From a virus: 62,341 nt of DNA. The translations under genes and the position numbers were made by a program. Numbering within the stretch: position 1 is the first letter of the stretch; every line of letters starts with the position of its first letter. The DNA is taken from the IMG/VR virus record IMGVR_UViG_3300042485_001404, positions 1 to 62,341 of that record; one strand, written 5' to 3'. Below, piece after piece: positions 1 to 62,341 of this stretch. The notes under the pieces were generated by a model. That model was not told where the DNA came from and did not search any database. It saw only the letters and a list, made by a program, of their open reading frames with translations.

Positions 1-436
1 GACGTGGCTTTGATTAGTTATGTTATGTTTTAGAAATCAGCCAGAGAGATAACTGTAAACTAAGGTGAATCATTTTAAATGGAAACACAACAGAGAATGC
101 CCAAGTACAAGCTAATATGAATGTAGTATTTAACCTTTTAGGTGATGATACACAAGAAGAAGCTTCTTATGAAGCTGAAGTAGCTGTGGCAGCTTAGCCA
201 AAGATAAGCAGGTTAATACTCCCTTTTTCTATAGCTTAGGGTAAAAAACTATAGTGGTGGATGTCATACTGTTTACAGTTGACCCTATTTCTTGCACTGT
301 TACAGCAGAATTAAAAGATACAGTAACACCTTCTACATTTAGAATTTTAATAGAAGTAAAAGATTAAAATTCAAAAGCTGTATAAATTTCTAAGATTGAA
401 GTAATTAAGACCTGGGTTCGACTCCCAGCACCTCCA
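1..436 (+). ncRNA. ssrA: Phage-encoded tmRNA (5' end outside window)
   Basis: Transfer-messenger RNA rescues stalled ribosomes: a tRNA-like part enters the A site and a short internal frame adds a degradation tag. Seen here: a T arm at 412-428 (5-bp stem, loop TTCGACT) followed by an acceptor 3' strand CACCTCC at 429-435 and A436; a P2-type helix pairing 8-15 with 394-401; an open tag frame ending in the residues VAVAA and a TAG stop at 195-197; and an H-type pseudoknot after the tag (229-234 with 249-254, interleaved with 237-242 and 282-287), with further helices at 298-303/323-328 and 330-335/351-356. The window starts at GAC, which fits the conserved D-arm UUCGAC of tmRNA, so about 18 bases including the 5' acceptor strand lie upstream. 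No 3' CCA is encoded. The length of about 450 nt is longer than most bacterial tmRNAs. Confidence 0.85.
111..197 (+). other. tmRNA tag reading frame
   Basis: This is the internal message of the tmRNA. A frame beginning at GCT (111-113) gives 28 residues, starts ANMN, is acidic in the middle (TQEEASYEAE) and ends VAVAA before TAG at 195-197. A hydrophobic VAA/LAA end is the usual ClpXP signal on tmRNA tags. The exact resume codon is uncertain: GGT at 141 would give an 18-residue tag beginning GDD, and glycine is a common first tag residue in Bacteroidota. The frame and stop are firmer than the start. Confidence 0.7.
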
Positions 437-709
437 CTACAAACATTGTCAACATGGTTTCTCATATCTATTGTATCCAAAAAACAATAAAGCTCTTGAG
501 CTTGAATATTGTAAGTGAGCTAGTGGCAGACAGATTGTAGTACAGAAGTTTGGGTCAGAGTAATAGAAAGTGTTGGCTTCGCCTGATCTTTAATAAAACC
601 TCTCTGACTTTTAAATAACAAAGGTATTAACAAAACTAAACAGAACTTTAACTATGGAATAGGTTATTACCTTTACTATGAAGTAGTTAAAAAACTAAAT
701 CACATTATT
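437..709 (+). other. Gene-free leader with hairpins between tmRNA and first CDS
   Basis: No credible coding frame was found in these 273 bases. A small inverted repeat lies at 490-503 (AAGCTC TT GAGCTT). A longer stem pairs 552-560 (GGGTCAGAG) with 602-610 (CTCTGACTT), 9 bp with two G-U pairs, enclosing about 40 bases that hold a short GGC/GCC hairpin. It may be a processing site behind the tmRNA, a leader element for the gene at 710, or a small RNA. No TAnnTTTG promoter match was found here. Confidence 0.4.
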
Positions 710-1348
710 ATGAACACAATTGCAAGCACACAGGAACAAAAAGTAAGAAAAGAAATCTCTAAAGCTCCTTTAGAAATTTCAAGAGTACATGCAACTAAAT
801 GGCAAAAAGAGGGGACTCTTACTGCAGAAATTAAACAGACTGTGACTACAAAGTCATTTTACCCATCAAAGTCTGTAAGTAACAATCTAAAAGATAATCC
901 TTTTAGTAGTGAAGAATTTGGGTTTACTGATACTGTATATTCTTCTGAAGAAAGAAGAGTTGCTTGGGTTGATGTACCTTTAGATTCAACTGTAGAATCT
1001 ATGCAAGCTAGATTAGCTTTACTTCCAGAAGCTACTATTTACAAAATATTAGCAAATAAACCAATTGTATCTGATAGTCAAGAGTATGCTATTTTAGCAG
1101 GATTAACAGATAGAGATACTATTGCTAATAGCCAAGTAGTGCGTTATGGAGAAGGAAGTGAAAAAGCAGGTCAAATGATTCTTAATAATGGTAAACCTCA
1201 GTACAAAGCAACTTTCTTTAAAAGACAAGTTAAAGAGGATGAAGATTTAAGAACTGCTGACCCAAGTGATTTTTATGCTACTGAAGCTATGAAAGTAGAA
1301 TTAGCAGGAATTACAACAACAATTTCTATACAACAAGAAGTTCTTTAA
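710..1348 (+). CDS. Conserved-looking early protein of unknown function, 212 aa
   Basis: First protein gene of the early + strand block. I do not recognise the family. The N-terminal 30 residues are rich in Lys, Gln and Glu; the rest looks like a soluble alpha/beta protein with no membrane segment, signal peptide, cysteine cluster or nucleotide-binding motif. The ATG at 710 is the first start in frame and has an A-rich leader with no Shine-Dalgarno site. It is followed at once by a strong intrinsic terminator (1360-1401), so it can be transcribed as a single-gene unit, perhaps at higher level than the genes behind it. Being first in the replication block, it could be an early host-takeover or DNA-associated protein, but that is only position-based inference. 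Confidence 0.75.
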   Translation: MNTIASTQEQKVRKEISKAPLEISRVHATKWQKEGTLTAEIKQTVTTKSFYPSKSVSNNLKDNPFSSEEFGFTDTVYSSEERRVAWVDVPLDSTVESMQARLALLPEATIYKILANKPIVSDSQEYAILAGLTDRDTIANSQVVRYGEGSEKAGQMILNNGKPQYKATFFKRQVKEDEDLRTADPSDFYATEAMKVELAGITTTISIQQEVL

Positions 1349-1359
1349 TTTATTAACCA

Positions 1360-1401
1360 AAAGAAAGAGTGAGGATTTTTCCTTGCTTTTTCTTTTTTTT
1401 T
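1360..1401 (+). terminator. Intrinsic terminator after the 710-1348 gene
   Basis: A 16-bp stem (1360-1375 with 1380-1395, three G-U pairs, TTTT loop) runs into a T-rich tract to 1401. It ends 9 bases before the next start codon, so downstream genes need read-through or a further promoter. Confidence 0.75.
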
Positions 1402-1409
1402 ATTAGTGT

Positions 1410-2687
1410 ATGCCAATGAGTAATTTAACAAATCACCAAAAAGAAAAGTTTAATGAGGTTGTATCCTACATAAACAACAGAGAGAAAAGAATCCTATTAA
1501 AAGGGTCCGCAGGAGTAGGTAAAACTTGGTTAGTACACAGTATAGTAAAGCATTTAGCCAACATTACATTACCCAAAAAAGTATTGTGTTCAGCTCCAAC
1601 ACACAAGGCATTGTCTGTAATCCGTACTAAAGTAAATGTAGATGATATTAAATTTACTACCATTCACAGTACATTACAATATAAGAGTATCACTGATAAG
1701 AAAACAGGAGAGAGAGTATTTATTTCTAGTCCTAATCCAAATTGGCTACCTCTTAACAATATTGATTATTGGATTATTGATGAAGCTTCTATGGTAGATT
1801 CTGATATGGTAAAATACATTGAAGATTATGCTACAAAGCAAAAAACTACAGTCATTTTTGTAGGAGATTCAAAACAGATTAACCCTGTTGGAGAAGATGA
1901 TAGTCCTATATTTCATCAAGACTATGCAGAAGTAGAATTGACTGAAATCATTAGACAAGGTAAAGGAAACCCTATCATTACTCTTAGTAGAAATGTATCT
2001 ACTATTTGGGATAAGACTTTCAATCTACAAAGTGAAACTGAAGGTAAAGAATTAGGTTATTTGTACACTGAAAATTTAGCTAAAATTATTGAAGAATTAG
2101 CTAGAGTCAATGGTACAGATGAATTTAAGTACTTAGCTTGGACTAATAAAGAAGTAGATAAAGTCAACTATTTAGTAAGAAGAAGAATCTATGGAGATTA
2201 CCCAAGTCAAATTGAATTAGATGAAACTATTGTATTTGATGGACCTTATGGTGATTATAACACCAATGAAGTTGTAAAAGTAGAAGAATTGGTAAAAGAA
2301 ACTATAACTCTGCCTTTAACTATAAAAGACCAAGTCAAAGAAAAGGTAACAGAAGAAGTAAAGTTTGTAGTGTATAGAATTAATAGAAATATTTTAGTCT
2401 TAGCTGATGAGTCAATGCCAACATTTAAAAGGTATGCAGCAGTTATGAACAAAAATTGTAAAGAAAAGCTATTATCTTTTGAAAAAAGGAATGCTTTTAT
2501 AGATATTTTTGCCAAGATTAAATACAACCACGCACTTACAGTTCATAAGAGCCAAGGGTCTACTTATAAAACAGTAGCACTAAATGTCAAAGACATCAGT
2601 TTCAATCCAAATGAAAAAGAAAAACAAAGGTTATTCTACACAGGAATAACAAGAGCAAGTGATTTATTAATTTTATATAATGTTTAG
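1410..2687 (+). CDS. SF1 DNA helicase, Dda/RecD/Pif1-like
   Basis: ATP-dependent DNA helicase of superfamily 1, probably 5'-3' as in T4 Dda and RecD2. Visible motifs in order: Walker A GSAGVGKT (32-39), motif II IIDEAS (D124, E125), motif III VGDSKQINPV near 150, and near the C-terminus VHKSQGST followed by YTGITRA, the UvrD_C_2-type ending seen in Dda. At 425 aa it matches the compact phage Dda size, with no extra nuclease or zinc domain. In phage replication such enzymes remodel stalled forks or start origin-dependent replication. It lies two bases before the OB-fold gene at 2690 and near PolA. The track offers GTG/ATG choices close together; ATG at 1410 leaves a short N-terminus before the Q-motif region. 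Confidence 0.92.
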   Translation: MPMSNLTNHQKEKFNEVVSYINNREKRILLKGSAGVGKTWLVHSIVKHLANITLPKKVLCSAPTHKALSVIRTKVNVDDIKFTTIHSTLQYKSITDKKTGERVFISSPNPNWLPLNNIDYWIIDEASMVDSDMVKYIEDYATKQKTTVIFVGDSKQINPVGEDDSPIFHQDYAEVELTEIIRQGKGNPIITLSRNVSTIWDKTFNLQSETEGKELGYLYTENLAKIIEELARVNGTDEFKYLAWTNKEVDKVNYLVRRRIYGDYPSQIELDETIVFDGPYGDYNTNEVVKVEELVKETITLPLTIKDQVKEKVTEEVKFVVYRINRNILVLADESMPTFKRYAAVMNKNCKEKLLSFEKRNAFIDIFAKIKYNHALTVHKSQGSTYKTVALNVKDISFNPNEKEKQRLFYTGITRASDLLILYNV

Positions 2688-2689
2688 TT

Positions 2690-2989
2690 ATGGGTACTAA
2701 AAAAGTGTTAACCCCTTTTATAGGGTATTTTGAGAAAATGTCTTCAGTAGAAGCAATTGTTATTGATGGTGTAACCAATAAAACAAGAGCAATTGTCACT
2801 GTAGTAACTATTGATGGACAAAGAGCTTTCTTTGAAGTTAGAGATGCTGTCATTGCAAGAATTATCAAACTAGGCATAAGACCTGGAGATGAAGTTGAAA
2901 TTGGTTTTGTCTTTATTGGTTCTGAAAAGAATAATAGAACTTACAACAATCTGTATATAAATAGAATAGACTATGCAAGCACTAAGTAA
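2690..2989 (+). CDS. Small DUF3127-like (OB-fold) protein, 99 aa
   Basis: The chain has the look of the DUF3127 family common in Bacteroidota: a beta-rich first half, then a GDEVEIGF-type strand and a final strand near the C-terminus. That family is predicted to have an OB fold and to bind single-stranded DNA. It contains RPGDEVEIGF at about 71-80. It starts 2 bases after the helicase stop and overlaps the next gene by 17 bases, so it is probably translated with them. A role as a second, small ssDNA-binding or replication accessory protein is inferred from the fold guess and the neighbours; no catalytic motif is visible. Confidence 0.6.
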   Translation: MGTKKVLTPFIGYFEKMSSVEAIVIDGVTNKTRAIVTVVTIDGQRAFFEVRDAVIARIIKLGIRPGDEVEIGFVFIGSEKNNRTYNNLYINRIDYASTK

Positions 2990-3443
2990 AGAACAGCTTA
3001 AAAGATTAGAGGAAGATGCTAATCTTCAGTTCATTGTGTTGTTGACTATTATTATTCAAAAGATAGAATTTCTTGAAGAAAGAGGTTATATCTATGGTAA
3101 CATAAAGTCTTTCATTAAGAATAGTAAAACTAAATATGAAAGTTTCATAAACAAAGTATTTTCTTTTCAAGATGAAGTAGAAGGTAATGATGCTACTCAA
3201 GCTACCAACAAATTACTTGTAATGCAAGAAAGAGTAGAGTTAGCCTTAGAGAATCAATACATACTTACTGTAGATGAGAGAAGAAGAAAAGCTAGAAAGA
3301 TTCTAAAGAGAATGTTCTTAGAACAATACAAAGTAATGGGATTACATAAATCTATGACACCACAACTTCTTAATCAAATGAGAAGAAATACTGTTAAAGA
3401 AACTCTAGAAGAAATGAAATACCAAAACTTATTTAACTTTTAA
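2973..3443 (+). CDS. Helical protein of unknown function, 156 aa
   Basis: Not recognised. The sequence is mostly charged helix, with a Lys/Arg-rich stretch (DERRRKARKI, about 105-114) near the middle to end and no membrane segment. It overlaps the preceding OB-fold gene by 17 bases and ends two bases before the DNA polymerase start, so it is placed inside the replication operon. A polymerase or helicase accessory role is possible from context only. Confidence 0.7.
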   Translation: MQALSKEQLKRLEEDANLQFIVLLTIIIQKIEFLEERGYIYGNIKSFIKNSKTKYESFINKVFSFQDEVEGNDATQATNKLLVMQERVELALENQYILTVDERRRKARKILKRMFLEQYKVMGLHKSMTPQLLNQMRRNTVKETLEEMKYQNLFNF

Positions 3444-3445
3444 AG

Positions 3446-5332
3446 ATGAGATATACCATATTTGATATTGAAACTGATGGGCTTTTAGACCAATTAACTA
3501 AAATGCACTGTTTATGTGCTGCTATCTATGAAGACAATGTTCTTATAGAAGAGGTTACCATCACTTCTTTTGAAGAATTGGTACCATTTTTAGAAAGACA
3601 AAAGATTCTTGTAGGTCACAATGTTGTTAGATATGATTTTCCTGCTATTAAAAAGCTAACAGGCTATAGACATAAAGGTGTTATAATAGACACTTTGGCT
3701 CTTTCTTGGTATCTATACCCAGAAAGAAAAGAACATGGCTTAGAATCTTGGGGAGACACTGTAGGCATAGCTAAACCTGAAATTAAAGATTGGGAAAACC
3801 TTTCTTTAGCAGACTATGTACACAGATGTTCTACAGATGTTGTAATAAATTCTATTGTATTTGGAAACTTTATCAATTATCTTAAAGATATATATGCTGG
3901 AGAATCTATAGAAAGGATTATGCATTATCTGACTTGGAAACTAGATTGTGCAGCAGAACAAGAAGAATATCCTTTGTCTATTGACAGAGAATATTGTAAA
4001 AGAACTCTATCTACTTTAAATAACTTTGTAGAAGAAAGGAAGTTAGCTTTGAAATTAGCTATGCCAAGACAAATTAAATATCTTGAAAAAGGTAAGCCAA
4101 GTAAAATGCTTACTGTTAAAGGAGAACTTACTAAAGCAGGTATAGCATGGTTAGAATTATTAGCTGACAATGATTTAGAAGCTGATTTTGAAGGTAGTAT
4201 TTCTATAATCAAATCTTCTGAAGAACCTAATCCTACTTCTATATCTCAACTTAAAGAGTGGTTATTTAGTTTAGGATGGCAACCCACTATATTTAAGCAT
4301 GTTCCTAATAAGGCAGGAGAAGTTAGAGCCATACCTCAACTACAAGATAATGATAAGAGATTGTGTGCTAATATTACAGTACTATCTGAAACATATCCTG
4401 TACTTGAAAACCTTAAAGGTTTGTTTATGCTTCAACATAGAGTAGGTGTATTGGAAGGATTCTTAGAGTGTTCTAATGAAGAAGGTAAGATGGCAGCATC
4501 TATTGCAGGATTTACTAATACTCTTAGATTTAAACATAAGAAACCAATTGCCAATCTTCCTTCAGTGGACAAGCCTTATGGCAAGGAGATTAGAGGTGCT
4601 ATTATTGCTCCTGATGATGCTCATTTATTTTGTGGTTCTGATATGTCTTCTCTTGAAGATAGTACCAAGCAACACTATATGTATTTCTATGACCCTGAGT
4701 ATGTGACTCAAATGAGAGTGCCAGGATTTGATCCTCATCTTGATATTGCAGTTCTTTCAGGTATGCTTACAGCAGAGCAAGTTGAAGACCATAAGCTTTA
4801 TGATAATTCAGGAGGTAAAGAAGGAACTTCTTATAAGAAAATTAGATCTAAAGCTAAGGTAATTAACTTTTCAGGTATTTATGGAGCAGGACCACCTAAG
4901 ATTGCATTAACTACAGGTATGTCTTTAGCAGAAGCCACAGCACTACACAAAACCTATTGGGAAAGAAACAAGGCTGTAAAACAGATAGCCAAAGACTGTG
5001 TAGTAAAATCTATAGGTAAACAAATGTGGTTGTATAATCCAGTAAGTAGATTTTGGTATTCTTTGAGAACAGACAAAGATAGGTTCTCAACACTTAATCA
5101 AGGTACAGGAGTATATTGCTTTGACACCCATGTTAGAAATGTAAGAATACAAGGCATCAAAATAAGTCTACAATACCATGATGAAATTGGTTTTGTATTT
5201 CTTAAACCACAAGAACAAGAAGTAAAAGATAAACTTAACACAGCTATAGTAATTACTAATGATATATTGAAACTCAATGTACCATTAGGAATAAGTATAG
5301 ATATAGGAAAAAATTATGCAGAATCTCATTAG
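3446..5332 (+). CDS. polA: Family A DNA polymerase with 3'-5' exonuclease
   Basis: Replicative DNA polymerase. The N-terminal DnaQ-type proofreading domain shows Exo I FDIET (D7, E9), Exo II HNVVRYD (N59, D64) and Exo III near D131. The polymerase domain shows motif A SDMSSLE (D399), motif B with R467, K471 and YG (479-480), and motif C HDE (578-580). There is no 5'-3' exonuclease domain, as in T7 polymerase. At 628 aa it is a normal size for phage family A enzymes, and family A polymerase is one of the two alternatives known in crAss-like phages. The ATG at 3446 puts the first exonuclease motif six residues in, so the start is well supported. It overlaps the next gene by 17 bases. Confidence 0.95.
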   Translation: MRYTIFDIETDGLLDQLTKMHCLCAAIYEDNVLIEEVTITSFEELVPFLERQKILVGHNVVRYDFPAIKKLTGYRHKGVIIDTLALSWYLYPERKEHGLESWGDTVGIAKPEIKDWENLSLADYVHRCSTDVVINSIVFGNFINYLKDIYAGESIERIMHYLTWKLDCAAEQEEYPLSIDREYCKRTLSTLNNFVEERKLALKLAMPRQIKYLEKGKPSKMLTVKGELTKAGIAWLELLADNDLEADFEGSISIIKSSEEPNPTSISQLKEWLFSLGWQPTIFKHVPNKAGEVRAIPQLQDNDKRLCANITVLSETYPVLENLKGLFMLQHRVGVLEGFLECSNEEGKMAASIAGFTNTLRFKHKKPIANLPSVDKPYGKEIRGAIIAPDDAHLFCGSDMSSLEDSTKQHYMYFYDPEYVTQMRVPGFDPHLDIAVLSGMLTAEQVEDHKLYDNSGGKEGTSYKKIRSKAKVINFSGIYGAGPPKIALTTGMSLAEATALHKTYWERNKAVKQIAKDCVVKSIGKQMWLYNPVSRFWYSLRTDKDRFSTLNQGTGVYCFDTHVRNVRIQGIKISLQYHDEIGFVFLKPQEQEVKDKLNTAIVITNDILKLNVPLGISIDIGKNYAESH

Positions 5333-5570
5333 TTACAAAGACATATTTTCTTTTGATATTCAAACTCCTATTGCTGTTTTTGAAGAAAAGCCTAGAAAAG
5401 AATTAGCAAAAGAATGTTATGATTTAGGAGTTATCCCTATTGTCTATATAAAAGACAAAACTCACCCATTATTTGTTAGATTAAACAATGAGTTTAAAAA
5501 TAGAGGAATAAAACAAGATTTAAAATTAATTATTCTTTCAATAGAATATACTAAAGAGTTTTTATCATGA
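5316..5570 (+). CDS. Small unknown protein, 84 aa
   Basis: Not recognised. An alpha/beta chain with a PRKELAKECYDLG segment near residue 26 and a hydrophobic C-terminal strand. It overlaps the PolA gene by 17 bases and the SF2 helicase by ATGA, so it is almost certainly a real, coupled gene. Its place between polymerase and helicase suggests a replication accessory role, without direct evidence. Confidence 0.65.
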   Translation: MQNLISYKDIFSFDIQTPIAVFEEKPRKELAKECYDLGVIPIVYIKDKTHPLFVRLNNEFKNRGIKQDLKLIILSIEYTKEFLS

Positions 5571-6835
5571 GAAAGTATTTTAAAGAGTTAGAGGCACTTT
5601 TCAAAAGCCAAGATTCAATCTTAACCTATATTGATAAAATAGAGGCTATAAGAGAAGGTATTACAAAACCTGAAGAAGTTACTCAATTTGTAAATTTGAT
5701 TAGGGAGAAGGTCCAAGCTGAAGCTATACAAGCAGTTATTGCTAATGATGGTGGAATGATAGCTATGGCAACAGGTTCAGGTAAGTCAAGAGTAGCAGTA
5801 GAGTTAGCTAAATACTACTTTGACCCTAAAAATGATTATCATGCAGCTCTTTTAGTACCTACTGAAAAGCTAAGAGATGAGAATTGGAAAGAAGAATTTG
5901 AAAAGTGGGAAGCAAGAAATATATGGAAACATACTGAAAGACTTTGTTATGCTTCTGCATCTAAGATTAAAGGTATGGAAGTTCCTATAGCTATTCTTGA
6001 TGAAGGTCACAACATTACTGAATTAGGTGTTTCTTTCTTTATGAACAATAATGTTCAGAGAGTAGTATTACTTACTGCAACTCCTCCTACTGATATAGTT
6101 AAAAAGCAAATTTTATCTGACTTAGATATTAAACTTGTCTATGAACTTACTTTAGACCAAGCTGTAAGATTAGGCTTTGTAGCACCATATAAGATAACTG
6201 TAATTACAGTGCCTTTGGACAATGTTACAAAAAATATTACTGGTGGGACTAAAGCTAATCCTTTTATGACTACTGAATCTGCTACTTACTCCTATTGGAA
6301 TAAAAGAGTTCAGTCTTGTATGGGAGACCAAAGTGTAGTAGGAAGATCTAAAATGAAATTTGCAATTTTAGGTAGAATGCAATTCATCTATAAGATACCT
6401 TCTAAAACTGCAGTAATAAAGTTCTTACTTGACAAAGTAATACCTAAAACAGACAGAACTATTATCTTTTGTGGTAATATAGAACAAGCTGAAGAAGTTT
6501 GTCCTACATTCTACCATTCTAAATCAGGTAGTGCTTCTTATGATGCATTTAAAGCAGAGCAAATCAATAGATTATCCTGTGTTAAAGCAATCAATGAGGG
6601 ACATAACTTCCCTGGTGTAGATTCAGGAGTAATAGGACAGTTAAATTCTAAAGAGAAAGATTTGGTACAAAGAATTGGTAGATTGATTAGGTTTAGACCT
6701 GGCCATGAAGCTCATTTGTATATTGTAATCTCTGAATCAACTCAAGATGAGAAATGGCTAGAAACAGCTATTGAGAACTTAGATCAATCTAAGATAGAAC
6801 ATGTAAGATTTACTAATTTTAAAACAAGATTTTAA
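5567..6835 (+). CDS. SF2 helicase (DEAD/SNF2-like, UvsW type)
   Basis: Nucleic-acid translocase of superfamily 2. Motif I is ATGSGKS (68-74), motif II is DEGH (145-148; the usual third residue A or C is G), motif III is LTATPP near 171, motif V/VI is seen as QRIGRLIR near 372. Between the two RecA-like lobes is TIIFCGN. At 422 aa it is compact, like phage UvsW or the SNF2-type helicases of crAss-like phages, with no extra domains. The likely work is branch migration, fork reversal or origin unwinding. It overlaps the preceding gene by ATGA and is followed after one base by the gene at 6837. Confidence 0.9.
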   Translation: MRKYFKELEALFKSQDSILTYIDKIEAIREGITKPEEVTQFVNLIREKVQAEAIQAVIANDGGMIAMATGSGKSRVAVELAKYYFDPKNDYHAALLVPTEKLRDENWKEEFEKWEARNIWKHTERLCYASASKIKGMEVPIAILDEGHNITELGVSFFMNNNVQRVVLLTATPPTDIVKKQILSDLDIKLVYELTLDQAVRLGFVAPYKITVITVPLDNVTKNITGGTKANPFMTTESATYSYWNKRVQSCMGDQSVVGRSKMKFAILGRMQFIYKIPSKTAVIKFLLDKVIPKTDRTIIFCGNIEQAEEVCPTFYHSKSGSASYDAFKAEQINRLSCVKAINEGHNFPGVDSGVIGQLNSKEKDLVQRIGRLIRFRPGHEAHLYIVISESTQDEKWLETAIENLDQSKIEHVRFTNFKTRF

Positions 6836-6836
6836 T

Positions 6837-7379
6837 ATGAACATAAATCCACAAATTAGAGCTGTATTAGAGCAATTTAATATACCTGTAAATGATGCAA
6901 TAGCTTATCTTTTGTCAATACATTTTAATTGTAGACCTTCTTATACTCCACCACTATTAGTTCAAAGAATTAATGTTACAAACATTCTTGGTATTGATTC
7001 TAATAGAGAAGTGGTTTGGCATATTCCTTTATTTGAAGGAGATAGTCAGACTAAATGGGATTGGGTTAAAGAATGGAATGCAGGATTTGGACTTATCAAT
7101 AAAAAGAGAAAGGCTCCAGACAAAGATTGTATTACAAGAATGAAAGCTTTCTTTGCAGATAATCCTGATGTAAGAAAAGAAGAGATATATGGAGCAACTA
7201 AGATGTATATAAATACATTGACAAATGCAGAGTATTTAACTTCTTCTCATTACTTTATATCTAAGGGTGTAGGTAGAGACAGAACATCAGCACTTGAAGG
7301 TTGGGTAGAAAAGTATAGAGAGGCAATAGCCAATACTTCTATCAATGACAGTGTTGATATAACTTCAAGGATGCAATAA
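6837..7379 (+). CDS. Unknown protein next to DnaB-like helicase, 180 aa
   Basis: Not recognised. The middle contains a Trp-rich helix pair (TKWDWVKEWNAGF near 66-78) and a segment SHYFISKGVGRD near 143. It has no nucleotide-binding motif. Its stop codon shares a base with the start of the DnaB-like helicase gene, the tightest coupling in this block, which makes a helicase loader or a helicase-binding protein a reasonable but unproven guess. Confidence 0.7.
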   Translation: MNINPQIRAVLEQFNIPVNDAIAYLLSIHFNCRPSYTPPLLVQRINVTNILGIDSNREVVWHIPLFEGDSQTKWDWVKEWNAGFGLINKKRKAPDKDCITRMKAFFADNPDVRKEEIYGATKMYINTLTNAEYLTSSHYFISKGVGRDRTSALEGWVEKYREAIANTSINDSVDITSRMQ

Positions 7380-8641
7380 TGAATTTTAGAGCAGCATTTG
7401 AAGCAGGTCAGAAAGGTAGTAATAAGGGTCTTCCTATGGGGGAAGGCTTAAAGACTATTTCACAGGCTATTAATGGAATCCAAAGAGGAAGAATTTACAC
7501 TGTTGGAGCTGCCCCAAAGGGAGGGAAGTCAACTTTTGTAGATGTAGGTTTTTGTATAGAACCTGCCATTTATGTATTGGACCATAATGCCAAAATTAAT
7601 GCTTCAATTGAAGCAATTGCCACTAAACTTGAAGAAACAACTGACCCTGAAACTAGAGACTCTCTTAATGTAGAGTATGAAAGGTTTAAGAGTCAGCTAA
7701 TTGATCTTGAGTTTATCTACAACTCTTATGAGATTGACAGAGTAAGTAAAGAATTTGATTTTGTTGCCCATTTTCTTAATTCAGATTATGGTGTTTACTT
7801 GATAACTTTACCTCCTGGAAAGACTTATAAAGAGAAAAATGTTGTATCTTTATCCTCCGCTTTTTTGAAGGGGGAATTAGAATATGACACTGCAACTCCT
7901 GATTCTCCTAAAGAAATTATTAAAGTTGCTGAAGATTTACTGAATATGATAAAAGTAATCTACAGAAACAGAATAATCCCTCTCTTTGGAGAATACAATG
8001 AAAAAGGAGAAAAAGTTTCTAAAGGTATTATTAAGTTCTTGGAAAACAAGGACAATCCTACTGGAGTCAGAAACTATCTTTTAGATTATGCTAGAGAAAA
8101 TGGTGAGTTTATGTACAAGACTACTGTTAAAGATGGAGTAACCTTTCAAAGAATGATAGGTTATAAACCAAGAAATCCTAACAAGTATGTCATAGTCATT
8201 ACTGACCACTTAAGAAAGCTATTACCTGAAAGAGGGTTTAAGATGAAAGAAACTGTAGATAAATTCTCAGAGTATGCTGTAGAGTTTAGAAACACTTGCA
8301 ATTTCACATTTGTTCATATTATCCACCTTAATAGAGCAGTTAGTGACATTGGAAGAAGGCAGTATGATGATGATAGATTGTTTCCACAATCTGATGATAT
8401 CAAAGAGACAGGTAACTTGAGTGAGGATAGTAACTATATCTTCACAATGTTTAATCCAAATGATGATAAGTTCAATCTTACTAAGCACTTTGGAACTCCT
8501 ATTAGGAGACCTGATAAATCTCTTTTGTATCCATTTATGAGAACTGTGCATTTAGTTGAATCTAGGCATTGTGTTTGTCCTCAACACTTTAGAGTCAACA
8601 TGTATGGGGATATTAAGAAATTTGAACCATTAACTATTTAA
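7379..8641 (+). CDS. DnaB-like replicative helicase (RecA-fold, SF4)
   Basis: Fork helicase of the DnaB/gp4 type. Walker A is APKGGKST (45-52), Walker B is in IVITDH near 268, and the C-terminal part has the DnaB-like signals HLNRA (near 318) and SDDIKETGNLSEDSN (near 338), which corresponds to the DnaB 'D-SG-IEQDAD' region. There is no DnaB N-terminal primase-binding domain and no zinc finger; the primase is a separate gene at 10602. The 130 residues between Walker A and Walker B that include charged helices are longer than in DnaB. The start codon ATG overlaps the previous stop (TAATG). Confidence 0.82.
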   Translation: MNFRAAFEAGQKGSNKGLPMGEGLKTISQAINGIQRGRIYTVGAAPKGGKSTFVDVGFCIEPAIYVLDHNAKINASIEAIATKLEETTDPETRDSLNVEYERFKSQLIDLEFIYNSYEIDRVSKEFDFVAHFLNSDYGVYLITLPPGKTYKEKNVVSLSSAFLKGELEYDTATPDSPKEIIKVAEDLLNMIKVIYRNRIIPLFGEYNEKGEKVSKGIIKFLENKDNPTGVRNYLLDYARENGEFMYKTTVKDGVTFQRMIGYKPRNPNKYVIVITDHLRKLLPERGFKMKETVDKFSEYAVEFRNTCNFTFVHIIHLNRAVSDIGRRQYDDDRLFPQSDDIKETGNLSEDSNYIFTMFNPNDDKFNLTKHFGTPIRRPDKSLLYPFMRTVHLVESRHCVCPQHFRVNMYGDIKKFEPLTI

Positions 8642-8650
8642 AGAAAAAGT

Positions 8651-9361
8651 ATGCCAAAAATTTTGGTTTTAGCCCCATCAGGCTTTGGAAAGTCCACAAG
8701 TATTGGACAAATTCCTGAATTAGGAATTAAAGGTTTAGTACCAGAAGAAACTTATTTAATCTCAGTAACTTCTAAGCCTCTTCCTTTTAGAGGAAGTGGA
8801 GCAGCATACCCAATAACTAAAATGCCTGATTTAAAGACAGGAAGAAGAGTTATTACTGATAATGCAAAAGACATTGAAGCAATTCTTTTAAACTTAGTAG
8901 ACAGTCCATTCAAGAACATTGTATGGGATGATTCAAACTATGTAATGCAGAATTGGTATATGGCTAATGCTTTAGCTAAAGGTTGGGATGCCCCTAAACA
9001 AATTGGTTTCTTTATGGGTAAAATATTTGATGCTATTGAGAAATTAGATGCATCAGGTAAAAACATCTTTATCTTAGCTCATGGAGAAAGTATTCCAGGT
9101 GCTGATGGTAGAATCTATATGAAGTACAAAGCTACAGGTAAGATGGTAGATGAGTATTTGACTGTAGAGGGTAAAGTAGATGTTACTCTTATTGGTATTA
9201 GTAGATATGATGCTACTGATAAGAAAGCTGTAAAAGAGTTCTTAACTAATGAGAATGAACAATTCTCTTCAGCTAAGTCTCCAGTAGGAATGTTTGATAA
9301 GCAATTTATACCTAATGACTTAGGTTATGTTGCAGACAAGATTGCAGAATATTATAATTAA
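8651..9361 (+). CDS. AAA_24 / Sak4-like phage ATPase
   Basis: RecA-fold nucleotide-binding protein of the type found in almost all crAss-like phages. Walker A is APSGFGKS (8-15), and Walker B is NIVWDD (near 95-100). Related phage proteins (Sak4 and AAA_24 families) act in single-strand annealing recombination or with SSB. Length 236 aa is normal for the family. It is followed by an HTH gene and the SSB gene, the expected partners in recombination-dependent replication. Which DNA substrate it uses cannot be read from the sequence. Confidence 0.82.
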   Translation: MPKILVLAPSGFGKSTSIGQIPELGIKGLVPEETYLISVTSKPLPFRGSGAAYPITKMPDLKTGRRVITDNAKDIEAILLNLVDSPFKNIVWDDSNYVMQNWYMANALAKGWDAPKQIGFFMGKIFDAIEKLDASGKNIFILAHGESIPGADGRIYMKYKATGKMVDEYLTVEGKVDVTLIGISRYDATDKKAVKEFLTNENEQFSSAKSPVGMFDKQFIPNDLGYVADKIAEYYN

Positions 9362-9378
9362 TCCTTAAATTTAAAGAT

Positions 9379-9774
9379 ATGTCACAGACAGAAAATGTTG
9401 CTGTAGCAACACCAACACAAGAAGTGTTAAAAATAACAATTAGTGCTGTATTGGATTTACTAGCTCAAGGTAAAAACAGAAAAGAAATTGCAGAATACTA
9501 TGGTAGAACTCAAACAGAAATGCAAAAAATTGTTTGGAGTCACCCAAAGTTGAAAGGTAGAAAAATCAAGAAACAATACACAGGTATTGAACTTGAAGAT
9601 GATACTGAAGAATTTGTAGCTGAAACTGAAGAAGTAGAAGTAGAAATAGAAGTAGAAGAAATGGAACAAGTACCTTCTGCTGAATATGTTCATACTCCTG
9701 CTCCAGAATTAGCAAATGCTTTTCCTACAGAAGAAACTAATGTAGAAACTCCAGCAACTTCAGACTGGAATTAA
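9379..9774 (+). CDS. Helix-turn-helix protein with acidic tail, 131 aa
   Basis: Residues about 20-60 form a helix-turn-helix (LLAQGKNRKEIAEYYG, then a second helix and a basic KGRKIKK patch). Residues 70-115 are strongly acidic with a repeated EVE pattern. HTH plus acid tail suggests a DNA-binding protein whose tail competes for the DNA site or binds another protein, as in SSB-like tails. It stands between the Sak4-like ATPase and the SSB. It may be a transcriptional regulator of the replication block or an origin-binding protein; the sequence alone does not tell. Confidence 0.7.
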   Translation: MSQTENVAVATPTQEVLKITISAVLDLLAQGKNRKEIAEYYGRTQTEMQKIVWSHPKLKGRKIKKQYTGIELEDDTEEFVAETEEVEVEIEVEEMEQVPSAEYVHTPAPELANAFPTEETNVETPATSDWN

Positions 9775-9799
9775 TTAATTAATCTTTAAAACTTAAAAT

Positions 9800-10576
9800 A
9801 TGTCACAAGTACTTGGATACGGATTTGTATCAGATTCAGATGAATCATTAAAAACTAAAAGTGGAGCTAAATTTGGTGGAAACTTTGGAGTAGCAACATT
9901 AGCAAAATTTGCTTATAGCCCTAATGTAGCTAAAGAAGGTCAAGAGCCAAGAGAAGCTATTGAGGTAACTGTAAAAGTTGGAGACAAAGAATACAAAGAC
10001 TGGGTTAATCCTGTAAACAGAGTTGTTGATAAAAACAATACTGAGATTGCAGATAAATCTTCTGTTGAGTATATCAATGGTTTCAATGCTTTGATGTCTC
10101 AACAAAATGCTACAGTAACTCATTACTTGAAAGCAGTAGGGGTAACTGAAGAAGCTTTGAGAGCTGCTTTTATAAACCCAGTTGTATCTTTTGCTGACTA
10201 TGCAGCTAGAATTTGTTCTTTATTACCAATTGGTTTTGATAAAAAACCTCTAGATTTGTTCTTGGAATTTCAATGGAACTTTGGTAAGAAAGCTGATGGT
10301 TCTATCAATGATAAAACTTACCCTACTTTGCCTAAGAACATGAAAGGTGGTTACTTCATTGTTCCTGCTCAACCAGGAGTGTGGATTGAAGAAAGAGCTG
10401 AAAATCAAGCACTTTGTTACAAAAATTCTAATGGACAAAAACATCCATTTGAAAGAGATGCCAACTTTATGACAGGTAACAAAGGTACTCAACAAGTTCT
10501 AGGTCAAACTGCAGCATCAACTGCAATGGGAGCTCCAGCACCTTCAGTAGCTGGTAACCCAGGAGGAAGCTGGTAA
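9800..10576 (+). CDS. ssb: Putative single-stranded DNA-binding protein of crAss type
   Basis: The position behind the AAA ATPase and ahead of the primase, the length of 258 aa, a beta-rich core (residues about 1-200) and a flexible Gly/Ala/Pro-rich tail ending GGSW agree with the SSB of crAss-like phages. The tail is not acidic, unlike bacterial SSB, but its final aromatic residue could still be a partner-binding tip. The core includes EFQWNFGKKADG near 153-164. I recognise it mainly by pattern and context, so another DNA-binding role is possible. Confidence 0.6.
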   Translation: MSQVLGYGFVSDSDESLKTKSGAKFGGNFGVATLAKFAYSPNVAKEGQEPREAIEVTVKVGDKEYKDWVNPVNRVVDKNNTEIADKSSVEYINGFNALMSQQNATVTHYLKAVGVTEEALRAAFINPVVSFADYAARICSLLPIGFDKKPLDLFLEFQWNFGKKADGSINDKTYPTLPKNMKGGYFIVPAQPGVWIEERAENQALCYKNSNGQKHPFERDANFMTGNKGTQQVLGQTAASTAMGAPAPSVAGNPGGSW

Positions 10577-10601
10577 TTAATTAAAATCTAATCTCTTCTA
10601 T

Positions 10602-11630
10602 ATGAGCAATTATCAATACCATTCAGATAACTTAAATAGAAGAGGTTTTATTAGTAAAGAAAGCATCTTAAGTCAAGTGACACAGGAAGAAATCTTTCAG
10701 TTAGTGTTCAAGTTTGCTCCTGAAGAATTTGACTATGTTGTTTCTCCTTTAAGAAGGGATAAAACTCCAGGCTGTTGGTTTAGTTACCATACTACTGGAG
10801 TTCTTTATTTCATTGATTTTGCTAGTAAAAGAACTCATAGTGATTGCTTTAATATAGTACAAGACTATTTCCAATTTCCCAATTTCTATCTGACTTTAGA
10901 ATACATTTACAACACCCTTATTCAAGGGAATGTTGCTCTGAAGCCCATAATACATTCAGAAGAAACTAAGAAATTAGCTAAAGAAAAAGTCAAACTCCTA
11001 ATTGAGGCAAGATCCTTTAGTTCTGCAGATGCACAGTTTTGGTCCCAATATGAGATTAGGAAACAGCACCTGATTGAAGACAGGGTATTTCCAGTTCAGA
11101 AGCTCTTTGCTTTAAACACTAAATCAGGTAGTCATATCATTGACTGTAAGGACATTGCTTACAGTTACAATGATTTTCCTGAAGCTAGAAAGAAAATCTA
11201 TTTTCCTATGAGAGAAGGCAAAAGAAGGTTCCTAACAAATTGTACTAAGAATGATGTAGGTGGCATCAATTCTTTAGTGCCTTATGGGAAAGAACTAATC
11301 ATTGCTAAATCTTATAAAGACTATAGAGTACTGAAGAATAATGGCAAGAATGTGGTATGGTTTCAGAATGAGGGTATGATACCCAATGACTCAATTCTAA
11401 ATGTTTTAATTCAACATTTTGTTTCTGTCATTGTATGGTTTGATAATGATGAACCAGGTATAACAGCCTCTGAAAGAGTCAAGAACTACATTAATACTTT
11501 TATTCCAGGTAAGGCTAAGAATCTTTGGCTTCCTGAGAGAGGTTTAGAGCTGGGTATAAAAGACCCTTCTGATTGCATAGCAAAAGATAAAATTTTATTT
11601 CACAATTTTCTAAAAGATTTTACACAATGA
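10602..11630 (+). CDS. DnaG-type primase without zinc-finger cysteines
   Basis: Makes RNA primers for lagging-strand synthesis. The N-terminal part keeps the CHC2-like pattern SPLRRDKTPGCWF (about 48-60) but the Cys/His zinc ligands around it are absent. The Toprim domain is clear: KSYKDYRVL near 231 and FDNDEPG with acidic residues D281, D283, E284, followed by LGIKDPSDCI near the end. At 342 aa it is shorter than DnaG and lacks a C-terminal helicase-binding domain. It overlaps the next gene by ATGA. Loss of zinc ligands suggests template recognition differs from bacterial DnaG. Confidence 0.85.
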   Translation: MSNYQYHSDNLNRRGFISKESILSQVTQEEIFQLVFKFAPEEFDYVVSPLRRDKTPGCWFSYHTTGVLYFIDFASKRTHSDCFNIVQDYFQFPNFYLTLEYIYNTLIQGNVALKPIIHSEETKKLAKEKVKLLIEARSFSSADAQFWSQYEIRKQHLIEDRVFPVQKLFALNTKSGSHIIDCKDIAYSYNDFPEARKKIYFPMREGKRRFLTNCTKNDVGGINSLVPYGKELIIAKSYKDYRVLKNNGKNVVWFQNEGMIPNDSILNVLIQHFVSVIVWFDNDEPGITASERVKNYINTFIPGKAKNLWLPERGLELGIKDPSDCIAKDKILFHNFLKDFTQ

Positions 11631-12166
11631 ATTTTAAGATTATTCACTCATCTTGGAACCCACTATTATCTGAGTTCAACACAGATGCTTTCTTAACTTT
11701 TAAAAATGAGATTCTAGTAAAAGAAAAATATTACCCTGAAGCTGATGAAGTATTCAGGGTTTTTTCTATGCCCTTGTCAGACATAAGGTTAGTCACTATC
11801 TTAAACAATTTTAGGATAATGAACATTGAAAAGCCTGTGGAACAAGGAGTTTTCTTTCTGCCTGTAACCTTAACAGAGGGAACAGATACAGATCACACAG
11901 AATACTGGGAACCTTTTATTAAGAAAGTCATTTATTTTATTGCAAGGAATCATCCTTGTATTTGGGTTCTCCCAACAACCAAATCACAAAGTTATGCAGC
12001 TAATCTACCTGTTAAAACTATTTTTAATGTGATGAAATATGATGATGAAACAATTCATCAAATTCCTATTAATGTAGATTACAATTATGTGTTTAAAGGA
12101 ATTAATATTAACTATAAGCACATAAATATCTTGCTAAAAAAGCTAGGTAAAAAAGAAATCAATTAG
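11627..12166 (+). CDS. Uracil-DNA glycosylase homologue, catalytic motifs lost
   Basis: The whole 179-aa chain follows the family-1 UDG pattern: an N-terminal helix ending in YYPEADEVFRVF, then strand VTILN where the water-activating GQDPY loop should be, then GVFFLPVTLTEG (74-85) where UDG has GVLLLNxxLT, then DHTEYWEPF (89-97) for SHxxxGWExF, then a strand CIWVLP for VFLLWG, and a last part ending KHINILLKKLGKKEIN for hFsxaNxyL..IxW. Every catalytic element differs: GQDPY reads NNFRI (60-64), the Asn of LLN is Pro79, and HPSPLS is missing near 145-155. UDG genes are known in crAss-like phages. This one is probably a non-enzymatic DNA-binding or polymerase-cofactor protein, comparable in principle to the poxvirus D4 processivity role, but that is inference. 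Confidence 0.6.
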   Translation: MNFKIIHSSWNPLLSEFNTDAFLTFKNEILVKEKYYPEADEVFRVFSMPLSDIRLVTILNNFRIMNIEKPVEQGVFFLPVTLTEGTDTDHTEYWEPFIKKVIYFIARNHPCIWVLPTTKSQSYAANLPVKTIFNVMKYDDETIHQIPINVDYNYVFKGININYKHINILLKKLGKKEIN

Positions 12167-12189
12167 TAAACATTTAAAAAAACATTGTT

Positions 12190-12819
12190 ATGAGTACTCA
12201 ACAAGAAAGAGAAATTACTATTTATGCCACTAGAGGTGGTCAAATGAAAAAAATCAACACTGCAGCAACTACTTGGGGTGAATTACAATCTTTAGTAAGA
12301 GCTGAAGGATTTGATTTAAGTTCATTATTAGCAGCAGAAAACATCAACAAGTCTGACTTAGTTAATGATTTAGCTGTGTTACCTACAACTGCTTTTAGAT
12401 TGTTTCTAAGACCAAAACAAACTAAATCTGGTGCAACTCCTGATAGAAAAGAATGTTTTTCTATCATCAAAGCTCACATTATTACATTTCCTGAAGATAA
12501 ACACTTGTTTAATATTGATGGTAAAAATGTAACTCAATTAGCTACACCTGTTGTACAAGAATTAGTAGCTAGATTTTGTACAAGAAGTACAACTTCTCAA
12601 CAAGTTGTAGCTACTCTTGATTCTATTGACAATTCTGATTTATCAGATATTGAAAAAGTTCAAGAAGCTATTGAATTACTTTCTACTTTAAATGAGTATA
12701 GTGCTCATTATGAAGCTTTTGAAGCTTTAGAAGAATTGTTAGAAGAAGTAAAACTTTTTTCTAATGTTTCCTCAGAAGAAGAAGAGTTAGCTAAAGAAGC
12801 TAGAAAGTTAGGTTATTAG
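12190..12819 (+). CDS. Ubiquitin-like (beta-grasp) modifier protein, 209 aa
   Basis: Residues about 8-75 read as a beta-grasp domain: two beta strands around a GG turn (TIYATRGGQMKKI), a helix (WGELQSLVRAEG), and closing strands ending FRLFLRPKQTKSG. Residues 85-209 are helical and acidic, ending in AKEARKLGY. The genes downstream are E2-like, JAB and E1-like, which is the partner set for a ubiquitin-like modifier. The chain ends in LGY; removal of the last Tyr by the JAB protease would expose a C-terminal Gly, the residue an E1 adenylates. An intrinsic terminator right after the stop would give more of this protein than of the enzymes, as suits a consumed modifier. The fold is my reading of the pattern and not a search result. 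Confidence 0.6.
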   Translation: MSTQQEREITIYATRGGQMKKINTAATTWGELQSLVRAEGFDLSSLLAAENINKSDLVNDLAVLPTTAFRLFLRPKQTKSGATPDRKECFSIIKAHIITFPEDKHLFNIDGKNVTQLATPVVQELVARFCTRSTTSQQVVATLDSIDNSDLSDIEKVQEAIELLSTLNEYSAHYEAFEALEELLEEVKLFSNVSSEEEELAKEARKLGY

Positions 12820-12827
12820 TATTAATC

Positions 12828-12862
12828 AAGGGCTTATGTAATGTAAGCCCTTTATTTTTTTA
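12828..12862 (+). terminator. Intrinsic terminator between Ubl and E2-like genes
   Basis: Perfect 9-bp stem AAGGGCTTA/TAAGCCCTT (828-836 with 844-852 of the 12000s), 7-base loop, then a T-rich tract to 12862. It lies two bases before the start of the E2-like gene. Confidence 0.85.
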
Positions 12863-12864
12863 TT

Positions 12865-14070
12865 ATGAGAAATATAAAAGATAATAATGAGTATGGTTCT
12901 GAAATAAAAAAAATACTCAATAATGCAACTTTAATGGGTCTCCATAAAAACAAGAAGTTTTTAGCTACTTTATTTGACAAGTTTCACATTACAATGCCAG
13001 GACATGCATCTAGTAATAAAGAGAAAGTTAAAGCTGATTTTTTTACCATATTAGATTTATTTGAAGCAAAGTATAAAGACCAAGCTGATTTAGGTTTTCA
13101 TTATGATGAAGACAAAAATATAATGATACCTTACTTTAAAGTTATTTATCCAAAGTTTACTATCACTAATAGTCAAGGAAGATCTCATGTAATAAAAGAC
13201 CTAATTGTATGTCATACTTTTAAATTTGGAAATGGTTGTGTTTATCCTTCTAATTTATGGGGCACAAGATTGTCTAAAACTCATTTAGAAGTTCTATCTG
13301 GATATAATCAAAGTCATTTACCAAGACAGTCAGATTGGGCAAATACTTCTTTTTATTGTCAGCGTTTTTGTATAGGTTCTGACACAGATGTAAGCAGAAT
13401 GTTAGCAGAGTTTGAGGTAGAAATGGATTTAGACAGATATGAGTTATTCTTATTTTGTGTAGACAGTATGGTTACTTGGGAATCTTTAGAGGGTGTACCT
13501 TATATTAAAATGGAAGTAATTACTAATGCAGGATCTGATAGAGTTACAGGTGTTTCTGATGTTCTTATAGATAAAGTAGTTAAAACTATTATAGAAGAAA
13601 AACTTCCTTTAGATGTAGATTTCTATTTAGATGAAGGTATTTATAAAATACTTCCTAATGAAAGAGCAGGAGAATTTGTCAAGAAAATAGTAATAAGAAA
13701 GGTTCAGTTTGAAGAATCAAGAAGAATCCTTGTTAGTAGAGTTCCTAATACTTATGATAACTACTTGATGATGAAAACAGACTCATCTTTAGCAAGAAGT
13801 ACATCTAAGATTAACTCTCCAGATTACATCATTTTTAGGGGTAAAAAAGTCTACCCTAGAATAATTAAAGAAGATAGTAGAACTCAGGTTGCTGCTACAA
13901 TTGAAGACTATATTGTTTATCCTAAATTTTTAAAAAATGTCATTAGAAAACTTGAATACAGAATCTATGAAAAAGCAGTTGTCAAGAATGCAACTAAGCT
14001 CTTTAATACCCGTAGTGATGCCTCTAGAAGTGTTGCATCAGATACAGTATCTGTGCAGATTAATTTCTAA
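12865..14070 (+). CDS. Putative E2-like conjugating protein, 401 aa
   Basis: Encoded between the Ubl-like gene and the JAB and E1 genes. The central region has features of prokaryotic E2 (RWD-fold) proteins: beta strands at about 88-135 including GCVYPSNLWG, then SHLPR (H151) and, after a loop, FCIGS with Cys169 as the candidate thioester cysteine, followed by a helix (DVSRMLAEF). Prokaryotic E2 families commonly show an H-x-H/P element before a CxG cysteine. Residues 190-401 form a further alpha/beta part ending in a basic region; I do not recognise it. The 3' end overlaps the next gene by 134 bases in another frame. The E2 assignment depends strongly on the neighbours; an unrelated adaptor is possible. 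Confidence 0.5.
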   Translation: MRNIKDNNEYGSEIKKILNNATLMGLHKNKKFLATLFDKFHITMPGHASSNKEKVKADFFTILDLFEAKYKDQADLGFHYDEDKNIMIPYFKVIYPKFTITNSQGRSHVIKDLIVCHTFKFGNGCVYPSNLWGTRLSKTHLEVLSGYNQSHLPRQSDWANTSFYCQRFCIGSDTDVSRMLAEFEVEMDLDRYELFLFCVDSMVTWESLEGVPYIKMEVITNAGSDRVTGVSDVLIDKVVKTIIEEKLPLDVDFYLDEGIYKILPNERAGEFVKKIVIRKVQFEESRRILVSRVPNTYDNYLMMKTDSSLARSTSKINSPDYIIFRGKKVYPRIIKEDSRTQVAATIEDYIVYPKFLKNVIRKLEYRIYEKAVVKNATKLFNTRSDASRSVASDTVSVQINF

Positions 14071-15139
14071 AGTAGAATGGTCAGGTGCTTTATTTTATAC
14101 TACAGAAGGTAGTATTGAAGACCCTTCAACATTTAAAATTACTTTAAAAACAATCCTTCCTTTAGATATGGGTTCTCAAGCCTATACTGAATACAATCTA
14201 GATGATAGATTTATGGATTTTATTGAAGAAGATTTTGAAGAGAGATGTACTTGGAAATTAGGGCATATCCATAGTCATAACAGTATGGCAGTATTTTTCT
14301 CAGGTACTGATATGGCAGAATTAAATGACAATGCTCCAGCACACAACTTTTACTTATCCTTAATTGTAAACAATGCCATGGATTTTATGGCCAAAGTTGC
14401 CTTTATAGGAGAAGCTAAAAGAGATATTAAACAGGTTCCTTATACAGCTAAAAATGTACAAGGCCAAGATTATATCATTGAGAAACAAGACTTTGAAGTT
14501 AACCTTCAAAAGTTGTTTATATATGACTGTGAAATTGATGCTCCTCTGATTAAAGCAGAAGTAGATGCACAATTTGCAGAGCAAGTTGCTAAAATCATGG
14601 AACCTAAACCTGTAAAAACTTTTGCTAAGTTCTCTCCTGATACCCAGACTCAATTTGGAAAAGGATGGGCTAGAAAAGAAGAAAAGAAAGATAAGTTTTG
14701 GGATACACCTGTTAAAAAGCCTTTTGAAGATTGGGACTTCCCTTATTTAGGCAAAGAAGAATATAATTTAGCAGAGTATGATTTAAGAGCTCAATCTATT
14801 TACAATTTTGCTAAGGCATTATTTGGTAAGGTTAGTTGTTTAACTCCAATAGAATTTGAAGAAGCAGAGTTAGAAGATGTCATAGATGAGTTGATTGAAT
14901 ATAGATTTTCTTATGCAGAAATAGCAAAACATATTATAGACAATTATGCTAAAACTTTTGCTATTCATTTTCCTAAAGCTTCTGCTACTGATTTTGTTCA
15001 GTACACAAATGAGTTAGTGGACTTACTAGAAGATTTGATTATGTTCTATCCACAACTTAAATTGACTATCAAAACAATTACATCAATGATTGATAAATTT
15101 ATTTCACATGAGACAAAGGGACACAACACAACAAAGTAG
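13937..15139 (+). CDS. JAB/JAMM-domain isopeptidase-like metalloprotease, 400 aa
   Basis: Zinc-dependent JAB domain in the first 170 residues. The JAMM motif is complete: E47 (VEWSG), H112 and H114 (HSH), seven residues, S122 and D125 (SGTD). Such enzymes remove ubiquitin-like proteins from targets or trim modifier precursors. Residues 200-400 are a helical, charged extension of unknown role. The frame opens at 13937, 134 bases inside the E2-like gene; Met18 (13988) or Met28 (14018) are alternative starts that keep the JAB fold intact, so even the shortest form overlaps by about 50 bases. The gene overlaps the E1-like gene by 50 bases. Overlaps on both sides point to coordinated translation of E2, JAB and E1. 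Confidence 0.85.
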   Translation: MSLENLNTESMKKQLSRMQLSSLIPVVMPLEVLHQIQYLCRLISKVEWSGALFYTTEGSIEDPSTFKITLKTILPLDMGSQAYTEYNLDDRFMDFIEEDFEERCTWKLGHIHSHNSMAVFFSGTDMAELNDNAPAHNFYLSLIVNNAMDFMAKVAFIGEAKRDIKQVPYTAKNVQGQDYIIEKQDFEVNLQKLFIYDCEIDAPLIKAEVDAQFAEQVAKIMEPKPVKTFAKFSPDTQTQFGKGWARKEEKKDKFWDTPVKKPFEDWDFPYLGKEEYNLAEYDLRAQSIYNFAKALFGKVSCLTPIEFEEAELEDVIDELIEYRFSYAEIAKHIIDNYAKTFAIHFPKASATDFVQYTNELVDLLEDLIMFYPQLKLTIKTITSMIDKFISHETKGHNTTK

Positions 15140-15806
15140 ATTTAAAGATGCTCCTTGGTTTCCTAGACACAATGAATTGTGTTTAGTAGGTGGAGCTGGT
15201 GGTATTGGTTCTTGGTTAACCTTTTTCTTAACTAAGATAGGTTTCAAAGTTAATTTGTATGATTTTGATGCTGTAGAAGACCACAACTTAGGTGGACAGT
15301 TATTTCAACAAGCAGATCTTGGGAAACCTAAAGTATTGGCTATGCAAAGTATAATTCGTAACTTTTGTAATGGTAATATCTCTACTTTTAATGAAGCAAT
15401 TACTAGAAATACACCTCATCATTATTACAGTTTTTCTGCTTTTGACAATATGGAAGCTAGAAGAACTTTATTTATGAATTGGAAAGATTCTTGGGGTTCT
15501 GCTGAAAACTTGGATACTCCTATATTCATAGATGGTAGATTAGAGATTGAGCAGTTACAAATATTTTGTGTGACACCTAGAAATGCAGATAAGTATGAAG
15601 CAGAGCACTTATTCCATGACTCAGCAGTTGAAGAAGCTCCATGTACAATGAAGCAAACTTCTCATACTGCAGCTATGATAGGCTCTCTTATGTCAGCTTT
15701 CTTTACTAATCATATTACTAATGTTTATTTAGGTGAGACCCTCAGAGAAGTCCCATTCTATTATGAGTTTGTAGTTCCTATGAACTTCACACAATCTGAA
15801 TTATGA
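15090..15806 (+). CDS. E1-like (ThiF/MoeB family) activating enzyme
   Basis: Adenylates the C-terminus of a ubiquitin-like protein and can pass it on as a thioester. Nucleotide-binding loop GGAGGIGS (34-41), acidic strand YDFD (D58, D60), N66, GKPK (K81), FDNMEAR (118-124) and DGR (148-150) are the expected E1 signals. Cys185 in APCTMKQTSH is the candidate catalytic cysteine. The arginine of the usual NxxRQ segment is replaced (NLGGQ), which is unusual. At 238 aa it is a minimal E1 without zinc-binding Cys pairs or an extra domain. A likelier start may be Met7 (15108), since residues before it are not part of the fold. Overlaps the JAB gene by 50 bases and the next gene by ATGA. Confidence 0.88.
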   Translation: MINLFHMRQRDTTQQSRFKDAPWFPRHNELCLVGGAGGIGSWLTFFLTKIGFKVNLYDFDAVEDHNLGGQLFQQADLGKPKVLAMQSIIRNFCNGNISTFNEAITRNTPHHYYSFSAFDNMEARRTLFMNWKDSWGSAENLDTPIFIDGRLEIEQLQIFCVTPRNADKYEAEHLFHDSAVEEAPCTMKQTSHTAAMIGSLMSAFFTNHITNVYLGETLREVPFYYEFVVPMNFTQSEL

Positions 15807-16993
15807 TTACTAGAAGTACCATAGGGTCTATGAAAACTTCCCAGTTTGAAATGACTGCTGTTATTGCTAATGATTACATTCCTTTATTTGCTTTTCAACA
15901 AGCTATAATTCATGATGAAGTTATTGGTTACTACAATAAACCTTCAAGAGAAGATTGTCTTGTTAAAGCTAACACTATTAAAAACATCAGAGATGCTTTT
16001 GAAATGGCTCATAACCCAAGGAAAATCAATATCAATGGCAGGAATTTTATTATAGCTAAAGGAGTTTTTCTTTCAGAGTCAGGGGAAACCCTAATGATTT
16101 GCTCTATGAAGAAAGAACACTTTTTAAATCCAAGTGTAGATAACTTCTCTGATTATTATTCACTTGGTAAATCCACATTCTCCTACTCAAATTATGTTTT
16201 ATTTTACTCCACTTCTTTTTTCACTGACCCTAGTCTAAGTGCCTTAAATAGGAGACTTCAAAAAGAGATGTTACAATTTTGCTATGAAAAAGGAATAGAA
16301 GTCAGAATGCTGCCTTCATCAGAAATTGAAAAGAATACCTTTGCAAAATTATTTGAAGTCAAAAAGACAAAGTCTTTGACACAATTAGAAGCCTACATGG
16401 CACAAGTACTACCAAACTTTTTACACAATGGAGGAGAGGACACCTTTATTGAGCAAGATTTTGAACCAGTAGTATATGAACATGAAGAAGAACTTTCTGT
16501 AGAACAAGAAGCTTTATTGTATGATTCTGAAGCTCAACCTGAAGAAGAATTTGATGATGATGAAATTTGGGATGATGATTTAGAAGCAAATAATGAATTA
16601 GCTGCTGAATTAGCTGAATTAGCTGCTGAAGCTGCTCAATTTGATCAACCTTTAGACCCACCTACTGTAAATACAGAAGATTGGGAAGGAGGTTGGGAAG
16701 AAGCTGAACAAGCTGTTGAAGAATTAGAAAGACAAGTAGAAAGACAATCAGATGAGGAAGTTACCCATATAACTCAACCTTATTCTGAAAACCCTATTTT
16801 ATACAGATTTATGTCATATCCAGTTACACAAGGAGAATGTTATGTCCCTGTTAGAAATGAGGATAACTTTGAGTCTGAAATTGTTAGACAACAACGTAGA
16901 GAACAAATAGAGCAAGATTTTGCTTTATTTAGTCTCCACAATACTGTTACAACTTCTAATCCTTCAATAGAGCTTATTGATGATACAGAATAG
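15803..16993 (+). CDS. Unknown acidic protein coupled to the E1 gene, 396 aa
   Basis: Not recognised. Residues 1-195 look like a folded alpha/beta domain (for example NINGRNFIIAKGVFLSESG near 75-93). Residues about 215-310 are very acidic with an Ala/Glu/Leu helical repeat (ELAAELAELAAEAA) and a DDDEIWDDD patch; the last 80 residues are polar. It overlaps the E1-like gene by ATGA, so it is probably translated with the Ubl cassette and may be a target, adaptor or regulator of it. No E3, nuclease or membrane signature is visible. Confidence 0.75.
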   Translation: MITRSTIGSMKTSQFEMTAVIANDYIPLFAFQQAIIHDEVIGYYNKPSREDCLVKANTIKNIRDAFEMAHNPRKININGRNFIIAKGVFLSESGETLMICSMKKEHFLNPSVDNFSDYYSLGKSTFSYSNYVLFYSTSFFTDPSLSALNRRLQKEMLQFCYEKGIEVRMLPSSEIEKNTFAKLFEVKKTKSLTQLEAYMAQVLPNFLHNGGEDTFIEQDFEPVVYEHEEELSVEQEALLYDSEAQPEEEFDDDEIWDDDLEANNELAAELAELAAEAAQFDQPLDPPTVNTEDWEGGWEEAEQAVEELERQVERQSDEEVTHITQPYSENPILYRFMSYPVTQGECYVPVRNEDNFESEIVRQQRREQIEQDFALFSLHNTVTTSNPSIELIDDTE

Positions 16994-17036
16994 TTCCAAA
17001 AGGTGTTAAGTGATTTATTAACTCTTAAAATCTTAT

Positions 17037-17549
17037 ATGGGAATTGGAGCAACAAACAAAAGAAAGGGAAGTACTGCAGAGAGATTTTATGCCAAGTTCT
17101 TTAGAGAATTAGGTTTTACTTTCTGTGAAACTTCCCGTTTTGTAAGCAAAAAGCATGACAATGCAAAGATAGACTTGATGTACATTCCTTTTAATTTACA
17201 AATTAAAGCAGGTATTCAAAAAAATATGAATCCTGGTAAGGAATTGTTTATGATGGCTACTTCAATTGCTAGCATGTTTCCTTTAGAAGATGATGTTCAT
17301 AAAAGGCCTTGTTTATTAGTTCACTACAAACAAGGTAAGCCTGGAGTTAAAAGAACTCCAGAGATGGAAATGGTGTATATGTCTATGATACAGTTTGATT
17401 TATTTAGAAGTAAAAGCCCTCAGTTAGAGTACTCTATGCTGAAGGACTTCAAGTTTGACTTGAATTCTGAATTTAAAACTGTTGTAGGCATGACACTAGA
17501 CCATTTTAAAAATGAAGTAATCTTAAAACAATATGTAACATGTCAATAA
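17037..17549 (+). CDS. PD-(D/E)XK endonuclease, Holliday-resolvase-like
   Basis: Nuclease fold seen from an early Glu E15 in GSTAERFYAKFF, D46 in AKIDLM and Q55-x-K57 in LQIKAG, the E-x(n)-D-x(n)-QxK pattern of archaeal Holliday-junction resolvase and phage VRR-type enzymes. Length 170 aa fits. It would cut branched DNA before packaging or in recombination. The gene begins 43 bases after the preceding stop and overlaps the next nuclease gene by 10 bases, so two PD-(D/E)XK enzymes are made together. Confidence 0.75.
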   Translation: MGIGATNKRKGSTAERFYAKFFRELGFTFCETSRFVSKKHDNAKIDLMYIPFNLQIKAGIQKNMNPGKELFMMATSIASMFPLEDDVHKRPCLLVHYKQGKPGVKRTPEMEMVYMSMIQFDLFRSKSPQLEYSMLKDFKFDLNSEFKTVVGMTLDHFKNEVILKQYVTCQ

Positions 17550-18691
17550 TTGTAGCTACAAAACAACAAGTACAAGAGTACTATGAGACTGATGCCTTAG
17601 GTCAGTCTAAATTAAAATTATTATTAGGAGATTTGGGTTCTTTTCACAAAGAATTTGATTCTTCAGCAGAGCATTTCTTAATAGGTTCTGCAGTAGATTG
17701 TATTTTAACTAATTCAAAACAAGCTTTTGAAGAAGACTATTACATATCAGAGATAGAAAAACTACCTTCTGATGCTATAGTAGAGATTCTAAAGTTAGTT
17801 CACAATGAGTTATTAGAAGACTATGCAGAACATCTAGAAGTAATTATAGGTCAAGAGAATCCTTTACCTGTAACCCCTTTCTATCAATTTGTAGGAGAGT
17901 TGAAAAATTGGGCAGCATACATTCTAGATGCTTGTGAGAAAACAGGTTGGCAACCAAGATGGGGTGATGATGCTAAATTAAAGAATGTAATAGAACCTGG
18001 TTCTGAGTATTTCTTAGATTTATGCAAGGCTTTTGGAAAAACTGTAATAAGTAAAACTCAAGCTAACACTATCCTATCTATTGTTGACTCCTTGGAGACT
18101 AGTCCAAGAACCTCAATTTTCTTTAACAGAGAACTTTATGGACAATTACCTGAAAGTCTAACAGTTTACTATCAATTTCCTATTTACTTTGAGTATAGAG
18201 GAGTTAGTTGTAAAGCCTTGTTAGACATGGTTTTTGTAGGTAGAGATGAGGAAGGTAATCTATTAAGTGTTACAGGAGTAGATTTAAAAACTATGAATGG
18301 TAACACTTTCTATTTCCCTAGTAGTGTAAGGGCAAGAAGATATGATATCCAAGCTGCTTGGTACACTCTTGCTTTACAAACACATTTTGCAATTCCAGAA
18401 GATTCTAGTATTATGAAACCTTTCCAATTTGTTGTGGAGTCTACTTCATATCAAGGAAAACCTTTGAATTTTGTTGTTGATGCTTCCTTATTAAAAATGG
18501 GAAGATTTGGTAGAAAAGCTGTTATGTCTAATGAAGATTTTATGTCAACTACACTTCAATATGAAATCAAAGGCTTTGAAAAACTCTTAGATCTCTATAT
18601 TTATCATTCTGAGAATGGTTTTAGAGAAGAAAGAGAAATTCAAGAAGCAGGGGTTGAACCACTAGTAATCAACTGGGATGGTGTTATCTAA
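17540..18691 (+). CDS. PD-(D/E)XK nuclease of RecB/RecE-Cas4 type, 383 aa
   Basis: Catalytic residues D229 (LLDMVFV) and D248-L-K250 (GVDLKTM) in the usual strand-turn-strand order, followed by a helix with RRYDIQAAWYTLAL (Q-motif typical of RecB-family nucleases). N-terminal SQSKLKLLLGD-like helix and GSAVDCIL (G-x-x-D in place of the G-x-x-H motif) also fit. Such enzymes resect double-stranded ends to 3' tails that an annealing ATPase such as the one at 8651 can use. Overlaps the neighbours on both sides (10 and 14 bases). Confidence 0.82.
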   Translation: MSIIVATKQQVQEYYETDALGQSKLKLLLGDLGSFHKEFDSSAEHFLIGSAVDCILTNSKQAFEEDYYISEIEKLPSDAIVEILKLVHNELLEDYAEHLEVIIGQENPLPVTPFYQFVGELKNWAAYILDACEKTGWQPRWGDDAKLKNVIEPGSEYFLDLCKAFGKTVISKTQANTILSIVDSLETSPRTSIFFNRELYGQLPESLTVYYQFPIYFEYRGVSCKALLDMVFVGRDEEGNLLSVTGVDLKTMNGNTFYFPSSVRARRYDIQAAWYTLALQTHFAIPEDSSIMKPFQFVVESTSYQGKPLNFVVDASLLKMGRFGRKAVMSNEDFMSTTLQYEIKGFEKLLDLYIYHSENGFREEREIQEAGVEPLVINWDGVI

Positions 18692-19304
18692 AGTAGCTGA
18701 ATCAAAAATGGAAATAGAGATTGGGAAATTATACATTAACAGAACTGTTAAGTATTTAGTTCCTGGTCTTGGTTTCTATGGACCTACCTTAAAGACTAAA
18801 CTAAACTTAGTCTTTAAGTTGGCCTTTGGTGTACATGATGCTCTTTTAGAAGGGTCTCATTTAGAAGGACAAAAGAATATCTTTATTCTTGTAGACAAAT
18901 TGGTAAGACCTGAATTATTCCAAAACTTTATGGATTGGGTAAAACATCAGGAATACTATGTGACAGACTATACCTATGATTCAATCATGGAAGCTCACAG
19001 TAGAAAACACATGATAGTACTAGCTTATCCTCCTTCAATGGGAGATACTTATGATAAGTTTTTACGAGGAAAGTACAGCAAAATGTACACTAAAAAGGAA
19101 GTTACTGATTATTTTCTAGAGGAATCTAAGACAGAAGCAAGACAAGTTTTTTATAAGACAGTTCATGCTAAGGATAGATTTATTTCTTTAATTAAGAAAA
19201 CCTTTGGTACTCAACTAGAACCACAAGACTTTTTGAAAGGCTTTTGGGAGTTTGATCTCCCACCTAGTAAAGAAGAAGAATTTTTTAACACATTTAAAAT
19301 TTAA
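18678..19304 (+). CDS. Unknown protein, 208 aa
   Basis: Not recognised. Soluble alpha/beta chain with an aromatic-rich segment MDWVKHQEYYVTDYTYD near 94-110 and a helical C-terminus. It overlaps the RecE-like nuclease by 14 bases and ends two bases before the histone-like gene. Met11 at 18708 is an alternative start. Context suggests recombination or DNA metabolism; nothing catalytic is visible. Confidence 0.7.
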   Translation: MVLSKVAESKMEIEIGKLYINRTVKYLVPGLGFYGPTLKTKLNLVFKLAFGVHDALLEGSHLEGQKNIFILVDKLVRPELFQNFMDWVKHQEYYVTDYTYDSIMEAHSRKHMIVLAYPPSMGDTYDKFLRGKYSKMYTKKEVTDYFLEESKTEARQVFYKTVHAKDRFISLIKKTFGTQLEPQDFLKGFWEFDLPPSKEEEFFNTFKI

Positions 19305-19306
19305 TT

Positions 19307-19483
19307 ATGAACACTATTGAACAAATTGAAGCACAAGTTGCACAATTAAAATTAGAAGGAGAGAAATTCTTCACAAAAGGAAACAAGTCTGCAGGAACTA
19401 GACTAAGAAAACTTGCAATGGACATTACAAAGAATTGTAAAGCCCTAAGAATTGAAGTACTTGAGGAAAAAAGTAAAGCTTAA
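19307..19483 (+). CDS. Histone H1-like (Hc1-type) basic protein, 58 aa
   Basis: Short protein (start ATG at 19307, stop TAA at 19481-19483). The segment GNKSAGTRLRKLAMDITK (25-42) is the hallmark of the bacterial histone H1-like family frequent in Bacteroidota and their phages; the rest is helix rich in Lys and Glu. The family binds DNA and compacts nucleoids. It could coat replicating phage DNA or alter host chromatin. It is preceded by two bases after the 18678 gene and followed by a strong terminator, so it is the last gene of that transcript and may be made in quantity. Confidence 0.8.
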   Translation: MNTIEQIEAQVAQLKLEGEKFFTKGNKSAGTRLRKLAMDITKNCKALRIEVLEEKSKA

Positions 19484-19495
19484 TTTCAAAAATCA

Positions 19496-19533
19496 GAGGG
19501 GGACATCAATGTCCCTCTCTTAATTTTATTTTT
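19496..19533 (+). terminator. Intrinsic terminator after histone-like gene
   Basis: Stem of 10 bp with one G-U pair (19496-19505 with 19510-19519), loop TCAA, followed by a T-rich tract running up to the next start codon at 19534. Confidence 0.85.
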
Positions 19534-19761
19534 ATGTCATACAACATAATCCTTACAGCTTATCAGCCTGGATTTACTCCTGAGTTTAAAAATTGGATTA
19601 AAAAGAACATTTCACCTACTATGGTTAATGCAAACCTTGAGGATGAAGAAGCAAGTTACTTTTTAGACACAATTATGGAAGAAAGCCTTCTAATGTCTCC
19701 TGAAGACTATGCATTATTAACTGAGTTACAACTTCAAAACATAGAATATGTCGAATTTTAG
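19534..19761 (+). CDS. Small unknown protein, 75 aa
   Basis: Not recognised. Acidic, mostly helical; contains NLEDEEASYFLDTIMEE near 35-51. Starts directly behind the terminator at 19496-19533, so it relies on read-through or an unseen promoter. It overlaps the next gene by 14 bases. Confidence 0.65.
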   Translation: MSYNIILTAYQPGFTPEFKNWIKKNISPTMVNANLEDEEASYFLDTIMEESLLMSPEDYALLTELQLQNIEYVEF

Positions 19762-20101
19762 AATTTCAGAAGCAGATTTTGATCACATTGTTAATGACAG
19801 GTGTATCTTAATCAAAAGAGTCCTTGTAGAAAAGGCAAAAGAATACAGAAGAAACAATGACCCTTTACACAATTTTAGAATAGCTGCTAAGGTGCAAAAT
19901 ACAACTGAAGAGAAAGCTCTTTGGGGATTTGCTGCTAAACACTATGTATCCTTTTTAGATATCATCAATGATATAGAACAAGGAAATATACCTACAACAG
20001 AAATTGTAGAAGAAAAAATAGGAGACCTTATCAATTATCTCATTTTATGTGAGGCCAGTATTAAAGAAAAAATAATCAATAAATCAAATAATCATGCTTA
20101 A
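19748..20101 (+). CDS. DUF1599 / nucleotide-modification-associated protein, 117 aa
   Basis: Pattern KAKEYRRNNDPLHNFRIAA (28-46), then ALWGFAAKHYVSFLDI and EEKIGDLINYLILCEA (84-99) is typical of the DUF1599 / nucleotide-modification-associated domain 1 family, a MazG-like helical fold found in many phages. Members are linked to nucleotide metabolism in phages with altered DNA bases or pools. The acidic positions E84, E85 and D89 could hold a metal. Start overlaps the preceding gene by 14 bases and the end overlaps the next gene by 8. Confidence 0.7.
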   Translation: MSNFRISEADFDHIVNDRCILIKRVLVEKAKEYRRNNDPLHNFRIAAKVQNTTEEKALWGFAAKHYVSFLDIINDIEQGNIPTTEIVEEKIGDLINYLILCEASIKEKIINKSNNHA

Positions 20102-20726
20102 AAGACTAGAAAAACATTGCAGCACATCAAAAGATGGAAGAATAGCTTTGTCAAATACCCTTGTGGAAACTGCTATTAAATTACATAATTGCCCAATTAG
20201 AGTTACTTGTGCAGATTATCCTGGAGAAGAGTCTATCTACTCTATTAGTGATTTAACTAGCCCTGTACCTACTAGTGGACCTTACCCTGACCAATTTAGA
20301 CCTGGAAGTACTTATAGTCTATTACATTTTCAATGGAAAGGTACTCCTATGGAATCTGATGTGGAGATTTCTGAAGAAGATACTGAACCTAATGCTACTG
20401 TGTTTGAAAATAAAGAAGAGAATCTTGTAGAAGCTCTTGATGAAATTAAACCTCGTAAAGGATACTACATTATGGAAATTCCTGTGGTAGTAACTACTTA
20501 CCAAAGAATTGAAGTAAGTTTAACAGAGTATATTGGAAGAAAAGTTACAACAATTAGACAAGAAAGAGGTTTAACTCAACTTCAATTAGCTAACCTAACA
20601 GGAAAACTGTCTCAAACTGCAATAAGCACTGTTGAAAGTGGTGTTGGAAACCCTCAACTTATGTCTTTACAACTTATAGCAGATGCTTTTGGGATGGATT
20701 TAATGGAATTAATGCCTACTGTATAA
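20094..20726 (+). CDS. XRE-type HTH regulator with unique N-terminal domain, 210 aa
   Basis: The C-terminal 60 residues are a clear XRE/Cro-type helix-turn-helix (IRQERGLTQLQLANLTG, then QTAISTVESG and LQLIADAFG), placed at about 150-205. The N-terminal 100 residues contain ADYPGEESIYSISDL and are not recognised; an acidic linker (EISEEDTEPNATVFENKEE) joins the halves. A DNA-binding domain at the C-terminus is less usual for XRE repressors. It is probably a phage transcription switch, with the N-terminal part sensing or binding something. It lies in mid-block among small genes. Confidence 0.82.
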   Translation: MLKRLEKHCSTSKDGRIALSNTLVETAIKLHNCPIRVTCADYPGEESIYSISDLTSPVPTSGPYPDQFRPGSTYSLLHFQWKGTPMESDVEISEEDTEPNATVFENKEENLVEALDEIKPRKGYYIMEIPVVVTTYQRIEVSLTEYIGRKVTTIRQERGLTQLQLANLTGKLSQTAISTVESGVGNPQLMSLQLIADAFGMDLMELMPTV

Positions 20727-20746
20727 TTATTTAAAGCCTCAATATT

Positions 20747-20992
20747 ATGAATCAAAAAATCAAAATAGGAAACCTCACTGTAGATGTTTTTTTTAATGAG
20801 TATGATAAAGTCCTAAAGACTAGGAAACAAGTTTATGGACATGAACTTACTTCTAAAGATAGAGCTGCTATTAATCATGGTTTAGATGATACTGATTTTG
20901 GAGAGTTTTATAGATATGAAGATTCTGAAAAAGAAATCACAGGCATGTTCAATGTTGTGATGGCAGAAGAAGAAGATGAAGATGATGAGTGA
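20747..20992 (+). CDS. Small unknown acidic protein, 81 aa
   Basis: Not recognised. N-terminal beta-like segment, central helix with RAAINHGLDDTDFGEFY and a very acidic C-terminus (EEEDEDDE). A run of eight T at about 20788 lies within the frame but the reading is uninterrupted. Overlaps the next frame by up to 17 bases. Confidence 0.65.
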   Translation: MNQKIKIGNLTVDVFFNEYDKVLKTRKQVYGHELTSKDRAAINHGLDDTDFGEFYRYEDSEKEITGMFNVVMAEEEDEDDE

Positions 20993-21188
20993 ATTATCTA
21001 AGCTATCAAAAATGAGGAATTGGTCTAAATACAGGCTAATGGGAGTTAATTTTCCTAGAGAAGGATTAACTTTGCAGGAACAAAGTGAAATTTGTGAAAT
21101 TCAAAGTAAGATTTTAAATATCCTAAAGAAATGGGATGAAAGAAGTTTAGAACTTAATATAGTACCTAGAAAAAAAGCAACAATATGA
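20976..21188 (+). CDS. Small unknown basic protein, up to 70 aa
   Basis: Not recognised. Helical, with KMRNWSKYRLMGVN near 13 and a basic C-terminus. Three in-frame ATG codons (20976, 20982, 20985) precede the folded part; the last gives MSELSK and the smallest overlap with the previous gene. The 3' end overlaps the next start by ATGA. Confidence 0.6.
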   Translation: MKMMSELSKLSKMRNWSKYRLMGVNFPREGLTLQEQSEICEIQSKILNILKKWDERSLELNIVPRKKATI

Positions 21189-21409
21189 CACAAGTAAATT
21201 TAGAAAGAACTCCTTATGCTAAACATTTGTATTACAATGGTGTTTACACTTACAAAGACACTCCTTATGATTTTATTCTATCAGAAGAAGTTTCAGAAAA
21301 TGATATTAATTCTCGTATCATTATTGAATTTGATGCAGATGTAATACCTTTTGATAGAGACAAAGCTAGAAAAGAGATCTTAGGTCTTTATAATCCTGAA
21401 AAACTATGA
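21185..21409 (+). CDS. Small unknown protein, 74 aa
   Basis: Not recognised. A small alpha/beta chain (TPYAKHLYYNGVYTYKDT near 10-27). ATGA overlaps on both sides tie it to the ThyX gene, so it may be a partner or simply part of the same transcript. Confidence 0.6.
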   Translation: MTQVNLERTPYAKHLYYNGVYTYKDTPYDFILSEEVSENDINSRIIIEFDADVIPFDRDKARKEILGLYNPEKL

Positions 21410-22485
21410 AGACAAAAATTAGTGCTACAATAGTAGCCCACTCTGTAAATGAGCAAGGAGATGAGTTAATCTCAGTCCTTGCTACATTTCCTAGAATTAT
21501 CTTAGCTGAGGTAAATACTCACAGGATGCTTTCTAAGAACACATCTTCTTCAAGAGCTATTCCATTTGCTAAAATGGTAGAAACTATTCAGAATGACCCA
21601 TTTATTCCTATTGCTTGGCAAAAAGCACACTCAGGTATGCAAGGTACTGAGTATCTAAATGCTTTTGACTCTGAGTGTGCTAAAGAAGATTGGTTAACTG
21701 CTATGGAATATGCAGTAGAAGTAGCAAGTAATTCTAATAAAATAGGTGTTACTAAACAGCTTTGTAACAGATTGTTAGAACCTTTTATGTGGACTACTAT
21801 GTTAATTACAGGACCTAAATCAGGTTGGGACAATTTCTTTAACTTGAGGTGTCCTGAATACAGAGACAGATCTATTAAAGGAGGAGGCTCTTTATATATT
21901 CATAGGAGTAAGAAAGAGTTTTTAAAGTATGATTATGGACAACATGCTAAAGATTTTACAGATTTAGAGTGGTTTAAAATTAATGAAGGCCAAGCTGAAA
22001 TTCATATTATGGACTTAGCTGAGAAGATTTATGATGCTTATAATGAAAGTACTCCTAGAGTATTAAAAGCTGGAGAATGGCATATTCCTTTTGAAAATAA
22101 GATGACAGAGCCTTTCTTTAAAACTACTACAGATGAGAATGGTACTCTATCTTGGATTCCTTTACCAGGATTTGATGCTGGTGCAAAAGAATGGCTTGAA
22201 AATCAAAAAGTTAAAGTCTCTGTGTCCATGGCAGCAAGAACTTCTTATACTGTAGTAGGAGAAGAAAAAGCTATTGACTATGAAGCTATGATTAAGTTAC
22301 ATGATAGATTACTTGCTCAAAATCCTCCTCACAGTTCTCCTTTAGAACATTGTGCAAAAGCTATGACTCAAGAAGAATATTGGTCTTCTTTTGGAACTAC
22401 TTCTCAAAACACTAAAGGTAATGGGTGGTGTAACAACTTGAAAGGATTTATTCCTTATAGGTATTTAGTAGACAATGGAAATTAA
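21406..22485 (+). CDS. thyX: FAD-dependent thymidylate synthase (ThyX), reordered form
   Basis: Makes dTMP from dUMP with methylene-tetrahydrofolate and FAD. The ThyX signature, normally RHRxxSxNxxSxR, is THRMLSKNTSSSR at 38-50. A second part has WDNFFNLR near 138-145 and GQAEIHIMDLAEKI near 194. The C-terminal part carries AARTSY (about 275) and HSSPLEH (about 310), elements that come before the RHR motif in standard ThyX. The chain is 359 aa against about 220-250, with extra residues between NLR and QAEI. This order is known in some phage ThyX-like proteins, so it is not unique. Dependent on the phage's own nucleotide supply. The start overlaps the previous gene by ATGA. Confidence 0.85.
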   Translation: MKTKISATIVAHSVNEQGDELISVLATFPRIILAEVNTHRMLSKNTSSSRAIPFAKMVETIQNDPFIPIAWQKAHSGMQGTEYLNAFDSECAKEDWLTAMEYAVEVASNSNKIGVTKQLCNRLLEPFMWTTMLITGPKSGWDNFFNLRCPEYRDRSIKGGGSLYIHRSKKEFLKYDYGQHAKDFTDLEWFKINEGQAEIHIMDLAEKIYDAYNESTPRVLKAGEWHIPFENKMTEPFFKTTTDENGTLSWIPLPGFDAGAKEWLENQKVKVSVSMAARTSYTVVGEEKAIDYEAMIKLHDRLLAQNPPHSSPLEHCAKAMTQEEYWSSFGTTSQNTKGNGWCNNLKGFIPYRYLVDNGN

Positions 22486-23320
22486 GAAACAGAAAACCAA
22501 AACCTTAGTTACCAGAGATAATAGTAGGAGCAGTGATGCCATTGCTCCTAACTTTATTTATGGTTGTCTAGGAGGTTGTATGAAGTCTTATTGTTATGTT
22601 GGTAGGTATAATCATGATAAAGTCTATATCAATGAAAATACAGAGCAAATTTTAGCCTCTATCTATGCTTGGGTTGATTCTAAACCTTGGCCTAAAGAGT
22701 CCAATCAAGTAGATGATACTTACTATTGTGTTGACATAGGGTGTAGTACTGATGTAGCTTTACACAGTAAACACTATAATTGGCAACAGGTATTTGATTT
22801 TTTCAATACCCAATACAAAGTAAAATCAACTTTTGCTACTAAATATCCTACTAAGTTTAAGCTAGATGAGTACAACTTAACTCCAGGTAAACACAGGATA
22901 AGGGTAAGTCTTATGCCTCAAAAGATCTCAAGTATCCTAGAACCCAATACTGACAGCATAGCTGATAGAATTGCTATGATACCTGTACTCCAAAAGAAAA
23001 TGGAAGTGCATATTAATTTTAGTCCAATAGTCTACTACCCTGGTTGGTTAGAAGACTATGAAGATTTGTTTAAGCAACTTCAAGGATTAGAGTTTAAATC
23101 AGAGTGTATATTTGTGACTTACAATAAGATACAAGCTGAAAGAAATAATCCTGATGTGAATTATTACTTGTGGCAGCCTGATTTGCAAGAAGCTAAAAAC
23201 TCTGAATATGCTGCTGACAATATTAGATACAAGTACCAATTTAAGTATGTACTTGTAGATGATTTTAAAGAAGCTTATTCTAAATATTTTCCTTTAGAGA
23301 GTATCAGATATATCTTTTAG
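22475..23320 (+). CDS. Radical-SAM protein, spore photoproduct lyase-like, 281 aa
   Basis: Cluster motif CLGGCMKSYCYVGR (31-44) gives three cysteines, C31, C35 and C40. Spacing C-x3-C-x4-C differs from the usual C-x3-C-x2-C. The opening IAPNFIYG before the cluster resembles the spore-photoproduct-lyase-like proteins known in phages and marine bacteria, and the rest (residues 80-281) fits a partial TIM barrel. The family repairs UV thymine dimers or carries out unknown radical chemistry. It follows ThyX with an 11-base overlap, so a link to thymine metabolism or repair is plausible. Confidence 0.65.
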   Translation: MEIKKQKTKTLVTRDNSRSSDAIAPNFIYGCLGGCMKSYCYVGRYNHDKVYINENTEQILASIYAWVDSKPWPKESNQVDDTYYCVDIGCSTDVALHSKHYNWQQVFDFFNTQYKVKSTFATKYPTKFKLDEYNLTPGKHRIRVSLMPQKISSILEPNTDSIADRIAMIPVLQKKMEVHINFSPIVYYPGWLEDYEDLFKQLQGLEFKSECIFVTYNKIQAERNNPDVNYYLWQPDLQEAKNSEYAADNIRYKYQFKYVLVDDFKEAYSKYFPLESIRYIF

Positions 23321-23337
23321 TATTAAAGATTAATCTG

Positions 23338-23345
23338 TATATTTG
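23338..23345 (+). promoter_or_regulatory. Candidate Bacteroidota-type -7 promoter element
   Basis: TATATTTG matches the TAnnTTTG consensus of Bacteroidota promoters, 21 bases before the ATG at 23367 and in the only notable gap (46 bases) of this region. A clear -33 TTTG is not seen; TTTTAG stands in about the right place. Confidence 0.5.
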
Positions 23346-23366
23346 TAAATAATTAAATTTAAACAT

Positions 23367-23675
23367 ATGAAAATCATTGGTAAAAGAGTACTTGTTGAAC
23401 AAACAAGTGTAAAAAAAGAAGACCTTATCATTCAATTAGATAAGAACAAAGGTTCAAACTTAATAGTAACCTTTAAAGTAGTTCAAATGGGGACAGAGTG
23501 CCCTACTGGACTTGGAGAAGTTGTGGTAGGAGATATTCCTATTTTTGCTGAGCATGTTAGTTTTAGTGGTCATAAAATGATAGATGTAGTAAAAGATGCT
23601 AAAGGAGAAGTTCTTAAAGCTGTTGCTCACACTGTTGTTTACTATGATGATATCATTGCTACAGAAAATGACTAG
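23367..23675 (+). CDS. GroES-like co-chaperonin candidate, 102 aa
   Basis: The order of elements resembles the 10-kDa chaperonin: a first strand with GKRVLVEQ (5-12), a loop, GEVVVGDIPIF (50-60), and a closing strand VVYYDDIIATE (90-100) like the typical ESDILAV end. Length 102 aa matches GroES. Phages such as T4 replace host GroES to fold their capsid. The mobile-loop residues are not conserved enough for me to be sure. It is preceded by a candidate promoter, so it may be expressed separately from the upstream block. Confidence 0.45.
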   Translation: MKIIGKRVLVEQTSVKKEDLIIQLDKNKGSNLIVTFKVVQMGTECPTGLGEVVVGDIPIFAEHVSFSGHKMIDVVKDAKGEVLKAVAHTVVYYDDIIATEND

Positions 23676-23874
23676 TAAGATTATAATTATGGACTTTGCA
23701 ACTTGTGAAGTCCATATTTTTCCTTATAACTATGAACTATGGGGACTAGATGGGCAGAGTTTTGTAGTTGAACATCATTCAGAACATGGTCAAAGTTTTA
23801 AACTAGGGGAATGTGAGTGGATGGTAGTTGATACAAAGGAAACAGAGAACAGATTACCAATTTATTTACACTAA
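23668..23874 (+). CDS. Small protein of unknown function, 68 aa
   Basis: Starts at ATG 23668, overlapping the stop of the previous gene by 8 bases; frames open further upstream but run inside that gene. The chain begins MTSKIIIMDF and contains EHHSEHGQSFKLGECEW, a pattern I have seen in small proteins of Bacteroides phages. Function unknown. Confidence 0.65.
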   Translation: MTSKIIIMDFATCEVHIFPYNYELWGLDGQSFVVEHHSEHGQSFKLGECEWMVVDTKETENRLPIYLH

Positions 23875-23876
23875 AC

Positions 23877-24932
23877 ATGGAAAGAACAATTTATAAAAAA
23901 GACAGTCAAGGAAATATTAGATATTTGTCTATTTCTACAAACTTGAATATGATAATTCAAGAGTCAGGAATTGTTGGAACAAATAGTCCTGTAATTAATA
24001 GGAGTGCTTGTGAGGCAAAGAATATTGGAAAAGCTAATTATACTACTCCAGCATCACAAGCTGTCTTAGAAGCTCTTTCTAAGGTTAAAGAAAAGATGAG
24101 ATTAGGTTACTTTGATTCAATAGAAGAAGCTCAAGAAAAAGGAGGTAAGGATTTCTTACTACCTATGTTAGCCAAAGACTATAAAAAAGAATTGAAGAAA
24201 GTAACTTATCCTTGTTATGTTCAACCTAAGTTAGATGGTATGAGGTCTTTAGCTACTGAAAAACAATTTATGTCAAGAACAGGAAAGGCTATTGATACTC
24301 TTGGACATATAAACTTATCTGACTTTGAGGATGTGATTTTAGATGGAGAGCTTTATGCACATGGAGTTACATTCCAAGAAAACATGAGACTTATCAAAAA
24401 GTACAGAAGATACCAGACAGAGGAAGTTAAATACCATGTTTATGACATAGTTATGGATGCTCCTTTTAGTGAAAGACACAGACTTCTTACTGCTTTAATT
24501 GATCCTGAAGTACACACTACTTTAGAAATAGTTTCTACTTACATAGTAAACAATGAAGAGGAAATGAAAGCTAAACACATTCAATTTATTGCATTAGGTT
24601 ATGAAGGTACTATGGTAAGACACTCTGATGAGAGTTATGCTGTAAACAAGAGAAGTTCTCAATTACTTAAATACAAAGACTTTATAGATGAGGTATTTAC
24701 AGTAGTTGATATTGTACCTTCTGAAAGTAGACCTGAACAAGGTGTTGTAGTATGTACTTCTTCTAAAGGAACATTTAGTTGTGGTATGAAATTCAGTCAC
24801 TTTGATAGAAAAGTAATGCTATTAGAAAAAGAAAAATACATTGGCCAACCTGCTGAAGTAAGATTCTTTGAATATACTGATGGTGGAATACCTAGGTTTC
24901 CTGTATGTGTAGGTTTTAGACTTGATAAATAA
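23877..24932 (+). CDS. ATP-dependent DNA ligase
   Basis: Seals nicks using ATP. The adenylated lysine is K118 in PKLDGMR (117-123); motif III is DVILDGELYAHG (about 155-166); motif IV/V is GYEGTMVRH (about 240) and LKYKDF (about 262). The C-terminal OB domain starts near 270 and is complete. At 351 aa it matches T7-type ligases. The N-terminal 100 residues before the catalytic domain are longer than in T7 ligase and include an AKNIGKANYTTPASQ segment resembling the WGR-like helper seen in some phage ligases. Confidence 0.92.
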   Translation: MERTIYKKDSQGNIRYLSISTNLNMIIQESGIVGTNSPVINRSACEAKNIGKANYTTPASQAVLEALSKVKEKMRLGYFDSIEEAQEKGGKDFLLPMLAKDYKKELKKVTYPCYVQPKLDGMRSLATEKQFMSRTGKAIDTLGHINLSDFEDVILDGELYAHGVTFQENMRLIKKYRRYQTEEVKYHVYDIVMDAPFSERHRLLTALIDPEVHTTLEIVSTYIVNNEEEMKAKHIQFIALGYEGTMVRHSDESYAVNKRSSQLLKYKDFIDEVFTVVDIVPSESRPEQGVVVCTSSKGTFSCGMKFSHFDRKVMLLEKEKYIGQPAEVRFFEYTDGGIPRFPVCVGFRLDK

Positions 24933-24947
24933 TTTAATAAAAACAAA

Positions 24948-25529
24948 ATGAGTAAAATTAAAGACATCCTTGAATATCAAGGACTAGCAACTAGAACCTA
25001 TGTAGATTTAGGAGATATGGAAAGTAACCAAAGGCACATGAACCTTGGGGTTATTACTGAAGTAGGAGAAACTCTTGATATTTTTAAGAAATTCTTGGCT
25101 TACAAAAAACCTATGGACATAGTCAATTTAGGTGAAGAACTTGCTGACATGGCTTGGTATATTGTAAATCAATGCACTCTTCAAGATTTAATCTTAGATG
25201 ATCATTTTGAGGAAGTGTTGATGGAAACTGAAGAACTTATTAGGATTAAAATGTTTAGTGTTGAAGGACTTTCTCTTGAACTTAAAGCAGAAGCTATTTT
25301 GACATTGATTCTAGGTACTTACTGTACTCCTAGTAATCATATCTTTAATGCTCCTATCATTCAGTTAGCTATGTTACATCACATTGCATCCTGGTTTGAT
25401 TTAGATTTCTTCCAATGTCTTACTAACAACATTGATAAATTGAAGGTAAGATACCCAGAAAAGTTTACAGAGGAAGCAGCTCAGAACAGAGACTTAGAAG
25501 CTGAGAGAGTTGAATTAGAAAAAGAGTAA
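24948..25529 (+). CDS. MazG-like nucleotide pyrophosphohydrolase, 193 aa
   Basis: All-alpha NTP pyrophosphatase fold. The metal site is shown by VITEVGE (E38, E41) and NLGEELADM (E63, E64, D67), the ExxE...ExxD pattern. The remainder has helices with DHFEEVLMETEE and no second catalytic motif. It could hydrolyse dNTPs or ppGpp-like nucleotides to serve replication. It begins 15 bases after the ligase gene. Confidence 0.8.
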   Translation: MSKIKDILEYQGLATRTYVDLGDMESNQRHMNLGVITEVGETLDIFKKFLAYKKPMDIVNLGEELADMAWYIVNQCTLQDLILDDHFEEVLMETEELIRIKMFSVEGLSLELKAEAILTLILGTYCTPSNHIFNAPIIQLAMLHHIASWFDLDFFQCLTNNIDKLKVRYPEKFTEEAAQNRDLEAERVELEKE

Positions 25530-25553
25530 TAAGTGCCCTCACATGAGGGACAT

Positions 25554-25624
25554 AGTCAGGTGGTGTAATGGACAGCACAGCAAACTTCGTTTGTAAGGTA
25601 CAGGTTCAAATCCTGTCCTGACTA
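25554..25624 (+). tRNA. tRNA, anticodon not certain (UUC, Glu, most likely)
   Basis: Perfect 7-bp acceptor AGTCAGG/CCTGACT, D arm GTGT/GCAC around an AATGGACA loop, and a perfect 5-bp T stem with loop TTCAAAT. Between D and T arms only 21 bases are present, one or two short of normal. The best anticodon arm (80-83 paired with 91-94 of the 25500s) places a 7-base loop ACTTCGT, giving anticodon TTC at 25586-25588, but with C instead of U at position 33. CCA is not encoded. A TCG reading is the alternative. Confidence 0.8.
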
Positions 25625-25648
25625 CTAATAATTAAAAAATAAAAGGTT

Positions 25649-26482
25649 ATGAAAAACATACACGTTATAGCAACAGATAAACCAAGTAGGTTATATTTAT
25701 CTAATTATGGTAAAGAACTTAATTTAAGTGCTTATCCATTAAGAAACTACACTACTGGACAACACATCTACATCACTTCTAATGAAGAAATTAAAAGAGG
25801 AGATTGTATTTTATTACCTAATAGTGAAATAATAATTTTACCTACAGGGTTATCTCAAGTACCTTTAAGTAACTTTATTAGAGGATATAGTTTATCTGAT
25901 TGTAAAAAAATCATATTAACAACAGATCAAGATTTAATCAAAGATGGTGTACAAGCTATTGATGATGAGTTTTTAGAATGGTTTGTTAAGAATCCAAGTT
26001 GTGAGAGTGTTAAGGTTGTTCCATATTTAAAAAGTATCATTAACCCTATCACAAATGAAGAGTATCCGACAGTTCAATATAGACATTTTGATTTAAGTAA
26101 AATGATTTGTGAGTATAAGTATAAAATAATAATTCCAAAAGAAGAACAAAAGCAACATCTTATTAATATGATGAAATCAGATGAAGAATTGGGATTATAT
26201 AAAGAACCTAAACAAGAAACACTTGAAGAAGCTGCTGAAAGATTAACACAAGATTACAACAGCAATATTTCTAATAAACTAATAGCCAAAACATTTATAA
26301 CAGTTGGTGCTAAATGGCAACAAGAACAAGACAAGAATTTGTATAGTGAAGAAGAAGTATTAGAACTTTTAAAAGAAGTCAGAAAAGGTAGTATGATTAC
26401 TTCTTCAATTAACAATAGAACATATTGGGAGTTTGACATTAAATCAGAAAAGAAATGGTTTGAACAATTTAAAAAGAAATAA
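25649..26482 (+). CDS. Conserved Bacteroidota phage/mobile-element protein, 277 aa
   Basis: The opening MKNIHVIATDKPSRLYLSN and the segment FLEWFVKNPSCESVKV (about 108-123), plus an end of the WFEQFKKK type, match a protein family very common in phages and integrated elements of Flavobacteriia and other Bacteroidota. Function is unknown. The first 90 residues look like a beta-rich domain (EIKRGDCILLPNS); the C-terminal third is a helical charged tail. It is directly behind the tRNA and supports a Bacteroidota host. Confidence 0.75.
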   Translation: MKNIHVIATDKPSRLYLSNYGKELNLSAYPLRNYTTGQHIYITSNEEIKRGDCILLPNSEIIILPTGLSQVPLSNFIRGYSLSDCKKIILTTDQDLIKDGVQAIDDEFLEWFVKNPSCESVKVVPYLKSIINPITNEEYPTVQYRHFDLSKMICEYKYKIIIPKEEQKQHLINMMKSDEELGLYKEPKQETLEEAAERLTQDYNSNISNKLIAKTFITVGAKWQQEQDKNLYSEEEVLELLKEVRKGSMITSSINNRTYWEFDIKSEKKWFEQFKKK

Positions 26483-26485
26483 GTT

Positions 26486-26581
26486 ATGAAGTATATTTTG
26501 ATTTGGATAGGGTACGAGTTTATTAGACCTAAGTTGATTTGGTTGTGGGATTATCTAATTAAAAAAGCAGGAGGAAATTAA
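26486..26581 (+). CDS. Microprotein with membrane-like helix, 31 aa
   Basis: ATG at 26486, stop TAA at 26579-26581, four bases after the 25649 gene. The peptide is rich in Ile, Leu and Trp (MKYILIWIGYEFIRPKLIWL) and could form a membrane helix or an amphipathic helix. It is the last reading frame of the early block and its stop codon overlaps the terminator stem. It may be a lysis or membrane peptide, or only a chance frame. Confidence 0.4.
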   Translation: MKYILIWIGYEFIRPKLIWLWDYLIKKAGGN

Positions 26582-26620
26582 ATAAAGTGAGGCCTCAACA
26601 GCCTCACTTTATTTTTTTTT
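26580..26620. terminator. Two-way intrinsic terminator at the convergence point
   Basis: Perfect 14-bp stem (26580-26593 with 26101-26114 offset, i.e. 26601-26614), 7-base loop CTCAACA, followed by ten T on the + strand, and A-rich sequence on the other side so that it can also work on the - strand. It lies between the last + gene and the last - gene. Confidence 0.92.
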
Positions 26621-26621
26621 T

Positions 26622-26789
26622 CTATTTACCCTTAACTTTCTTCAAGTTAGGGTTAGCCTTCTTTGCTGCAGGGGATGCATTTCTAGAAGCTGAAGCAAGT
26701 ATTGCTCCTGCTGACTTCATTGATACTCCTTGCTTAGAAGCTATACTAGATTGTACAGCTTTGAATCCTGGGTGTTTTTTAGTTGCCAT
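26622..26789 (-). CDS. Small basic conserved phage protein, 55 aa
   Basis: Starts at ATG (complement 26787-26789), stop TAG at 26622-26624. The protein opens MATKKHPGFKAVQSSIASK and has SAGAILASASRNA and a Lys-rich end (KKVKGK). Proteins of this pattern are common as the last structural-side gene of crAss-like and other Bacteroidota phages. High Lys/Arg and small size suggest DNA or internal virion binding. It follows the 1804-aa gene by two bases, at the 3' end of the late operon. Confidence 0.75.
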   Translation of the reverse strand: MATKKHPGFKAVQSSIASKQGVSMKSAGAILASASRNASPAAKKANPNLKKVKGK

Positions 26790-26791
26790 AG

Positions 26792-29700
26792 TTATTCTTC
26801 ATTTATATTCATTTCTTCTTGATCTTCTGAGTATAAATCTCTATCAGGAAATTTATAGTCTTTCTTTTTTCTAAGAGCTCTTTTTACTTTTCTATCTGTT
26901 CTAACTTGTTCTTCTATTGAAAGATCATTATACTCTTTTCCAAACAGTTCTTTGGCAATTTCAGTTTCAGTATTAAGTTTAATCTCTTCTCTTGCCTCTT
27001 CTTGTTCTTTTTTGTCTTTTTTATAATCAGATTCAAACATTGTATCAATTTTATCATTTTTTTGATACTCTTCATTTCCAACTATTTCAAATCCTCCCAT
27101 CCACTCTTCTTTTCCAATATTTCTAAACATTTGAGGTAACAGAGCTTTTCTTAAGTTTACACTAGTTTTTGTATCTCCATGATATATACTACCAACTTTA
27201 CTATATCTTTCCCCAGAGTCTCCAAAATAAGATTGTCCTGCTAATTTACCTAGTCCTTCTAAAGGACCCATAACTGTAGAGTCATCTCCTAAATACATAT
27301 TTAAAGTTGAAAGAAGGTTATGACCTAAATTCATCTCATCATATTCTCTTTGATTAATATTTTTAATAGTATGAAATAAAAAAGCTTTTTCTTTTCTTCT
27401 TTCTTGCTGAGCAATGTATCTTTTTTCTTGTTCACTACCTTGTTTACCTTTAGCTTCAGTTTCTTCATCATCATCATCTCCTAAGAAAAGTTGAGCCAAA
27501 ACAGCAATCAATAAAGTAGTATTACTTTTTTGAAACATCCTGGTCAAGTTTCTTAAGTTAGTGGCAGCTCTTTCATCTAGTTTTCCATTAAAAGTGCTGT
27601 CAATATTAATTAAAGTTTGTGGTCCTGGAATAGTTCCAGAATAACTTCCTCCTATTAATCTAAACATATTCCAAACTTTATTAACAGGTATTTCTAAAGT
27701 GCCTAAAGTAGATGCTTTAAGTATGTAGCCTAAAGTTTCTTTTAAAGCTAACTGAGAAGGAACATTTTGTTGTCCCATTCTTACAGCTATAGACTTTCTA
27801 TTTTTAAAATAAAGAGCTCCAGCTATAGCTCCTGTAAGAGCTAATCCTAAACCACCTGTGGCAGCTACAGTAGCTACTCCATAAGATAATAAAGGTGTCA
27901 TTAAAATTCCTGTAGCAACATTTCCTACTAACATTGTAGAAGCCATTCCTCTTGTTCTTTTATCTAATAAAGAACCAGAAATAAAACCATCCTTAGTTTT
28001 TCCAAAAGCCACACTTTTTTGATCTACTGCCCATCTACTATGGTAATACTCTCCAGCCCAAGTTTTAAATAATAAGAGAGTTTGACCTCCTACACTACCT
28101 TTAGCTTTTATTACCCCTGATACACTATAATCTCCATTTAAACTTTGTATAGCTCTACTTACTTGTGTTTTCCAAAGACCCATTTTAAAAGAGTCAAAGT
28201 TTTCATAGTCTTTTACATTGTCAGGAGTTCTAAACTCACTCTTAAGTTTTAATTGTCCTGTAATAGAATCTACTTCATGTGCAGGAAAACCTGTTCCATC
28301 AAATAAAGGAACAACTTCATTTGTAGTAGGATTAACTATAGTTAAATCAGCAGCCATGGCCAGCATAACTGGAATTTGATTGTACCACTCAATTAACTCT
28401 GTTCCATATAAAGGGTTTTGAACCCATCTTTTTAAATTGTAGATTTTAGGAGATTCTGTAACACCTGTTTTCTTTGCTTTTTGCATTTCATTTGTACCAT
28501 CTTGAACTAAGTCTAATTGATGAACAAAAGCTTCCATTGTTTTCCATTGTTTTGCATAAGCAGGATTTACCCTTCTTGTAGCATGCATATCAACAAAAGC
28601 AAAAGCTGGATAAGCGTTACCTTCTTTCCAAAATTCTCCATCTCTGTGAAAAAAGTTAGACCTAGCATTAAGGTAGTTATAAACCATACCTAAACTTGCA
28701 TATCCTAACCCTACCCCAATAGCTAAACCTTTGTTAAGAAGATTACTAACTATTGTAGTAGCCATATAATCTTTACCCATAAGAGTAACTCTCTGTTCTA
28801 TAGAAAGTTTTTCTTTTTCTAACTCTAGTTGTTGTGGAGTATTAGTTGCATTATTACTAGCAAGATTATCTAAAGTTTCTTTAATAAAATCCCATCTTTT
28901 CTTCATAACTCTGTACTGAATTTTTTCTTCAGGACTAAAGTTTTTATGATGAAAGTTAAGAAGATATTTAAACATGTCATCTGGTTCAATTAGTTCTCCA
29001 TTGGCATATTTGTTTTCATAGGTTTTCTTATCTCTTAACTTAGAGATATTTCCAGAATGTTTAGGTTCTGATTCATTTAAGACTGCATTTTCATAAAAGT
29101 AATCATTTCTTTTTTGAGCATTAGTCCTAACTTGACCAGATTTTCTTGTTGAAGTATCTTCCTCTAAATTAGACTTACCTTCTCTATTTTTTACTAAATT
29201 GTTTACTCCCCTAAGGATATCTATATTGTCTTTAGCAACTGTTCTAGCTTTGTGAAGTACACTTTGTTCTAATAAAGCTTTAATTAACATAGGTAAATCT
29301 GTAGTTTGTTGCTCCATTACAGATATTCTATTAAATATCTTTAATGCCCCAACTCTTACTCCCCCTGTTTTATCAAGAGTTATTTGATCTAAAAAGTCTT
29401 GTTCATTATTAATACCTAAGGCTTCATAAATCTCAGATTTTAAATTTAGAGGAATGGCATTCCAATTTAAGACAGTTTCATTTTTAAGATTTGCTCTCAA
29501 AATATTTGAGAGTTGCATCTTCATTACATCAAAGTCTTTTTCAACTATATTTTGAAAAGAATTAATACTTACAGGTAACTGTACTTCTTGTTCTTTTCCT
29601 TTAATTTTTTGTTTTACACTAAAATTATCTTTAACATGTTGAACAGTATTTAAAACATTTTCTTTACTTGGAATAGCTTTTACACTATTATAAAATCCTT

Positions 29701-32206
29701 TATCTAAAGCTGTTTCTAACAGTCCTTTAGACATGTGAAGAATAGTTTTACTATTTAACTTTAAATTAGAGTCTATAAGACTATCATTTATTTGATATAA
29801 AGAGTCTTCAAAAACCTGCCAAAAATCTCTTAAATCTTGGTTTTTTTCAATAACTTCAAAGTCTTTATCATAGTACCCTGTAGTCATATTTTGATAGTTA
29901 TTTCTTTTTGGAATGTAAGTATTGAATTCTAGATAAGAATATTTAACATTACTTGCAGTACCTAAAGTGTACTCTATCATACCTTGTTTACCAGTGTTAT
30001 GAGACTCTAAAAATTCAGCTGGATTATATCTTTTAAGACTTACATCTATGTTATCTTTTGAATATTGAGATAAATCTACATAAGAAAACTTATTTTCTTT
30101 TTTTAAAGCTGCAGAAACCAATTCTGCTTCTTTACTCAAAAAATTTTGTAATTGACTGACTTGTTCTTTTACAAGTTTATTGTATTCAGATGCTCCAATA
30201 TTATCAATCAAATACTGCTTATAAATAGCATTATTAGCAGGATTTGTCTTAAACATAACTTTTAACCTAGGATCTGTAACTAAAGCAGCTACATCATCTA
30301 GTAACCTAAAATCCACAAAATCAACATTGGCATTTAACTTATAGTATTTTTCTCTAAGTAAAGTTTCAACTTTTGTCCAATCTTTTGCATATCTAGCCTG
30401 AAAGATGTTTGTGCTTGCTTCAAAGTTAAAATTATTAATAAAACTATCCCATTTTTGACTAAACTTACTTACTAAAGTTGGAATAGGATTTCCTTTGTCA
30501 TCTTTTCTATAAAAAAGAGCTTGATAGTTATAAAAAGAAAATTTTGTTGTTCCTTCTATCCCAACTCCTACAGAAGTAACTAGACCCATTTTTAGAAGTT
30601 CTGCTTCTACTTTAGGTAGTAATTTATTAACCTTTTGTATAAGTCTTTGTACTCTTGGTTTTTCTATTTCTACTTGTATATCATACTCTAATCTCATTAA
30701 TTCTGCAATAAGATCAGATTCACTTATAAGATTCTTACCTTGAGTTAAAAAGTTAGCTTCTAAAGAAGTAATATCTTGTAAATTAGAAGTTAAAATATCT
30801 TTAATTTCTTCTAAACTTTTACCTGGATACAGTTCTTTAATATTGTTTTCATATTTACTTAGTATCTCAATAAAGTGATCATTTCTGGCCTTATTTATTT
30901 TAGCTATAAGACCTGTATTTAAGTGAGAAACCTCTTTTATTAAATTACTTACTTCAGGAGTAAATTCTTTACCTTCTTCTGTTTTAAATAATTGAGAATT
31001 AGGGTTAATAAAATTTAAGTTTACTTCAATAAAATCTGAAATATCTTCAGCTAAGAAAAAGTTTTCTATACTAGGAGTATTAATTAAGTCTCTAATTAAA
31101 TTAATATCTCTATACAAAAGACTTTCAACAGTTTTAAAATAGTCTGTTGAAGTTCTTAAATCTTCTAAATCTTTTTCTAAATTAGTTTTTATACTTTTTA
31201 AATAAGTTATTCTAGAAGAAAGTCTATCAGAAGTTCCTTCTATTCTTTCCTTAGCTTTAAGTTTGTCTATTTGTTTTTGGATTTTTGCTACTTGCTCTTT
31301 TCTTTTAACTTTGTAATAATCATAAGTAGGATCAATGTAAATTGAATTACTAGGATTATTAATATTTAAAGCTAAATCCTCTTCTTCATCCCACTCTTCT
31401 TCAAAATTAGCAATAGTGTTTAAATAGTTTTCCCACTGAGTTCTATCAGAATAAATTTCCCCTGTTTCAGGGTTAAAAAATCCTTGAAACTGGCTATGAG
31501 GCAAAGTTTTAAGGTAAGCAAGTTCTTCTCTAGCATCTTGTTTAGTTTGTACTTCACTTTTGTAAATACCTTTACTTTCTAAGAACCTTTCATACATGTA
31601 TTGTTGAAATTGTTCTAAGGGGATATCTTGCATACCCTCTGCAAAAGTCTGTAACAAATCATTACTGTAACCTACTTTAATAATATTTTTATAAGGACTA
31701 TCTACTTGAGATACAACTTGTAAAAAATTTGATGTATAAGAGGGATGTGCTATTTTTGACATCCTTTTTGCTAAAGATAAGGTATTATTATTTACAGCAG
31801 TTGTAGTATCTCTTTTATGTGTAGGTTCCACAACAACTCTTTGTACAAGACCAGCTTTTCCTTTCTCAACTTTATAACTAATAGCAGAGTAACCTATAGC
31901 ATCATCCACTTTTTGACTAATTGCATAAGCAGCTAATGTCAAATCTTCTCTTGAATGATAAGAGTTTCTAAAAGATGTAAACTCTTCTAGGGAAAAATTA
32001 GAGTCCTCCTTTATATTTTGACTTAAAGGAAGGGCATAATCCTCTTCTTCTATTTCTGGTTTAATCTCTTGTAAAGTAGGATACTTATCTAATCCATTAG
32101 CTTCTTGCCACAAAGAAATCTTTGCAGCAAGAATTATTGGATTAATATTAGATTGGTCAGCTAATGCTTTAAACTCTTTAGTACTAGTACTTACACAATT
32201 TGTCAT
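26792..32206 (-). CDS. Large internal virion/cargo protein, 1804 aa
   Basis: Next to the giant RNA polymerase gene, one base downstream, in the place where crAss-like phages carry their other very large cargo proteins. Mostly helical and charged; residues about 300-600 are long coiled-coil-like helices. Hydrophobic stretches are at about 1145-1172 (GLAIGVGLGYASLGMVYNYL) and 1422-1465 (LVGNVATGILMTPLLSYGVA and the following Gly/Ala-rich helix), with a weaker one at about 1560. The C-terminus is charged. These features fit a protein ejected with the DNA and inserted in the cell envelope. No nuclease, RNAP or lysozyme motif was seen. Confidence 0.7.
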   Translation of the reverse strand: MTNCVSTSTKEFKALADQSNINPIILAAKISLWQEANGLDKYPTLQEIKPEIEEEDYALPLSQNIKEDSNFSLEEFTSFRNSYHSREDLTLAAYAISQKVDDAIGYSAISYKVEKGKAGLVQRVVVEPTHKRDTTTAVNNNTLSLAKRMSKIAHPSYTSNFLQVVSQVDSPYKNIIKVGYSNDLLQTFAEGMQDIPLEQFQQYMYERFLESKGIYKSEVQTKQDAREELAYLKTLPHSQFQGFFNPETGEIYSDRTQWENYLNTIANFEEEWDEEEDLALNINNPSNSIYIDPTYDYYKVKRKEQVAKIQKQIDKLKAKERIEGTSDRLSSRITYLKSIKTNLEKDLEDLRTSTDYFKTVESLLYRDINLIRDLINTPSIENFFLAEDISDFIEVNLNFINPNSQLFKTEEGKEFTPEVSNLIKEVSHLNTGLIAKINKARNDHFIEILSKYENNIKELYPGKSLEEIKDILTSNLQDITSLEANFLTQGKNLISESDLIAELMRLEYDIQVEIEKPRVQRLIQKVNKLLPKVEAELLKMGLVTSVGVGIEGTTKFSFYNYQALFYRKDDKGNPIPTLVSKFSQKWDSFINNFNFEASTNIFQARYAKDWTKVETLLREKYYKLNANVDFVDFRLLDDVAALVTDPRLKVMFKTNPANNAIYKQYLIDNIGASEYNKLVKEQVSQLQNFLSKEAELVSAALKKENKFSYVDLSQYSKDNIDVSLKRYNPAEFLESHNTGKQGMIEYTLGTASNVKYSYLEFNTYIPKRNNYQNMTTGYYDKDFEVIEKNQDLRDFWQVFEDSLYQINDSLIDSNLKLNSKTILHMSKGLLETALDKGFYNSVKAIPSKENVLNTVQHVKDNFSVKQKIKGKEQEVQLPVSINSFQNIVEKDFDVMKMQLSNILRANLKNETVLNWNAIPLNLKSEIYEALGINNEQDFLDQITLDKTGGVRVGALKIFNRISVMEQQTTDLPMLIKALLEQSVLHKARTVAKDNIDILRGVNNLVKNREGKSNLEEDTSTRKSGQVRTNAQKRNDYFYENAVLNESEPKHSGNISKLRDKKTYENKYANGELIEPDDMFKYLLNFHHKNFSPEEKIQYRVMKKRWDFIKETLDNLASNNATNTPQQLELEKEKLSIEQRVTLMGKDYMATTIVSNLLNKGLAIGVGLGYASLGMVYNYLNARSNFFHRDGEFWKEGNAYPAFAFVDMHATRRVNPAYAKQWKTMEAFVHQLDLVQDGTNEMQKAKKTGVTESPKIYNLKRWVQNPLYGTELIEWYNQIPVMLAMAADLTIVNPTTNEVVPLFDGTGFPAHEVDSITGQLKLKSEFRTPDNVKDYENFDSFKMGLWKTQVSRAIQSLNGDYSVSGVIKAKGSVGGQTLLLFKTWAGEYYHSRWAVDQKSVAFGKTKDGFISGSLLDKRTRGMASTMLVGNVATGILMTPLLSYGVATVAATGGLGLALTGAIAGALYFKNRKSIAVRMGQQNVPSQLALKETLGYILKASTLGTLEIPVNKVWNMFRLIGGSYSGTIPGPQTLINIDSTFNGKLDERAATNLRNLTRMFQKSNTTLLIAVLAQLFLGDDDDEETEAKGKQGSEQEKRYIAQQERRKEKAFLFHTIKNINQREYDEMNLGHNLLSTLNMYLGDDSTVMGPLEGLGKLAGQSYFGDSGERYSKVGSIYHGDTKTSVNLRKALLPQMFRNIGKEEWMGGFEIVGNEEYQKNDKIDTMFESDYKKDKKEQEEAREEIKLNTETEIAKELFGKEYNDLSIEEQVRTDRKVKRALRKKKDYKFPDRDLYSEDQEEMNINEE

Positions 32207-32207
32207 A

Positions 32208-35200
32208 TTAATTACAGTCTTTAATTTTTTGTTGTTCTGCAGGTGTTAAAGATTTCCATTCCATCTGAGATATACCTAAAGGTAAAGCATTATCTTCTTT
32301 TTCTAATCTTAATTTATTAGCTTTAGCTGTAATTGCTTGTCTATCTCTATTTGATTGTACCCATTTCATAATTTTACCAGTAGTAACTGAAAGAATTTGA
32401 TTATTTGGAAGCATTACAAATTTAACAGTTTCTCCTTTTATTACATGTTCTACTAATATAGCTCTTTTTTCTTTAATTGCTAAATTAGCTAAAATTTTAT
32501 TTCTGTCTACACTATCAGTTTTAAATACTTCAACTCCTTTAGAATTAAAAATTTGTTCTCCCCAAACTGCTGTTTCTACTCTATAAGTTTGAGTAGCTTT
32601 TCCTGTTGGTGTATAAGTTATAGTTCTTTCTTTAGGAATTTCTTCTTTTAAACTAAAAGAAATTCCAGGCAAAGATGTAATTACTCCACTAGTATCAAAA
32701 ACAGGGAAATCAGTAGATTCAGGTATAAAATCAGGCTCAGGAGCAAGTTGATCAAGTTGATTAAATACTAGTGAATCTGGCATAATTGGGTCTTCATTTA
32801 CTTGAGGTAAAGATAAAGAATTTTTAGTTCTAATATTATACTCTTCTTGAATAAAGTTCATAGAGGCCTTTAATGCTCCCATAGCTAAAGAATTTTCTTT
32901 AATAGCTGGGAAAGTTGCAGAAAATAACTCAACAAGTATATCTTGTAATTTTTCTAAGAATGTTTTACCTGATTTAAGGTATGGCATTTCAGATAATTTC
33001 TTTTGGATAGATGCATCTGTTAAAGACATTGCAACAAACTCTTTAATATTTAAAGCAGTGTAATACAAATCTCTTTCTTCATAAGCCTCTCTCTCCATAA
33101 GGGCAGCTTTTCTTTCTTCTTTTGATAAATTTGTGTTATTAATTATAGCTTGTAACTCTCTGAATTTTTTTAATTTACTTTCATCTAAAGAAGAAGTAAA
33201 CAAGTTAAATACAGTATCTAAAGTTTGTACATGAGAAGGGATAGACCCTTCTCTTAATGCTGTATAGTTTTCATTATAGTATTTACCTAGTTCTTTAATA
33301 GAAACATGGTGTATAAACTCATGCATAAAAATCTCACTAGCTAATTCAGGTCCTTTATTTTCTCCAAATAAAGAAGCATTAAGTTTGATATACAATTTTT
33401 CAGCTCCTGTTGCACCTAATCCTGCCATTTTAGTTTCATCTATAATGTGAAGGTCTCCTGTATCTTTAGCCATGTTTTTCATCCAAGAAGCTAATTGAGT
33501 CAAGTGAGCATATTTATCAGAAAGTTTTAATTCTGAAATATTTTTCACAACATCTTTTATAGTCATACTTGGTGTAATAATTAAGTTTCCAGCAGTGTGT
33601 GCTTTTTGAACTAAATTAGGAGTCAAAGGAGCTAAAGGAGTTTGTTTAATTCCTACAGCAGATTCTACTTTATATTGATATTGTGAGATACCTTTTCCAG
33701 AAAGAACTTCTACTTCTTGGTAAGCATTTTCTCCAACATGCATATAAAGTCTTACATTTCCTGCTTTTCCTTTTACTTGAGTAAATTTAGGGGCAACAGG
33801 GTACTCTTCCTTACTTAAAGTAAAAGTAGTTCCATTATTTGCAAGATTTTTTCTGTCTTTAAAATTAATTTTCTTTGCTTTTTGAGGGAAATGTTGAAAA
33901 AATTGTTTTGTAAAAGTTGAAACTCCTCCTACACTTTCTTCCTTAATTCCTAAAAAGCCTTCAAATAAATCTAGATTTGTATTTCTTTTAGGATTGTAAG
34001 CTTTTAGATTAGTTGCAATAGATAAGAAATTATCTTTTTTACCTAGTCTTCCTGCTGCTTCTAACAATTCAATAGGTACAAACTTAACAAATTGAGTAGC
34101 CTCTTGAATTCCTCCTTCAAGAAAAGAATAAGCAACCAAATCCATAGCAAGTTGTGTTGTAGAATAAGGTTTGCCATTTTTAGATGGCAATGGAAAGTTA
34201 GCTTCAATTAACTCAGGTAAAGAGTTATATAAAGACTCCTCATCTAAATTATCTGTTGCAGAGTTGTTATACTTGATAACAGAAACTTTTTCTTTACTCT
34301 TTCCTACTTCAAAAATAAATCTTTGTAACAAAGGATTATTTTTAATAGTTTTTAAACCTTTTCTATAGTCCTTATCTTGAGATTTTAAAGTTGTCATTAA
34401 GTACTTAGCCATAGATGTATTACTAGAGTCATCTACAAAAAGTTCTTGTCTTTTAGCATCTATTCCTCCTTCAAAAATACCTAAGTTAGGGTTAGAGTAG
34501 AAGTATTTTTTGATTTCTTCAATAATCATTTCAGCTTCTTCTATTCTTGTAGACTCATTTTCAGACAATCCAATTTCATTAAAAATAGTTTTAATAGCCT
34601 TTTCTTTGTAAGGAAAGAAATCTTTAAACAAATTGTTTCCAATATATAGTCCATTAATAACTATTTGACCTTGAGGAGTACTAGGTTTAATCCAAACTGT
34701 TTTTAATATTGGTCCTTTTTTAGTTTCAGAAGTGTAACTAAAAGGAAAGAAACCTGTACTACTATCAGTACAATCAGTACAAATCTCTCCTAGCAATTTA
34801 ATTGCTTCAGGAACCATCTTATTAGAAGATAAGGCAGCTAAAGATTCATATCTTGACATACCTTCTATAATAGATTTACCCAAGGTATTTGTATTAACAA
34901 CTTTTTGAATACTTGCTACTACTCCTCCCTCTTTTTGTAACTCTATAAAAGTCATGAAAGCATCTAACTGAATCTTTTTATCTTTACCATTCTCTTTAAT
35001 ACCTTTTACTAGATTATTTCCTGTAAGGTCTTTACTTCCTTCCCAAAAAATTGGTGTACCATCTAGTTCCATAAACTCATATTCAAAAGTTTCTGGATGT
35101 ACTTCATATTTAATTGTATTATCACTTAACTCTGCAATAATTTGATTGATCATATCTTCTTTAGAAATGTATTTTCCTAAAAGGCCTTTAACATTCTTAC

Positions 35201-38200
35201 TTTGAGATACATAATCTTTAATAACAGGTTGGGAAAGAAGTAGATAAGGAATACTATTTCCATTTTCATCTTTATCAAAGTTTCTTAAAGTAGCCACTGC
35301 TTCTGCATTAATAGTGTCTTCATCTACTCCAACTCTACCTAAGATTTGTTCTTTCTCATTATCTGTTGCAGTGTTTTCTTTCTCAGCCCATACTTCTGAA
35401 GAGTCCCTTTGATAATTATTCTCTAGCCATTTTTTTGCTATTATAGGATCCATAGGACTTAAAGTTTGTTTAGCTCCTAAATTAGAAGAAGTAAAGTGCC
35501 CAATAGTCATCTCCTTTCTGCCCTCTGTTTTTGGGTTTATAATAGTCATACCATCTTCTCCAAAAGACTGTTGAATAAGTCCATTAAAAGTTGTATAGTT
35601 AGCATAAATTCCAATAGCAGTTTTACCAATAGAACCTAAACTCATCTTAGCTTTTTGGTAACTGTATCCAAGAATAGTTGAGTTCTTTATATCTTGTTGG
35701 TAAGCTTCTTCTGCATCTGCTGGAGAATTGTCAGGATTCTTTTCTAAGAAAGAGTTTATAAAAGAAACCTTAGTCCCTTCTTCAGACAATTTTTCCATAG
35801 TTTTAGCCTGGTCTTGAGCAAAAGACATAGAAAGTACCTTATTGATTTTCTTTTGGATTTCCATGTCAGGGCTATTATAAACCGCTAAATGAACTCTAAT
35901 AAAATCATTTTCAGCTAATTTCTTTTCTAATTGAATTTCCTTAGCTTCCTTTTTCTCTCTTATAGAAGTGGTAGGGTCTAAAAGAATTTCAATATCTTCT
36001 TGAGAAACACTGTCTTCTAAAATAGCAGCAAATCTCTCCAATAAAGAATTTTTCATATCAAATATACTTGGTTTAGCATATTTGTTTTCTTTACCTTCAA
36101 TCTCTATATTTCTACCTTTAAGTTCAAGTATAGTGTTTTCAAGATTTATTTCTTCAATCTTTTTCTCAAATACATCTAACTCTTGTGCTAAATGTTCTTG
36201 AGATAGTACTTCTATTGCTCCTGTTTCTTTGTTTACAACATGGTTTAATTGATACCCAGATTCTTTATCAATATCATAATCAAGACCTTTTTGTTTAGTA
36301 AAGTTTTTAGGTACAAGCATTAAGTCCCCTGACTCAGGAGGCAAAATACCCACAATTTCAATACTAGAACCAGAAACGTGAGAAGAAGTAGGAGTTCTAA
36401 AAGAGAAAAGATTAAGTAATTCTTTGTCTAATAACTCTTCTTTTAAACCTAAAGAACCATTCTCATTTCTTTTTAAATACTTAGCTTTAGATACATCTTT
36501 TGTTTTTTCATTGTACCCTTCAAAAAGATTTATCAGTTTACCTTTAGAATCTTTAAATTTAGAAGGAGCTAATACTTGAGCTTTTTGAAAAACAACTTCT
36601 CCACCTTCTGTAACAGTGTGAACACCTTGTAATTCTTTTCCATTCCAACCATCAAAAAAGATTGTTCTATTTTCATTTAACTCTGATAAGTCTTCTTTAA
36701 ATTGAAAGCCATGTTCAGAACCTGCTACATATCCACTACCAGGCATTTTATGTTTCATTATTCTATTAGTAATAATAGAATTTAATAAAGATTCATACCT
36801 GTTACTATCTGGAGATAACCAAAGAGGAGTTTTAAACTCAAAATAAGTTGCCCCTGTTGCAGCAGAAATAAGACTATCCATTTTTAATCCACGGATACTC
36901 TTAATGCTATAACCTCTGTCTATTGCTTCTTTTTCTAGAACCTCTTGCAAAGAAGTTACAAACATTTTTTCATCAATTATTTTACCTTGAGGATCTAATC
37001 CTAAGTCTCTAAATAATTCTCTTTTCTTAGCATCAACAATTTTAGCAAAAGAACTATTGTAGATTTCATACAACTCTTCTCCTGTTTTTTCTAATCCTTT
37101 AAAGTTAAAAGTAGTTCCTTGTTTTACTCCATCTCCAAACAAAAGTTTAAAGATTTGAGTACCCATAGCCACTTCATCTCTCTTCTTTTTATCAGATTTA
37201 AAAGGTACATCTTGCTGAATTCTAAAGTTATTTCTATCTAAAACTAATACAGAAACACCTATATTTTTAGAATCAAATTCTTTAGTTTGAGAGTTTAATC
37301 CTGTATATAATTTTTCTAAGTCATTAACATCTAAAGGATTAATAGCATTTTCATCTACAACACTACCTACTTTATTAGCAGTCTGATAAGAGGCTCTGGT
37401 AAATCTTCCTGTAACACCTTCTAATTTTTCAAGAGCATTTCTAAGGTTATCTAATTTAGTTCCTTTAGTTAATTGAGGGATTAAAGGAAAAGCAGAAGAT
37501 TTTACATAAATTATTCTGTTTACATCTAATTCTGTGTTAACATAGTTTCCAGTGTGTACAGGTTTAATAGGTTGCATTACTAAAGATAGTTGCTCCTTAG
37601 TTAAATCTTTATTTTCAAATAAAGAGTTTAAAATAGCTTTTTCATCTTCGGGAGTAATTCTTCCTAACCTTTGAAGGATATTTATGTGTTCTGTCACAGT
37701 TGTATATTCCTGAGCATCAGTTGACTCAATATCAAAATAAGCTTCAAGACTTCTATAGTTATCACTTAAAGTTTCTCTGATACCTTTTAATTCCTTTTCT
37801 AATACTGCTTGCATTTGATAGTATCTATCAACTTGTTCAGAAGATTTATTTACAAGAGATACTTTTTGAAGTCTATCTAAATTTCTTGAAATGTTTGAGT
37901 ATTTATTCAATAGTGGAGCAGCTTTATCTGCATCTTCTCTACTATAGTACATTTCAATTAAAAACTCAGCGTTTTCTGCAATATCTACAGAATCTTTTAG
38001 TATTACTTGGTTATATTTTTCTCCTACAGAATTAGCTATCTTTTTACCTGGGGCAATTAACAAAGCTAACCTTTTACCTAAATTGATACCAATTTGTTTG
38101 TTGATAGAAATGTATTCTTTAGGGTCTGTAATCTCTTTTTTGAAGAGTTTATCTTGAGAGTACACAGCAATATCTCCAGCAAAAACTTTAAAAATTTCTG

Positions 38201-41200
38201 CATTAAAAAGCATAGAGTTCATAACATAATCCCAAACAGCAGTTTCATAGTATTTCTCTGGATCTTTTCCTTCAAAATACTCTGTACCAAACATTTTAGA
38301 AACCATTTTACCATCTACTTCTTCTTTGGCTTCTCCCCATTGAGATACCTTATAATCTACTTCTTTTTTAATAACACCTTGAATAGCATTTTTAAAAATA
38401 TCCCCATATTGTTCTAAAATAACATCTAGTTCTCCTACCTCAGCATTATTCATAATGATGTCTTTTAAAAGAACTCCATCAGTGTTAGTAAGAGTATTCA
38501 TTACAGGGAATAAGTGGAACATACCTACTGCTTTATCATACCCCTTAATGTTAGTGGCTTTGACATTTTTATAGTAATTATGCATTCTCTTTATTTCTGG
38601 CAAAACTAAATAGTTAAATAGAACATCTTTAGTATCTTCAGAAATATTTTTTATCTTACCTTCTGTATCTAATTCAAAAGCATCATCAGCATCTTTCATA
38701 AAGTCAAATACGGGAGCTGTTAAAAACAACCCTGTACTTTTATCAGACATAGTTGGAAACAACATATTAGCCATTCTTATGCTAAATCCATTGATTTTTT
38801 CATGTTCTGGTAACTTAGCTACCCTTCTATCAGAAAATCCTGTTGTAGTAACTAAATCATAACTTAACTCTCCTAAAGAAGTAATATCATTTTTACCAAA
38901 AACTTTTGCTCCTTTTTCTTTTAATGCAGTAATAGAAGTATGGTGGATTTTAAAAGACTCTTGCATTTCAGGGACTCTAGTCAATAAATCTAAAATTAAA
39001 GAATCTTGACTATAAGAAATATTTTGTAATTCTTTTATTTTATCTTGAGTGCCTCTAGCATCTTTTAATAATTCTGCTACTTTATCTGTAATGAATTTAG
39101 GAGGGACTTGAGTAGAAATATTTTTACCAGTGTCTCTAAAAGAAAGAGAAACTAACTGAGGATTATACTTAGCTTCTACAGAAGCTATTGCATTACTAAG
39201 CCCACTTAAGTTACTTAAAATATTGTATTTACCATCAGCAGCATATTCTGCAGGAGTTTTAATTGCATCTTTTAAAAAAGTAGCAAGTTCTTTATACAAA
39301 CCTCCTTTACCTTGTGTGTAAAGTTTATTAAAAGTTTGAAATTTACCTTGGTAGTATAATTTACCTTGATAAATGTCTTCCCAAGTTTTATCATTTAATT
39401 CTAAACCAAGTTTACTTAACCAATCTCTTAAAACCTTTTCAGGCACTTGATTTACATCAGCAGGAAAAGATTCAAACTCTTGAAGTAAGGCAGTAGCATA
39501 TCCTTCATTAATAGATCCATCATAGTTATATAAATCAGAAGCAACTGAATTTTCTTTCCAGATATTTTTTAAGACTCTGGTAATCTCATTTGCATTAGTA
39601 TCATACATTTGAAGTGAAAAACCTTTCTCAAGTTCTTCAAACATAGCAAATTTAGAACTAAGGGTATGTGCAACCACATTATAAGTAAACTCATTTTGAA
39701 TTTGAGAATCTCCCTCCAATAGTCTTTTTACAACTTCTACCATAGCAGGAGAATTGCTTTCAGATAATTTTGCAACTAGATTATCAAAGTTTGAATCAGG
39801 GTCAATACCAAAAGAAATGTTTTTAAGTACTTGATTGTAAACATCATTCAAACTCATAAACCTTCTAAATCCTAAATAACCTTTTACAACTTCTCCTTTA
39901 GAGTCATATTGAGGAATACCACTTAAAAGCATTCTTAGTCTTTCTGAAGCTTTTGTTTTTAAAGATTCTTCTATTGAATCTTTACTGTAGTTTTTCTCAC
40001 TTAAAGTTTGATCATCTTCATCAGAGTAATCTTTAGAAGTAAGATCTATTTTAGTTTGAAGGTTTACTTCTGCTATTGCTTTGTCATAAATTCTTTCAAA
40101 ATTTTCAATAACATTTTGTACATTTTCTATAGTTACAGAAAGAGCTTTTGAAATTGTTTTTACTTTATTACTAGGTTCTTTTTCTTTACTGGCTTTTTCT
40201 TGTAAAGCAGACAGAGTTTTTAAAGTGCCATTTAATTTTTTTGTAATTAACTCTTTAATTTCTCTTTTGATTTTTTCTTTAGTTTCTTCTGAAACCTTAC
40301 CTCTAAAGTTTAATCTAGTAATTATTTCATGTGCAATTTCTTCTTTAAGAGGTCTCTCTTCAGCTACAATTAACCCTGGAGTAACTTGAAATAAGTTACT
40401 TATTTTAGACATATCCCCAATATGCATATCCTCTAACTCAAAGTCTTCTAGGTTAATACCTAAAGAGTTAAGGTAGTCTTCTGCTGCTTTAACATCAAAG
40501 ACTTCTTCAGGTGCCTCAAGTTGCTCTGCAATAACTTGTTGTGCAGCTTCTTGGATACTTTCTTGTACAGAATTCTTAACAAGAGGTCCTTCAACAGGTA
40601 CATAATCTAAAGAAATTATAGGTTGAATTCCTAATGCAAAAGTAGGTTTAGTTCCTGTACTATCCATATCAAAAGTTTTGATATTTGTATAGACAGTTTC
40701 TGCTAAGTACTCTTGATAAGTGGCTACCTTACCCTCTGAATTTTTATAATCAGTTACACCAGTTCTAGAAACTATTGCAACAGGTGTTTTAGCCTTTAAA
40801 CCTCTTTTTGAAGTATTCTGTTCAACTAATTCTAATAATTGCTCAAAGGTGTTATTTTGTTCAAATAAGATATTCATATAAGCTAACTTATCTGTAACAT
40901 CTTTTGCAGTATAGTTAGCTCTTTTTGAGTTCCAATCAGCTAAAGCTCCTTTTTTAATTTTTATAAAATGTTGAATGTAGTTAGCTAAATCAGTGGTGTC
41001 TTTTAAATTTAATTTCATACTATTCCTTAAATCTTTTCGGATATCCTCAGCTTGTTTAGGAGTTAATCCAAATTCTTTAGGTACAGTTTGGCCATTAAGA
41101 ATCTTATGAGCAGCTATTGCCCACTGTATAGAATCCATTTGAGTCTCTGTAAAAAATCTATTTACTTTTACTGCTCTATAGGTTTCAAATTTTTTGCCTG

Positions 41201-44200
41201 TAGTAGGATTAATTTGAGTTCCCACTCTATGTACTGCCCAAGTATGCCCTGAAGTATTTGCATTTAAAGCATCTGCCCCATCTTTACTATTTAACAATAC
41301 TTTTTCTCCTGTCTCAAATCCTTTATCTAATCCTTCTAACACTCCTTCTACCCCTATTTGAACAGCCATAACTGCTTGAGGGTTAGATTGTTTAATAGTA
41401 ATTAACTCTTCATTTTCATCTAATGTGTGATAAATAGCATTTTCAGGAATTGTAGCAGTAACTTCAGTAAGACCTGCTTCAATATTTTTTCTTAAGGTAT
41501 TTGTTGCATCTTTTCCAGCTTGAATATGAGCTGCCCATTCAGCATCCATCTCTTCAACTTTCATGTTTTCTACATGAGGATGAGATACATTATTAGGATT
41601 GTACCAATCAGTTTCATGTACATAACCTACAGGAGTACCTTTGTGTACAAATAAATATGGTTTCTTGTTTGTAAAAAGCTCTTGAAAATTAGGTTTACTC
41701 TTATTAGCATTAACCCAATCAGCAAAAGAAATTAAAGCTGTTTGTCCTCTGTCATCTAAGATTGGCATACCTCTTTCATCTAAACCTACTGGAACAGGTA
41801 CATCTTTCCATTGACTTTCTTCTACAGCTTGTATTTGTAAAGTTATTGTTGGTCCATTATCAGGGTGCAATAAAGGTCTGAAATCTAATTTTAAAGGGTG
41901 TCCTTTTATAACATTAAGAAAATCTCCTACAGTTCTTTTTACAACTACTCCATTTTCTAAAGTAACATTTTCATGTGCCATAGCACTAAAACCTACTTTA
42001 GGTTTAACTGAATTAATTTTACCTTCCTTAACATCCTCTACTCCTGGAGTCACTAGTTCATTAGAAGCATTTTCTTCATAAAAAGTAGGCTCTTCTTTCT
42101 TTTGTAATTCAGTGTTTACTTTTTCAGAAGACTCTATTGTAGCATCAAGACCAATAGAAGAAGTTGCTCCTAAAGGACTTGTAAATATGTTTGGAATAGT
42201 GTCTCCAAATCTATCAAAAAAGTTTTGCTCTAATTCTGCTCTTTGAGTAAGATTACCAAACTTATTTGCTAAGTTTAATATTTCATTGTCTTCAGTTTTA
42301 AAACCTGCTAATTTCCACCCATTAATGAAGTGAGCCATTCTTTTTACTGCATCTTCTTTTCTATCAGTACTTCTAAAGAATTGTTCAAAGGCCATAGTAA
42401 GACTCACATCTTGACCTGTAATCATAGCAATAGGAGAAGCTAAATTTGTAACAAAGTCTATCAAAAGTTTTTGATCTTCTATACTATAATTCATTTGAGG
42501 TCCTAACATAAAGTCCTCAAAATCATCTTGGCTAACTATAAAAGCATCTCCTGTAGATTCAGGGGTGGATTTCTGAGAATCCTCTAATTTTTTGTACTTT
42601 TCAATTATAGCATCTTTTATTTTTGGTAAAACTTCAGCTGAAATTCCCCCTTTAATACCAAACTCAGTCATGCTACTAGCAATAAACTGATTAACTTCTT
42701 TTGAATTATCAGTATCTGTACCTATAAGTGAAATAGCTTGTTCAATTAAAGATAAATCTTGTTGTTTTTGATTTCCTTGAGCACTAGTTTTTCTTAATAG
42801 AGGAGAAATTAACTTGTCATACTTATCATAAAGTTCAGCTAATTCTGTTTTATACCTAAGTTCAGTTTGTTTATTAGCAAAATCAAATGCTGTAGAAGAG
42901 TCAAAAGCTTGCTTATTATTTTCTAATTCCTCAAACTTTCTTTTTTCTATTGCAGTCTTTTCAACTTGTTCTTCAGCTCTTAATCTTGCTACTTCCTCTT
43001 GATTATTTTGAGTTTGAGTAGGAACAATATTTTTAGAAGTAATAAAAGAAAATGCCACTGGAACTTCTTGGTCAGGAAAAACAGCCTCTGGCATATTCAT
43101 ATCAAAAATAGGAGAAGTCTGAACTATATCATCAAAGTTTTGTTGAGCTACCCCATCAGTTAAAGGCAAACTATTAAAATCAGAAGTAGGCATATTAGTT
43201 ATAGGAGGAGTTACTAAGTTAGATTTAGCCTCTTCTGCATTTGCAATTACCTCTGTGGTTTTCTTACCTGCTAGAAATTTTTTAATTTCTTCTGTACTTT
43301 CTTGAGCTCTTATAGCAGCATTTTTTAGTCTGCTAAAAGTTGCTTGACTTATCTTACCCTCTAAAAAACTACCTATCCATTTATCTTTCATTGCATCATA
43401 TAACTCAGCAACTAATTCTTTACTTTGAATTAATTCCCCCTCAGAGTCATAAACTGCACTTTGCAATTTTAAAGGATTTTCTTTATCTGTAAATAGTTTT
43501 TTTGCTTCATTAGAAATTTCTTCTAACATAGCTTGACCATTCTTAACCTCTGGAGAAGGATGCAATACCTCTGTTTTTGCTATAGTTGCATCAGAAATAT
43601 GTTCTTCTAAAGACTCTACTAATCTTAAACCATTAAGTTGTCCTTTTACTTTTTCATCTTCAAAAGTATAAAGTTGGTCAATAAAATCATCATACTTAGC
43701 CTGTTCTGCAGGATCAGAAAACTCCTGAGATAAAAGAGTTTCTGGAGTGTATTGTATTCCAGTCAAACCTCTAGACCTGATAAAAGCATCTATACTTTCT
43801 TTAACAGGACCAGAATTTTTCAATAAGTTTTCTCTAGCTTCTTGTAACTCCTGTTTTCCAGAAAGAATTTCATAAGTAAGAGTTACAGCTTTATCTGCAT
43901 TCTTATTGCCTTCATACTTCTTTTTTACATCTTTTAATTGAGTAACAACATCATACAATTTAGTCAATTGTACTTTTTTCTCAGCAGATAAGTTTTTATT
44001 AGAAAGAGTTCTCTTTAATCCATCTTCTAGTTCATCTTCAGTTTGAGTTTGAAAAGATTTAAAAAGTATATCTTTAAACATACTTTTTTCTATTAACTCT
44101 GCTTCTTTTACTTTTCCTTTGCTTCTTAATACTTGTGCCTCATAGTTTTTATCTGCAGCCCCTAACATAGGTAGAGAAGCCACATCAATTGCAGTGTTTA

Positions 44201-46751
44201 TATCTTCATCATTAGAAGCATAACGTAAAGTATCAATAGTCTTTCTTACATTTTTTCTATTATCAATAAAGTTTTTTGTAGTAGAAAAACCTGTCTTATC
44301 TCTAGAAATTATAGACATAGGATCTAATACTCCTAAAGAACTTTTTGTTTTTACAGATTCTAATTGAGTTCTATACTCATTTAAAGCTTTTTTACCATCT
44401 GCATCTTCAGGGTTGTTCTTAACAAAGTCTTCTAACTCTGCAACCCTTTTATTCATTTTTTGTAATCTTTTAGTGTAAAGATTATTATAAGCTAATTTAG
44501 TATGCATTTGAACATTACCACCTACTCCAAACATACCATTCATAAGTAAAGTTTGAGCAGCAATATCCTGAGAACCTTCAGCACTAAAAGTTTGTTCTAC
44601 ATCAGCAGAGTCCCAATCAAAAAGAGAGTGCCCAATAGCAGCAGTGTATTCTTCTAACTGTTCTTCAAAAACAGACCCAACTACTTTAGTGTCACTAATA
44701 TTTACTTTACTTACTAAATTTTGCCAGTTTTTATAGGCTCTTCCTACACCTGTATTGTAAATTCTACTAGTGGCTCTAAAAGCTGCATCATCTATTTTTG
44801 TAATAATTCCTTTGGCTCTAGGTAGCATTTTTACTCCTGCACCTATTCCTTGTAATAATTTGCCTGTGTAAAGTTCAGAAAGAGATTCAATAGCAGTATC
44901 TCCAATACCTTTTAAGTTAGCTTTAAGGTCTGACTCTGTTTCATACATTTTCAATTCATCTTGTAAAGAAACTATTCCCTCTACTTCTTCTTCTCCTAGT
45001 CTAGCTTTTACAGATTGTAATGCAAGTTGATCTTCTTCAGAAAGATTACCTTGAGATTCCAACATTTTTTTAATTCCAGTAAGTCTAATAGCTTCTTTAC
45101 TATTACCTACCTTTTTTAAATTATAAAGTTCTTCTCTAGTATTAAAGTCCAAGACTTTTCCTTCTGCATCTGTTGTAAGTTCTGAACCTTTATTTTTTCT
45201 TGCATTAATAGATTTAGGATCAATGTAAGTAACAGCAGCTTGTTCACCTAACCAAGAAGCTGTTTTTACTGCTCCTCCTGCTACTCTAGCTAATTTAGCA
45301 TTCTCAGTAAGTTTTATTATTTTCTTAGCTGCATTGGCTCCCATAGCAGCTCTAGTAGTTCCAGCAACTGCTCCTATAAATTGTGCAGCTCTGTTTCCTA
45401 TCCACATATCTCTAACAAAACCTACAGAACCCATAGTACCTTTTACAGTTTTGTATCCAAAACTTTGTTTATCAGCAAGGGCATTTTCTAATTCTTGGGC
45501 TCTTGAGAAAACTTTTAAAGCTTGTTGTTCTACAGGAGATAACTTATCATACCCTACTTCTGCTTCTTTTTTTACAAGGTTGTCATATCTCCAAAATTCA
45601 TTAAGACTTCTTTGAGCATCTTCCATTAAACCATTTCTACCAATAGTAATTTTACTTAACTCAGTGAAGAAAATAGAAGCACCTCCTTTATCTTGTAAAT
45701 AGTTTTCTCCTTCTTCAATAGCTCTTCCTAAAGCCATTAAGGAGTATATTTTATGATCTTCTATTTCAGAACCTGAAAAAGATTGTTCTGTTTGATAGAT
45801 TTTTTTTGACTCTGCTTCTAATACTTTAAAATCTTCTACAGTTTTTTCTATAAAAGGTTTTTCAATAGTTTTAATTTGATTTTTTAAATTAAGGTACTCT
45901 TCTTTTTCTTTTTTATTCATTCCCTTTTCAGGAGGAGATATAGTTTGAGAAGCATTATAAAAGAAAGAGTTCACAGATTTAGTGACTCCTCCTCCTAACC
46001 AACCTACTACTTTTCCAACAACACCTGTACCATACTTATCTTCAATTTTTTGATCATACTCTGAAAAAGCTGTATTTATGTTTTTACCATAAATACTTTG
46101 TTTTCCTTCTAAGTCTTCAATTCTTTTGATTTTAGCTAAGTATCCCTCAGTTTGTTTAATAGCTGCAGTATTCTTTAAATTTTCTTCTTTTAAAGCTTGT
46201 AAATTCAACATTAAAGGAGCTTTGACCTTTTGTTGTTCTGCTTTTAAAGTGGCAAGTTTTTGTTTTGCAGCAGGAGTTAAATCTCCTTTTAGACTGGCAT
46301 CTATATTTGATACTCCTAAAGCTGAAGTTGAAGTTGGTATTAAGGGATTAACTATTTTAACATAGTTTTTAGAATCATTCAAAAGAGCATTAATTTCTTT
46401 TGAATTAGGGTCTTTTACATCTATATCCTCTAATGCCTTTTTAATATTTGCTTGTTCTGTTTGCAGTTTAGCAACTTCTTTTGCTTTTGTATCTACAAAC
46501 TCTTGTTGTTGTTTTTTTATATTGGCAGAAATTTCTTTATTATAGTTATCCTCAAGAATAACTTCTTGATTAGTTTTTATCATCTGTTCAGAGATATTTG
46601 CTCCTAGACCAGATTGAAAAGCTGAAGATGCTAACTCTTCTTGAGAGATACCTGTTGAACCTGTAAGAGCAGCTTGACTATCATAAGTACTTTTACTTTT
46701 TAAGGAATCAAACACACTTTTAACAGAACTAATACTTCTTTTCTTTGCCAT
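32208..46751 (-). CDS. Giant virion RNA polymerase-zincin protein, 4847 aa
   Basis: The largest protein here. Residues 3491-3495 are DYDID in KGLDYDIDKESG, matching the DxDxD metal-binding motif of the crAss-like phage RNA polymerase (Cellulophaga phage phi14:2 gp66 and relatives). About 400 residues before it, YVKSSAFPLIPQL with K3084 fits the first double-psi beta-barrel lysine region. Near the C-terminus HEFIHH (H4477, E4478, H4481) in FMHEFIHHVSIKE is a zincin metalloprotease motif. The N-terminal 1000 residues are helical with a hydrophobic stretch near 440-475. In crAss phages such proteins are packaged and injected to transcribe early genes; the zincin may cut the polyprotein. 14.5 kb, about 23% of the window. 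Confidence 0.9.
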   Translation of the reverse strand: MAKKRSISSVKSVFDSLKSKSTYDSQAALTGSTGISQEELASSAFQSGLGANISEQMIKTNQEVILEDNYNKEISANIKKQQQEFVDTKAKEVAKLQTEQANIKKALEDIDVKDPNSKEINALLNDSKNYVKIVNPLIPTSTSALGVSNIDASLKGDLTPAAKQKLATLKAEQQKVKAPLMLNLQALKEENLKNTAAIKQTEGYLAKIKRIEDLEGKQSIYGKNINTAFSEYDQKIEDKYGTGVVGKVVGWLGGGVTKSVNSFFYNASQTISPPEKGMNKKEKEEYLNLKNQIKTIEKPFIEKTVEDFKVLEAESKKIYQTEQSFSGSEIEDHKIYSLMALGRAIEEGENYLQDKGGASIFFTELSKITIGRNGLMEDAQRSLNEFWRYDNLVKKEAEVGYDKLSPVEQQALKVFSRAQELENALADKQSFGYKTVKGTMGSVGFVRDMWIGNRAAQFIGAVAGTTRAAMGANAAKKIIKLTENAKLARVAGGAVKTASWLGEQAAVTYIDPKSINARKNKGSELTTDAEGKVLDFNTREELYNLKKVGNSKEAIRLTGIKKMLESQGNLSEEDQLALQSVKARLGEEEVEGIVSLQDELKMYETESDLKANLKGIGDTAIESLSELYTGKLLQGIGAGVKMLPRAKGIITKIDDAAFRATSRIYNTGVGRAYKNWQNLVSKVNISDTKVVGSVFEEQLEEYTAAIGHSLFDWDSADVEQTFSAEGSQDIAAQTLLMNGMFGVGGNVQMHTKLAYNNLYTKRLQKMNKRVAELEDFVKNNPEDADGKKALNEYRTQLESVKTKSSLGVLDPMSIISRDKTGFSTTKNFIDNRKNVRKTIDTLRYASNDEDINTAIDVASLPMLGAADKNYEAQVLRSKGKVKEAELIEKSMFKDILFKSFQTQTEDELEDGLKRTLSNKNLSAEKKVQLTKLYDVVTQLKDVKKKYEGNKNADKAVTLTYEILSGKQELQEARENLLKNSGPVKESIDAFIRSRGLTGIQYTPETLLSQEFSDPAEQAKYDDFIDQLYTFEDEKVKGQLNGLRLVESLEEHISDATIAKTEVLHPSPEVKNGQAMLEEISNEAKKLFTDKENPLKLQSAVYDSEGELIQSKELVAELYDAMKDKWIGSFLEGKISQATFSRLKNAAIRAQESTEEIKKFLAGKKTTEVIANAEEAKSNLVTPPITNMPTSDFNSLPLTDGVAQQNFDDIVQTSPIFDMNMPEAVFPDQEVPVAFSFITSKNIVPTQTQNNQEEVARLRAEEQVEKTAIEKRKFEELENNKQAFDSSTAFDFANKQTELRYKTELAELYDKYDKLISPLLRKTSAQGNQKQQDLSLIEQAISLIGTDTDNSKEVNQFIASSMTEFGIKGGISAEVLPKIKDAIIEKYKKLEDSQKSTPESTGDAFIVSQDDFEDFMLGPQMNYSIEDQKLLIDFVTNLASPIAMITGQDVSLTMAFEQFFRSTDRKEDAVKRMAHFINGWKLAGFKTEDNEILNLANKFGNLTQRAELEQNFFDRFGDTIPNIFTSPLGATSSIGLDATIESSEKVNTELQKKEEPTFYEENASNELVTPGVEDVKEGKINSVKPKVGFSAMAHENVTLENGVVVKRTVGDFLNVIKGHPLKLDFRPLLHPDNGPTITLQIQAVEESQWKDVPVPVGLDERGMPILDDRGQTALISFADWVNANKSKPNFQELFTNKKPYLFVHKGTPVGYVHETDWYNPNNVSHPHVENMKVEEMDAEWAAHIQAGKDATNTLRKNIEAGLTEVTATIPENAIYHTLDENEELITIKQSNPQAVMAVQIGVEGVLEGLDKGFETGEKVLLNSKDGADALNANTSGHTWAVHRVGTQINPTTGKKFETYRAVKVNRFFTETQMDSIQWAIAAHKILNGQTVPKEFGLTPKQAEDIRKDLRNSMKLNLKDTTDLANYIQHFIKIKKGALADWNSKRANYTAKDVTDKLAYMNILFEQNNTFEQLLELVEQNTSKRGLKAKTPVAIVSRTGVTDYKNSEGKVATYQEYLAETVYTNIKTFDMDSTGTKPTFALGIQPIISLDYVPVEGPLVKNSVQESIQEAAQQVIAEQLEAPEEVFDVKAAEDYLNSLGINLEDFELEDMHIGDMSKISNLFQVTPGLIVAEERPLKEEIAHEIITRLNFRGKVSEETKEKIKREIKELITKKLNGTLKTLSALQEKASKEKEPSNKVKTISKALSVTIENVQNVIENFERIYDKAIAEVNLQTKIDLTSKDYSDEDDQTLSEKNYSKDSIEESLKTKASERLRMLLSGIPQYDSKGEVVKGYLGFRRFMSLNDVYNQVLKNISFGIDPDSNFDNLVAKLSESNSPAMVEVVKRLLEGDSQIQNEFTYNVVAHTLSSKFAMFEELEKGFSLQMYDTNANEITRVLKNIWKENSVASDLYNYDGSINEGYATALLQEFESFPADVNQVPEKVLRDWLSKLGLELNDKTWEDIYQGKLYYQGKFQTFNKLYTQGKGGLYKELATFLKDAIKTPAEYAADGKYNILSNLSGLSNAIASVEAKYNPQLVSLSFRDTGKNISTQVPPKFITDKVAELLKDARGTQDKIKELQNISYSQDSLILDLLTRVPEMQESFKIHHTSITALKEKGAKVFGKNDITSLGELSYDLVTTTGFSDRRVAKLPEHEKINGFSIRMANMLFPTMSDKSTGLFLTAPVFDFMKDADDAFELDTEGKIKNISEDTKDVLFNYLVLPEIKRMHNYYKNVKATNIKGYDKAVGMFHLFPVMNTLTNTDGVLLKDIIMNNAEVGELDVILEQYGDIFKNAIQGVIKKEVDYKVSQWGEAKEEVDGKMVSKMFGTEYFEGKDPEKYYETAVWDYVMNSMLFNAEIFKVFAGDIAVYSQDKLFKKEITDPKEYISINKQIGINLGKRLALLIAPGKKIANSVGEKYNQVILKDSVDIAENAEFLIEMYYSREDADKAAPLLNKYSNISRNLDRLQKVSLVNKSSEQVDRYYQMQAVLEKELKGIRETLSDNYRSLEAYFDIESTDAQEYTTVTEHINILQRLGRITPEDEKAILNSLFENKDLTKEQLSLVMQPIKPVHTGNYVNTELDVNRIIYVKSSAFPLIPQLTKGTKLDNLRNALEKLEGVTGRFTRASYQTANKVGSVVDENAINPLDVNDLEKLYTGLNSQTKEFDSKNIGVSVLVLDRNNFRIQQDVPFKSDKKKRDEVAMGTQIFKLLFGDGVKQGTTFNFKGLEKTGEELYEIYNSSFAKIVDAKKRELFRDLGLDPQGKIIDEKMFVTSLQEVLEKEAIDRGYSIKSIRGLKMDSLISAATGATYFEFKTPLWLSPDSNRYESLLNSIITNRIMKHKMPGSGYVAGSEHGFQFKEDLSELNENRTIFFDGWNGKELQGVHTVTEGGEVVFQKAQVLAPSKFKDSKGKLINLFEGYNEKTKDVSKAKYLKRNENGSLGLKEELLDKELLNLFSFRTPTSSHVSGSSIEIVGILPPESGDLMLVPKNFTKQKGLDYDIDKESGYQLNHVVNKETGAIEVLSQEHLAQELDVFEKKIEEINLENTILELKGRNIEIEGKENKYAKPSIFDMKNSLLERFAAILEDSVSQEDIEILLDPTTSIREKKEAKEIQLEKKLAENDFIRVHLAVYNSPDMEIQKKINKVLSMSFAQDQAKTMEKLSEEGTKVSFINSFLEKNPDNSPADAEEAYQQDIKNSTILGYSYQKAKMSLGSIGKTAIGIYANYTTFNGLIQQSFGEDGMTIINPKTEGRKEMTIGHFTSSNLGAKQTLSPMDPIIAKKWLENNYQRDSSEVWAEKENTATDNEKEQILGRVGVDEDTINAEAVATLRNFDKDENGNSIPYLLLSQPVIKDYVSQSKNVKGLLGKYISKEDMINQIIAELSDNTIKYEVHPETFEYEFMELDGTPIFWEGSKDLTGNNLVKGIKENGKDKKIQLDAFMTFIELQKEGGVVASIQKVVNTNTLGKSIIEGMSRYESLAALSSNKMVPEAIKLLGEICTDCTDSSTGFFPFSYTSETKKGPILKTVWIKPSTPQGQIVINGLYIGNNLFKDFFPYKEKAIKTIFNEIGLSENESTRIEEAEMIIEEIKKYFYSNPNLGIFEGGIDAKRQELFVDDSSNTSMAKYLMTTLKSQDKDYRKGLKTIKNNPLLQRFIFEVGKSKEKVSVIKYNNSATDNLDEESLYNSLPELIEANFPLPSKNGKPYSTTQLAMDLVAYSFLEGGIQEATQFVKFVPIELLEAAGRLGKKDNFLSIATNLKAYNPKRNTNLDLFEGFLGIKEESVGGVSTFTKQFFQHFPQKAKKINFKDRKNLANNGTTFTLSKEEYPVAPKFTQVKGKAGNVRLYMHVGENAYQEVEVLSGKGISQYQYKVESAVGIKQTPLAPLTPNLVQKAHTAGNLIITPSMTIKDVVKNISELKLSDKYAHLTQLASWMKNMAKDTGDLHIIDETKMAGLGATGAEKLYIKLNASLFGENKGPELASEIFMHEFIHHVSIKELGKYYNENYTALREGSIPSHVQTLDTVFNLFTSSLDESKLKKFRELQAIINNTNLSKEERKAALMEREAYEERDLYYTALNIKEFVAMSLTDASIQKKLSEMPYLKSGKTFLEKLQDILVELFSATFPAIKENSLAMGALKASMNFIQEEYNIRTKNSLSLPQVNEDPIMPDSLVFNQLDQLAPEPDFIPESTDFPVFDTSGVITSLPGISFSLKEEIPKERTITYTPTGKATQTYRVETAVWGEQIFNSKGVEVFKTDSVDRNKILANLAIKEKRAILVEHVIKGETVKFVMLPNNQILSVTTGKIMKWVQSNRDRQAITAKANKLRLEKEDNALPLGISQMEWKSLTPAEQQKIKDCN

Positions 46752-46773
46752 AATAAATAAAATTTTATAAATA

Positions 46774-46781
46774 CAAAAATA
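46774..46781 (-). promoter_or_regulatory. Candidate promoter element upstream of the giant gene
   Basis: On the - strand TATTTTTG (complement of CAAAAATA) matches TAnnTTTG, 22 bases ahead of the start codon at 46751, within the 47-base gap between the giant gene and the one before it. No good -33 element is seen, so this could also be chance in AT-rich DNA. Confidence 0.4.
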
Positions 46782-46798
46782 GTAAAAAAAATTGTTCT

Positions 46799-49033
46799 TT
46801 AGTTATTTTTATACAGAATAGCTTTGTCTATTTGAAGAATTACTGCAGGATCTGTAACAGGATTTCCTTTTTTAGTTGGAGTATCAATATAATATTTACC
46901 ATCTTCTACTCTATAAGTAGTTCCTTTTGGTCCTTTTACTTCTGCTTTGTAGTCTCCCCCATACTTAAGTTTAGTAGTTTCTATATCTCTTTGTTCATAA
47001 GTTCTGTCCCAAGCACTTTTTAAAGAAGGAGTATAAACTTCTTCTCCAGATATTTGCACATCAATACCTTGATTACCAATTTTAAAAGAAGATTGGATAT
47101 AGTTTTGTTTCTTGTTATTCAAAGTTCTAGAAGGAGCTGTGTTTTCTTTGTCTACTTCTATTTTAACTAATTTTCCTCCTTCCATAGTTTGAAAAGCCAT
47201 AACAGTACCACCAGTTTCAGGAGATAATACTTCTGCAGATTGAATATGTCCTTGGTTTGCATAGTGGTTTAAATTTACTTCTCCTCCTGGAGTACCAAAA
47301 GTCATTAAAACATTTTTTGGATCTACAGCCACAGTTTTACCTCCTATAGTGAAAAGATATTTTCCTTCTGCTGATAGTCCTCCTAACTTTTTAGCATAGT
47401 GTGTTTTATTTCCTACAGTAATTGTTACTGCTTTTTCAGGATCTAAAGCTGCTTGATACATACCATTTTGAGAGTCTAAATACCTTACTTTAGCTCCTTT
47501 ATATTTTATACTTGGAATACCTTGTAAAGTAGTAAAGTTACCTGTTCCTCCTGTTATATAACTAGCTACAGTATTTCTTACTTCTTTTTGAGTTTCATTA
47601 TTTAAGTTTAATCCATTAAAAGTAGCATTTCCTTTTCCTGATACAATTGCATTTTTCTTAGACATTTCTTTGTCATACATTGTTTTTTCAGCAGCAGACC
47701 AAGTATTTGCATCAGGACTTAATTTTGTTTTATGAGTTTTATTAAAAGCCTCAACAGAAGCTTTTTGTAAATTAAGTTCCATGTTTATAGAATTGTACTG
47801 ATTCATATATTTATCAACTGTTTTAGGGTCTGTAAACATAGCTTCAAGAGCTTTTCTATTTCCTGATATAACTGCTTTATATTCTGCAGAATCTGGTTTT
47901 AATCCATTATTTATGGCCAAGGAACCTAACTCTGTTTTTAAAGTTTCTAATTTAGTGTTGTTAACTTTCCAAGTAACTCCTGCAGATGTAGAAGAATGAT
48001 TTTTTAAACCAATGGCAGATTCAGTTTGAATAATAACTTCTTCTACTTTTGCTCTTTCTTCTTTAGCTATTTCTTGTTTATAACTATCATTTTTCATACT
48101 TTGAGAAGTACTAGAAGATTTTTGTTCAAAAACTTCTGCTGCTGCTTGTGCTTTTCTTCCCCAATAATTACTTGGATTAGTTTGAAGAGTTTTGTATGTT
48201 TTGCCATCTTTTCCTTTTACTCCTACATACCCATAAGCTTCTCCTGGTTTATTTATTCCTTCATAACCTGCTAAATCTTCTCCTTCTGTCCCTAACTGAG
48301 CATACCTATTTGCAGCATATAAAGTAGGAGTGTCTGCTCCTACTTGGTCTATGTAAGTTTTTATAATGTCTTCTTGAGTCAATCTTTTTCCAGATTGTTT
48401 ATCTGTGTAAATATACATTCCTGAAGGAGTGTCCCATTCTTTAGACCATTCTTCAGGTTTCATGTGAGTTAAAAACTTTTCATCAAAATCAACTTTATAG
48501 TATTGGTCTTGAATATCTAAAGTATTCTCAGGTTTTTTAGACTCTTTGTTCCATTTTAAACCTCCTTCAGCTTTATATTTTTCTCTGATTTTAGCTTCTT
48601 CAATAGTTGCAATAGCAGGATCTAATTTACCTGCTTTAACTAAATCTGCTATTCTTTCTTTTTCAGTTAAAAAAAGTTTTTTATTTGCTTCTCTAGTTCC
48701 TATCTCTCCAGTACTACTCCAATCTTGAGTTATGTCTCTACTTATTTTTGTAATCTCAGGAGCATATTTTTGATAATTCATAGGGTCATTCTGAATTCCA
48801 GAAATAGTCTGATCAATTCTTTGTTGATACTCTTGTATTTTAGCTCTTGTTCCTGGGCTATCTTCTTCTAAAACATCTGCCTTTAACTTATCTGAATAAG
48901 CTGTTAAAGTACTAATATTATCATCTACAGCTTTATCTTTTTTGTCAATAATACTTGCCATCAACTCATAAGGAGCTTGAAACATTTTATTGTCAAGAAA
49001 TTCTGCTGGTGTACCTCTATAAAACTGTCCCAT
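46799..49033 (-). CDS. Virion cargo-type protein, 744 aa
   Basis: Between the 927-aa gene and the giant polymerase. N-terminal 40 residues hold AEFLDNKMFQAPYELMASII, a start seen in structural proteins of Bacteroidota phages. Residues 40-240 are helical with many charged positions; residues 450-744 are beta-rich and Gly-rich. No hydrophobic segment or catalytic motif. The position agrees with crAss cargo proteins carried with DNA, but the exact role is not known. Confidence 0.65.
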   Translation of the reverse strand: MGQFYRGTPAEFLDNKMFQAPYELMASIIDKKDKAVDDNISTLTAYSDKLKADVLEEDSPGTRAKIQEYQQRIDQTISGIQNDPMNYQKYAPEITKISRDITQDWSSTGEIGTREANKKLFLTEKERIADLVKAGKLDPAIATIEEAKIREKYKAEGGLKWNKESKKPENTLDIQDQYYKVDFDEKFLTHMKPEEWSKEWDTPSGMYIYTDKQSGKRLTQEDIIKTYIDQVGADTPTLYAANRYAQLGTEGEDLAGYEGINKPGEAYGYVGVKGKDGKTYKTLQTNPSNYWGRKAQAAAEVFEQKSSSTSQSMKNDSYKQEIAKEERAKVEEVIIQTESAIGLKNHSSTSAGVTWKVNNTKLETLKTELGSLAINNGLKPDSAEYKAVISGNRKALEAMFTDPKTVDKYMNQYNSINMELNLQKASVEAFNKTHKTKLSPDANTWSAAEKTMYDKEMSKKNAIVSGKGNATFNGLNLNNETQKEVRNTVASYITGGTGNFTTLQGIPSIKYKGAKVRYLDSQNGMYQAALDPEKAVTITVGNKTHYAKKLGGLSAEGKYLFTIGGKTVAVDPKNVLMTFGTPGGEVNLNHYANQGHIQSAEVLSPETGGTVMAFQTMEGGKLVKIEVDKENTAPSRTLNNKKQNYIQSSFKIGNQGIDVQISGEEVYTPSLKSAWDRTYEQRDIETTKLKYGGDYKAEVKGPKGTTYRVEDGKYYIDTPTKKGNPVTDPAVILQIDKAILYKNN

Positions 49034-49035
49034 AA

Positions 49036-51819
49036 TTAGTTACCTTTACCTGGATTAATTGTCTTCATTAATTCTTGAAATTGTTCTCTAGTCATAGAAA
49101 TTGTTCCTCCTTTTCCATCAGGAATTTCTAAGTTATTTCCTTTACTTTGAGTAGAGTTATTTTTATTACTTATACCACTTGCATTTGCAGAAAACCATTT
49201 ACCATAATCTTTCATAAGGTTTCCTTTTATTTTATTTTCTTTCATGGCATTTAAGTCCTTACCAATATTTTGTATGCCTAAGGCTTGATCTCTAAGACCT
49301 ACACCTTTGGCACTGTAGTAAGCATCTTTAGCAGCTTCATTAGCCATAGCAGCTTGATGTTCTCCTGTACCTCTTAATTGGTCAGCACTCAAAGCTGTAC
49401 TAGCTTTACTTTTGAAAATATCTGAAACTTGTCCTGCAGCTCCTGCACTAATAGATGCAATTTGCTCATTTAAAGCTGTATCATAAAGCCAATCCATTGT
49501 TTTTGCTACATTACCACTCCTAGTAGCATTTCTACCTGCTCTCTTTCCTCCTTGTGTAGTAGCTGTGGCTTTAACTATTGCTTGTGCTTTAGCTGCTTCA
49601 ATAGAATTCATAGCATTATCTAATTGCTTTTGAGACTCTTTACCGGCATTAGCAAATACATTTCTATGTGTTACATCAGTACTCCTTTGTTCAGCAGCAT
49701 TTTTAAGACCTGATGTAGCCCCTAAGTAATTACCAAATAATCCAGTTAAGTCTCCTAAACCTGGAATCATTCCTTCTTCATCAAGTTTTTTAACTTTTTG
49801 TCCTATTTTATTCCCCATTTTATTAAGCCCTCTACTAAGCATAGTGCCAGGAAGGTTAACTTTTTTTGTAGTTCCTTCAACAGTTTCTTGAACTTGTGCT
49901 AGTTCTGTAGTATCAATAGGGTTTTCAACTGCCCCTTCTGTTTGAACTAAAGTTTCTTCTTGTGCTAAAGGTTCTGCAGATTCTCCAAAATAAACTTTTC
50001 TAAAATCTTTTTGAAAATCTGGGTCACCTAAAGCAAGTTCCATATCGCTTTGGTTTTTAGTGATACCATCTCCACCTCTTACCCAAGAAGGAAAACCAGT
50101 TTGGTCTTTATCTTTTAAAAATTTTCTTGCTTTTCTTCTATCTCTTCTGCCCCAAGTACCATCTGGATTACTTCCAATAACAGTTTGAATTTGTTGCATA
50201 GTTATAGGATCTATTTCATTAGGATCTATTCCATCTTCACTAGTCCCTAAATCATATTCAGTTACTCCATCAGCTCCTGTACCCATACCATATCTCATAG
50301 ACTCTCCTACAGGATTTTCTTGTACACCTGCCATACTTGTACCAAAAGCTGCTACTACAGTATCAGCCATCTGTTGCATGTTGTTTACTTGCTCTTGAAA
50401 TTGTAAGTCAGCTATTTCTTCTTTTTGAATAGCTGCCATTTTTCTTTGCATAGCATTTTTAACAGCAGAATCAAGTAAAGGTTGTGAAGCAGTTTTCTCA
50501 AGATTAGCAATTTGTCTTTCTCTGTTAGCCTTTCTTTCAGCAAGAGTTTCCTTACCTACTGTAAGTCTATCAGAATAAACTTTAGTTCCTTCAGGGATAT
50601 CTTGATTTACTTCCATAGGAATACCACCTTGTTCATGACTAGGTCCTTGAAATTCTCCTGTCTCTCCTTGTGGAGTTTCATACATTTCTCCCCCTTCAAC
50701 TTCTACATCAGCATTTACATTATTCATACCATTAGCAACAGACTTAAATCTATCTCCAATGGGACTTTGAAACTCAGGGTTTGTGGTATCCTTAACATCC
50801 CCTGAAACAGTAAAATTTCCTGTATCACCTCCTGATTTTGCTTTCCCCATTCCAAGGGCAGTTTGAGCAAGACCTCCTACTAAGGCAACAATAGGCACCA
50901 CAGAGTTTTCAGCAACTTGTTGATCTGCTTTAGCTAACATAATATTATAGTCACTTAGTACTTCATTAGGACTAGGGATATAATTGTTAGGACCAACCCC
51001 TTTAGCATTAGATCCAGCAGCATATTTTTTTCTAGGGTTCATTCCTTTTTTCATAATTCCATCTTGGTTAGTGCCAAAAGCTAATTTTTGTTGCTCCCAC
51101 ATTTTTAATTCAGCAGAATTAGAAACAGGAACATACTGTACATTAGCAAGTTGCCCAGGTTTTTCTACTCCACCTCTTTTAGGGTCAGTATTATAGTATT
51201 GAATAATTTTCTTTTTGTCTATTAGAGAAGGTGTTTCTAATTCTTTTTTAATAACCTTACTTACTTCTTCTACTACAGGAGTTGCTGCTTTACCTACACT
51301 AGTTACATCAGCCCCAACATTTCCAAGATCTAATAAATCTAAAGCTAAGTTTTTTACATCTGCTTTACTTATTTGTTTACTAGATGTTCTTTGGTTTTTT
51401 AATTTAAAAGGAGAAGGTATATTTAAAGGATTAGTAGCTTTGTTTACTTTTTCTGCTACTTTTTCTACTCCTTTAAAAATTTTCTTAGCTCCAGTAACTG
51501 TTCTAGAAGCCTTGCTAGCTTTAGCTAAATTAAATAAAACTTTAGCTTTACCTACCATAGGTAAGGCACCTAAAACATTTAAAGCTAAATTTCCAACAGA
51601 ACCCTTACCTTCATATAAATCTTTACCTGCATAATAAACATCAGGATAAGAAGTAATACCTATAGGGTCAATCATCTTTGCTGCTTGAACTACTACATTA
51701 TCATTTATACTTCTTACCTTATCCCAATCAACATCATAACTAGCAGGAGATTTTTCTCCTTTAGTAAAATTAAGTCTTTTAGATTTTTGATTAGGATTAG
51801 GTTTCTTAGGTTGTAACAT
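49036..51819 (-). CDS. Virion cargo/structural protein, 927 aa
   Basis: Starts with a Lys/Pro-rich N-terminus, then Ala-rich helices (50-140). Around residues 360-420 is a conserved-looking element VEGGEMYETPQGETGEFQGP followed by SHEQGGIPMEVNQDIPEG and VYSDRLTVGK, a pattern frequent in structural proteins of Bacteroidota phages. Hydrophobic PIVALVGGLAQTALGMG is at about 308. The C-terminal 300 residues are helical. In operon with the muzzle gene (28-base gap) and the 744-aa gene (2-base gap). Probably a cargo or internal tail protein; no enzyme motif. Confidence 0.65.
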   Translation of the reverse strand: MLQPKKPNPNQKSKRLNFTKGEKSPASYDVDWDKVRSINDNVVVQAAKMIDPIGITSYPDVYYAGKDLYEGKGSVGNLALNVLGALPMVGKAKVLFNLAKASKASRTVTGAKKIFKGVEKVAEKVNKATNPLNIPSPFKLKNQRTSSKQISKADVKNLALDLLDLGNVGADVTSVGKAATPVVEEVSKVIKKELETPSLIDKKKIIQYYNTDPKRGGVEKPGQLANVQYVPVSNSAELKMWEQQKLAFGTNQDGIMKKGMNPRKKYAAGSNAKGVGPNNYIPSPNEVLSDYNIMLAKADQQVAENSVVPIVALVGGLAQTALGMGKAKSGGDTGNFTVSGDVKDTTNPEFQSPIGDRFKSVANGMNNVNADVEVEGGEMYETPQGETGEFQGPSHEQGGIPMEVNQDIPEGTKVYSDRLTVGKETLAERKANRERQIANLEKTASQPLLDSAVKNAMQRKMAAIQKEEIADLQFQEQVNNMQQMADTVVAAFGTSMAGVQENPVGESMRYGMGTGADGVTEYDLGTSEDGIDPNEIDPITMQQIQTVIGSNPDGTWGRRDRRKARKFLKDKDQTGFPSWVRGGDGITKNQSDMELALGDPDFQKDFRKVYFGESAEPLAQEETLVQTEGAVENPIDTTELAQVQETVEGTTKKVNLPGTMLSRGLNKMGNKIGQKVKKLDEEGMIPGLGDLTGLFGNYLGATSGLKNAAEQRSTDVTHRNVFANAGKESQKQLDNAMNSIEAAKAQAIVKATATTQGGKRAGRNATRSGNVAKTMDWLYDTALNEQIASISAGAAGQVSDIFKSKASTALSADQLRGTGEHQAAMANEAAKDAYYSAKGVGLRDQALGIQNIGKDLNAMKENKIKGNLMKDYGKWFSANASGISNKNNSTQSKGNNLEIPDGKGGTISMTREQFQELMKTINPGKGN

Positions 51820-51847
51820 CTTTCTTTAGTTTATTAAAGATTATTAT

Positions 51848-54800
51848 TTATCTTTCAGATTGACTTTTCTGTAGTGCTGAGAAATTAAAGATTAATCTTG
51901 TATCAGCAAAGTTATCAAATATTAACCTTACCACCAAGAACTTATCTCTGAAACTTTCTAACTGAGTCCAGTCTTTATTAGAATTGATAGAAGCAGGATT
52001 AACTATTTTATCCATGTAATAATTAGTTTGAAGAGAAGGTAGATCTTTTAAGAACATAGGAACAGTGTAATCTACTCTTATATCTCTTAAAGAGTTCATA
52101 GTCCAATCTCTTTCATTTCTATCTATGATAGCTACTCCTGGAACATTATTAGTTTGTTGTAACAAGTAGTTTATATCACTATCTTGTTTAGGTGCCAAAG
52201 TAACAATTCCACTTGTTTGTTGAGTGTTATAAAATAACCCTTTATTAAAAGTCACATATCTTTGATCTAAATATTCTTCACTAACTGTATCAAATTTCTT
52301 AGCTTCAGTTTGAAACATTAGTCCAGACCATACTTTAGTTGCTAAAGCTCCTGGGTTATCTACATACTCTACAATAAAAGGATACCTAACACCATAGAAA
52401 GTTTGATAATGATTAGGTCTATTATGCTTCCACAACTTAGTAGAACCTTGTGACCAAGAGTAAAACTTCTCTTGAACATGTAAATAGAAACTAGGCATAT
52501 AAGGATGCCATCCTACCCACTCTTGTCTTTTTAAAGAGTAAGACATAGTCCAACTATTATTTAAAGTCTGAGGTACAAAAACTTCTCCATCTTCATATTC
52601 AATGACAGTTACAGGAACAGTTGTAGGTCTTTCTACTTCTACATAAGTGTAGACTGGAGGAGGAGGTGTACCTACTTGAGTAGGTGTAACTGGAACTTCA
52701 TTTACAGTAAAATTACCAGTAGTTAAGTCTAACTTATAAGTACCCATAAAATATCCATCAGACATACTATTTGTAATAGTGTCTTTTCTAGGCATTGGAA
52801 TATTTACAGGAGGAAAATCATAAATACCTAATAAAGTTCCACCTGTATTAACAAAGTCAAAACCTACTAAAGCCATAGTACCTCCTTGATAAACAAAAGA
52901 TTTTAAGTTAACATCTCCTCCTTCTACAGATACACACAAAGGTTCTCCTGAATCATAATCTTTAAGTTTACAATCTGAAGCAATAGTTCCAAACCACCAA
53001 GAGGCTGCTTGAAAAATAATATTGTTATTAGCTGGAAAATCTTCTTTTAATTTTTTAGTATTAAATAAAACAGATTCAAGACCAAATCCAGCGTTATCTC
53101 CTGACCAATGAATGTAATCTGTAAAATCAGGTTCATCAGCAGCTCCATATCCATACACTAAAGAGTTAACAGGACTAGTTAGTTTTGTTCTTGTATCTAA
53201 ATCATTATAACCAGTTGGCATAATATATTGAAAGACAAGATAATCTGCAGAACTAAATACTGTAGCAGTTTGTTTTTCATACCTTTTTTGAGTAGTTGGT
53301 TGTGCAATAGTTTTTTCAAATTTTAGTCTACAGTTTTCTACTCCCATATAAGCCCAACCATTAGCATTTCTAGCTGCTATAGTTTCAGACAAGTCTGTAA
53401 AAATAGTTGTCTGTCCTCCTTTAGTACAAATTTCATAATCTTGCTCAGGAAGATTTGTAATTTTAAGATCTTTCTTAGTAATAAGAAGTCTTTCTTTATT
53501 TGTATCATAAGTAGATAGAAACCCTACTCCTATATTATTAGAAGGGTTATTGGTGTAAGGATATTTAATTTTATTGGCACTGTAATATTGTTGTTCAATA
53601 ATAAGGTCCATGTGAGTTTTGAAATAATTACTATTTCCATTATCACTGATAGGTTGTAATTGTTGTCCATCAAATAGATACCATTTCTTTTCTTTTGCAG
53701 AAGGAAATAAAATTCCAAACTTAGTCTTAGTTCTTCCCCATTTATGTCTATTACCTGCAGAAGAGTTATTGTCATCTACTATCTTTCTAGGAGGAATAGA
53801 GAAGTACTCTCCTGTACCTATGAAAGAAATTATATCTGAAGTAACTCTTTCTTGGAAAGTCTGAGGACAATGCCAAAGACCTTCTTCAGTATGAACATAA
53901 AGATTATTTTGTATTCTAAATAAATCAGTAATCCTACCTGTTTCTGCTTCAAGATCTTTGTAGTTATTAGGTAGAAACATTCTAAAATTATCTGTTACTT
54001 CTTCTTGAAAAGCTTGTTCTGACCAATGAAATCTATGTGGAAAAGTCTCCACACAATCTGAACAACAATCATATTCTAATCCTAAATGATTAAAAGTTTT
54101 TTGTTTATTTCTTCTTGTGTAATCTGGATTTATAGAGTAGATCTCTGCTGATGCTAATCCTACATAAGCTCTTCCACCTTTTCTTGCTGCATCTAAATAA
54201 GTTAACTTCTTAACCATGTGAAAATCTAAAGCAGTAGTAGGAGGAATTTCATTAGAACCCACTGAGTTAATATCAAAATATTCTCTGTTCCATTCTGAGG
54301 CAGTAGTTCCAGATTCAATTAATCCTGGGGCATTTAAGAAATCAGGAGTGTTGTCTGTGGCTCCATGTCTTAATCCTATATTTATAGAAGACTCAAACCA
54401 AAGATTAGCACAATCTCCTAGCCACTGTATTTCATCATCTTGAGGGTTTTTTCTAAATCCTCTAGGTTTTGCTGTAATGAGATCAATATCATCTTGCATG
54501 TAACTATCTGTAATAGTTTCTCTTAATCCTTCTTTATATAAAAGACCATAAGCTTTGTTCCAAGCATCTTGTTGTAACCCAGAAATTGTTAAGGTAGTTG
54601 CAACTCCTACAAGACCTGCTGCTAAACTTATCAAACCAATTGAAGCTGCTGTTCCTACTCCCCAAGTAAATATAGCAACTACTACAGCTGCTACTACAAG
54701 AACTGCAGCAAGTAAATACTTAAAAAAAGAAGTTTTACCTGCTCTTTTTTTCATCCTAGTGTCAAAGTAAACACTATTGACATATCTCATAGCACTAATA

Positions 54801-57592
54801 TAACTATCTCCATTAAAGACAGTAGCAGTACCAATGTTTGTTATAGAGTCAAAAGTTTCAGGATTTTTACTTTCCTTATAATAAGGAGTTAATCTAAAAT
54901 TAGAGTAAGGTTCAAGAATATCTCTATATAAATAAACATAAGGTAAACTACTTACAGTATTGAAAGTATAGTTTTGTTTTAAATGTACTATGCCTACCCT
55001 ATTATCACAAGCTAAGTTAAATACATCTACCCCTTTATCAGCACTATCATTAGTTAACTTGTCTTCTAAAGCAGTTAGATAATACAGTTCTTTAATGTTA
55101 TTTTCATTTAAAGTAAAAGTATTTTGTGCTACAAAATCTGTTGTAGTATCTCTAGTTTTTATTTGAATAGTAAAACCATCATCATCACTTTCTCCATCCT
55201 TATGTTTTCCTCTTACATAACCTGACCCATCAGATACATCTCTAATTTTAGTTCTACTCTTAATAGAAGTAAGTTTATCAAATTTACCTTGTTGTACAAT
55301 TTTAGAAAAACTTGAGTATTTTCTATTATTAAATTTGTACTCAGGATAAATCAATCCTACAATATCTTTTTTAATTTTTGTAGCTTGTTCTCCAGGAGTA
55401 GCATATTGTGGAAACAAAAGTCCTTGAGCTACAAAGTTTTTTTCTTTAGTAGTTGAGGTAAGTACAGCACTATCTATAATAGTTCTATCAGACTCTTTTC
55501 TTTCATTTCTTACAATATAGTAACCAATTATTTTTTGACCATTAGTATCTACTAAAGAAGGTTTTACAATGTTAGAAAATTTAAGTCCAAAAATATCAGT
55601 AGTATATAAAGGAGAAGAAGTATCTTGAATCCCTGTTGCTATTACTATTTTATAGGTCATTTTTGATACAGTGGATGTACCAGTGTAATAATACATACCT
55701 GTTGTACTATCTAGTGTAGGCCCTGTCATAACAACTGTATAGTTAGGAGTAGGGAATTCAAAACTTTCTACAATATCTGTGATAGTAATAGCAGTTGCAT
55801 ATAAACTACTAGAACTAGAATTATAATTTATATCTCTTACTCTATTATCTGTTGAACTTACTACAAATTCTTGAGGATCTATAGTATTATTTAAAACACC
55901 TGGAACTGTGTCTTCTGTATAATTTACATTATAAGTGTAAGGACCCTTAGTTACAGGGTCTCCAAAATTTGCAGGTAAAGGTGTACAAGTAACTCCTTCA
56001 GGACACTCAGTAGGGCAATCTGCATCTTCCTTTGAAACTGTAACAAGAAGAGTCCTTACAAAATTAGCAGCTTCAGTTGGAGAAACTTTTTCTATAAAAG
56101 GAATATCATGATCTGTTCTTAAAGGAAATCTGTGATGTCTTACAGGAGTATCCTCTAAAGACATTCCTTCAGAATCTAATCCCCAATAAGAATTTGAACC
56201 ACAACTAGGATTATCAATGTACATAGTATCTGTACAAGCATTGTCAGAAGTACTCATAGGATAAGTTGCCCCTCCTGCTGAATAAACTGTATCAGGATCT
56301 GCTGTTGGATTTTTTCCAGGAATATGAAATACAGGGGAAAGAGAATTATCTTCAAAAATATAAACAACCCCCAAAGAATAAATTTCTCCTGGCATATATC
56401 CTACACCATTAAAATGAGCTGCAGGATCTTTGGCATTACTAATTTCTGTATCAGAAACTATTACTTTCTTAGTAATTAAATCTGCATTAATTCTACTTGC
56501 ATATTTTTGTAACTTGCAATAGTTTATTTGTTTACCTTCAATATCTCCAAGAATTAACCTATTTTCAATCTGTTCTATACTTTGAGCTTTTTCAATAATA
56601 TTATTGAACATAGTAACTTCTGCTTGAGTACCAGTACTCTCATAGTTAGTTCCTGTGTAATAAAAAGTAGTATTCCTTGTAGAAATTTCAGCAGTATATT
56701 TTGTATCACTAATTAATCCTCCTCCTGCATTAGCCTCAGTAATTGCTAGTCTATAAAAAGGATAAGTAGTATCTAAAGATGTAGGTTCAAAAACTATCTT
56801 TATAGCTTTATTACTAATCTCATAATTCAAATAAGAATCATTCTTTTCCATAGTAGCTCCTCTCTTTTCTCTATATGAAGAGGTAGAAGCTGTGTTATAG
56901 ATCATAATAGTTTCTGTACTTGTAACAAATTCTGTAGGATTAAAATCCTCATCAAGATATTGTACAGAAAAATTATAAGAACCTGGAGGTAAAACTCCAG
57001 CACCATCTATAACTTGTAAATCTTTTACAACAGGTATTTTCTTGTAGGTTTTAAAAAGATTAAATTTAGAAATGTCCCAATCACCTGTCAAAGTGTTTTG
57101 ATACTCTTCTCCTCTATCTAAAACAAATTTTCTAGGTTTTGGGTCAACCCAATAGATAGTTCTTTCACATCCTCTTCTTAATCTAAAAGTTGCATCAATT
57201 TGTTGAGTAACTTTAAAACCAAGTTTTTCTGTTTGGTCATAATCATCAACTACAACAGTTAAATTACATTCTTTATCTAAGATAGCTATAATAGAATTAC
57301 CACTAGGGTGAGCTAAAAATATAACATTGTTTTCTTCTCCTACATAAACTTTTCCAACAGGCACATAAGGAGTTCCTCCTAAAGTAGGAGGATGAGGAAA
57401 TACAGGAATAGAATAACATTCTTCATTAGACTCTTCATTTGCAATAAAGCCATAATCTCCTTCTTTAGTTTCATTAACTCCTGTAAATACAAATCTAGTT
57501 GTGTTTTCAGGTTGATTTACTAGAGAAGAATCTGTGTTTAAGCCTCCAGGGACATTTACATTATTCCCTTCTTGTTGTTTTTCTTGTGCCAT
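51848..57592 (-). CDS. Tail muzzle / stabilisation protein (P22 gp10-like), 1914 aa
   Basis: Beta-rich protein starting NNVNVPGGLNTDSSLVNQP with TRFVFTGVNE, which matches the opening of crAss-like stabilisation/muzzle proteins. The chain is rich in Thr, Asn and Tyr and in Cys pairs (ADCPTECPEGVTC near 517-530). Residues about 954-1001 are a strongly hydrophobic Val/Ala/Ile/Gly segment (KYLLAAVLVVAAVVVAIFTW and following), unusual in a tail protein. The gene is preceded two bases away by the tubular tail gene. It would form the distal end of the short tail. Confidence 0.82.
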   Translation of the reverse strand: MAQEKQQEGNNVNVPGGLNTDSSLVNQPENTTRFVFTGVNETKEGDYGFIANEESNEECYSIPVFPHPPTLGGTPYVPVGKVYVGEENNVIFLAHPSGNSIIAILDKECNLTVVVDDYDQTEKLGFKVTQQIDATFRLRRGCERTIYWVDPKPRKFVLDRGEEYQNTLTGDWDISKFNLFKTYKKIPVVKDLQVIDGAGVLPPGSYNFSVQYLDEDFNPTEFVTSTETIMIYNTASTSSYREKRGATMEKNDSYLNYEISNKAIKIVFEPTSLDTTYPFYRLAITEANAGGGLISDTKYTAEISTRNTTFYYTGTNYESTGTQAEVTMFNNIIEKAQSIEQIENRLILGDIEGKQINYCKLQKYASRINADLITKKVIVSDTEISNAKDPAAHFNGVGYMPGEIYSLGVVYIFEDNSLSPVFHIPGKNPTADPDTVYSAGGATYPMSTSDNACTDTMYIDNPSCGSNSYWGLDSEGMSLEDTPVRHHRFPLRTDHDIPFIEKVSPTEAANFVRTLLVTVSKEDADCPTECPEGVTCTPLPANFGDPVTKGPYTYNVNYTEDTVPGVLNNTIDPQEFVVSSTDNRVRDINYNSSSSSLYATAITITDIVESFEFPTPNYTVVMTGPTLDSTTGMYYYTGTSTVSKMTYKIVIATGIQDTSSPLYTTDIFGLKFSNIVKPSLVDTNGQKIIGYYIVRNERKESDRTIIDSAVLTSTTKEKNFVAQGLLFPQYATPGEQATKIKKDIVGLIYPEYKFNNRKYSSFSKIVQQGKFDKLTSIKSRTKIRDVSDGSGYVRGKHKDGESDDDGFTIQIKTRDTTTDFVAQNTFTLNENNIKELYYLTALEDKLTNDSADKGVDVFNLACDNRVGIVHLKQNYTFNTVSSLPYVYLYRDILEPYSNFRLTPYYKESKNPETFDSITNIGTATVFNGDSYISAMRYVNSVYFDTRMKKRAGKTSFFKYLLAAVLVVAAVVVAIFTWGVGTAASIGLISLAAGLVGVATTLTISGLQQDAWNKAYGLLYKEGLRETITDSYMQDDIDLITAKPRGFRKNPQDDEIQWLGDCANLWFESSINIGLRHGATDNTPDFLNAPGLIESGTTASEWNREYFDINSVGSNEIPPTTALDFHMVKKLTYLDAARKGGRAYVGLASAEIYSINPDYTRRNKQKTFNHLGLEYDCCSDCVETFPHRFHWSEQAFQEEVTDNFRMFLPNNYKDLEAETGRITDLFRIQNNLYVHTEEGLWHCPQTFQERVTSDIISFIGTGEYFSIPPRKIVDDNNSSAGNRHKWGRTKTKFGILFPSAKEKKWYLFDGQQLQPISDNGNSNYFKTHMDLIIEQQYYSANKIKYPYTNNPSNNIGVGFLSTYDTNKERLLITKKDLKITNLPEQDYEICTKGGQTTIFTDLSETIAARNANGWAYMGVENCRLKFEKTIAQPTTQKRYEKQTATVFSSADYLVFQYIMPTGYNDLDTRTKLTSPVNSLVYGYGAADEPDFTDYIHWSGDNAGFGLESVLFNTKKLKEDFPANNNIIFQAASWWFGTIASDCKLKDYDSGEPLCVSVEGGDVNLKSFVYQGGTMALVGFDFVNTGGTLLGIYDFPPVNIPMPRKDTITNSMSDGYFMGTYKLDLTTGNFTVNEVPVTPTQVGTPPPPVYTYVEVERPTTVPVTVIEYEDGEVFVPQTLNNSWTMSYSLKRQEWVGWHPYMPSFYLHVQEKFYSWSQGSTKLWKHNRPNHYQTFYGVRYPFIVEYVDNPGALATKVWSGLMFQTEAKKFDTVSEEYLDQRYVTFNKGLFYNTQQTSGIVTLAPKQDSDINYLLQQTNNVPGVAIIDRNERDWTMNSLRDIRVDYTVPMFLKDLPSLQTNYYMDKIVNPASINSNKDWTQLESFRDKFLVVRLIFDNFADTRLIFNFSALQKSQSER

Positions 57593-57594
57593 AA

Positions 57595-58611
57595 TTATCT
57601 CATGTATGCTGAGTTACCAGATGTGTATCTATATTTATTTGTAAAGTTAGGGTCATTAAATATCCTATCTTCTGCTTGACCAAGTTTACCAAAGAAACCA
57701 TAGTATCTTTTTCTTCTTGGCAATAAGTAATTACTTCCTTCCATAAGGTCTTCATACTCATCAGTTCCCCAAGGCATCTTAGCTTTGTTTTTAAACTGTT
57801 TGACATACTTCAACCATCTTTGTTCAGCTACTTGAGCTATTTGCATAGCCCCTTCTCTGTGATTCCAAGCTTCTCTTTCTTTGGTTTTCCAACCTAAGTA
57901 ATAAGTAATAGCAGCCTTAGCAGATTCATCATCAGGAACCATAGGATAACCAGTTTCTTTATCAACTCTTTGTCTTAAGTAAGCTAAAGCAACATGACCT
58001 TCTTTAAAAGAGAATCTAAGTTGATCTCCTACAATAGTATATTCATCTGCAGAACTTGCTGTGTTCTCACTATACAATCCTGCATCCTCTTCAGTTTCAC
58101 AAACAAGAGTATTAAAGAAAGTATGGTTAGCTAATCTAACAGGTGTAAATTTTGTTCTGTAAGCCTTAGAATGAACCCAACCTAAGTATTCATATTGCAA
58201 ATCAAAATAAGGTCTGTAATAACCTATTTCTTGATCTCCAATTAACTCTCCTTGACAATCTACAGCAACTAGATCTTCAGTCCAACCTCCACAACAAGAG
58301 TCAGGGGATGTAGCAGGAACTAAGTTTTCAGCAATGACTTGTGGAGTACATGACTCAACTGTAGTTGGAGACCAGGCATTATTTTTAGCAACTTGAATAA
58401 CATAATGTAAACCATTAGGCAAAGCAGCCTGAAAGTTTTTAACTTCAAGAAAAGCAATTCCCTCTTCAGAAGCAGAGGCCATTTGCATAAAACCTAGTGC
58501 TTCTCCTATCCATTCAATAGCTTCATCTTCATTAAGTTCTACACCTCTGAAGTCTCTTAGATACTTTGATAGGATAGTATCTACTGTAACATATTGAAAT
58601 CTATCTTGCAT
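57595..58611 (-). CDS. Tail tubular / ring protein (P22 gp4-like), 338 aa
   Basis: Begins MQDRFQYVTVDTILSKYLRD with helices typical of head-tail ring proteins; GYPMVPDDESAKAAITYYLG near 230-249 and REAWNHREGAMQIAQVAEQR match the helix pair of the crAss tail tubular protein that contacts the portal. Length is normal. It ends two bases before the muzzle gene and starts two bases after the IHF-like gene. Confidence 0.78.
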   Translation of the reverse strand: MQDRFQYVTVDTILSKYLRDFRGVELNEDEAIEWIGEALGFMQMASASEEGIAFLEVKNFQAALPNGLHYVIQVAKNNAWSPTTVESCTPQVIAENLVPATSPDSCCGGWTEDLVAVDCQGELIGDQEIGYYRPYFDLQYEYLGWVHSKAYRTKFTPVRLANHTFFNTLVCETEEDAGLYSENTASSADEYTIVGDQLRFSFKEGHVALAYLRQRVDKETGYPMVPDDESAKAAITYYLGWKTKEREAWNHREGAMQIAQVAEQRWLKYVKQFKNKAKMPWGTDEYEDLMEGSNYLLPRRKRYYGFFGKLGQAEDRIFNDPNFTNKYRYTSGNSAYMR

Positions 58612-58613
58612 GG

Positions 58614-59087
58614 TTATTCAGTTTTAATAATATATTCTTTACCTTGTTTTATCTGGTTGTGTATCAATCTTTTATTACCCCTGGTAAGTATAAAGTTATA
58701 ATAGAGTTTGTTCTCTATTGGCACCCTATTCTTAGACCAATGTAACTTATAGACTACACCATTTGTTTCCTCATTAAGACAGTAAACTACTTTCTTAGTT
58801 GCCTTTGCATCAGGGTTTCTTTCCCAAAGTTTCTTAGTCTCACCCCAATTAGGAGGAAGCATTGGTACACCATCTTTATTAAACACTAACTTTTTCTTTA
58901 CTCCTTGAATAAAAAGAGTCCCCAGTTTTGCTGGAAGAGTTACCTCTTCTCCACTAATAACTTTCTCAATTAAAAATTCCATATAACCATTAGCTATTGG
59001 AACAAAAGTATTTAGTTCTACAGGTTTCTCCACCTCTTTGGAATACCTCTTGTAAGAACTTCTTATGTTTAAGTTTGTCTTCTGCAT
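58614..59087 (-). CDS. IHF/HU-like protein of the tail module, 157 aa
   Basis: Contains a HU-like N-terminal part: NGYMEFLIEKVISGEEVTLP and AKLGTLFIQGVKKKL (about 30-72), the helix-beta arm order of HU/IHF. A gene of this type inside the tail cluster is a signature of crAss-like phages, called IHF subunit gp54. Residues 90-157 are basic. It may bind packaged DNA or be a virion protein. It overlaps the previous gene at one base (59087). Confidence 0.75.
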   Translation of the reverse strand: MQKTNLNIRSSYKRYSKEVEKPVELNTFVPIANGYMEFLIEKVISGEEVTLPAKLGTLFIQGVKKKLVFNKDGVPMLPPNWGETKKLWERNPDAKATKKVVYCLNEETNGVVYKLHWSKNRVPIENKLYYNFILTRGNKRLIHNQIKQGKEYIIKTE

Positions 59088-59794
59088 TATCTATTACTTC
59101 CTTCAGGTCTTTGAATATCTCTTGAATTACTAACTCTATCCTCTTTCTTTTGACCAAAGATAACAATAATTTCCTGAACACAAATGTCAATTAAAGGTTC
59201 AATCAAATCTCCATCAATATCAAAAGTGTGGTTTGGAGTAGCTACACAATCAGTACACTCAGGACATTCTTCACATACAGAAGGAAAATGATGAGCTTCT
59301 AAAGGATCCTCAGCAAGTAGTTTAATTTTTACTACACCTGGGTTATGGTTTAAAGGAAAGTACAAGTATCCATTTTCAAATAAATACTTAGGTTTTGTTC
59401 CTGTATATTTATTCCCTTTCAAATACATTACACCTTGCCTTGTAGTTTCCTCTATTTTCATTCTAGTGTCTATAGTCATTACAAATTCAATGTAGTGTCT
59501 ATTAGAGTCTGTCATTACTCTAGGAATCTTATGTTTAGTTCTGTAAACATCACAACCTAAATCTCCAAGACAATCACATTCATGACTAGGGACTTTTATT
59601 AATTCTACACAAGGTAAAATAGTATAGTTCCAATCACTAAGTCTTTGTTTCTTTTTTAATTGTTGAGACAAGAGTTGCATTCTAACAGTCAATGCTTTAT
59701 TATAAACATGTCTGTCAGATAACCTAGATTCATCACTGGAAACCCCTCTAGAGTAGAGAGATTGAATTCTTTCTGTTATTTCAGCTATTAACAT
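59087..59794 (-). CDS. Ring-type structural protein with Cys-rich end, 235 aa
   Basis: In the slot before the IHF-like gene, as in crAss-like phages. Helical N-terminus (AEITERIQSLYSRG, then LSQQLKKKQ), a beta region at 60-150, and a Cys-rich motif CEECPECTDC near 186-195, beside the DCLGDLGC segment near 74. Cys pairs may form metal or disulfide links in the tail. Function is inferred from place, and the overlap with the nuclease gene is 14 bases. Confidence 0.65.
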   Translation of the reverse strand: MLIAEITERIQSLYSRGVSSDESRLSDRHVYNKALTVRMQLLSQQLKKKQRLSDWNYTILPCVELIKVPSHECDCLGDLGCDVYRTKHKIPRVMTDSNRHYIEFVMTIDTRMKIEETTRQGVMYLKGNKYTGTKPKYLFENGYLYFPLNHNPGVVKIKLLAEDPLEAHHFPSVCEECPECTDCVATPNHTFDIDGDLIEPLIDICVQEIIVIFGQKKEDRVSNSRDIQRPEGSNR

Positions 59795-60500
59795 CTTGGA
59801 TAGTTAAATTTGATTTTAAAATACTTGTAACATCATCTGTATTAATACAGGTAAACTTTCCATCTAATCCTAACCATATAATTACCCTCTTAGAAACTCT
59901 TACTCCTATTTGCTCTAAGAGTAATTGATAGTAAGATAACTGAACTACATAGTGATTCAAAGGGCAGTCTAACAAAGCCTCAAATGGGGCCAACATAGTT
60001 TTACCTTTGAAATTCTTAAACAAATCCTTATTGGTTTTGTAGTCAGCAATTATATAGGTTTGGTTTTTAGTGTCAAATAAGATGATGTCTGCTGTACCTG
60101 CAAAGAAATGTTCAAAGTGATACATTCTAAGTTCTGCAGCTACTGGGATAATGTGCTCTGGTAAACTTTCCCAGAAAGCAACAATAGCTTCTTCTTGAGG
60201 ACAAGAAGGTTTTAAACTCCTGTCAAATTGATAAAGTTCTCCAAAGTTGTGAACTCTGTGTCCTCTGTCTCTAGACTCTTGATTAATGTCAGCCCATTGT
60301 TTTAGGACTTCCTCTGTAGTTATACCTAACTTTTTAGCTGAGAAAGGTGCAACTGCTTGAGCATCAAAGTGCTCATAAAATTTTGAAATTAACCCTGAAA
60401 CTGAGGTTTTAATTGGTTTACCTTCAACAAAGTACTTGTGCTTTTTCTCTTCAAAAGTCAAGTTACTAAAAGGTTGAGTTAATTTACTACTTAAATCCAT
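59781..60500 (-). CDS. RecB/Cas4-like PD-(D/E)XK nuclease, 239 aa
   Basis: Catalytic motifs are visible: GHRVHNFGEL (80-89, His of the RecB motif), GTADIILFD, and IADYKTN (D-x-K with D in DYK). This fold resects DNA ends or debranches. Found at the head of the late operon, it may trim DNA during packaging. A GTG at 60524 would extend the protein by 8 residues, but the ATG at 60500 is preferred, because a promoter element (60505-60512) overlaps the longer leader. It overlaps the ring protein gene by 14 bases. Confidence 0.8.
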   Translation of the reverse strand: MDLSSKLTQPFSNLTFEEKKHKYFVEGKPIKTSVSGLISKFYEHFDAQAVAPFSAKKLGITTEEVLKQWADINQESRDRGHRVHNFGELYQFDRSLKPSCPQEEAIVAFWESLPEHIIPVAAELRMYHFEHFFAGTADIILFDTKNQTYIIADYKTNKDLFKNFKGKTMLAPFEALLDCPLNHYVVQLSYYQLLLEQIGVRVSKRVIIWLGLDGKFTCINTDDVTSILKSNLTIQDVNS

Positions 60501-60504
60501 ACTA

Positions 60505-60512
60505 CAAAGATA
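60505..60512 (-). promoter_or_regulatory. Late-operon candidate promoter
   Basis: TATCTTTG on the - strand (complement CAAAGATA) is an exact TAnnTTTG match, 4 bases before the ATG at 60500. The start of transcription would then lie at or very near the start codon, suggesting a leaderless or nearly leaderless message. It follows the U tract of the terminator at 60515-60541. A good -33 motif is not seen. Confidence 0.55.
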
Positions 60513-60514
60513 AC

Positions 60515-60541
60515 AAAAAACCACAACTTTATAAGTTATGG
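60515..60541 (-). terminator. Intrinsic terminator after the holin unit
   Basis: On the - strand CCATAACTT ATA AAGTTGTGG forms a 9-bp stem with one G-U pair and a 3-base loop (complement of 60521-60541), followed by six T (complement 60515-60520). Confidence 0.8.
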
Positions 60542-60569
60542 TTTATATTTCTTAAGGCGGGGTATAGAA

Positions 60570-60728
60570 TTACTTACTTAGTTTTGCAGCAAATAATTTT
60601 ACTATAAGACTAACAGGTAAGAATCTAACAATAGTTCTAAGAACTATACCTGCATTAGTTGTAGCTTTACTTTCTGTGTACTTTTTTGCTACTTCAGTTA
60701 AAGCATCATAAATTAATTCTTTTTCCAT
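60570..60728 (-). CDS. Small membrane-like protein behind the holin, 52 aa
   Basis: ATG at complement 60726-60728, stop TAA at 60570-60572. The gene starts two bases after the holin stop. The second half, with RTIVRFLPVSLIVKLFAAKL (31-50), is hydrophobic with basic residues, like a membrane-inserting or amphipathic helix; the first 25 residues are charged. It could be an antiholin, pinholin-like or spanin-like part of the lysis unit, or another membrane peptide. It is followed by the terminator at 60515-60541. Confidence 0.6.
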   Translation of the reverse strand: MEKELIYDALTEVAKKYTESKATTNAGIVLRTIVRFLPVSLIVKLFAAKLSK

Positions 60729-60730
60729 GA

Positions 60731-61156
60731 TTATTCTTTTATTTCGTTAATATTCTTTTTGATTTCTTTTATCTTTTTAATTAGATCTCTTATAAGTGTA
60801 ATAAAAGGTTTGTTACCTATTTTAATACTTTTTTCATCTAAAGATTTAATTTCAATAAACACCCAAGCTACTGTCATTAATTTTGAAAGTAAAAAATCTA
60901 CTCCTTGTAATTTACCTCCAAAGATAAACATATCAATTAAGTATGCAAGAATTATACTGAAACAATAGAAGAAAGATTTCACACTTAAGTTGAAAAGTTT
61001 GTCTGATTGAAAACTTTTCCAACCTCCTAATTTTACAGAAACATAAATTCCTGCTGCAGTATCTAGTAAGATAAACCCTATCATAATAATTATCAATCCT
61101 GTTACAGGAGATAAGAAAGTCAGAATAGAAAGTAGTGTAGCTGTTATTGTCTTCAT
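60731..61156 (-). CDS. Phage holin, 141 aa
   Basis: Membrane protein that makes holes for lysis. Three hydrophobic segments are visible at about 7-35 (including GLIIIMIGFILLDTAAGIYV), 58-80 (SFFYCFSIILAYLIDMFIFG) and 88-104 (LLSKLMTVAWVFIEI); the LDTAAGIYVSVKLGG motif is typical of the phage holin 4 family. The C-terminus is a basic helix (KKIKEIKKNINEIKE). No endolysin is next to it in this window. Confidence 0.82.
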   Translation of the reverse strand: MKTITATLLSILTFLSPVTGLIIIMIGFILLDTAAGIYVSVKLGGWKSFQSDKLFNLSVKSFFYCFSIILAYLIDMFIFGGKLQGVDFLLSKLMTVAWVFIEIKSLDEKSIKIGNKPFITLIRDLIKKIKEIKKNINEIKE

Positions 61157-61166
61157 ATTAAGAAGT

Positions 61167-61212
61167 AAAAAAAGGTTAAATATTTGTGTAAAGATACAAT
61201 TTATTTTAACCT
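61167..61212 (-). terminator. Intrinsic terminator between appendage and holin genes
   Basis: On the - strand AGGTTAAA and TTTAACCT form an 8-bp stem (complement of 61205-61212 and 61173-61180) with a long AT-rich loop, followed by seven T. It separates the 61263-62282 gene from the holin. The loop of about 24 bases makes it weaker than the others. Confidence 0.55.
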
Positions 61213-61262
61213 CTCTTCTATGGGATTACTCTTACAAAATAAATAAAGCTATTACACCTATA

Positions 61263-62282
61263 TTAAAAAGGTTTATTATAATAAAACCTAAAATAATTTT
61301 CTATTCTTTGTTGAAAAGATTTATCTACATAAGCAGGTATCATTAATGCTGCTGCAATGTGTGTACCACTAGTCCCAAATACAGCCCCTTTATTACCTAT
61401 AAAAATGTTTCTATCTAACATTCTATAAGAACCATCTCCAAAGTGATCAGAGTTTGTAAAGTTATTTGTAGTGATTGTCTTTTGTTGCTCTACACCATTT
61501 ACAAAAATATCAATAGGAGAAGTAGGACCTACCCTATTATCCCTAGGCATATCATATCTTTTGTAGTTACTGAATTGATTATCTAAAGGTAATGGTCCAC
61601 CATCTATTCTTAATTGACACTTCACTGTTAATATACTCCAATCAGTTAGCAACCCTACTCCTGCAGTTCCTGTTATACTTGTTGTTGAACCTCCTGTGCC
61701 ACCTTTATAATCAAAAGTAATTGAGTTATTACTATTCAATTCTAAAAGAATATCACCAGCACTTGGAAGTGTAGTACTATCTCTGCCATCTAAAATACTT
61801 ACTGTACTTGTTGGTGCATTAGCTCTGCGTATAACAAACATGTACGTGAAACCCGTACCACTAGCATAAACATTTGTAGGAGAATTGATAGTGCAATACA
61901 TCTTAGCTAATGTACTACTTTCTAAATACCTATTTGCAGTATCTCCAAAATCCATATATCGTCTACCCCCTAATCCATCACGCACTAAAGCTGGTCTATA
62001 TGTTGTACCTGCAGTTTGTGTAAATATTTCATCTATATTTGCAAGTATTTGATTAGGTACAGTTTCTGCTAAATTATAACATATTTGAACTGTCCCTACA
62101 TTAGTAGACACTTTATCTGCATTGATATAGAATACAGGATTTCTTTTAGGATCTCCAATAGTGGAAGGATTTAGCATGTTTAACCTTTTGGACATTGTAT
62201 GACCAAACCTTCCACCATGTAATCCAGAGGACAGTCCTACAGTGTTTCCTTGTACTAAACCATTTTCATATCCTCTTTCCAT
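61263..62282 (-). CDS. Tail appendage / LamG-like adhesin, 339 aa
   Basis: The last 250 residues read as a beta-sandwich of the concanavalin/LamG type: repeated beta strands, FVNGVEQQKTITTN, NIFIGNKG, then GTHIAAALMIPAYVDKSFQQ and IENYFRFYYNKPF at the end. Proteins ending in this way are appendage or receptor-binding proteins of Bacteroidota phages. N-terminal 60 residues hold a Gly/Ser-rich attachment part. Its distance from the tail genes and place next to the lysis genes is typical of late adhesin modules. Confidence 0.65.
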   Translation of the reverse strand: MERGYENGLVQGNTVGLSSGLHGGRFGHTMSKRLNMLNPSTIGDPKRNPVFYINADKVSTNVGTVQICYNLAETVPNQILANIDEIFTQTAGTTYRPALVRDGLGGRRYMDFGDTANRYLESSTLAKMYCTINSPTNVYASGTGFTYMFVIRRANAPTSTVSILDGRDSTTLPSAGDILLELNSNNSITFDYKGGTGGSTTSITGTAGVGLLTDWSILTVKCQLRIDGGPLPLDNQFSNYKRYDMPRDNRVGPTSPIDIFVNGVEQQKTITTNNFTNSDHFGDGSYRMLDRNIFIGNKGAVFGTSGTHIAAALMIPAYVDKSFQQRIENYFRFYYNKPF

Positions 62283-62284
62283 AA

Positions 62285-62341
62285 TTAAGCGTAAGTTTCT
62301 CCTATTACAGTAAAATTAGAAACTTTAGCAGCAGTCATAGT
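62285..62341 (-). CDS. C-terminal end of a further late gene (partial)
   Basis: An open frame enters from the right edge and ends with TAA at 62285-62287, two bases ahead of the 62282 start. The last residues read VSNFTVIGETYA. It is probably the 3' end of another tail or appendage gene; too short to classify. Confidence 0.45.
   Translation of the reverse strand, partial: TMTAAKVSNFTVIGETYA

Follow-up and report, generated by a model that had tools for sequence, protein, structure and literature searches.

A candidate ubiquitin-like conjugation module in the replication block of bacterial viruses

Bacterial ubiquitin-like (Ubl) systems such as BilABCD act against phages, and the pairing of a JAB protein with a sulfur carrier is also known in bacteria. 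In the Bil system, the JAB protein is reported to process the Ubl precursor, exposing a glycine (PMC11354881). The PRTRC genes of plasmids (NCBIfam TIGR03734-03742) match an operon that Iyer et al. (2006; PMC1779556) describe as type 6d; the literature searched gave nothing informative on their role. Phage lambda TAPI/TAPK (Iyer et al., 2006), like the module considered here, comprises a phage-encoded Ubl with a JAB protein, but it has no E1 or E2 and belongs to tail assembly, whereas the present module lies in a replication block. CBASS Cap2/Cap3 and Bub (BubCD) have E1 adenylation chemistry in common with the module; however, Cap2 (E1-E2 in PADLOC) is a fused E1-E2 protein, and the phage module consists of four separate genes.

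The window, that is, the whole stretch of viral DNA that was analyzed (62,341 nucleotides), contains four adjacent genes on one strand, at the positions given in the preliminary description, for a Ubl, an E2-like protein, a JAB protein and an E1; this arrangement is conserved in relatives and is followed by a fifth gene (Table 1). The earlier view of an apparently complete, phage-owned set within the replication block also holds, and its catalytic residues are under strong selection. Existing labels of these genes are only "thiamine biosynthesis," "metalloprotease" or "hypothetical."

Table 1. Coordinates of the module and its neighbors in the window.
Feature	Position	Strand	Remarks
DNA primase	10602-11630	+	context, immediately upstream of module
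Uracil-DNA glycosylase	11627-12166	+	context, between primase and Ubl gene
Ubl precursor	12190-12819	+	N-terminal beta-grasp, KSG, then C-terminal tail
Intrinsic-terminator-like element	12820-12864	+	hairpin 12828-12852, U tract 12853-12862
E2-like protein	12865-14070	+	candidate catalytic C169, nt 13369-13371
E2-like 3' end/JAB 5' end overlap	13937-14070	+	134 nt, out-of-frame
JAB/JAMM isopeptidase	13937-15139	+	E47, H112, H114, S122, D125; extra C-terminal region
E1/ThiF-like	15108-15806 (TTG start 15090 possible)	+	single adenylation domain, 232-238 aa
Gene 5	15803-16993	+	conserved N-terminal domain, acidic tail
RusA-like resolvase	17037-17549	+	context, immediately downstream of module
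Exonuclease VIII-like	17540-18691	+	context, downstream, after RusA-like resolvase

The first gene had been read as a beta-grasp modifier, an assignment made to depend on its modeled fold. The AF2 model is of high confidence (pLDDT ~90 across the beta-grasp), shows a beta-beta-alpha-beta-beta order over residues ~7-76, and in Foldseek searches of the PDB matches mostly Ub, SUMO, NEDD8, ISG15 and UBX folds (prob ~1.0, TMt ~0.65-0.72). An invariant Lys-x-Ser/Ala-Gly stands directly after the last Ubl strand, where ubiquitin has its tail, and ahead of a long, mostly helical tail of ~128 aa; in the window it is KSG (residues 79-81, nt 12424-12432), with K79 and G81 invariant in an alignment of 33 sequences, whereas conservation does not extend to the true C-terminus. 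This fold, with an invariant Gly81 after the last strand as the predicted maturation site, characterizes a ubiquitin-like beta-grasp protein, although the Ubl lacks Gly-Gly and a sequence link to any known Ubl family was not found. In phage cr106_1, the Ubl ORF ends ...KIKSGKF-stop, two residues past the invariant glycine; an HNH gene has been inserted behind it, and the tail comes next as an ORF of its own. This is a natural split at the predicted Ubl/tail junction. Between the Ubl gene and those of the enzymes stands a terminator-like hairpin (z -4.3 vs shuffles); in a strict scan, such a hairpin occurs in 29 of 33 distinct relatives, among which the stem sequences differ. The invariant KxS/AG, the cr106_1 split and the conserved hairpin are new observations.

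The E2-like protein is the member of the set whose assignment had to be softened. Its candidate C169 is invariant in a 27-member alignment, within an invariant FC-x-G that follows an invariant S150-H151-L152, and E206-S207-x-E209-G210-x-P212 is likewise invariant. In the AF2 model (pLDDT 84.5), the order of elements, alpha-beta4-(active-site loop)-alpha-alpha, and the position of C169 fit the UBC fold, but Foldseek matches to UBC/UEV/RWD folds are weak (TSG101 UEV, E 0.08, prob 0.54; CENP-O, E 0.005 but prob 0.25), no Pfam E2 family matches any of the 27 members, and a sequence link to any known E2 family was not found. An E2 identity is probable rather than proven. The JAB protein is as originally described, with the signature E...H-x-H-x7-S-x2-D of JAMM/MPN+ proteins intact and all five residues invariant in 30 homologues at identities down to about 19%; Pfam Prok-JAB is matched by 29 of the 30 (best E 1.1e-6), and the best PDB profile matches are CSN5 and Rpn11-like. 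Its overlap with the E2-like gene is kept in nearly all relatives; among those with both genes intact, it ranges from about 20 to 290 nt and is mostly 60-160 nt long.

The minimal E1 with GGAGGIGS and a cysteine is also borne out. In addition to GGAGGIGS, the motifs D-x-D, N..GQ, K and DNM..R are present, together with a candidate catalytic cysteine (nt 15642-15644), and the core and cysteine columns are invariant in 28 homologues. The protein matches Pfam ThiF (E 7e-15), and ThiF is also its top-scoring NCBIfam family (3e-13); a PDB profile search gave UBA5 as the best match (E 5e-11), with MccB (5e-10), SUMO E1, NEDD8 E1, Cap2 and BubCD also turning up. A ThiF Rossmann domain with G-x-GG-x-GS and the catalytic residues thus places it in the E1-like superfamily. 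Because relatives start at ATG 15108, this is probably the start rather than TTG 15090, and the residue numbered C185 in the preliminary description would therefore be C179. No E3 was identified. Gene 5, whose start codon and the E1 stop codon overlap in ATGA (4 nt), follows E1 in most relatives, with a weak match also in phiCrAss001 gp75, and its tail often ends hydrophobic-x-hydrophobic-hydrophobic-D-D. In the window this tail is IELIDDTE, which resembles a SUMO-interaction motif.

The module also occurs, in the same place and the same Ubl-E2-JAB-E1 order, in the Flavobacterium phages Fpv1-21 and in Steigviridae (phiCrAss001 gp75-79, DAC15 and Kolpuevirus), so its carriers include cultured gut crAss-like phages; the primase is nearby in every phage case, and the module is absent from three Suoliviridae loci. 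The crAss-like label given to this virus needs correcting: its nearest named relatives are the Fpv phages (Fipvunavirus), whose records do not place them in Crassvirales, and the module is common to the Crassvirales family Steigviridae. The JAB gene is split in Fpv1, as is the Ubl gene in cr106_1; a known intron family was considered for both, and no Rfam match was obtained. A bacterial chromosomal source was rejected, as the only two genome matches (L069 and L070) appear to be contigs of crAss-like phages that ended up in MAG bins. Searches for plasmid relatives by tblastn gave only generic ThiF family matches with E1 and none with a phage Ubl domain. No published description of the module in crAss-like phages was found in the openly readable literature, although an earlier mention may exist elsewhere.

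The best explanation of the gene set, the Ubl, E1 and JAB folds, the invariant catalytic residues, the synteny and the terminator-like hairpin is a phage-encoded ubiquitin-like conjugation cascade, to which we assign a probability of roughly 0.7. In this cascade, the Ubl would be made as a precursor that JAB cleaves just past the invariant KSG, which would leave Gly81 exposed. The single-domain E1 would then adenylate Gly81 and load the Ubl onto the E1 cysteine, onto C169 of the E2-like protein, or onto both; the E2-like protein would join the Ubl to target lysines. JAB might also take the Ubl off targets, and the mark would therefore be reversible. We infer that the terminator past the Ubl gene provides more modifier than enzyme. 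Gene position, the only guide here, points to phage or host replication/recombination proteins as the most likely targets.

Other readings of these genes account for part of this evidence. If phage JAB, E1 and E2 stripped, misdirected or saturated host Ubl immunity (Bil, Bub, CBASS Cap2/3), with the Ubl as a decoy, a deconjugating JAB would be in place, and DNA phages are indeed targets of bacterial Ubl systems. However, stripping host marks does not need the whole E1-E2-Ubl set, and the module, unlike variable anti-defence islands, is kept in place by the primase across divergent phages of different hosts; the E1 is without close kinship to Bil or Cap2, and nothing in the analysis points to counter-immunity, so that such a role seems unlikely. 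Sulfur-carrier or small-molecule chemistry, in which the E1 thiocarboxylates the Ubl as a sulfur donor (ThiS/MoaD/CysO-like) or modifies a peptide like MccB, would agree with the ThiF (3e-13) and MccB (5e-10) matches of the E1. Yet it leaves an E2-like protein with an invariant cysteine unexplained in a neighborhood of replication genes, where no sulfur-metabolism, rhodanese, cysteine-synthase or thiolase gene was recognized, and we hold it to be quite improbable. The long Ubl tail, the long C-terminal regions of the E2-like and JAB proteins, and E2 fold matches to non-catalytic UEV/RWD-type proteins would suit a non-covalent complex of Ubl precursor, E2-like protein and partners on the replisome, with the enzymatic folds mainly as scaffolds; but the invariance of the E1 and JAB catalytic residues and of the E2-like cysteine over large divergence makes this very unlikely.

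Within the conjugation cascade, a more specific proposal is a SUMO-like reversible system owned by a bacterial virus and serving its own DNA replication/recombination, possibly with gene 5 as reader or E3; this is tentative, and the odds are somewhat against it. Under the SUMO-like reading, PRTRC on plasmids would be a parallel to the phage system. If conjugation is confirmed, phages would not be merely victims of ubiquitin-like tagging, as a group including common gut viruses would own such a machine, and Ubl conjugation would serve mobile-DNA replication in bacteria, in parallel to SUMO/ubiquitin in eukaryotic replication. Because the plaque-forming phiCrAss001 (Bacteroides intestinalis) has an analogous module, the proposal is directly testable.

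Finally, kinship to the Bil systems that the preliminary description mentions is not supported. BilABCD likewise has Ubl, E2, JAB and E1 as four genes, but it is a bacterial defence operon, whereas the module lies in a phage replication block. BilA carries a pair of Ubl domains, and BilD both an inactive and an active adenylation domain, whereas the module has one beta-grasp domain and a short single-domain E1 (232-238 aa), and Bil membership is rejected because of this architecture; PADLOC BilD matches the E1 at E 0.006 only, weaker than many other E1 models. PRTRC membership by sequence fails for the Ubl and E2-like proteins, as no module protein has an NCBIfam match to PRTRC B (TIGR03737) or C (TIGR03738), TIGR03737 is absent from the window and from the FpV4 and tikkala records, and profile comparisons of the phage Ubl and E2-like proteins with C and B are not significant. 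The E1 scores 31.4 bits against PRTRC ThiF TIGR03736, far below the cut-off of 144.75; the JAB protein matches PRTRC protein A (profile-profile E about 3e-5 to 9e-5) across the JAMM core, which may reflect general JAB homology. PRTRC E, F and ParB genes are not recognized in the module: neither gene 5 nor any other protein of the module matches the E or F profiles, and no ParB was recognized close by. The module is also phage-borne, and its E2 and JAB are much longer. A terminator is clear in only one of six gaps after PRTRC Ubl genes (L073), and therefore is not claimed as common to PRTRC; no PRTRC operon is annotated in p5482 or the first 50 kb of pMOL28. The likeness lies in the arrangement: in each system, the Ubl (C), E2-like protein (B), JAB (A) and single-domain E1 (ThiF) are encoded by individual genes whose relative order is shared, with PRTRC reading Ubl-(F)-E2-JAB-E1 and the phage module the same without F. 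PRTRC B, like the phage E2-like protein, has a C-x-G cysteine, and PRTRC Ubls end ...TKG, some with a tail beyond, comparable to the phage KSG and tail. Both lie near replication/partition genes on extrachromosomal elements, annotated PRTRC plasmid loci being <6 kb from parB, ssb, dnaG or dnaN. Overall, the nearest known arrangement is the plasmid PRTRC operon/type 6d, not Bil.

The nearest named relatives of the window, a virus record of 62 kb, are the Flavobacterium psychrophilum phages Fpv1-21, in which the counterpart of a 338-aa protein of the window is 56% identical and overlaps an annotated structural protein. The preliminary description had placed four adjacent genes, for a ubiquitin-like modifier (Ubl), an E2-like protein, a JAB protease and an E1, inside a replication block; the four reading frames are present, and replication-type genes are recognised on both sides. 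Upstream lie an SF1 helicase, a family A DNA polymerase, a helicase, a DnaB-like helicase, a Sak4-like annealing protein, a primase and a uracil-DNA glycosylase (UDG), and downstream a RusA-like resolvase, exonuclease VIII, Thy1 and DNA ligase. Thy1 adjoins a spore photoproduct lyase-like protein (Pfam SPL, 1.8e-13). Overall, a role of this module in conjugation is well supported by sequence comparison and structural models, the E2 being the weakest link.

Positions of the features discussed, in the window and in related loci
Feature	Source	Positions	Strand
Ubl gene	window	12190-12819	+
E2-like gene	window	12865-14070	+
E2-like/JAB overlap, two frames	window	13937-14070	
JAB gene	window	13937-15139	+
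E1 gene (likely start ATG 15108; alternatively 15090)	window	15108-15806	+
Gene 5	window	15803-16993	+
Gap with second terminator-like hairpin	window	19305-19533	
Spore photoproduct lyase-like protein	window	22475-23320	
Interrupted JAB gene	phage Fpv1 (L081)	2501-4793	
'Endonuclease' gene	phage Fpv1 (L081)	3017-3766	opposite to JAB
Split Ubl gene	cr106_1 (L067)	5465-6668	
Terminator hairpin past PRTRC Ubl gene	Cupriavidus plasmid (L073)	6226-6318	

No sequence family recognises the Ubl protein. Modelling from an alignment of 33 sequences gives a confident beta-grasp, and Foldseek matches in the PDB are mostly ubiquitin-like folds, including ubiquitin, SUMO, NEDD8, ISG15 and UBX domains (E about 0.002-0.007, a probability near 1.0 and, for the small domains, a TM-score by target of about 0.65-0.72), in agreement with the modifier first proposed. 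Immediately past the last strand, nearly every homologue carries K-x-S/A-G, in which K79 and G81 do not vary among the 33 sequences; a tail about 60-250 residues long follows. In cr106_1 the first reading frame ends KIKSGKF-stop, an HNH endonuclease gene is inserted just after the KSG codons, and a separate tail frame follows that matches the Ubl family model at 1.4e-5; because this natural break falls two residues past the predicted mature glycine, it supports a domain and tail separable at KSG.

The E1 consists of a minimal ThiF domain (Pfam 7e-15), and its family profile matches UBA5, MccB, SUMO E1 and NEDD8 E1 in the PDB. An alignment of 28 sequences shows no or almost no variation in the glycine loop, DxD, N..GQ, Lys, DNM..R and one cysteine. 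The JAB protein by itself gives a weak Pfam match (0.045); Prok-JAB is matched by 29 of 30 family members (best 1.1e-6), the family profile matches CSN5 and Rpn11-like structures, and the reported JAMM residues (E47, H112, H114, S122, D125) are present and invariant in homologues. In Fpv1 an opposite-strand gene interrupts the JAB gene, which is uninterrupted in FpV4; no Rfam intron was found at the interruption.

The E2-like assignment was sustained in part. C169 sits in an invariant FC-x-G, 17 residues past an invariant SHL, and the model (pLDDT 84.5) has a helix, a four-strand meander, a loop with SHL and C169, and two helices, in the order of an E2; Foldseek matches, including CENP-O, TSG101 UEV and FTS, were not significant. 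A search of a viral library matched crAss-like homologues, and the modelled protein is probably an E2. Its gene overlaps that of JAB by 134 nt, a long overlap retained in most relatives; both protein ends look conserved there.

In most relatives E1 is followed by gene 5, which in the window overlaps the end of the E1 gene by 4 nt. The acidic tail of its product, missing in some clades, ends IELIDDTE in the window and INLIDDTE, FEIIDDTA or FVLVDDTD in others, a sequence pattern resembling a SUMO-interaction motif. Should conjugation occur, the position of the module makes replication proteins a first guess at the proteins that are modified, at somewhat less than even odds.

The Ubl and E2-like genes are separated by 45 nt, the sole gap inside the module, which holds a terminator-like hairpin and U tract (z -4.3). 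A strict scan found it in 29 of 33 distinct relatives; it is visible by eye in two that the scan missed (L002 and L064), and a third (L020) has a mis-set start. Stem sequences differ between clades; of 1650 trials with shuffled gaps, 43 attain the observed score, and the other gaps of at least 15 nt examined between 5333 and 17036 have no such hairpin. Such a hairpin would make the modifier more abundant than the enzymes. A second one lies elsewhere in the replication block, in a gap of 229 nt.

The same gene order is common to FpV4, K. tikkala, DAC15, Dulem virus 41, bajarodcaudo virus 1 and Kolpuevirus, and occurs in cr85_1, cr106_1, phiCrAss001 (gp79-gp76, then gp75) and over 30 contigs of IMG/VR. 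Conservation of the module among cultured phages makes the preliminary observation stronger than stated. The module lies just 3' of the primase gene, with UDG intervening in Fpv-like phages. At three Suoliviridae loci, resolvase or exonuclease-type genes follow within about 1.6 kb of the primase and none of the four families was found. A search with the primase matched 95 records and one with the E1 matched 78, so within the replication block the module is a clade-restricted component. When 84,980 species genomes were scanned, only two contigs came up (L069 and L070), from metagenome-assembled genomes named Clostridium and Spirochaetia; a bacterial origin was rejected, as by gene content both look like contigs of crAss-like phages that were binned with bacteria.

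Type 6d operons, which encode a Ubl, a JAB, an E1, an E2-like and a helical protein (Iyer et al., 2006; PMC1779556), match what plasmid annotation now calls PRTRC. PRTRC loci were found by tblastn with a PRTRC C (Ubl) sequence as probe, later steps using database sequences only; 236 plasmids matched, most of the hits carrying the annotation 'PRTRC system protein C'. In the annotated loci, ParB, SSB, DnaG or DnaN lies at most 6 kb away. A clear terminator hairpin and U tract follow the PRTRC Ubl gene in a Cupriavidus plasmid, and no clear one was seen in five further PRTRC gaps. The phage module is not assigned to PRTRC because profile comparison links only E1 with ThiF (7e-16) and JAB with PRTRC A (9e-5), giving no link for the Ubl or E2-like proteins. 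PRTRC C proteins also end the domain with KG, a few having a tail past it, and the plasmid order, (E)-C-F-B-A-ThiF, where B is E2-like, is the same relative gene order as in the window.
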